From the IMG/VR virus record IMGVR_UViG_3300030012_001188, positions 1 to 22,268 of that record: a stretch of DNA of 22,268 nt; one strand, given 5' to 3'. The position numbers and the translations under genes are program-made. The notes below the pieces were generated by a model that saw nothing but the letters and a program-made list of their open reading frames with translations, made no database searches and was not told the DNA's origin. This DNA comes from a virus. Each line of letters opens with the position of its first letter. Position 1 is the stretch's first letter. Shown one piece after another: positions 1 through 22,268 of the stretch.

Positions 1-1
1 T

Positions 2-169
2 GATTTCTACATAGCCGACAAATTGGGAATAGAACCCAGAACTCCAGAATTTCGGGATATGTGCGACAAGTGGACAAGGTTTTTATGGTGCAATGATAAG
101 AACAATATTGAAAAAACCTTAAAAGATTTTATAAATACTTGGGAACTTTTAAAATATTACAGCGTATAA
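2..169 (+). CDS. C-terminal part of an unidentified protein (5' end outside window)
   Basis: An open frame enters from the left edge and runs 55 codons to TAA at 167-169. The visible part contains CDKWTRFLWC and a helical tail ending LLKYYSV. I do not recognise the family. Its stop codon lies inside the -10-like TATAAA of the first repeated promoter motif, and its last codons supply the GGAAC element, so the gene end and the next promoter are superimposed. The start and full length are not visible. Confidence 0.6.
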   Translation, partial: DFYIADKLGIEPRTPEFRDMCDKWTRFLWCNDKNNIEKTLKDFINTWELLKYYSV

Positions 170-170
170 A
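142..170 (+). promoter_or_regulatory. Putative phage promoter P1 (GGAAC-N16-CGTATAAA)
   Basis: GGAAC at 142-146 is followed after exactly 16 bases by CGTATAAA at 163-170. The same two elements with the same spacing recur at 979, 1294, 1666 and, more weakly, 3755. The layout resembles promoters of extracytoplasmic-function sigma factors (GGAAC at -35, CGTA at -10), but TATAAA would also suit a primary sigma factor. A start site near 175-178 would give a short leader carrying the Shine-Dalgarno GAGG (181-184) of the gene at 193. Confidence 0.6.
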
Positions 171-192
171 ACAAAAACGAGAGGAAACAAAA

Positions 193-543
193 ATGAAACT
201 ACACCACACTAAATATAAAAAGAACTACAAGAACTTTATCTTAGGTTCTTTAAATGATGTTGACGGGATGAACAGAGAGCAGAAAATAAAATATTTATCA
301 GGCAGGATTAATTCAGAATACGGACACCTTGTAAAAAGATTAGGGAGGCAGAAAGCTATTTCAGAATGGCTATCGGGTTTAGCAATCAATATTCCATTCT
401 ACAATCAGGATATATTACAGCTTGCTAAAGATATGGGTTCAGTGGACAATGAACTAACAGATAGACAAGAAGAGCGTATTATAGAAAACTACTGGGATTT
501 CATGGCGATGATGGTCTTGGAACTAGAGAAGGAGTTAATATGA
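193..543 (+). CDS. Conserved phage protein of unknown function (116 aa)
   Basis: ATG 193 is chosen because GAGG sits 8 bases upstream; the frame is open further left (in-frame ATG 139) but that would put the promoter motif inside the gene. The protein is mostly helical. Motifs such as NREQKIKYL, GRQKAISEWLSGLAI and ENYWDFMA match, from memory, a family widespread in phages and mobile elements with no assigned function. No catalytic motif or membrane segment is seen. It is the first gene after P1 and overlaps the next gene by ATGA, which suggests translational coupling. Confidence 0.8.
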   Translation: MKLHHTKYKKNYKNFILGSLNDVDGMNREQKIKYLSGRINSEYGHLVKRLGRQKAISEWLSGLAINIPFYNQDILQLAKDMGSVDNELTDRQEERIIENYWDFMAMMVLELEKELI

Positions 544-791
544 CTATTTACGAAATAAAAGAACGGACTAAAGAAACAAGCCCTTACTTTTTCGATAAGG
601 ACACTTTAAGATTTTTTGGACAACGTATGAGAGATTTTAAAGTAACAAAAATAGATAATGATACTTACCATATTAACGCCCCTATGTATGATTTTAATGG
701 AACATATATGGGTGATACTAATAGGTTTTTTTATCCATCAACAAACAAATTATCTTTATTAAAGGTAGATTTAAATAAAAGAAGTAAATAA
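540..791 (+). CDS. Conserved small phage protein (83 aa), unknown function
   Basis: ATG 540 overlaps the TGA of the preceding gene (ATGA), with GGAG at 531-534. The product has the pattern IKERTKETSPYFF, TLRFFGQRMRDF, then NAPMYDFNGTYMGDTNRFFYP. This aromatic, probably beta-rich arrangement belongs to a family I recall as common in phages and integrated elements with no known role. It is cotranscribed with the 193 gene, and its length looks complete. No metal-binding or catalytic residues stand out. Confidence 0.8.
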   Translation: MTIYEIKERTKETSPYFFDKDTLRFFGQRMRDFKVTKIDNDTYHINAPMYDFNGTYMGDTNRFFYPSTNKLSLLKVDLNKRSK

Positions 792-819
792 AAATAAACT
801 ACAGAAAGGGAACTAAACC

Positions 820-990
820 ATGAAAGAAAGAACTAGAAGAGCTTTAATAGATTTAATGATTATAACCGATGAACACAATTTATTAAGGGATGTAGACGAA
901 ACTCCAAAAGATTATAAAGATACAAAGAAACAAGCTTATTACGAACTGATGGCATTTATAAAAGAATATGGAGACAAGGGAACTAATTAA
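820..990 (+). CDS. Small helical protein (56 aa), unknown
   Basis: ATG 820 is preceded by AAAGGGAAC, an adequate ribosome-binding site. The 56 codons end in TAA at 988-990, and the product (MKERTRRALIDLMIITDEH... ending GDKGTN) is charged and helical. The gene fills what would otherwise be a gap between 791 and 1034 and follows the usual spacing of this operon. Its last codons contain the GGAAC of promoter P2. No family is recognised; it is judged real from the binding site, frame and fit between neighbours. Confidence 0.65.
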   Translation: MKERTRRALIDLMIITDEHNLLRDVDETPKDYKDTKKQAYYELMAFIKEYGDKGTN

Positions 991-1007
991 CAATTAATGC
1001 GTATAAA
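979..1007 (+). promoter_or_regulatory. Putative phage promoter P2 (GGAAC-N16-CGTATAAA)
   Basis: GGAAC at 979-983 and CGTATAAA at 1000-1007 are separated by 16 bases, identical to P1. GGAAC lies within the last codons of the 820 gene, and the -10-like part follows its stop. An expected start near 1012-1015 would leave about 20 bases of leader before ATG 1034. Confidence 0.6.
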
Positions 1008-1033
1008 AAAAAGAAACAAAGGAAAAATAGATT

Positions 1034-1312
1034 ATGACAAAACTTGAAAGACATAACACGATACGATTTGCTTTAGAAGTGCTTAAAATTTGTGCAGATA
1101 GGGAGATAGAATCTATATTTCAAGATATAGAGAAGGTGCGAGAATCAGAACACAACACGAAAACGAAGTATGATGAGATAGATAGGCTATTACAAGATAT
1201 GCACGAATGCAGAACTAGAAAGCAACACGCTAGAGAGCTTCAAGAAAATGAATTTGTGATACTGAGAAAAAATTCTAAGAAGTTAAAAAGTTTGGAACAA
1301 ATAGATAATTGA
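1034..1312 (+). CDS. Coiled-coil protein (92 aa), unknown
   Basis: ATG 1034 has AAAGGAA upstream at a rather long spacing. The product is strongly charged and helical through most of its length, with patterns such as REIESIFQDIEKV and YDEIDRLLQDMHE that suggest an elongated coiled coil, probably a multimer. No enzyme motif is visible and I do not recognise the family. It appears to be the only gene between promoters P2 and P3, so it may be expressed as a single-gene unit. Confidence 0.7.
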   Translation: MTKLERHNTIRFALEVLKICADREIESIFQDIEKVRESEHNTKTKYDEIDRLLQDMHECRTRKQHARELQENEFVILRKNSKKLKSLEQIDN

Positions 1313-1322
1313 TGCGTATAAA
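1294..1322 (+). promoter_or_regulatory. Putative phage promoter P3 (GGAAC-N16-CGTATAAA)
   Basis: GGAAC at 1294-1298 and CGTATAAA at 1315-1322 have the same 16-base spacing. GGAAC is part of the last codons of the 1034 gene. The region after the -10 element (acaaaaacaaaggaaag) supplies the ribosome-binding site of ATG 1344. Confidence 0.6.
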
Positions 1323-1343
1323 ACAAAAACAAAGGAAAGAAAG

Positions 1344-1673
1344 ATGAACGACACAACAAACAAAGACTACAAGCAGTTAGTAATCTGGAGAGGAACTATA
1401 GTTGGAGAAGAGAACATAGAGGACTTTGAAAAGTTCTTTCACGATGAAGGCTTTAGTGTGAAATATGCAACAGAGTTTGAAACACTAGCAGGCAATGGAG
1501 GAGAAGGTGGACGCAAGGATGTACTCTTTTATGTAAACGAAAAGGACATTCCGAAGTTTCAGATGTACAGATTAAGGCATGAAGGGATGAGTTGGTGGGA
1601 GGATGCGATTGACAACGAGAAGGAGATATTTCCCGAGAGAATATTAAATAAATATGAATATTCTTGGAACTAA
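1344..1673 (+). CDS. Conserved phage protein (109 aa), unknown function
   Basis: ATG 1344 has AAAGGAAAG upstream. The protein shows LVIWRGTIVGEENIEDFEKFF near the N-terminus, a Gly-rich turn (GNGGEGGRKD), then VLFYVNEKDIPKF and MSWWEDA. From memory, this order (WxGT, then FYV..DI..F, then WWED) occurs in a small uncharacterised family on phages and plasmids, probably an alpha/beta fold. No catalytic residues are recognised. It lies between P3 and P4, so its expression is likely driven mainly by P3. Confidence 0.75.
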   Translation: MNDTTNKDYKQLVIWRGTIVGEENIEDFEKFFHDEGFSVKYATEFETLAGNGGEGGRKDVLFYVNEKDIPKFQMYRLRHEGMSWWEDAIDNEKEIFPERILNKYEYSWN

Positions 1674-1694
1674 TATAAAACTTAAGCGTATAAT
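1666..1694 (+). promoter_or_regulatory. Putative phage promoter P4 (GGAAC-N16-CGTATAAT)
   Basis: GGAAC at 1666-1670 and CGTATAAT at 1687-1694 have the same spacing as P1-P3, and here the -10 hexamer is a perfect TATAAT. GGAAC forms the last two codons (Trp-Asn) of the 1344 gene. It probably drives the run of genes from 1716 to 3658. Confidence 0.65.
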
Positions 1695-1715
1695 AAATAA
1701 AGAGAGGAAACAAAT

Positions 1716-1943
1716 ATGGCGATGTATACACCACAACAAGAGTACGGATGCGACGGAACGGGATGCAACGAGTCAATTAAGATTGACATGGAGATAAGAT
1801 ATAGGAACTACGGAGATGATGATGGCTTCTATTGTTGGAAAGAAACAACCAAGACCTTAATCAACGATTGGGGTTGGACAGAGGACGAGCAAGACGATGA
1901 GATTCACTACTGCGATGCTTGTTCAGAAAGCGAGGTAGCATGA
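1716..1943 (+). CDS. Small Cys-rich, probably zinc-binding protein (75 aa)
   Basis: ATG 1716 follows GAGAGGAAACAAAT; a second ATG two codons on is possible. Cysteines at 12, 17, 40, 66 and 69 (CDGTGC ... HYCDAC) suggest a small zinc ribbon, with acidic stretches (DDDG, DEQDDE) between the halves. Such proteins in phage early regions may bind nucleic acid or host proteins, but the sequence does not say which. The last codons overlap the next gene. Confidence 0.7.
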   Translation: MAMYTPQQEYGCDGTGCNESIKIDMEIRYRNYGDDDGFYCWKETTKTLINDWGWTEDEQDDEIHYCDACSESEVA

Positions 1944-2275
1944 TGAATATAATACCAAAAGAAATTGAATTACAAAATTATGCAGAGGAATTTTTATTTC
2001 AACATTGCTTAAGAGAGGTAATTAATTTAGATAAAACTTTTCATACTGAATGGGATTTACCCTATAAATACAAAGGCAAAAAAAGCTCAGAAAAATATTA
2101 TGGCAAAGATAGATATAAGGTTTATTATGCTTACTTTACGTATAATATGCTTGCAGATGAAAGTTCTCCTGGAGATTTTTTCGATGAGGTAGATTGGAAT
2201 CCTTTATATGCTTTTGTTAAAACGTTTATAGAACGTCAAGAAAGTGAGGATATATGCCAGATATACATGAGATAA
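1940..2275 (+). CDS. Unidentified protein (111 aa)
   Basis: Tandem ATGs at 1940 and 1943 overlap the TGA (1941-1943) of the zinc-ribbon gene; GCGAGG at 1930-1935 is a good ribosome-binding site. The frame is open to a TTG at 1919, but that start has no such site. The product is rich in aromatic and acidic residues (WDLPYKY, DEVDWNPLYAF) and predicted helical, with no known motif. The binding-site context gaaagcgaggt is repeated before the next gene at 2298, which suggests related or duplicated translation starts. Confidence 0.65.
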   Translation: MMNIIPKEIELQNYAEEFLFQHCLREVINLDKTFHTEWDLPYKYKGKKSSEKYYGKDRYKVYYAYFTYNMLADESSPGDFFDEVDWNPLYAFVKTFIERQESEDICQIYMR

Positions 2276-2297
2276 CACTAGAAAGCGAGGTGAACTA

Positions 2298-2678
2298 ATG
2301 GGCAGATACTACAATGGAGATATAGAGGGTAAATGGTGGTTCGGCGTACAATCCTCAGATACTCCACAAAAGTTCGGAGGTTATGAAACACATATAGATT
2401 ACACAATCTGTGATGATGATACATTCAAGAACAGAATGGAGTGTATAGAGAATGACCTAGGAGATAGACTACCGATTCTAGAAAAGTTCTTTAAGGAAGA
2501 GTCTTACTATAACAATGAGAAGTTACACAAATATATGTCTAAGCATATCGAGGACTACAAATTGGAGTCAGTAAGTCAAGACGTTGAGGACTACGCAGAC
2601 TACTGCTTTGGTAAACAAGTTCAACGGCACTTCAAGGAGAGTGGCGAGGATTATTGCAATGTTAATTCGGAGTTATAA
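2298..2678 (+). CDS. Conserved phage protein with MGRYYNGDIEGK N-terminus (126 aa)
   Basis: ATG 2298 has GCGAGGTG upstream. The N-terminus MGRYYNGDIEGKWWFGVQSSD is, from memory, highly characteristic of an uncharacterised family found repeatedly in aquatic phages and some giant viruses. The remainder is acidic and helical, with scattered Cys and Tyr (YADYCFG). No enzymatic motif is evident. It is cotranscribed downstream of P4, and its length looks complete. Confidence 0.75.
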   Translation: MGRYYNGDIEGKWWFGVQSSDTPQKFGGYETHIDYTICDDDTFKNRMECIENDLGDRLPILEKFFKEESYYNNEKLHKYMSKHIEDYKLESVSQDVEDYADYCFGKQVQRHFKESGEDYCNVNSEL

Positions 2679-2680
2679 AG

Positions 2681-2836
2681 ATGAGAAAGTATTACCAGAC
2701 GTTACGTGAGGCGAAGAAAGCATTGAAACAAAATCCTTATGGTTATGATTTAAGGATATGGGACTTGGGTAAACATAGAAAGAAAAGAAGATTCTTTGTG
2801 GGCACTAAGCTCGAATGGCTTAACTTTGCAAGATGA
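2681..2836 (+). CDS. Small basic protein (51 aa)
   Basis: ATG 2681 lies two bases after the preceding stop, and 51 codons end in TGA at 2834-2836. The product begins MRKYYQTLREAKKALKQNP, is strongly basic (GKHRKKRRFF) and ends WLNFAR. A small nucleic-acid-binding role is possible but not shown. The ATGA overlap with the next micro-gene and the tight packing support it as real. Confidence 0.6.
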   Translation: MRKYYQTLREAKKALKQNPYGYDLRIWDLGKHRKKRRFFVGTKLEWLNFAR

Positions 2837-2919
2837 TAAGATTTAGAAGGTCATATTATTGTGTTGGACATTTTGTCATGCCACTATTTATATTATGGTA
2901 CATGATACCGGCACATTAG
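2833..2919 (+). CDS. Tiny membrane peptide candidate (28 aa)
   Basis: ATG 2833 overlaps the TGA of the 2681 gene, and 28 codons reach TAG 2917-2919. The N-terminus is basic (MIRFRRS), followed by about 17 mostly hydrophobic residues (VGHFVMPLFILWYMIP), a typical single-pass membrane peptide with the positive end inside. Such peptides are common in phage early operons, but this one could be a chance frame. It fills the space before the next ribosome-binding site (AGGAAA). Confidence 0.4.
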   Translation: MIRFRRSYYCVGHFVMPLFILWYMIPAH

Positions 2920-2928
2920 GAAATATAA

Positions 2929-3414
2929 ATGCTACGTGAAAAGATACATCAGCTACGGGGCGAGGGATATAGCTACAATGCCATTTCTAAGCTCTTGAGA
3001 TGCTCTAAATCAACGATTAATTATCATTTGGTACTTGGGGCTAAAGAAAAGATTTTAGCTCGAAATAAGCGATATAAGTGGAAAAAGAAAGTTGATGAAT
3101 ACAATCTTGGTTTGCGTGAAAGATACGAATGGAAGTACGATTATCTATTAGACAGGCAGTGCGTAGTATGTGGCGAGAGTAATCCACTGGCTTTGCAGTT
3201 CGACCACAAAAGCAAATATATCAAGACGGATAACATGGCAAATCTTTTTCGGAACAAAGTAACGATTAAAGAGTTAGAGAAAGAGGCAAAGAAATGCAGG
3301 GTGTTATGTGCGAATTGCCACCAAATAAAAACAGCGAAGGAGACTAACAGAATGTTTTATCAGATATGTATGGAAAGAAAAATAGAGGACTTTATAAATG
3401 AATGCGGAAGATAA
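2929..3414 (+). CDS. Free-standing HNH endonuclease with N-terminal helix-turn-helix
   Basis: Residues 1-35 form a helix-turn-helix of the resolvase/Hin type (GYSYNAISKLLRCSKSTINYHL). Residues 78-131 carry an HNH/zinc core: C78xxC81, then FDH (H93 the first catalytic His), then LCANCH (C127, C130, H131). This is a site-specific DNA nicking or cutting enzyme of the homing type, or a phage endonuclease acting on host or rival DNA; the HTH probably gives target specificity. ATG 2929 has AGGAAA upstream. The gene runs 17 bases into the next gene and has no obvious intron context, so it looks free-standing among small genes. Confidence 0.85.
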   Translation: MLREKIHQLRGEGYSYNAISKLLRCSKSTINYHLVLGAKEKILARNKRYKWKKKVDEYNLGLRERYEWKYDYLLDRQCVVCGESNPLALQFDHKSKYIKTDNMANLFRNKVTIKELEKEAKKCRVLCANCHQIKTAKETNRMFYQICMERKIEDFINECGR

Positions 3415-3658
3415 GAAAACTTTTATTGCAGAGAACTACCCAGATTGTATGGTAGCAAACGGATTTGGAGATGCTATCTTAGGAATCGTAGAGAGGCACG
3501 GACACGAAGCAGTAGTTCTGTATGACAAGAACAAATGTATTGAGATACTAATGGAGAAGCATGAAATGTCAGAGGAAGATGCGTATGACCACTTCTACTA
3601 TAATGTAGCCGGTTCCTACGTTGGCAAGTACACTCCATGTTTCGCCGAGATTCTGTAA
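3398..3658 (+). CDS. Conserved phage protein (86 aa), unknown function
   Basis: ATG 3398 lies inside the end of the HNH gene; AGAGGA upstream is a plausible binding site. The sequence (NGFGDAILGIVERHGHEAVVLYDKNKCIEIL ... EEDAYDHFYYNVAGSYVGKYTPCF) belongs to a family I recall as very common in phages and mobile elements: an alpha/beta protein with YD..KCIE and F.NV.G.YVG motifs and no established role. Its stop is followed directly by an inverted-repeat region, so it is probably the last gene of the P4 unit. Confidence 0.8.
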   Translation: MNAEDKKTFIAENYPDCMVANGFGDAILGIVERHGHEAVVLYDKNKCIEILMEKHEMSEEDAYDHFYYNVAGSYVGKYTPCFAEIL

Positions 3659-3663
3659 TATAA

Positions 3664-3743
3664 TTAGGGTATGGACACAACTAAAGTAGTATTGATTAAT
3701 TGAAGTTAATTTCACAAATAACAATAATCAGTTTATACCCTAA
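3664..3743 (+). repeat. Long-loop inverted repeat after the 3398 gene
   Basis: TTAGGGTAT at 3664-3672 and ATACCCTAA at 3735-3743 are perfect 9-base complements closing a 62-base AT-rich loop. Inside are weaker repeats: TGATTA/TAATCA and ATTAA/TTAAT. It starts six bases after the stop codon of the 3398 gene and ends 11 bases before promoter P5. It could be a structured 3' end, a protein-binding site or an AT-rich opening site. There is no T-run after it on the + strand, so it is not a standard terminator. The rest of 3659-3828 holds P5 and a 45-base leader. Confidence 0.45.
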
Positions 3744-3754
3744 AAAAATATTTG

Positions 3755-3783
3755 GGAACTTTTTGAAACCTTGTACGTTTAAG
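3755..3783 (+). promoter_or_regulatory. Putative phage promoter P5 (GGAAC-N16-CGTTTAAG)
   Basis: GGAAC at 3755-3759 and CGTTTAAG at 3776-3783 keep the exact 16-base spacing of P1-P4, although the -10 part is degenerate (TTTAAG instead of TATAAA). It is in a true intergenic stretch, which shows the motif is not just a by-product of coding sequence. It would drive the gene at 3829 with a leader of roughly 40 bases. Confidence 0.5.
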
Positions 3784-3828
3784 AAGAAAGCGTGAAGCTA
3801 AAATACTAAAATAAAAAAAGGAAATAAG

Positions 3829-4206
3829 ATGAACATTAAAAACAAACCACTTAAAGTTATACTAGACCAACATAATCACGATGACTTTCCAGATGAATTA
3901 CTAATGAATATATTGGATAAGTTTGGATATAGGACAGATTTATTTGGTGGAATATCCAGAACTAAAGTTAGTAGTGATTGTCCACCAAGAGTCGCTGATA
4001 TGATTATACATACCATACGTCAATTATGGTGGAGGATGAGCGAGGAAGAGATGTGCGAATGCAAGGAAGAGCAAGATGAAAAGCTTTGGGCTAGGAGGTC
4101 GGACTCTAACGGAGACTTTATACCTTCAGAGGATACTCAAGAGTATAAAGATTATTGGGATAAAGCACGTAGCAAAAGTCAATTATTGGAACTTCTTAAC
4201 AAGTAA
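3829..4206 (+). CDS. Unidentified acidic protein (125 aa)
   Basis: ATG 3829 follows AAAAGGAAATAAG, a good binding site. The protein has LDQHNHDDFPDELLMNIL near the N-terminus, a basic helix (ADMIIHTIRQLWWRM), then EEEMCECKEEQDEKLW and a charged C-terminal helix. The two Cys in CEC alone do not make a metal site. I do not recognise it. It is the first gene after P5; its end contains the GGAAC of a weaker promoter-like site and precedes the structured region at 4223. Confidence 0.7.
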   Translation: MNIKNKPLKVILDQHNHDDFPDELLMNILDKFGYRTDLFGGISRTKVSSDCPPRVADMIIHTIRQLWWRMSEEEMCECKEEQDEKLWARRSDSNGDFIPSEDTQEYKDYWDKARSKSQLLELLNK

Positions 4207-4217
4207 ATAGTTATAAG
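4188..4217 (+). promoter_or_regulatory. Possible sixth promoter of the same family, one base longer
   Basis: TTGGAAC (GGAAC at 4188-4192) is followed by TATAAG at 4212-4217, one base further away than in P1-P5 and without the CG. If used, transcription would begin around 4223-4225, which is where the first long stem of the structured region (GGGTATCA) begins. The position is suggestive, but the match is weaker than the others. Confidence 0.35.
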
Positions 4218-4222
4218 AGTAT

Positions 4223-4404
4223 GGGTATCATTATTGAAAGTAAAAGTAGGACAGAAATTGTCAGGGTGTTAGAAACCTATCTTGATACCCTTTTAACGAG
4301 AGCCTCTGTATTCAGATGTGTGTTGGGCAGTCTGGACCCTTCAGAGAAAACTGAGGTCTTGCCTGAAGGTGCACTAAGGCAAGAGACCAAACAACGGAGG
4401 CTCT
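4223..4404 (+). ncRNA. Putative structured RNA (two domains, possible pseudoknot)
   Basis: This 217-base gap between genes is full of complementary segments. Domain 1: GGGTATCA 4223-4230 pairs with TGATACCC 4283-4290 and encloses GACA/TGTC. Domain 2: AGAGCCTC 4299-4306 pairs with GAGGCTCT 4397-4404 and encloses a hairpin, GGTCTTGCCT 4355-4364 with AGGCAAGAGACC 4377-4388 (two-base bulge). CCTTCAG 4338-4344 can pair either with CTGA at 4351-4354 or, as a pseudoknot, with CTGAAGG 4363-4369. These alternatives suggest a switch-like or stable RNA. A 68-codon frame (4221-4427) runs through it but has no binding site and no family. It could also be the leader of the 4424 gene. Confidence 0.5.
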
Positions 4405-4423
4405 TAAATTTAAGGACAAAAGC

Positions 4424-4720
4424 ATGAACAAGAACAGCGTTAGATACTTAGAAAGACTAATGAAAGCAGAGATGGATAAACACAAAGTGGCTTTAAAAGA
4501 TTTTAGATTTAGACAGCGTGGCATTGAAAAGATTGTAAGTGAAGTAATACCACAAGATGCAGACAGATTAGTGAAGATAGGAGACAGGGCAAAGTGGTTG
4601 ATGAACAATGTGCCAGATGATTACAGGTACGGAGAGTTGATAGAAATTAATAACGCAATCGCTAGTAACTTGCATGAACATTTGCAAAGAGTAGCAGAAA
4701 GGTATATAGGTGAGTTATGA
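4424..4720 (+). CDS. Helical protein (98 aa), unknown
   Basis: ATG 4424 has AAGGA upstream, 20 bases after the last stem of the structured region. The product is basic and helical (SVRYLERLMKAEMDKHKVALKDF, then RQRGIEKIVSEVIP and a C-terminal amphipathic helix). No motif or family is recognised. It ends in an ATGA overlap with the zinc-ribbon gene, so the two are probably translated together. The structured RNA just upstream may control it. Confidence 0.65.
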   Translation: MNKNSVRYLERLMKAEMDKHKVALKDFRFRQRGIEKIVSEVIPQDADRLVKIGDRAKWLMNNVPDDYRYGELIEINNAIASNLHEHLQRVAERYIGEL

Positions 4721-4911
4721 TAGGTGGAGACAAGACAGCAGTACAATGTCCAGAGTGTGATGAGACTTTGGTTTGGTGGGAGTTCGGAGATTCTGGAGAC
4801 CAGTCAGATTTAGGAATGGGCTGTGAGAATATAAAGTGCGAAGGCTTTGAGGTACAGCCAGATGACGTTTACTCAGCTATCGTGGCAGAAACAGAAAGAT
4901 TAATATCGTAG
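4717..4911 (+). CDS. Small zinc-ribbon protein (64 aa)
   Basis: ATG 4717 overlaps the preceding stop (ATGA). Cysteines at 11, 14, 36 and 41 (CPEC ... CENIKC) form a compact zinc-ribbon-like pattern, followed by an acidic helical tail. Zinc ribbons of this size in phages may contact RNA polymerase, DNA or RNA; no target can be assigned. The stop codon TAG (4909-4911) lies within the first stem of the next structured RNA. Confidence 0.7.
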   Translation: MIGGDKTAVQCPECDETLVWWEFGDSGDQSDLGMGCENIKCEGFEVQPDDVYSAIVAETERLIS

Positions 4912-5029
4912 TGCACGTTTGTATTGCCAAAGGTTTTTTTCGGGAAGTCAGTTCATCGCTTCCTCTTTATTTCCCTTTGGCAAGCACTGCGATAAAGCGG
5001 GGGAGGTATTTTAATCACGCACCTCCCCC
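4907..5029 (+). ncRNA. Putative structured RNA with two strong stem-loops
   Basis: CGTAGTGC 4907-4914 pairs with GCACTGCG 4984-4991 (one G-U). After a 9-base bulge, TTGCCAAAGG 4924-4933 pairs perfectly with CCTTTGGCAA 4974-4983; inside is GGAAG/CTTCC (4943-4947, 4959-4963). Seven bases later GGGGGAGGT 4999-5007 pairs perfectly with ACCTCCCCC 5021-5029. Nothing codes here, and the second stem is far more GC-rich than the surroundings. It may be a free small RNA, a processed 3' end or a leader element of the 5068 gene. No T-run follows, so it is not a standard intrinsic terminator. I match it to no known RNA family. Confidence 0.55.
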
Positions 5030-5067
5030 CTCTCTCCTTTAAGATTTATAAACAAGAAAGGGATAAT

Positions 5068-5478
5068 ATGTTAGTAAAGGATTTTTTTAAGTGGGCTAGG
5101 AACGAATCAAAGGTAGAGCTTGACCTGATGGAAAAGAAGGGAATCGAGTACACTGTATCAGACGATGATAAACTTGCCAACTTCAAGTCAATCGGTGAAA
5201 GACTGAAATGTAAACCGGAGTTTGTAGCAATGGTGTATTTACTAAAGCACATGGATAGTGTAAGGAACTACGTATTACAGGGTACGGAAGCATCTAACGA
5301 ACCGATAGAAGGTAGGCTCAGGGATATACGTAATTATTGTTTACTGCTAGGTGCGTTAATAAAGGAACGGAAAGAAGAAGGGAAAGGCTTTGACAAGGAG
5401 TCACGTGACTTCTTTAAGCTAACAGATAATTATATTAGCGACCTACAGAAAAAAACAAAAAAGAAGGGAACAAAATAA
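5068..5478 (+). CDS. DUF1599-like (nucleotide-modification-associated) protein, 136 aa
   Basis: ATG 5068 has AAAGGGA upstream. The central and C-terminal parts (DDKLANFKSIGERL, MVYLLKHMDSV, then EGRLRDIRNYCLLLGALI) match the order of helices I associate with DUF1599/Nmad-like proteins of phages, an all-helical family thought to be linked to modified nucleotides or nucleotide pyrophosphatases. The acidic and Asn residues in RLRDIRNY could bind metal or substrate. No partner enzyme for base modification is visible in this window. The C-terminus is a Lys-rich tail. The family assignment is from memory of patterns and is moderately sure; function is inference. Confidence 0.5.
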   Translation: MLVKDFFKWARNESKVELDLMEKKGIEYTVSDDDKLANFKSIGERLKCKPEFVAMVYLLKHMDSVRNYVLQGTEASNEPIEGRLRDIRNYCLLLGALIKERKEEGKGFDKESRDFFKLTDNYISDLQKKTKKKGTK

Positions 5479-5479
5479 G

Positions 5480-5587
5480 ATGGGCATAGTTAAAGACTTA
5501 TGTTTACTATTTGTGTATGAATGTAAACGTAACAAAGAATTTATTTTAGGAATGATAATAGGAATCATTATCGGTAAGATAATATAG
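5480..5587 (+). CDS. Tiny membrane protein (35 aa)
   Basis: ATG 5480 lies one base after the stop of the 5068 gene, and 35 codons end at TAG 5585-5587. The product has an amphipathic start (MGIVKDLCLLFVYECKRNKE) and a clear C-terminal membrane segment, FILGMIIGIIIGKII, with glycine spacing typical of helix packing. The AAGGG upstream is slightly distant. It may alter the host membrane or anchor a complex; no family is recognised. Confidence 0.5.
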   Translation: MGIVKDLCLLFVYECKRNKEFILGMIIGIIIGKII

Positions 5588-5598
5588 AAAGGTTAATA

Positions 5599-5829
5599 GT
5601 GTTAGCGAATTACGACAAGATTATAGAACAGATACAAGCCGAGATAAAAAGGATACGGGAGGCTAACAAGAAATTGTTATTGAAGAATAGTACATTGCAG
5701 TACGCAGAAAATACGATGTACTTAGCAGGTCTTTACAAGGGGCTAAGCATCATAACTGACCATGTTCGTGATGAATTGAACGAGCTAGATAAGTGGGCAG
5801 ACGATAAACAAAATGACATTTCTGCTTGA
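5599..5829 (+). CDS. Coiled-coil protein (76 aa), unknown
   Basis: GTG 5599 has AGAAAGG at a good spacing, which supports the non-ATG start. The product is an almost continuous helix (IIEQIQAEIKRIREANKKLLLKN), probably a dimeric coiled coil, with an acidic end (KWADDKQNDISA). No motif is seen. It directly precedes the histone-fold-like gene, with two bases between stop and ATG. Confidence 0.65.
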   Translation: MLANYDKIIEQIQAEIKRIREANKKLLLKNSTLQYAENTMYLAGLYKGLSIITDHVRDELNELDKWADDKQNDISA

Positions 5830-5831
5830 AT

Positions 5832-6113
5832 ATGGCAAGAAACGGTGTAAATTCCGGAAGAATCAGCAATTATTTAGGAAAGATTATGTTGTTAAATAAA
5901 ACTGCAATTAGAAAAATGTTTCACGATGAGGGCATACAAGTGAATGTACTTGCACTCAATATTGTAGAACGTCTTGTACGATACATAGTAGATTCTATGA
6001 TAATCGGAGCAAAGTTTAAGAAAGTAAAAAGGGTTAAGCCGAGTAATATACAGAAGATATCTGATGAAGAGATAAAAGCTATGCTTATACACATGGATGA
6101 TAGACCTTTTTAA
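5832..6113 (+). CDS. Small basic protein with histone-fold-like helix pattern (93 aa)
   Basis: ATG 5832 follows the preceding stop by two bases; a TTG at 5826 could also start it. Neither has a clear binding site, so coupling is likely. The layout is a short helix (about 21-33, LNKTAIRKMFHDEG), a loop (IQVN), a long helix (39-64, ERLVRYIVDSMIIGAKF), a second loop with KRVKPS, and a third helix starting NIQKI. This short-long-short order with a basic residue in the second loop is that of archaeal-type histones, although the long helix seems about one turn shorter. If right, it would wrap or compact phage DNA. It may instead be an unrelated helical DNA-binding protein. Confidence 0.4.
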   Translation: MARNGVNSGRISNYLGKIMLLNKTAIRKMFHDEGIQVNVLALNIVERLVRYIVDSMIIGAKFKKVKRVKPSNIQKISDEEIKAMLIHMDDRPF

Positions 6114-6840
6114 AATATACGATGACTACATCATGGACCTCAAGGGCGAGAACTATGACGCTAGATACGAGGGTAAGGACGAATGGTTTCACGCATCTGG
6201 TGCAGGCTTGTGTATGCGTAAACATTACTATGCACAGATAGAAAAGCTACCGACCGGAGACAAAGACTCTAACACGATGCGACTCTTCAGACTTGGTGAC
6301 TTGGTTCACGGAGATATGCAAGAGGCATTAGAAAGGTATGCAAAGAAGAATGGGTACGAGGTTCACATTGAGACAGAGATTCTGATTCCACGATTGAATG
6401 TACGCAGCTTCGTAGATGCTATGATTCTAAAGGATGGTGCATTGTACGATATTAAAACGTGTAACGATTTCAAGTGGCAATCCATCTTCGGCAGATACGG
6501 AAGTAAAGAGGCACCGCAAAATTATGCAATTCAGTTGGGAACTTATGGGCTTTATTATCGTGAAAACAATATAAAGATAAATAAAATGGCACTACTCTTT
6601 TACAACAAGAACAATTCACGTGTCAAGGAGTTGAAGGTACCAAGAAAGTATATTGATATTGCAGAGAGGTATTGGTTAAAGGTGCAAGAATTATTTAAGG
6701 ACGGCTTACCACCAATAGAGAAAGGGTTCTCTCCAGTAGAGGATTGGGAGTGTAACTCTAAATATTGCTCGTTTTACGAGCCTTGTGGTGGTGGCATAAA
6801 AGGAATACAAGAAAGGGAAAACAAATGGACCAAGAGGTAG
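6097..6840 (+). CDS. Cas4/RecB-type PD-(D/E)XK exonuclease with Fe-S cysteines
   Basis: The 247-residue protein has C39 in GLCMRKHYY, a conserved GDLVH motif (H71), D107 in FVDAM, DIK at 118-120 and QLGTY at 146-150, the ordered motifs of RecB-family nucleases. C219, C224 and C230 near the C-terminus together with C39 would hold a 4Fe-4S cluster, as in Cas4 and AddB. It should degrade DNA ends to leave single strands for recombination. ATG 6097 overlaps the previous gene by 17 bases; ATG 6133 is a weaker alternative. No cas genes or CRISPR repeats are nearby, so it belongs to phage recombination. SSB-like and other nuclease genes follow in the same operon. Confidence 0.85.
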   Translation: MIDLFKIYDDYIMDLKGENYDARYEGKDEWFHASGAGLCMRKHYYAQIEKLPTGDKDSNTMRLFRLGDLVHGDMQEALERYAKKNGYEVHIETEILIPRLNVRSFVDAMILKDGALYDIKTCNDFKWQSIFGRYGSKEAPQNYAIQLGTYGLYYRENNIKINKMALLFYNKNNSRVKELKVPRKYIDIAERYWLKVQELFKDGLPPIEKGFSPVEDWECNSKYCSFYEPCGGGIKGIQERENKWTKR

Positions 6841-7226
6841 ATTGGGATAAGGTGAATAGAGGCAAGGTGCGATATGGGTTTGCACTCGAATTGTACAAAC
6901 AGGGTAAGATGTTAAAACCATCTGAGATAGGAAAGATAGAAGCGTTTGTAGGATATGTAATGAACGGCGTGGACGAGGATAGTCCGCCAGATAGACCGGT
7001 TGTTAAGAAGCCATACATGGACAAAGAGCAATGCAAGAGAGTCTTAGAGACAGAACAGGAGGGGACCAAGAAGTTTGTAGAGGCGATGGTTCATTTAGAT
7101 ATGGATGGTCTCAAGCAAGAGGATTCAGATAAAGTCTTAAAAGCGTTAGCCGATGGCAAGATTACAATGGATAATCTTCAGGCATCTTTAGATAAGATGC
7201 AACAGATAAGAAAATCCTATAAGTAA
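6825..7226 (+). CDS. Unidentified protein between nuclease and SSB-like genes (133 aa)
   Basis: ATG 6825 is chosen because GAAAGGGAAA precedes it; the frame is open 20 codons further left, but that part overlaps the nuclease's Cys motif. The product is helical and charged (RGKVRYGFALELYKQGKMLKPSE, IEAFVGYVMNGVDEDSPP) with a C-terminal coiled segment. I do not recognise a domain. Its place between the Fe-S nuclease and the SSB-like gene suggests a recombination or replication accessory role. Confidence 0.65.
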   Translation: MDQEVDWDKVNRGKVRYGFALELYKQGKMLKPSEIGKIEAFVGYVMNGVDEDSPPDRPVVKKPYMDKEQCKRVLETEQEGTKKFVEAMVHLDMDGLKQEDSDKVLKALADGKITMDNLQASLDKMQQIRKSYK

Positions 7227-7682
7227 ATGTCCGGTAACTCCTACTACATACCAACTGGGGATAGTGCGAGCTCTCGCATTCCCGCCGGTGAATACAAAGC
7301 TATGATATGCGACATAGAAGTTATGAAGGATATGCGTTGCGGGGGATTCATAGCTGATGTATTCAAACCAATATATCGTATAATACAATCAGATTACGAA
7401 GGAACAGAGATAAAAGATAGCGGTCTCTTTAGATATAAAGAAGCACAAGGCTATCAATTCAAGCCAAACCGAAACTGGGGCTTTGCAAAGTTCTGCCAGA
7501 CCTTAGGTATACAGAAAGAGACTGGAGGTAAGGTATCGCTTCCATACCTGCAGTTAAGTATGCTTAATAACATAGAAGTAATAATAGCAATAAGCTATAA
7601 GAACTTTATAAATAAAGAAGGCACAAACGTAAGCTATCCAGTAGCGATACTTAAAAAGAAAATAGAGGAGGTTCCGTTTTGA
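7227..7682 (+). CDS. DUF669-like single-strand DNA-binding protein candidate (151 aa)
   Basis: ATG 7227 directly abuts the preceding stop. The sequence has IPAGEYKAMICDIEV near residue 18, then beta strands ending in YEGTEIKDSGLF, then WGFAKFCQTLGI and a strand-rich end, the order of the DUF669 phage family, often treated as OB-fold SSB-like. The last residues, IEEVPF, match the acidic-hydrophobic tip that bacterial SSBs use to recruit partners. It would coat single strands made by the upstream nuclease. The overlap with the next gene (TTGA) suggests coupling. Confidence 0.65.
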   Translation: MSGNSYYIPTGDSASSRIPAGEYKAMICDIEVMKDMRCGGFIADVFKPIYRIIQSDYEGTEIKDSGLFRYKEAQGYQFKPNRNWGFAKFCQTLGIQKETGGKVSLPYLQLSMLNNIEVIIAISYKNFINKEGTNVSYPVAILKKKIEEVPF

Positions 7683-7876
7683 TACACTGGAACAAACTAA
7701 AGATAAAGCCAACAGATGACATGACAGATGCGGATGTCAGGGATTTTGTGGAATGGGTAACGAAAAAAGCAGAACGATTAGGTTTCAACGTAGAGTTAGA
7801 TTTGTACAAAGAGTCTGGCTCTGGTTCTTCAGAAGCAATAAGTCCCAACCCACTGGCTACTAATGAAAGCGATTAA
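7679..7876 (+). CDS. Small protein with TTG start (65 aa)
   Basis: The TTG at 7679 overlaps the TGA of the SSB-like gene and has a strong AGAGGAGG site seven bases upstream, so the rare start is credible. The product begins with a short strand (IHWNKLKIKP), has an acidic helix (DDMTDADVRDFVEWVTKKAERLGF) and ends in a Ser/Gly-rich tail that overlaps the next gene by 14 bases. No family is recognised. Confidence 0.6.
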   Translation: MIHWNKLKIKPTDDMTDADVRDFVEWVTKKAERLGFNVELDLYKESGSGSSEAISPNPLATNESD

Positions 7877-8447
7877 AGTCATCTTAAATCAAGGACAGCT
7901 AAAAGATATTACCAAACAGGTAAGAGACGAGGGAGGTGCAGACTACCGGTTTGATGTAAACCTTTTGGAGGGTAAGCTGTCCGAAAATAAATGGGCAGAA
8001 ATGTTAGAGACTGTAGAGTTCAAAAAAGATTACAAAGCTTGGGACACGGGTAATATAGCTGTAGAGTACAGCAATAATGGAAAGCCAAGTGGTATCTCTG
8101 TTACAGAAGCTAAGTATATTGCATACGTACTTGTAGATGAAAAGCAAAATGAGAACGTAGCTATCTTCGTAAAGACAGAGGTTTTTAAAAAGATGTGTCG
8201 TAAATACTTGAGACACCCACAAAGAGATATTAAAGGTGGAGATAACTTTAGCTCTAGTCTAATCTTACTACCAGTTGAAGAACTACTAAATCCTAAATTT
8301 ATATTTGAGTCAGAGGATGATAGAAAAGAATGGGAGTATAAATGCAGAGATTGTGGTTACGCATACATTTCACAATCTAAAACACTTTTTAAAATTTGCC
8401 CAGATTGTATAAAAGTAGATAAAAAAATTAAGTTGGAGATACTTTGA
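7863..8447 (+). CDS. PD-(D/E)XK-type nuclease with C-terminal zinc ribbon (194 aa)
   Basis: Residues 30-90 (GKLSENKWAEML, then KKDYKAWDTGNIAVEYSNNG, then KPSGISVTEAKYIAYVL) follow the E, D, E order of a phage PD-(D/E)XK nuclease family: E46 on the first helix, D56, and E68 in AVEY. A canonical ExK is not obvious; K74 after the turn may substitute. Cysteines 161, 164, 179 and 182 (CRDCG, CPDC) add a zinc ribbon. A structure-specific or junction-cleaving role fits beside the recombination genes. The start overlaps the previous gene and has a weak binding site. Confidence 0.6.
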   Translation: MKAIKVILNQGQLKDITKQVRDEGGADYRFDVNLLEGKLSENKWAEMLETVEFKKDYKAWDTGNIAVEYSNNGKPSGISVTEAKYIAYVLVDEKQNENVAIFVKTEVFKKMCRKYLRHPQRDIKGGDNFSSSLILLPVEELLNPKFIFESEDDRKEWEYKCRDCGYAYISQSKTLFKICPDCIKVDKKIKLEIL

Positions 8448-8698
8448 AGAATAAACACAAGACCAATAATAAAGACAGAGACAAGCAGATTACACACTTG
8501 TTTGAAAGGGTGTATGGCTTAGGTCAAGAACTGCGGATGGTAAGGACCCTTTTAGAAAACTATATAATATGGAATGGCGATGTCGAAAAATTCACAAAAT
8601 ACTTACAAGAAGACCAAGAAAAAAGAGAATCAGAGACGGGGAAGAAGAAACCGTCAAAGAGGAGCAGAGCTACAAAGGCAAGCAGTAAATCTAGCTAA
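8444..8698 (+). CDS. Charged helical protein with TTG start (84 aa)
   Basis: The TTG at 8444 overlaps the previous TGA (TTGA) and has GGAG six bases upstream, the same arrangement as at 7679. The first 60 residues are helical (ITHLFERVYGLGQELRMVRTLLENYI). The last third is a Lys/Ser-rich tail (GKKKPSKRSRATKASS) encoded in a stretch that is also the start of the next gene in another frame, so the tail's composition is probably dictated by that overlap. No family is recognised. Confidence 0.6.
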   Translation: MKNKHKTNNKDRDKQITHLFERVYGLGQELRMVRTLLENYIIWNGDVEKFTKYLQEDQEKRESETGKKKPSKRSRATKASSKSS

Positions 8699-8936
8699 AG
8701 AATTTAATCTAGAGGCTTTCAATCGAGACAGAGGTGGAGCGCAACATGAGATGGGTGACATAGAGATTGAAGGTAACTACTACGGATGCAAGAGAAGAAA
8801 GTCTATTGCGACTTGGGTAAAACCAGAGAAAGAAGAAATGGGCGTGGTGATACGAGAGGATAGAGGCGCACCATTTATGGTGGTCCCACTAGAGCACTAC
8901 CTGTTCTTAGTGTCGCTTATTAAAGAAAGGATTTAG
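8574..8936 (+). CDS. Small nuclease-fold protein, resolvase-like, possibly altered active site (120 aa)
   Basis: The N-terminus is very basic (KKTKKKENQRRGRRNRQRG), followed by a helix (AELQRQAVNLAKEF), then RDRGGAQHEMGDIEIEGNYYGCKRRKS and a strand/helix end (GVVIREDRGAPFMVVPLEHYLFL). The order matches small Hjc/VRR-like PD-(D/E)XK proteins: the acidic DIEIE and then xCKRRK where the family normally has ExK. Here the E position reads Gly (GCK), so activity is uncertain. No other start codon lies downstream before the conserved core, so the first 125 bases truly overlap the 8444 gene in another frame. It could be an inactive DNA-binding relative. Confidence 0.55.
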   Translation: MAMSKNSQNTYKKTKKKENQRRGRRNRQRGAELQRQAVNLAKEFNLEAFNRDRGGAQHEMGDIEIEGNYYGCKRRKSIATWVKPEKEEMGVVIREDRGAPFMVVPLEHYLFLVSLIKERI

Positions 8937-9019
8937 CGGGAAAGATTAGCAAAAGAAAAAGTTGGTTGGCGCTAACTAAGACTTTGAACAATCTGTGGTG
9001 TGAAAAGTAGCCCGCTAAA
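8932..9019 (+). ncRNA. Putative three-way-junction RNA upstream of SSB-like gene
   Basis: TTTAGCGGG 8932-8940 pairs perfectly with CCCGCTAAA 9011-9019. Inside, TTAGC 8946-8950 pairs with GCTAA 8971-8975, and ACTTT 8981-8985 with AAAGT 9004-9008, which gives a three-way junction. The left arm includes the TAG of the preceding gene, and the right arm ends 12 bases before the AAAGGAG of the 9045 gene. The position suits a leader element controlling that gene, or a processed 3' structure. I recognise no riboswitch consensus. Confidence 0.45.
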
Positions 9020-9044
9020 AATTAACAAACGAAAGGAGCCAAGA

Positions 9045-9269
9045 ATGGCATTTGAACATAAACCAAATACTGCTACGGTATTTTTTAACGGAAAGAAAAG
9101 CGGTGACAACCAACCTGATTTTACAGGAAAGGGTAAGGTTGGAGATAGTTTGATGGAGTTCGCTATGTGGAGAAAGAAAACTCAGAAGGGTGATGAGTAT
9201 TTTTACATGAGTTTTAAGGAACCATCAGAGAAATTCGGCAATAAAAAGAGTAATGACGACCCTTTTTAG
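9045..9269 (+). CDS. Small SSB-like protein with acidic DDPF tip (74 aa)
   Basis: ATG 9045 has AAAGGAG six bases upstream; the frame runs 15 codons further left but that part lies in the structured leader. The product MAFEHKPNTATVFFNGKK is followed by FTGKGKVGDSLMEFAMWRKK and GDEYFYMSFKEP, a short beta barrel resembling DUF736-like or small OB-fold proteins. The end NKKSNDDPF resembles the SSB partner-binding tip. It would be the second single-strand-binding candidate in this operon; a regulator or replication accessory is an alternative. Confidence 0.6.
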   Translation: MAFEHKPNTATVFFNGKKSGDNQPDFTGKGKVGDSLMEFAMWRKKTQKGDEYFYMSFKEPSEKFGNKKSNDDPF

Positions 9270-9286
9270 AAAAAGCTTGAATAAAG

Positions 9287-9323
9287 GCTGTAACGGGGGT
9301 AATTTCGCATTATCCCCTACAGC
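9287..9323 (+). other. Strong hairpin downstream of the SSB-like gene
   Basis: GCTGTA 9287-9292 pairs with TACAGC 9318-9323, and after a two-base bulge GGGGGTAAT 9295-9303 pairs with ATTATCCCC 9309-9317 (one G-U) around a TTCGC loop. It starts 18 bases after the stop of the 9045 gene. No immediate T-run follows, so it is a weak intrinsic-terminator candidate or an RNA-stability or processing element. The remaining 50 bases to the next gene are very AT-rich, with no promoter I can support. Confidence 0.5.
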
Positions 9324-9381
9324 TATATATTGTATCAAAATATTATTTTTATCGTCATATAAGCTAAATTAGGGGGTGTTT

Positions 9382-9684
9382 TTGTCTACAAGTTTACAAA
9401 AAAATACAGAAAGTAAAACATTGTTCATAAAATGCCCTTTGATAGATTCTAAGTGCGCAATGTGCGGAGAATCTAATTGGAATCCTATGACAGACAGCTA
9501 TAATTCTACAAACTATTTACATTGTGGAATGATAACAGGTTATGAAACAAGAGTAGATTCACTAGAAAAGTGTTGGCTTGAAATGGAAAAGAAAGAGCAG
9601 GCTAAATTTAAAAAGCAAAAGAAGAATGAATACTACGCTTTAAATCCTAGCAAGATGCACAGGATGAAAGTCACTTATTATTAA
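9382..9684 (+). CDS. Cys-containing protein at the convergence point (100 aa)
   Basis: The TTG at 9382 is preferred because AGGGGG (9371-9376) lies five bases upstream; the GTG at 9376 overlaps that site. Cysteines 18, 25 and 28 (FIKCPL ... KCAMCGES), with later single Cys residues (YLHCG, KCWLEM), suggest a small metal site. The rest is charged and helical. No family is recognised. Its TAA shares bases with the stop of the 1217-residue gene on the other strand, so the two transcripts must overlap unless termination occurs inside a gene. Confidence 0.65.
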   Translation: MSTSLQKNTESKTLFIKCPLIDSKCAMCGESNWNPMTDSYNSTNYLHCGMITGYETRVDSLEKCWLEMEKKEQAKFKKQKKNEYYALNPSKMHRMKVTYY

Positions 9685-12600
9685 AAATCCATCAACGGGT
9701 CTTTAGTCTCTTCCTCAAGCCTGTTATACTTTCTCATTAAATATTTGTTAATTTCTTCAGGTCCAATATCTCCCATAGTCAACGGTCTTTCTGGGAAAGC
9801 ATTGTTCCACTCATTTATAACTCTCTTTGCAGAATCGTCTTGGTCTGCTAACATGAAATCAAATATTTTTTTCTTGGTTACTGACAAAAAACTTCTTCTC
9901 CTGTCGCTTCTTTGCTTAGGAGTCTCCAACCTTCTTGCCGCCCGACTGACTTGCGTTCCAAATATAGGTGCTAAGTATTTAGCTGAACGCCTTAATGTAA
10001 TAGAATTAGGACCAAGCTCTATCATGTCGTTTCCAATCCTTTGCATAGCAGAGTACATTTTAAATGAATCCTGTATTATTGCTGGTTTTGCTAAAAACTC
10101 TACAGACCTCCAAGGGCTCTCAGATGACACAATATCAGACACAATACCAAATGCGCCAACAGCACCTATTGCTTCACGGAAATCTTTTAGCGTGTACTCT
10201 CCTTGCCCATCAGCGTTTAGTCTGTAGTTGTCATCGTATATATCTTCTCCTGAAAGCGCATTAGAGTATGTGGCTTTTGACCAGTTTACAAACGCACCAC
10301 CAAATAAGCCTGCAGCTCCTAATCTTAAAAAGAAAGTTAGGTCCTTATCTTTTATAGCCTGATTGACCCATCTTGAAAGCATTTCTGCTTGTCTGTATCC
10401 AAACCTTTTAAATAATATAAACGGTTGAAACTTAGGGTTGTTAAAAAAATTAGGTTCTAAAAAAACATTCTTCTGTAATTGTGTACTTGAAGAAAATTCA
10501 TACATAGCTTTTGCAACATTCTTAGGTGTAATCTTTTGATTAAAATCTGTGATGCCTAACTCTCTTAGATTTCTAATAGCAAAGTCTCTTCTACGTGCCT
10601 GCCTCAATGTCTTTGGCTTTATTTGAGCAGATTTTTGCCACGTCTTAACTGCCTCTAAAGATGTATACGCAGATACTAACTTATTAATTCTATTAATCCT
10701 TTGGAACTGTGTTACGGCTGTTAATTTATCAGCCATTAACCCTAACTTAGATTGATTTTGTGGTTGAAATCCTGCTATCATTTCGTGTAACTCTAAAGTA
10801 CCTGCCCCTGAGTTCTTTTTAATTGCATCTCTATATTTTTTATTTGTTATTGCATAGTATGTACCCTTGAAAAAAGGACTGTATCCTAACTTCAGAGCGG
10901 TAGAAATAAAAGTTTGCGTAACGTTTGGAATGGTAGCAAATCCAAGACCTATTTTGGTAGCTACTTGAAAGTTAACCAAGTCGTTTAATATGTTCTTTGC
11001 TTTGAGATTATAATTATATTTTGGATTTAGCTCTATTAAACCTGTGTACGTATCAAAAGCCCTTTGCAAAATATCTGCTTGCTCTCCCAGTTTAAGAGCC
11101 TGCAAGCTTTTTATTTTATCAAACATAACCCTTCCGTCTTTACCTACGTTTTCAGCGTAAGCAACCCTCTTGGTAGCCTGTGCAATGTAATTCATTAACA
11201 CTAAACCTGCATCCTTTTCATATATCTGGTCACGAACTTCTTTTGGTAATTCTTTTTCTTTTCTCTTTCTTTCGAGGTTTTTATTTAGCACTACTCTTTC
11301 ACTAATCACGTTATTCCTAAGCCTTTCAAAAGCCTGCGAAAAACCAACATTAATACTTTGCCCTCTATTAGCCCTAGCTCTTTCTTGTATAATAGACTGA
11401 CGCATACTCTCTAATATTTTTACTGTCTCAGGCGAAAACCCTTCTCTCATAAAATCCCTAAGGTTCTGCTCAAATCCGGGTTTTCGTATTAAGTCAGATG
11501 ACAATGTGCGAGGGTCTAATGTTGCTATCTTGTCTATGTCGGTATAAAGGGCTTTCATTATCTTTGGCTTCATAACTCTTGGAAAATAATTTTGCACAAA
11601 AGGAGCTAGGTCTAACCCAGACTTTTCAGATATACCCCAAGTTTTATAAAGAACTTTTCTAATATTTTCTGTTCTCTTTACAGCTCCAGCATCTGTTGAT
11701 TCCAAGTCTCTCCCTAGCTGTTCTCTAATTTTTTTATTCCTACCTGCTTTTAAAAAACTTCCAGTCACCTGATTTAAGTTAAACTGTTTTCCATCAGGTG
11801 TCGTAAATGGAGCATTGTTAAGTTCTGTTGCAAGCCTAGAAAATAAAGTAGCATTTCTAGAGTTCATATTTTCAATAAGTCTACGCCCGGTGACAGCTAT
11901 AGGGTGAGTAAGTCTATACTTAGTCGGAATTATTTCTTTTTTAACCCCTAAGAAAGCCTCATAGATTGGAGTAGGTAAGACTTTTTGCACTAGAGATTTT
12001 GCTGAAACCTCTGGTACTTCTATTGCATCTTTCTTGTAACGCTTCAGTATATCATTAGTCGCTTTTCTTCTGCGCAAATCTTCTAGTAATCTGTATTTTC
12101 CAGCTCTACTAAGCTTTTGATAATTAGACCTAAAGCCACCTTTTTTCTCTATCAAATCAAAAGATTTATTGCTGTCCCTACCAAAGGCTGCCTTGTCTAT
12201 AGCTTGCTTGAAATCTAAATCAGAGAGGTTTAATTCTTTTTTTAAGACAAAACTTCTTTTTCTCATAGCAGTCGGAATATTTACACCGAACCTGTCAGTC
12301 TCTCTGGTGTAATTTTTAAAGAACTCTTTCTTTGGGATATTAAAAGTCTTGTTATTGCTAACATCTTCAACCTTAAACATTGGCTGTTTTCTTTCTTTAC
12401 CTGTCCAGTCTGTTAATATTCTCACTGTTTTTTGACCAGCGTTATCTTGCCAAGTTTCTTGCGCAACTCTATTCCTTGCAGACGTTTTTGCTTCTTGCTC
12501 TGCTGCTATTCTTAGTTGCTCTTCTGATTTTGCTCTATTAGTGATTCTGCTAGGAACTTCTATTGTTTTCTTAACGATAGCTCTTTTTAAAGTTAAACCA

Positions 12601-13334
12601 CCAATGACACCAGCAGCGTGTATATAAGATTCTGCAGAGGGAAGCTCTCCTTCTAGTAAAGGAGATGCAGTGCCAAAGACACCTGTTTCTACTGTCTTTT
12701 CTGCGCCAAAAGATTGATACTTTGTAAGCCCTTTCCTTGCTGCTGCTTGTTGAACTTTAGCACCTACACCTCCAGTCAATGCACCGAGAGCACCACCACT
12801 TACACTGTCTTTTAATGTTCTTACGATGTCAACATCGTCTGTAGTCACTTTTTGACCTAGCGATGATTGTAAACCTGAATAAAATCCAAGGGCAGTACCA
12901 CCTGTTAATGATTTTGCTCTGGCTTGATTTAATATTCTTTGACTGCCTATATTAACAGCTCTTACTGCTAGTTCTTTTCTGGCACCGGATTTTACAAGTT
13001 GATTGACTGCTAGTTTTTTTACAGCTGCGCCACCTAACCCACCGCCTATGGCTAAAGTTGCAAAGTCCACAGGTGTGGCAAAACTTATAACAGTGGAAGC
13101 AATGTCCTCCAACATATTAGGGTCATAGTCACGGTCTACGTCAAATACTTTTTTACCCCGACTTACCTCTCTAGCCATACCTTCTATGCTTTGATTGTAG
13201 CCTTGCTTTACCCAGTTAGGTAGCCATTCACCCGGTATAAAGCCGTAAAGCTTAGATTCTTTTTCTGTTTGACCACCGGGAAGTTGACCATACAGATTTA
13301 GAATCTCAAGTTTTCTTGATGCACGGTCTGACAT
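9681..13334 (-). CDS. Large putative internal virion / DNA-ejection protein (1217 aa)
   Basis: The protein is very long, basic and helical, with several Gly/Ala-rich hydrophobic stretches that could insert in membranes: FATLAIGGGLGGAAV and VSGGALGALTGGVGA in the first 200 residues, and LGFATIPNVTQTF and LRLGAAGLFGGAFV in the C-terminal half. Long charged helical regions lie between. I see no transglycosylase or peptidase motif. Size, composition and position at the end of the virion gene block resemble the large ejection proteins of podoviruses, released with the DNA to cross the cell envelope. ATG 13334 has no clear binding site and lies four bases from the previous stop. The function is inferred from context. 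Confidence 0.6.
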   Translation of the reverse strand: MSDRASRKLEILNLYGQLPGGQTEKESKLYGFIPGEWLPNWVKQGYNQSIEGMAREVSRGKKVFDVDRDYDPNMLEDIASTVISFATPVDFATLAIGGGLGGAAVKKLAVNQLVKSGARKELAVRAVNIGSQRILNQARAKSLTGGTALGFYSGLQSSLGQKVTTDDVDIVRTLKDSVSGGALGALTGGVGAKVQQAAARKGLTKYQSFGAEKTVETGVFGTASPLLEGELPSAESYIHAAGVIGGLTLKRAIVKKTIEVPSRITNRAKSEEQLRIAAEQEAKTSARNRVAQETWQDNAGQKTVRILTDWTGKERKQPMFKVEDVSNNKTFNIPKKEFFKNYTRETDRFGVNIPTAMRKRSFVLKKELNLSDLDFKQAIDKAAFGRDSNKSFDLIEKKGGFRSNYQKLSRAGKYRLLEDLRRRKATNDILKRYKKDAIEVPEVSAKSLVQKVLPTPIYEAFLGVKKEIIPTKYRLTHPIAVTGRRLIENMNSRNATLFSRLATELNNAPFTTPDGKQFNLNQVTGSFLKAGRNKKIREQLGRDLESTDAGAVKRTENIRKVLYKTWGISEKSGLDLAPFVQNYFPRVMKPKIMKALYTDIDKIATLDPRTLSSDLIRKPGFEQNLRDFMREGFSPETVKILESMRQSIIQERARANRGQSINVGFSQAFERLRNNVISERVVLNKNLERKRKEKELPKEVRDQIYEKDAGLVLMNYIAQATKRVAYAENVGKDGRVMFDKIKSLQALKLGEQADILQRAFDTYTGLIELNPKYNYNLKAKNILNDLVNFQVATKIGLGFATIPNVTQTFISTALKLGYSPFFKGTYYAITNKKYRDAIKKNSGAGTLELHEMIAGFQPQNQSKLGLMADKLTAVTQFQRINRINKLVSAYTSLEAVKTWQKSAQIKPKTLRQARRRDFAIRNLRELGITDFNQKITPKNVAKAMYEFSSSTQLQKNVFLEPNFFNNPKFQPFILFKRFGYRQAEMLSRWVNQAIKDKDLTFFLRLGAAGLFGGAFVNWSKATYSNALSGEDIYDDNYRLNADGQGEYTLKDFREAIGAVGAFGIVSDIVSSESPWRSVEFLAKPAIIQDSFKMYSAMQRIGNDMIELGPNSITLRRSAKYLAPIFGTQVSRAARRLETPKQRSDRRRSFLSVTKKKIFDFMLADQDDSAKRVINEWNNAFPERPLTMGDIGPEEINKYLMRKYNRLEEETKDPLMDF

Positions 13335-13338
13335 ATAT

Positions 13339-14745
13339 CTATAAGTTAATTTTTTCTAAATCATTTATGAGGTTAGTGTCACCCTTAAATGGGTTGTTTC
13401 TAGAGCGTATCCTACCTTCTCTGTCGTAGGCACTTTTAGCAATTCTTGTATATTTTTCTATTTGTTTTTTCAAGCTCTTTCTTAGATTCTTACCTGCTAA
13501 AGTACTAGGGTCTATTGTCTTGTAGTAATCCACACCATCCAAAATTAATTTACGAAAATTTTCTGCTGCGTTTGCGTACTCAGGTGTATTTATCTCTTCT
13601 GGGTCCGCTTGGTAATTTGCACGCTGTGCCATTTCCCCGTATAACCTGTCTGTTTCTGCCTCAAAGCCTTTCATAGCTTTAAACTCTTCTCTACTAAGAT
13701 TTCTCCTAATTGGTGGTCGTCTGTCCTCAAATCTCTCATCCATCCTAGCAGCTTCAAGAGGGCTTATAGCGCCGGGCACACCGGGAAATATGTTAAATCT
13801 TGTCTCATAAGAGCCAAACTGACCTTCTAATCGCTTGTTAGCTTCATCGTCTTTTACAAAGCTAGTGCCAACCTTTGGGCTCGGTTTGTCTTCAGCTGTT
13901 TCTGCAGGTGGGGCGGTTATTTCACTGTCTATACCTTTTTCCAAATCTTCTAAATTATCTGTATCAACACCAGTGTCTCTTAATATACTGTCTAAATCTG
14001 CATCTCTTATGTCTTCTACTTTTGGGTAAGCACCAAAGCTTTCTTCATATTCTTTTCTTGCGCCAGCTCTGACTGTGTTTAATTGTTGTTGTATATTGTT
14101 AAGATATTGCTGTAGCGTAGTACCGCTACTGGCTGGTATCTGATTGTAGGTCGCCATTGGATTCTTAAGTATAGTTTCTAATTCTTGTATTTCACTCCCA
14201 AAAGAGGTCTGTAGTTCTTCTGCACGAGTAAAGGTAACCTCATCCATCGTTGACTTTTCTATATTTTTTAAAGTAGTGTAATTAGCTGAACTTAAACCTT
14301 TTTCTTTGTACAAGTTTTTAATGGCATCCTGTCTGGCTGACGGCTCTAAAGAGTTTAGCTCGTAAATTCTTTCTTGTAAACTATCTTCTCTATCAAAATT
14401 TTCTTGAAAAGTATTTACAAGTTCTGGGTTGTTTTTAATAAGAGGGTGATTTTTTATCAAAAGCCTTTTTACGTCATCGGTAGCATTGTTATAGACTTGG
14501 TTAAACTCTTGTATTTGCAAGCTTTTATTATTTCTGTCTGCAATTCCCTGTCTGTAAAGACGGTCCTCTTCAGCTCCCTGTCGTGCTAAATTAATTCTTT
14601 CTTGCTGAAAAAGCCTGTCTTGCTCTGCTTGTTCTCTACTGAAATCTAATCTCTCTTGTTGTAATTGCAACCTCCTTCTGCTATCTACCAACTGAGGAAG
14701 TTGACCTAAGAAATTTGCTAATTGTTCTACATTACCGTTTGCCAT
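13339..14745 (-). CDS. Coiled-coil putative internal virion protein (468 aa)
   Basis: ATG 14745 has AGAGGA upstream. Residues 30-65 contain two 18-residue tandem repeats (ERLDFSREQAEQDRLFQ, then ERINLARQGAEEDRLYR), part of a Gln/Arg-rich helical rod. The rest is mostly helical and charged, with an acidic Pro-rich middle (about 275-300). No enzyme motif is seen. Such Gln-rich rods between tail and ejection genes are typical of podovirus internal or tail-associated proteins, and it probably works with the 583- and 1217-residue neighbours. Confidence 0.55.
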   Translation of the reverse strand: MANGNVEQLANFLGQLPQLVDSRRRLQLQQERLDFSREQAEQDRLFQQERINLARQGAEEDRLYRQGIADRNNKSLQIQEFNQVYNNATDDVKRLLIKNHPLIKNNPELVNTFQENFDREDSLQERIYELNSLEPSARQDAIKNLYKEKGLSSANYTTLKNIEKSTMDEVTFTRAEELQTSFGSEIQELETILKNPMATYNQIPASSGTTLQQYLNNIQQQLNTVRAGARKEYEESFGAYPKVEDIRDADLDSILRDTGVDTDNLEDLEKGIDSEITAPPAETAEDKPSPKVGTSFVKDDEANKRLEGQFGSYETRFNIFPGVPGAISPLEAARMDERFEDRRPPIRRNLSREEFKAMKGFEAETDRLYGEMAQRANYQADPEEINTPEYANAAENFRKLILDGVDYYKTIDPSTLAGKNLRKSLKKQIEKYTRIAKSAYDREGRIRSRNNPFKGDTNLINDLEKINL

Positions 14746-14759
14746 TGTAATCCTCTACT

Positions 14760-16511
14760 TTATACTGAGCCAAACTCAAATTGACCCGCTCTTTCAATAT
14801 CTCCTATTGCGCTAAGTAAGTCAGACTGGAAACCTTCTACCACACCACGTCTTCTTTGCGCAACGTCACCTGCTAGACCAGATAATTGTTGTTGAAACTG
14901 CTGTCCTCCAGTGCCTATTCCAAGACCTGTTCCGCCCATTCTTTGCTGTGCGTATAAGTCTGCTAGGTTTTGCCTAGCCCCTCTTTGAATGTCTTGAAAC
15001 TGCTGTCTATAACCTTGACTAAACTGCGGTAGCTCGCTAAGATATTGCTGCAATCTTGGGTCGTTTGCTATATCTTGCATTCCTAACTGGCTAAGGGCAG
15101 ACTGTGCTCCAATCGCAGTCCCATATCCACCTACTTGACCTAAACTACCGGGACCTATGCCGCCTATTCCCTGTATTTCTCTTTGGGAAAGTAGAGCTGG
15201 TCCTCCGACACTATCATCTGTCGCATCAAACTGAACATCTCCCGGGTCTACAACCCTATCGACTCCACTTCTTACGAGTGTTCCATCGCTTACAGAACCT
15301 CCACCTTGCGTAACGCTGCCTGAGCCTTCTTGCTTCTCTAATCCGCTCATACCTCCAGATACTACTACATTTCTCATATCACCTGTTCCAACACCAGCAG
15401 ATAGAGATGTGCCTCCACCTATCTGGTCAAATGTATCAGCGATTGAACCCGCTCCAACTCTACCAGTTGTTGTGGTAGTGGTTGCGGTTGTATTCGCTGG
15501 TGTTTGCATTAATCCTAAACTACCAGCCCCACCTTGTTCGTCAAAAGTGCCAACGCCTCCTCCGGTTGGTGTAACGGGCATTGGACCCATACCGCTAGGC
15601 AGGGTAGGTAATACTGGTGGATTACCAAAAGGACTAGGCTCTTCTTCTACTAATCCTCCAACTTGAAATTCTTGCATCATATTTATTAGACCGCCACCTC
15701 TTCTGCTGGACATCGCACCCATATCTCTATCAGCAAATTCTACAAGATATGGATTACCCTGAAATGTGAATGTGCTTCCCAATCCACCTTCATCTAAAGC
15801 CTGTCTAAACGCTTGTCCAAAGCTCATCTCACCTTGGTTTGCCGCAGAGTCTATTACGCTTTTTGTAAAGGGGTTGGCAGGAGGACCACTTACGGATGAG
15901 GTCGCAGATTGAAGTTGATTTATAGCATCTTGAAAAGGGTTTACCCCTGCAGCTGTCGCATCTTTCATAAATATTTCACTGCCTTTTGTTAAGTCCCCTA
16001 CTGGTGTTTGAAATCTACCACGAAGAAATCCTAACCCTTTATCAGCTATGCCACCTGCTAAGTCGCCAGCGAACTTTCCAACTCCTTTGTAAAATTCTGG
16101 CATAATAGCAGCTTGAAGTCCAGCTATAGCAGACCTTCCTAACATACCTTCTTTAAACTCATCAACACCTTCCTGTACCGCTTGCCTGTCTTGAGTTAGA
16201 AAGCGCCCTTCACCAACATCTGTACCTTGATATGTGCTTTGCCCTAGCTGGCTACCAAGAGCAGCCCCAATTCCTGTCCCTACAGGTCCAAAAATAGAAC
16301 CTATAGCACCACCAGCTATTGAACCTATCTGACCTAAAGCACTGGCTTTTTGTTTTTTCTTAGCCGCCTCTTCTTGCGCTTCTTGTAAAGCCCTAGTCTC
16401 TCTAGACACGGCTCTTTCTAGGTTAGAACGAGCGATTCTACCACCTAATTGATAGTTAGTAGGTCTACCTGTCATTCCGCCGCCGTATAGTTCCATTAAA
16501 CTGTTTGCCAT
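14760..16511 (-). CDS. Gly-zipper putative internal virion protein (583 aa)
   Basis: ATG 16511 has AAGAGGTA upstream. After a charged N-terminal helix, residues 61-90 form a glycine-zipper membrane-like segment (IGSIAGGAIGSIFGPVGTG). The centre (about 290-440) is low-complexity Pro/Gly/Thr-rich, with a run of threonines near 341-349 and short GG motifs such as FQVGGLV. The C-terminal 120 residues are Gln-rich and helical. This combination suggests a virion protein that can enter a membrane during DNA delivery. No catalytic motif is seen, and the assignment rests on composition and context. Confidence 0.55.
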   Translation of the reverse strand: MANSLMELYGGGMTGRPTNYQLGGRIARSNLERAVSRETRALQEAQEEAAKKKQKASALGQIGSIAGGAIGSIFGPVGTGIGAALGSQLGQSTYQGTDVGEGRFLTQDRQAVQEGVDEFKEGMLGRSAIAGLQAAIMPEFYKGVGKFAGDLAGGIADKGLGFLRGRFQTPVGDLTKGSEIFMKDATAAGVNPFQDAINQLQSATSSVSGPPANPFTKSVIDSAANQGEMSFGQAFRQALDEGGLGSTFTFQGNPYLVEFADRDMGAMSSRRGGGLINMMQEFQVGGLVEEEPSPFGNPPVLPTLPSGMGPMPVTPTGGGVGTFDEQGGAGSLGLMQTPANTTATTTTTTGRVGAGSIADTFDQIGGGTSLSAGVGTGDMRNVVVSGGMSGLEKQEGSGSVTQGGGSVSDGTLVRSGVDRVVDPGDVQFDATDDSVGGPALLSQREIQGIGGIGPGSLGQVGGYGTAIGAQSALSQLGMQDIANDPRLQQYLSELPQFSQGYRQQFQDIQRGARQNLADLYAQQRMGGTGLGIGTGGQQFQQQLSGLAGDVAQRRRGVVEGFQSDLLSAIGDIERAGQFEFGSV

Positions 16512-16512
16512 A

Positions 16513-16716
16513 TCAAGTACCTCTTATACTTTCAAATTCTATATAGAATAATTTACCAAATGCTTTTCTATAAATCCTTAATTTATTACCACCTGCAAGC
16601 ACTAGCCTTTCGTCCCCATCTGCCATCTCACTTATAGATGGTTGTTGTCTAGATGGCGCCACCTCAGTACGCTTGGTTTGCTCTAATCTTCTAAGTCTAG
16701 TATCGGTTAGGCTCAT
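16513..16716 (-). CDS. Small virion-module protein (67 aa), unknown
   Basis: ATG 16716 overlaps the TGA of the tail gene (ATGA). The N-terminal half is basic and polar (DTRLRRLEQTKRTEV). The C-terminal half is a beta hairpin pattern (GDERLVLAGGNKLRIYRKAFGKLFYIEFE) of the kind seen in small tail-associated proteins. No family name is known to me. Its position between the tail protein and the ejection genes suggests a structural or assembly role. Confidence 0.6.
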   Translation of the reverse strand: MSLTDTRLRRLEQTKRTEVAPSRQQPSISEMADGDERLVLAGGNKLRIYRKAFGKLFYIEFESIRGT

Positions 16717-19286
16717 GTCGCTCTCTTATAAATGTTTCTGTATTCAATAGATATGTCGTTTATCTCTATAGTGCCAGAAGCTGAAGCATTTGTAATTTTT
16801 AATTGTATACTTTGGCATTCTATAGGCGAACTAGGTGTAGCAACTAACACATCAAAAGAACTTGTACTAGCAAAATTACCTGTTAAAGCGGTAAAAGTAG
16901 ACCCACCGTTAGTAGCAAACAAAACAGGCTGAGTTTGCGCAGCAGAGCTTTTGTACGTCATTCTTACACTATATACTTTTTTAATTCTTCCGGGCTCACC
17001 AAAGTCAATATCTTTGGTTATCATAACTATTTTGCCAGTGTTTCTTGAGCTAGGTGTATTTTGATTAAAACCTTCAGTTCTTATTGTGCTTGATGAAGTA
17101 AGGGCTGATTTTCTTTTAACAGACAATAGCCCACCCGAAGGCTGAACAAAATTACTAAGCACAAAATCATGGTAACTACCAACTCCGTATGCAACCTTGC
17201 TCCACGCCTTAGCGTTAAAATTATATACAAACGCATCAGCTATCCCACTTGTAGCACCACTTATTACCTCACTCCCCTGTGAGAGAATTTTTGGAAAGCA
17301 ATACATAGAACGAGTAGAGCTATCATAAACAACGTGCTCTATTGAAGAAAAGTCATCTTCTGTTAGTTTTCCATCAAGAAGGTTTACTATCCTTGAACCA
17401 TCAAAAACAAAAGCACCGTATTTATTCGCCCAAAAAATTCCATCATCACTAGAGTAAACACAGGCTTTATCTGTCACGCCCTTTTTTCTTTCTGTTGATT
17501 CTAAAAACCAGTTAGAAGGGGATGGTGAGCCTACGTTTATTATATAAAGAGTGTATTGTTTGTATGCAAAAAGCCTATCACCATAAGTAGCTAAAGCTGT
17601 GTATTCATCAGAATCACCCCTAACCACATCAATAAAAAAACTGCGTGGAAATGTTTCAAACTTATTAGGAGGAGTAAACATTATTCTGTCCCTCATCCTT
17701 TTAACTATATTACTAAAAGTAAGAGTCCCATTTGTAACAGAACCTCCAGTAGTAGACGCTGACAACTCAAACGTAGTAGCGCTCGTAACTTCTATTACCG
17801 TTGCTCCAGTAGGTATGCCTGTACCAGAAACACTCATGCCAACCTTTATGTTAGACGTGCTATCCATCGTAATTGTTGGGTCGTTGTTATAATCACAGGT
17901 ATTATCAGTAAAAGATGGTGCATTTTCATCTAGCATGGATACATTACAAACAAAAACCCTTCTGTTCGCTATGACGGCATCCTTGTAGTTTTCACCATTT
18001 TCAGATAGCGTTATAGAGAACTCACTGGGAGAGAATCCATTTAAGATTGTGTATGTTTCTAGGTTTTCAGATGTTAATATTAACGTATCACATCCAGCTT
18101 CTGTTGCCCCACTTCCGATAGCCCAAGGCTTATGTACATCGTCCAATCCTGTTCTACATCCATCTCTTAAATCTATATCTAATAATAAGGACCAAGGTTC
18201 GTTTGTTCCACTAGGTTTTATATATATTCTAGCGCCTGTAATCCTTTCATCATAAGCAGGTGAAGCATTAACATCAACATCTATGTAGTCACCAGAAGCG
18301 GTAGTAAATTCATTAGCAGAAGAAGGAACATATAGTTTTGATTCTTGGTCTCCTCTGTAAATAAAAGAACCTGCAATCTGGTATGTTTTAGCAGCAAATT
18401 GACCTACTATAGAGCCTGTTGTTGCAGGAGTATCAATGTTTAGGTGAAAACCAGCACCAGCTGATGGGTAGCTAGAAGCGTGAATAACAATATCTGTAGG
18501 AGGAGATAAATCACAGTCATTAGAGAACCAATTATCATACTCATCTTTAGCGTCCCCAGCGTCTTTAAAATGAGTTTGTTTTATGTAGCCTCTTTGCTTC
18601 CTTTTTGTTCCAGTAGATAAAGACCCATCAGCTATACGCACTGTGTCATCGGCTGAAAAGAACACGCCTCTAATTAATTTTTGATAAACCGGGGCTTGTC
18701 CAGCTGAACTGCCATGTATTTGAAAAGTATTTAGAGCAATGCCAGAGCTAACGCTACTTACCTTTATAATCCTATTGTTAACATCAGTAGATACTCCGTT
18801 TATGTTGACATTATCAAGATTAGTTACTGATAAGTAATCACCCGCTGAAAAGTAATCTTTATATGGTAATATTGCGCTAGTGTGATTAAAACCATTAAGA
18901 CTGACAGTTCCTGCTGGTGTGGTCATTTTAGTAGGGTTTCCTAAGTCAGCTACAGCATTCTGACTCCCAGACAGAGAGCCAGATAAGTTTACTTCTCCTG
19001 TTAGTGCGTCTACATCTATTGTCCACGTCTCTCCAGAATCTCTTGCATTGGCGCTTCCCTCTCTATCAGACTCAAAGTAGTAAAGCCCTCCACCGGGGTA
19101 AACAGAGCCTTGACCTACAATCCCGCTTCCACCGCTTTTTATATCTAATGAGGTTCTTACTTTACCAACTCTGTCTAGCTGTATATTGTCTGCTTGAACG
19201 AGTTCGTTAGGGGCAATATCTCTTGCATCCCTAAGTTTATTAATACCGCCACTAAAGTCATTAAGTTTGTAAAACTGCTTTGGCAT
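16713..19286 (-). CDS. Large tail protein, podovirus stabilization/tail-tube type (857 aa)
   Basis: The N-terminus (FYKLNDFSGGINKLRDARDI, then PNELVQADNIQLDRVGKVR) matches the start of a beta-rich tail protein family common in podoviruses. Later beta-propeller-like segments (TPPNKFETFP, ALATYGDRLFAYKQYTLYII, DGIFWANKYGAFVFDG) support this. Residues about 461-526 look like an inserted module (VGMSVSGTGIPTGATV, then FELSASTTGGSVTNGTLTF) between NRRVFVCNV and KRMRDRIMF. It should form part of the tail body through which DNA passes. ATG 19286 overlaps the endolysin stop (TAATG) and has AAGGA upstream. Confidence 0.65.
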   Translation of the reverse strand: MPKQFYKLNDFSGGINKLRDARDIAPNELVQADNIQLDRVGKVRTSLDIKSGGSGIVGQGSVYPGGGLYYFESDREGSANARDSGETWTIDVDALTGEVNLSGSLSGSQNAVADLGNPTKMTTPAGTVSLNGFNHTSAILPYKDYFSAGDYLSVTNLDNVNINGVSTDVNNRIIKVSSVSSGIALNTFQIHGSSAGQAPVYQKLIRGVFFSADDTVRIADGSLSTGTKRKQRGYIKQTHFKDAGDAKDEYDNWFSNDCDLSPPTDIVIHASSYPSAGAGFHLNIDTPATTGSIVGQFAAKTYQIAGSFIYRGDQESKLYVPSSANEFTTASGDYIDVDVNASPAYDERITGARIYIKPSGTNEPWSLLLDIDLRDGCRTGLDDVHKPWAIGSGATEAGCDTLILTSENLETYTILNGFSPSEFSITLSENGENYKDAVIANRRVFVCNVSMLDENAPSFTDNTCDYNNDPTITMDSTSNIKVGMSVSGTGIPTGATVIEVTSATTFELSASTTGGSVTNGTLTFSNIVKRMRDRIMFTPPNKFETFPRSFFIDVVRGDSDEYTALATYGDRLFAYKQYTLYIINVGSPSPSNWFLESTERKKGVTDKACVYSSDDGIFWANKYGAFVFDGSRIVNLLDGKLTEDDFSSIEHVVYDSSTRSMYCFPKILSQGSEVISGATSGIADAFVYNFNAKAWSKVAYGVGSYHDFVLSNFVQPSGGLLSVKRKSALTSSSTIRTEGFNQNTPSSRNTGKIVMITKDIDFGEPGRIKKVYSVRMTYKSSAAQTQPVLFATNGGSTFTALTGNFASTSSFDVLVATPSSPIECQSIQLKITNASASGTIEINDISIEYRNIYKRAT

Positions 19287-19678
19287 TATTCCTTAATCTC
19301 AAAGTGTACGAGGTCATCAAAACGATTATCTTTAGTCTTTGTGTCTTGGTCCCAGTCTCCACCCCAGCGAATGTTTAATCCCATCTGTTGTGCAATACCT
19401 ATAACATATCCGCCAAAATAGTGAAACCTATCACGGTCAGACCAGTCAATAGGATAAGGAGCAACATCGACAGCAATGCTAGGTAATTTATTGTGCTTTC
19501 CATTTGGGTACTTAACTTTGCTGTTCCCTTTTCTGTATGCTTCGTTCTGTCTTTCCTCACCCCTATGACCTTCAATGATGGTGCAGTCGAATCCCTTAAC
19601 AACTTCTTTAAATAGTTCCTGTAATCGCTCATCGCAAGTCTCCAATCTACCTAAACTTCTTTTGCTGAACCTCGGCAT
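19286..19678 (-). CDS. Endolysin, M15-type L-Ala-D-Glu/D-Ala peptidase (130 aa)
   Basis: The protein is a single M15 zinc-peptidase domain of the usual endolysin length. H62 (GKHN), D71 (SIAVDVAPYP) and H125 (DLVHFE) are the expected zinc ligands, and D122 just before the last His is the likely catalytic acid; GHRGEERQNEAY near 37-48 is a family motif. It cuts peptide cross-links or stems of peptidoglycan at lysis. There is no signal peptide, so release depends on a holin; two small membrane proteins upstream are candidates. Both ends overlap neighbours as TAATG. Confidence 0.88.
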   Translation of the reverse strand: MPRFSKRSLGRLETCDERLQELFKEVVKGFDCTIIEGHRGEERQNEAYRKGNSKVKYPNGKHNKLPSIAVDVAPYPIDWSDRDRFHYFGGYVIGIAQQMGLNIRWGGDWDQDTKTKDNRFDDLVHFEIKE

Positions 19679-19905
19679 TACTTTCCCTTGATAATACCTT
19701 CTAGTAAGTCAGTAACAATATCAACGCACTTTTCAAAGAATATCTGTTCTTTTTCTTCTGACACAAAAGGTATGTCAATCTTTTCGTTAATCTTGGTAGC
19801 TATCTTCTGAGCCATATCATCGGAGCCAAGCTGGTCTACCATTTTATTCTTGATTGCGTCAGCTTGCAATTCAGCAGCTTCTATTAACATTTCTTTTAAA
19901 TTCAT
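19678..19905 (-). CDS. Small acidic helical protein in lysis region (75 aa)
   Basis: The ATG at 19905 lies one base after the stop of the basic protein. The product is an amphipathic helical protein (MNLKEMLIEAAELQADAIKNK, ending VDIVTDLLEGIIKGK) with no membrane segment or motif. Its TAA overlaps the endolysin start codon, so it is translationally coupled to the endolysin and may modulate or accompany it; that is inference. Confidence 0.6.
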   Translation of the reverse strand: MNLKEMLIEAAELQADAIKNKMVDQLGSDDMAQKIATKINEKIDIPFVSEEKEQIFFEKCVDIVTDLLEGIIKGK

Positions 19906-19906
19906 T

Positions 19907-20044
19907 TTACTTCTTCTTTCTCATAGTTTTTTTCTTCTTGACCATTCCACCCTTCATCATCTTTTTCTTTACCATGCCACCGCCCATTTTCTTTTTGACC
20001 TTACCGCCGTGACCCATTTTCTTCTTTTTAGTATGATATGGCAT
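19907..20044 (-). CDS. Very basic Lys/Gly/Met-rich protein (45 aa)
   Basis: ATG 20044 to TAA 19907-19909 encodes a protein made almost wholly of Lys runs separated by Gly, Met and Val (KKKKMGHGGKVKKKMGGGMV, ending KKK). From memory, similar Lys/Gly/Met micro-proteins sit beside lysis or tail genes in many marine phages. It may bind DNA, membranes or acidic proteins; the strongly acidic-helical neighbour at 19678 could be a partner. The amino-acid bias and adjacent genes argue for a real gene. Confidence 0.6.
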   Translation of the reverse strand: MPYHTKKKKMGHGGKVKKKMGGGMVKKKMMKGGMVKKKKTMRKKK

Positions 20045-20045
20045 T

Positions 20046-20195
20046 TTATGCTCCTTTAACCTCTTTTGTTATTTTAATTATAATGTATATCAATGTTGCC
20101 ACCGATACCATTGTCTGTATTATCATTGGCAGATTTACCCACCAAACACTTACTCCTATTGTCCCGTTGCCTACTGCTTTTAGGGTGTCACTCAT
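20046..20195 (-). CDS. Small membrane protein, holin candidate (49 aa)
   Basis: Tandem ATGs (20198 and 20195) overlap the TGA of the 20195-20497 gene; AAAGGA is close upstream. The product MSDTLKAVGNGTIGVSVWW is followed by one or two membrane segments (LPMIIQTMVSVATLIYIIIKI) and a charged end (TKEVKGA). Size, topology and a place two genes before the endolysin fit a small class II/III holin, resembling T7-type holins in outline. No diagnostic motif proves it. Confidence 0.5.
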   Translation of the reverse strand: MSDTLKAVGNGTIGVSVWWVNLPMIIQTMVSVATLIYIIIKITKEVKGA

Positions 20196-20497
20196 CATCC
20201 TTTACCATTCATCCTTCCCTTTATATAAGACAAGTCATCGGTCACATCATTTAACTCTGATACTATCGCTTCTCTGTGCCTTTGACTTGTCTCATCCGAC
20301 TTGTTCCAGCGGTCCAACATTTTTAAAACTATGCTTTCCACATTTCCCATCTTTGTTTCTAGCTTTGCGTTAGCCTGTCTAATATCATCTAAGTCTTCGT
20401 TCTGCGCTTTCTGGCTTGACATTAGATTTAACACCATATAGCCAAACAAAACTATGACCACACCCATTGCTCCGTATTCAGCATAAGTTTCTAACAT
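20195..20497 (-). CDS. Membrane-anchored coiled-coil protein, spanin or holin-like (100 aa)
   Basis: Residues 9-26 (GAMGVVIVLFGYMVLNLM) form one N-terminal membrane helix, followed by a long charged coiled coil (about 32-95). This is the shape of an inner-membrane spanin or of BhlA/UviB-like holin proteins. The lysis location fits either role. ATG 20497 directly abuts the preceding stop. No outer-membrane lipoprotein partner is certain, though the 20726 gene has a Cys after a hydrophobic stretch. Confidence 0.5.
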   Translation of the reverse strand: MLETYAEYGAMGVVIVLFGYMVLNLMSSQKAQNEDLDDIRQANAKLETKMGNVESIVLKMLDRWNKSDETSQRHREAIVSELNDVTDDLSYIKGRMNGKG

Positions 20498-20716
20498 TTA
20501 CTTTTCTTCTTTCTTCTTTGATAAGGATTCTTTAAGAGCGTTGACGAAAGCTCCCTTTCCGAATTGTAATTGCTCTAAGTTAAAAGACATGGTCTCTATC
20601 TTTCTTGTAATGTCAGCTAAATGATTATACAATGCTTTCTGTTCATTGGTCATGTCTTCAACCAGATATTCGTTATCGTCTATTTTTAAAACAGCTTTGT
20701 TTTCTTTGTTTGCCAT
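20498..20716 (-). CDS. DUF6447-like small protein (72 aa)
   Basis: ATG 20716 has GGAG upstream at a good spacing. The pattern KIDDNEYLVEDMTNEQKALYNHL followed by a helix ending in a Lys-rich tail (LSKKKEEK) is, from memory, the DUF6447 type of small phage protein with an N-terminal beta hairpin and a C-terminal helix. Function is unknown. It lies within the late operon between small virion and lysis genes. Confidence 0.6.
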   Translation of the reverse strand: MANKENKAVLKIDDNEYLVEDMTNEQKALYNHLADITRKIETMSFNLEQLQFGKGAFVNALKESLSKKKEEK

Positions 20717-20725
20717 TTTATACTC

Positions 20726-20983
20726 CTATTTTTGTATTATGCTAGAATCTCCTAGCGTTATCTTTATGTCCATTATTAACGAGTCTACCTCAAAGATAGA
20801 GCGCATTAATTCTTCTTCAATCTCCCTGTGGCTTTTTCCAAAATAAATATCATTGCAAGCCCAAGCGAATACACAAACAAACAGCAAAGCAACAATAACA
20901 CCATTGTAAAACTTACCAGTTCTTCTAAAAAAACTTTTAATAGTCTCATTCATCTTTGCAACTACAGCAACAACAGCATTCAC
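20726..20983 (-). CDS. Small membrane protein, possible lipoprotein (85 aa)
   Basis: The frame opens at GTG 20983, with an in-frame ATG at 20953 (residue 11); neither has a clear binding site, so the start is uncertain. A basic stretch (KSFFRRTGKF) is followed by a hydrophobic segment (GVIVALLFVCVFAWAC), which is either a membrane anchor or a signal ending in a lipobox-like Cys, and then an acidic helix. If the Cys is lipidated, it could be the outer-membrane partner of a spanin pair with the 20195 gene; that is speculative. Confidence 0.5.
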   Translation of the reverse strand: MNAVVAVVAKMNETIKSFFRRTGKFYNGVIVALLFVCVFAWACNDIYFGKSHREIEEELMRSIFEVDSLIMDIKITLGDSSIIQK

Positions 20984-20992
20984 AATTATTTT

Positions 20993-21460
20993 TTACCAAG
21001 GCACACCATTGCCTTCTGTAGCAGCAGGTGGGTTCTCTTCTTCATCAATTTTAGCTGCAATGGTATCTTCTTTGACCTTTACTATATCTTCACCTAATTC
21101 AGTCTTTACCCACCCAATAACTACATCTTCTGTTAATTTATCATACTCAACAAAATCTACACTAGCCCAAGGGTCTTTAGCTTTTACTGCTTTTACAGCT
21201 GGTGTTTTAATGTCGCCTACCTTTACTGCTTTATCAGCAAGTAGGGTATCTTTATCTGTGTACAATACTGCATCTTTTGCCTCTGCAGCTTCTACCACAT
21301 CTGTCTCTAAAATAATAGAGCCACCTAAATTAGCAGAGTAAGTTTTATCCTCTGCTACTTTAGAGTCTGATACACTGTATTTTACTTTATAAACAACCTT
21401 GTTTTTACTTTCTTTTGATAAGTAATATTGCAAGTCATCAATTTTCCATTTTGCCGCCAT
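20993..21460 (-). CDS. Conserved late protein ending in GVPW (155 aa), DUF7936-like
   Basis: ATG 21460 has GGAGATTAAA upstream. The N-terminal half is beta-rich (WKIDDLQYYL, VVYKVKYSVSDS). The middle is Ala/Lys/Val-rich with near-repeats (AAEAKDAVLY, TPAVKAVKAKDPW). The last part (YDKLTEDVVIGWVKTELGEDIVKVKEDTIAAKI) and the tip NGVPW match a family I recall from cyanophages and other marine phages (DUF7936-like). It sits next to the tail fibre and is probably a structural or assembly protein. No catalytic site is seen. Confidence 0.6.
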   Translation of the reverse strand: MAAKWKIDDLQYYLSKESKNKVVYKVKYSVSDSKVAEDKTYSANLGGSIILETDVVEAAEAKDAVLYTDKDTLLADKAVKVGDIKTPAVKAVKAKDPWASVDFVEYDKLTEDVVIGWVKTELGEDIVKVKEDTIAAKIDEEENPPAATEGNGVPW

Positions 21461-21461
21461 T

Positions 21462-22268
21462 TTAATCTCCTAATTTATTTTCTAATTCTGTAACTTTTGC
21501 TGATAGCTCTTGAACTGCTTTCATTAAGTAAATCACCATTCCAGATGGATTAAATCCATAATATTGTTTATCTCCATCTTCTTCTTTGTAAGTGCTTACT
21601 GGATACGCTTCTGGAAAAGCATCTTTTAAATCTTGTGCAATATATCCTTTGTTTTTTTCTACTGAATCTTCTTGCCTTTTATAGTGAAATCTTTTTGGCT
21701 TTAATGCTTTAAAATAATCAAGAACATTTTCATCCCATTCTTCTAAATTTTTCTTAGTGTTTATATCTGAAGTTCCCACTGTATATGCAACATTAGTGCC
21801 ATTTAATGCTTCAATCATCCCCATCCTTGCCTGACTATCTTCAAAAGCAATAAATCTTCCACCAGTTGGGTCGCCAGTTCCAGAGAATCTACATCTCATA
21901 ATTTCGTCTTGGTCATTCACAGTTGAATCAGTATGTAAAAGCTCTAAAGCTCTTTCACCATTAGCTGTTGTTCTGATTTCTAATTTTCCAGCACTTGGGT
22001 CATCTTGACCAATACCAACATTTCCGTTAGTATGAATCCTCATCTTTTCAACTGGGGATGAACTTTCTCTAATTTTGAATATCATACCACCATCTGTAGC
22101 ATCGCTATTGGTAGGGTGTAAACTACATCTATCCCTATCACCTTCAGACATTGTTATTCCAGTTCCCTGAACATGGAGTGTATTTGCTGCTGCAGAACTT
22201 CCACCTACAGTTACATTTCCACTTTGGTCAATTCTTAGTGCAGTTGCTGGGGTTCCACTTTGCCTTGT
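21462..22268 (-). CDS. Tail fibre/spike C-terminal part with S74 intramolecular chaperone (N-terminus outside window)
   Basis: The frame is open to the right edge, so the ATG at 22151 is internal. The visible 268 residues contain two fibre repeats (LRIDQSGNVTVGG and IHTNGNVGIGQDDPSAGKLEIR), then a C-terminal S74 chaperone domain: GTSDINTKKNL, with Ser-Asp at the self-cleavage point and Lys five residues after the Ser, ALKPKRFHYK, KGYIAQDLKDAFP and a final coiled coil. The chaperone trimerises and folds the fibre and then cuts itself off. The protein would be the receptor-binding fibre and is probably the most host-specific gene here. Confidence 0.85.
   Translation of the reverse strand, partial: TRQSGTPATALRIDQSGNVTVGGSSAAANTLHVQGTGITMSEGDRDRCSLHPTNSDATDGGMIFKIRESSSPVEKMRIHTNGNVGIGQDDPSAGKLEIRTTANGERALELLHTDSTVNDQDEIMRCRFSGTGDPTGGRFIAFEDSQARMGMIEALNGTNVAYTVGTSDINTKKNLEEWDENVLDYFKALKPKRFHYKRQEDSVEKNKGYIAQDLKDAFPEAYPVSTYKEEDGDKQYYGFNPSGMVIYLMKAVQELSAKVTELENKLGD

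Follow-up and report, generated by a model that had tools for sequence, protein, structure and literature searches.

The early genes of the phage analysed here are preceded by a two-part sequence, GGAAC-N16-CGT[A/T]TAA, that has the form of an ECF-type promoter. It is most likely read by the host core polymerase together with a host ECF sigma factor of EcfG-like specificity. The same sequence is found throughout a family of uncultured phages, where it lies almost exclusively on the early strand, at a narrow distance from gene starts, and no recognisable sigma gene was detected in the family records searched.

Promoter-like sites and genes of the window

The window, i.e. the whole stretch of DNA that was analysed, is 22,268 nucleotides long. 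On its + strand we found GGAAC-N16-CGT[A/T]TAA exactly five times, starting at positions 142, 979, 1294, 1666 and 3755, with no mismatches. Dinucleotide shuffles gave an expectation of 0.01 exact sites, and five were reached in 0 of 100 shuffles. When two mismatches were allowed, the window held 9 sites against 2.8 expected. The five sites with their identical 16-base spacing had been reported in a first-pass annotation and are all real. It had also described the first four GGAAC elements as lying within the last codons of the upstream gene and every site as preceding a gene start, which the reading frames confirm. The upstream ORFs end at 169, 990, 1312 and 1673, and the starts at 193, 1034, 1344, 1716 and 3829 are each preceded by one site and a purine-rich ribosome site. 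The list of five was, however, incomplete, as two further sites at 5467 (25 bits) and 4188 (15 bits) also score with a model trained without the window. The features are as follows.

142..169, + strand: putative ECF-type promoter GGAAC-N16-CGTATAA; from the -10, 23 nt to the start codon of 193-543
979..1006, + strand: putative ECF-type promoter GGAAC-N16-CGTATAA, upstream of gene 1034-1312
1294..1321, + strand: putative ECF-type promoter GGAAC-N16-CGTATAA, upstream of gene 1344-1673
1666..1693, + strand: putative ECF-type promoter GGAAC-N16-CGTATAA, upstream of gene 1716-1943
3755..3782, + strand: putative ECF-type promoter GGAAC-N16-CGTTTAA, intergenic, upstream of gene 3829-4206
4188..4215, + strand: weaker ECF-type site GGAAC-N16-AGTTATA, overlapping the 3' end of gene 3829-4206
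5467..5494, + strand: ECF-type site GGAAC-N16-AGTTAAA, overlapping the 3' end of 5068-5478
193..543, + strand: early gene immediately downstream of promoter 142; a Pelagibacter phage HTVC010P gene is 50% identical
1034..1312, + strand: small early gene downstream of promoter 979, belonging to no known family
1344..1673, + strand: small early gene downstream of promoter 1294, belonging to no known family
1716..1943, + strand: small early gene downstream of promoter 1666, belonging to no known family
3829..4206, + strand: small early gene downstream of promoter 3755, belonging to no known family
4300..4403, + strand: candidate structured non-coding RNA, closing stem and three hairpins, 3' of site 4188
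6097..9684, + strand: conserved early core, no recognisable sigma factor among its genes
6097-6840, + strand: Cas4/PDDEXK-like exonuclease, early core
6765-7226, 7227-7682, 7863-8447 and 9376-9684, + strand: conserved early core genes
8574-8936, + strand: RusA-like nuclease, early core
9681..22268, - strand: late (virion/lysis) genes, on the strand opposite to the early genes

The form GGAACTTTTTGAAAC, as at site 3755, is the most widely seen site form in the phage family. Site 5467 is common to the window and 6 close relatives, and the orthologues of site 4188 are stronger in relatives (28 bits in G001, G009 and G010; 24 in G007). Site 4188 would transcribe both the candidate structured RNA and gene 4424-4720. 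A 14-bit site at 3251, within the HNH gene, was taken as a chance match. The late (-) strand of the window has no ECF-type site of at least 13 bits.

Conservation of the motif in the phage family

The family set consisted of 50 contigs of uncultured phages with a P22-like portal and an SU10-like capsid. GGAAC-N16/17-CGT[A/T] occurred on their early strands at 141 (N16) and 40 (N17) distinct sites and on the late strands at 3 and 2, while every other spacer gave at most 10 sites. Most of the additional contigs were chosen for carrying one site, so these counts are inflated, but the spacing and the distance to starts are unaffected. Relatives picked by protein similarity and not by the motif held 30 exact sites in 11 of 20 records, confined to one strand within each record, and a reversed-pattern control gave 0. 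The near-complete genomes carry 5-12 sites each. Wherever the portal gene was seen in a motif-bearing contig, it lies on the strand opposite to the motif. A search of related phages had been proposed in the first-pass annotation as a check, and it found the motif throughout the family.

The sites are also tied to gene starts. The distance from the -10 to starts bearing a Shine-Dalgarno sequence peaked at 20-49 nt (185 of 258, against about 25 expected). When the -10 was fixed as CGTATAA with a spacer of 16, GGAAC dominated the -35 position of the early strand but did not rank with the leading elements of the late strand; when GGAACTT was fixed, [C/A]GT[A/T] emerged as the -10. The most frequent -10 forms were CGTA (98), AGTT (52), AGTA (50) and CGTT (43) at spacer 16, and CGTT (22) and CGTA (18) at spacer 17. 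The conserved core is GGAAC-N16/17-[C/A]GT[A/T], with a strongly kept A/T-rich tail, TATAA. The CGT(A/T)TAA described earlier holds for the five sites, whereas a fixed TATAAA does not belong to the family core.

Search for a phage sigma factor or RNA polymerase

Known phage strategies are to use the host sigma70, sigma factors of their own or their own RNA polymerases. The suggestion that this phage carries its own sigma factor gained no support. Sigma region 2 (PF04542) had no match in a set of 32 records, of which about 20 were near-complete in size; controls were detected in 11 of 14 genomes, although this search would overlook a highly diverged sigma. For the early proteins, no sigma family scored over the cut-off in Pfam, nor did one appear among the listed PHROGs families. 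The genes that all or almost all genomes retain encode nucleases and small helical or zinc proteins. The 133-aa helical core protein, for which the model is of medium confidence (mean pLDDT 77), had no sigma-like structural match at E <= 0.001. The HTH of the HNH protein (2929-3414) was considered as a stand-in for sigma region 4 and rejected, as many relatives retain the HNH without the HTH.

For RNA polymerase, absence was judged by ORF size, and a PF00940 search, which lacked a positive control, was left aside. Early-strand ORFs reach about 350 aa and none is big enough for a single-subunit enzyme; the large ORFs belong to the late strand. A T7-type polymerase had no candidate ORF. The earlier preference for ECF-type promoters over those of a phage polymerase agrees with this lack of a large early-strand ORF, and also with the bipartite form, the spacer of 16/17, the strand exclusivity, the position before starts and the family-wide occurrence. 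Since there is no recognisable phage sigma factor and no large RNA polymerase, a host ECF sigma is the most likely reader.

Other readings of the sites

The strongest competitor, which we consider distinctly less probable, is that the ECF-type promoters are read by a highly diverged sigma or sigma-like factor encoded by the phage, as in phiEco32 and 7-11. Phage 7-11 is a precedent, having a bipartite N16 promoter and a sigma only 15% identical to that of phiEco32 (PMC8948821). Many sites per genome are typical of phage-specific promoters, and the motif is not enriched in the 2 bacterial genomes that match it. The searches that found no region 2 or sigma family, the nature of the conserved genes, the loss of the HTH in relatives, the helical core protein model and the close fit of a published host consensus all speak against such a factor.

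The first-pass annotation had offered a host envelope-stress sigma as one possibility, and this class (RpoE/ECF02 type) is doubtful and, in our view, improbable. An RpoE-type -10 needs GTC (GTCTAA/TCTGA). The fourth -10 base of the phage sites is A or T in 296 of 307 and C in 5 of 307, so the RpoE reading is disfavoured, even with an identical -35 box (GGAACTT, PMC8103513) and compatible spacing; the EcfG/SigT consensus fits better.

It is quite improbable that the pair is a repeated protein-binding or recombination site travelling with small genes. Similar cassettes of promoter and ribosome site do precede different small genes in different relatives, but the spacer sequence varies while its length is held at 16-17, an A-rich stretch lies upstream of the sites, and these traits, with the strand exclusivity and narrow start distance, are those of promoters. 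That the sites are normal host sigma70 promoters whose -35 is unusual is hardly credible despite the TATAA within the -10, since such promoters would tolerate variation in GGAAC and need no CGT, and TTGACA/TATA-type sites are found apart from them, at a single conserved location on the left end of the early region.

Host, habitat and proposed mechanism

Among the relatives of the 7863-8447 protein, 36 of 43 records belong to named phages that infect Pelagibacter, Puniceispirillum or Roseobacter. The family is widespread, and its hosts are probably marine and alphaproteobacterial; the marine label rests on the protein relatives and on some IMG sample numbers that we take to be marine. A prophage search for the host found no portal relative among 85,000 bacterial genomes. 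The extended 28-base promoter pattern matched 53 viral contigs and only 2 bacterial genomes, which showed no motif excess over the reversed control, so these two matches are probably due to chance. The motif was absent from the cultured SAR11 phages tested and from the SAR116 phage HMO-2011; this and the lack of a portal relative count against the EcfG model.

In the host-sigma reading, GGAAC would be the -35 element contacted by sigma region 4, and [C/A]GT[A/T]TAA the -10 element contacted by region 2. Several such promoters per genome would drive the small early genes in a single direction, giving transcripts with short leaders. The reader would be the host's core polymerase bound to an ECF sigma, also from the host, with a specificity like that of EcfG, the sigma of the alphaproteobacterial general stress response. 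The TTGACA/TATA-type promoter could yield a first, sigma70-dependent transcript, and infection or stress may make the host sigma available. The sequence itself shows the sites, their spacing, strand bias, placement and conservation, and a lack of recognisable sigma genes; from it we infer the activity of the sites, the host origin of the sigma, its likeness to EcfG and its availability during infection or stress.

More tentatively, the early programme of a marine phage family may be placed under the host general-stress sigma (EcfG, with its PhyR/NepR partner switch), with infection paced by or feeding on the host stress response and structured leader RNAs from some promoters joining the switch. 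Should the host-sigma reading hold, the infection of such abundant marine bacteria would hinge on the stress state of the host, and the promoter would serve as a marker for assigning uncultured viruses to hosts with an EcfG-like sigma. A limited search of the open-access literature gave no report of a phage family with early genes under ECF-type promoters and without a phage sigma.

Comparison with known promoter systems

Pelagibacter phage HTVC010P and the Autographiviridae pelagiphages are marine and share single early proteins with this family (relatives of 193-543 and 7863-8447). They differ in that no ECF-type sites were found in them and several encode a T7-like RNA polymerase. The promoters of Bacillus sigmaW have a CGTA-type -10 and 16-base spacing, both shared with the phage sites. 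Their -35, however, is of the TGAAAC type (ATTGAAACCTTT in PMC8103513) and not GGAAC. RpoE (ECF02) promoters share the GGAACTT -35 and a similar spacing, whereas the phage -10 lacks the C of GTC.

The podoviruses phiEco32 and 7-11 redirect the host core polymerase, and the 7-11 promoter, GTAAtg-N16-aCTA, is bipartite with a spacer of 16 like the present sites and is read by a phage sigma (PMC8948821). Both phages encode their sigma and use it for middle and late genes, whereas the present sites belong to the early strand of phages in which no sigma was found.

The closest published consensus appears to be that of EcfG/SigT (ECF15), the alphaproteobacterial general-stress sigma. This consensus is GGAAC-N16-CGTT, with TGTT, CATT and GGTT accepted as variants (PMC7083833, PMC4287350), and the -35 and the 16-base spacer are as in the phage sites. 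The phage sites mostly have CGTA and not CGTT, a point against the EcfG model, keep the TATAA tail and often have 17-base spacers. They also differ in their setting, as they lie in phage genomes.

Candidate promoters in the window

The window is an IMG/VR virus record of 22,268 bases. Its left half carries small early and nuclease genes on the + strand, and the right half carries virion and lysis genes on the - strand. We found GGAAC-N16-CGT[A/T]TAA without mismatch five times, all on the + strand, against 0.01 copies expected, which bears out the five sites with identical internal spacing of the first-pass annotation. All five are directly upstream of a start codon with a purine-rich ribosome site, and in the first four GGAAC lies inside the final codons of the preceding gene. 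A weight matrix trained on relatives, with the window left out, added the sites at 5467 and 4188; orthologues of the latter reach 28 bits in three relatives (G001, G009, G010). With this matrix, the late strand of the window had no site of 13 bits or more. A 14-bit match at 3251 was rejected; it lies within the HNH gene and is likely due to chance.

Candidate ECF-type promoters in the window
142, + strand, exact match (pattern search)
979, + strand, exact match (pattern search)
1294, + strand, exact match (pattern search)
1666, + strand, exact match (pattern search)
3755, + strand, exact match (pattern search)
5467, + strand, 25 bits (relatives-trained matrix)
4188, + strand, 15 bits (relatives-trained matrix)

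Fifty contigs (1.19 Mb) were scanned for GGAAC-Nx-CGT[A/T] with x from 8 to 25. On the early strand, x = 16 gave 141 distinct sites and x = 17 gave 40, with no more than 10 for any of the remaining spacers; the late strand held 3 and 2, respectively. When CGTATAA was held fixed, GGAAC emerged as its partner; when GGAACTT was held fixed, [C/A]GT[A/T] emerged. Upstream of GGAAC is an A-rich stretch. SD-cluster starts peak 20-49 nt downstream of the -10 (185 of 258, about 25 expected).

The motif in the phage family

Close relatives were collected from IMG/VR through protein similarity. The near-complete ones span 35-46 kb, and in G010 the start sequence recurs near the end, which suggests a unit length of about 40.6 kb. 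The family has a P22-like portal, an SU10-like capsid and TerL. Among 50,697 phage records we found no near match, and relatives of these three proteins were distant only (<30% identity).

Twenty relatives chosen by protein contained 30 exact sites in 11 records, each record bearing the motif on a single strand, while the reversed-pattern control gave 0 sites. The extended form GGAACTTTYTNAAACN6CGTWTAA was present in 53 viral contigs and in 2 of about 85,000 bacterial genomes. Most additional contigs were selected by carrying one motif site, and our scripts set the orientation of every contig by the motif; spacing, start distance and portal orientation are independent of this. Wherever visible in motif-bearing contigs, the portal is on the strand opposite the motif, therefore the motif is a marker of the early strand. 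The number of sites per genome of near-complete size is 5-12. Since the flanks sort into at least 46 groups, the sites are not copies of one site. The motif is a trait of the phage family.

The HNH endonuclease family (window 2929-3414, +) was present in all 17 genomes compared. Its N-terminal part is swapped, with an HTH in the window and a cysteine-rich, zinc-finger-like part in other branches. Promoter-plus-ribosome-site cassettes precede small genes that differ from one relative to the next (window 142-1940; contigs L006, L008, L009, L012, L014), as if the promoter sequences were recombination joints for early-gene swapping.

Candidate structured RNAs

Downstream of site 4188 is a 104-nt candidate structured RNA (4300-4403, +), folding into three hairpins and a closing stem, GAGCCUCU/GGAGGCUC, with a conserved GTGCAC. 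The fold z was -4.65 for the surrounding 116 nt (4295-4410), and 9 of 34 pairs show compensatory changes across six relatives. A second strong fold (4915-5060, +; z -4.81), with hairpins GCCAAAGG..CCTTTGGC and GGGGGAGGT..ACCTCCCCC, is 96-99% kept in close relatives and is probably non-coding.

In another branch of relatives, a leader of about 170 nt directly follows the first ECF-type promoter.

Leaders of about 170 nt
L201, 2936-3109, - strand
L135, 9578-9749, - strand
L216, 19163-19335, + strand
L209, 2701-2875, - strand
L204, 583-761, - strand

It features GTAAGA, CGGTGAAAATAG and a 3' hairpin. Compensatory change was seen at 18 of 37 pairs, reached by none of 500 shuffles and by no slid control; as a single sequence its stability is ordinary (z 0.39). 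It could act in antitermination or translation control. Rfam gave no match for the window, nor for this leader even at E 1.

Reader of the sites

The bipartite form with a 16-17-base spacer is a form read by a sigma factor. This supports the ECF-type format proposed in the first-pass annotation; a sigma of the phage's own is not supported, as sigma region 2 (PF04542) was not found in 32 records. Region-4 matches were rejected as the HTH of the HNH endonuclease, which many relatives' HNH proteins lack. No early protein matched a sigma or polymerase-binding family above cut-off, and no annotated early-strand ORF was big enough for a single-subunit RNA polymerase (the PF00940 search was run without a positive control). 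Since no such candidate was found, a host sigma would be the simplest reader. The strongest rival is a diverged phage-encoded sigma, which sequence searches may miss: the sigma that reads the GTAAtg-N16-aCTA promoter of phage 7-11 shares just 15% identity with the phiEco32 sigma (PMC8948821).

Most near-complete genomes also have an exact TTGACA, with a TATA-like sequence downstream of it, near the small terminase gene, 20-270 nt (usually 220-270) from its start and about 360-480 nt upstream of the first ECF-type site.

TTGACA with TATA-like sequence
L040, 12435-12470, early strand
G007, G009, G029, G038, G041, G046, G049, G055, G062, equivalent place, early strand

Since it stands elsewhere, this sigma70-like promoter is separate from the ECF-type sites, and it is likely a sigma70-type entry promoter.

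The ECF-type sites and their rules were observed directly. In the mechanism we propose, the core polymerase of the host, together with one of the host's ECF sigmas, would start early-gene transcripts with short leaders. The first transcript may come from the sigma70-like promoter, and promoter activity may rise once infection or stress frees the sigma.

Host and sigma specificity

Relatives of the early 7863-8447 protein occur in 43 phage records, among them 33 from Pelagibacter phages, 2 from Puniceispirillum, 1 from Roseobacter and 4 from uncultured phages. Pelagibacter phage HTVC010P has a protein with 50% identity to the 193-543 protein, whose weaker relatives are mostly from coliphages. 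Among cultured phages, relatives of the 86-aa 3398-3658 (+) protein come nearly all from large Bacillus phages, at up to 51% identity, which is odd because the phage looks marine and proteobacterial in other respects. Since the coliphage and Bacillus-phage relatives point to gene exchange, the host clue is blurred. The motif was not found in the pelagiphages tested, nor in HMO-2011. SAR11 is not known to have ECF sigmas; if it has none, it would be an unlikely host.

RpoE promoters have a GGAACTT -35 but a -10 of GTC type. Of 307 family sites collected with the fourth -10 base left free, 296 have A or T there and only 5 have C, which speaks against the envelope-stress sigma initially suggested. 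SigmaW promoters have a TGAAAC-type -35 (PMC8103513), whereas family sites have GGAAC. GGAAC-N16-CGTT is the form used by SigT of Caulobacter and EcfG of Sphingopyxis, and TGTT, CATT and GGTT occur as variants of its -10 (PMC4287350, PMC7083833). GGAAC and N16 are common to these and the family sites, although CGTA outnumbers CGTT in the latter, which is a mismatch. Since the EcfG/SigT consensus is the closest, the C of RpoE is nearly absent and the SigmaW -35 differs, an EcfG-like specificity of the putative sigma fits best.
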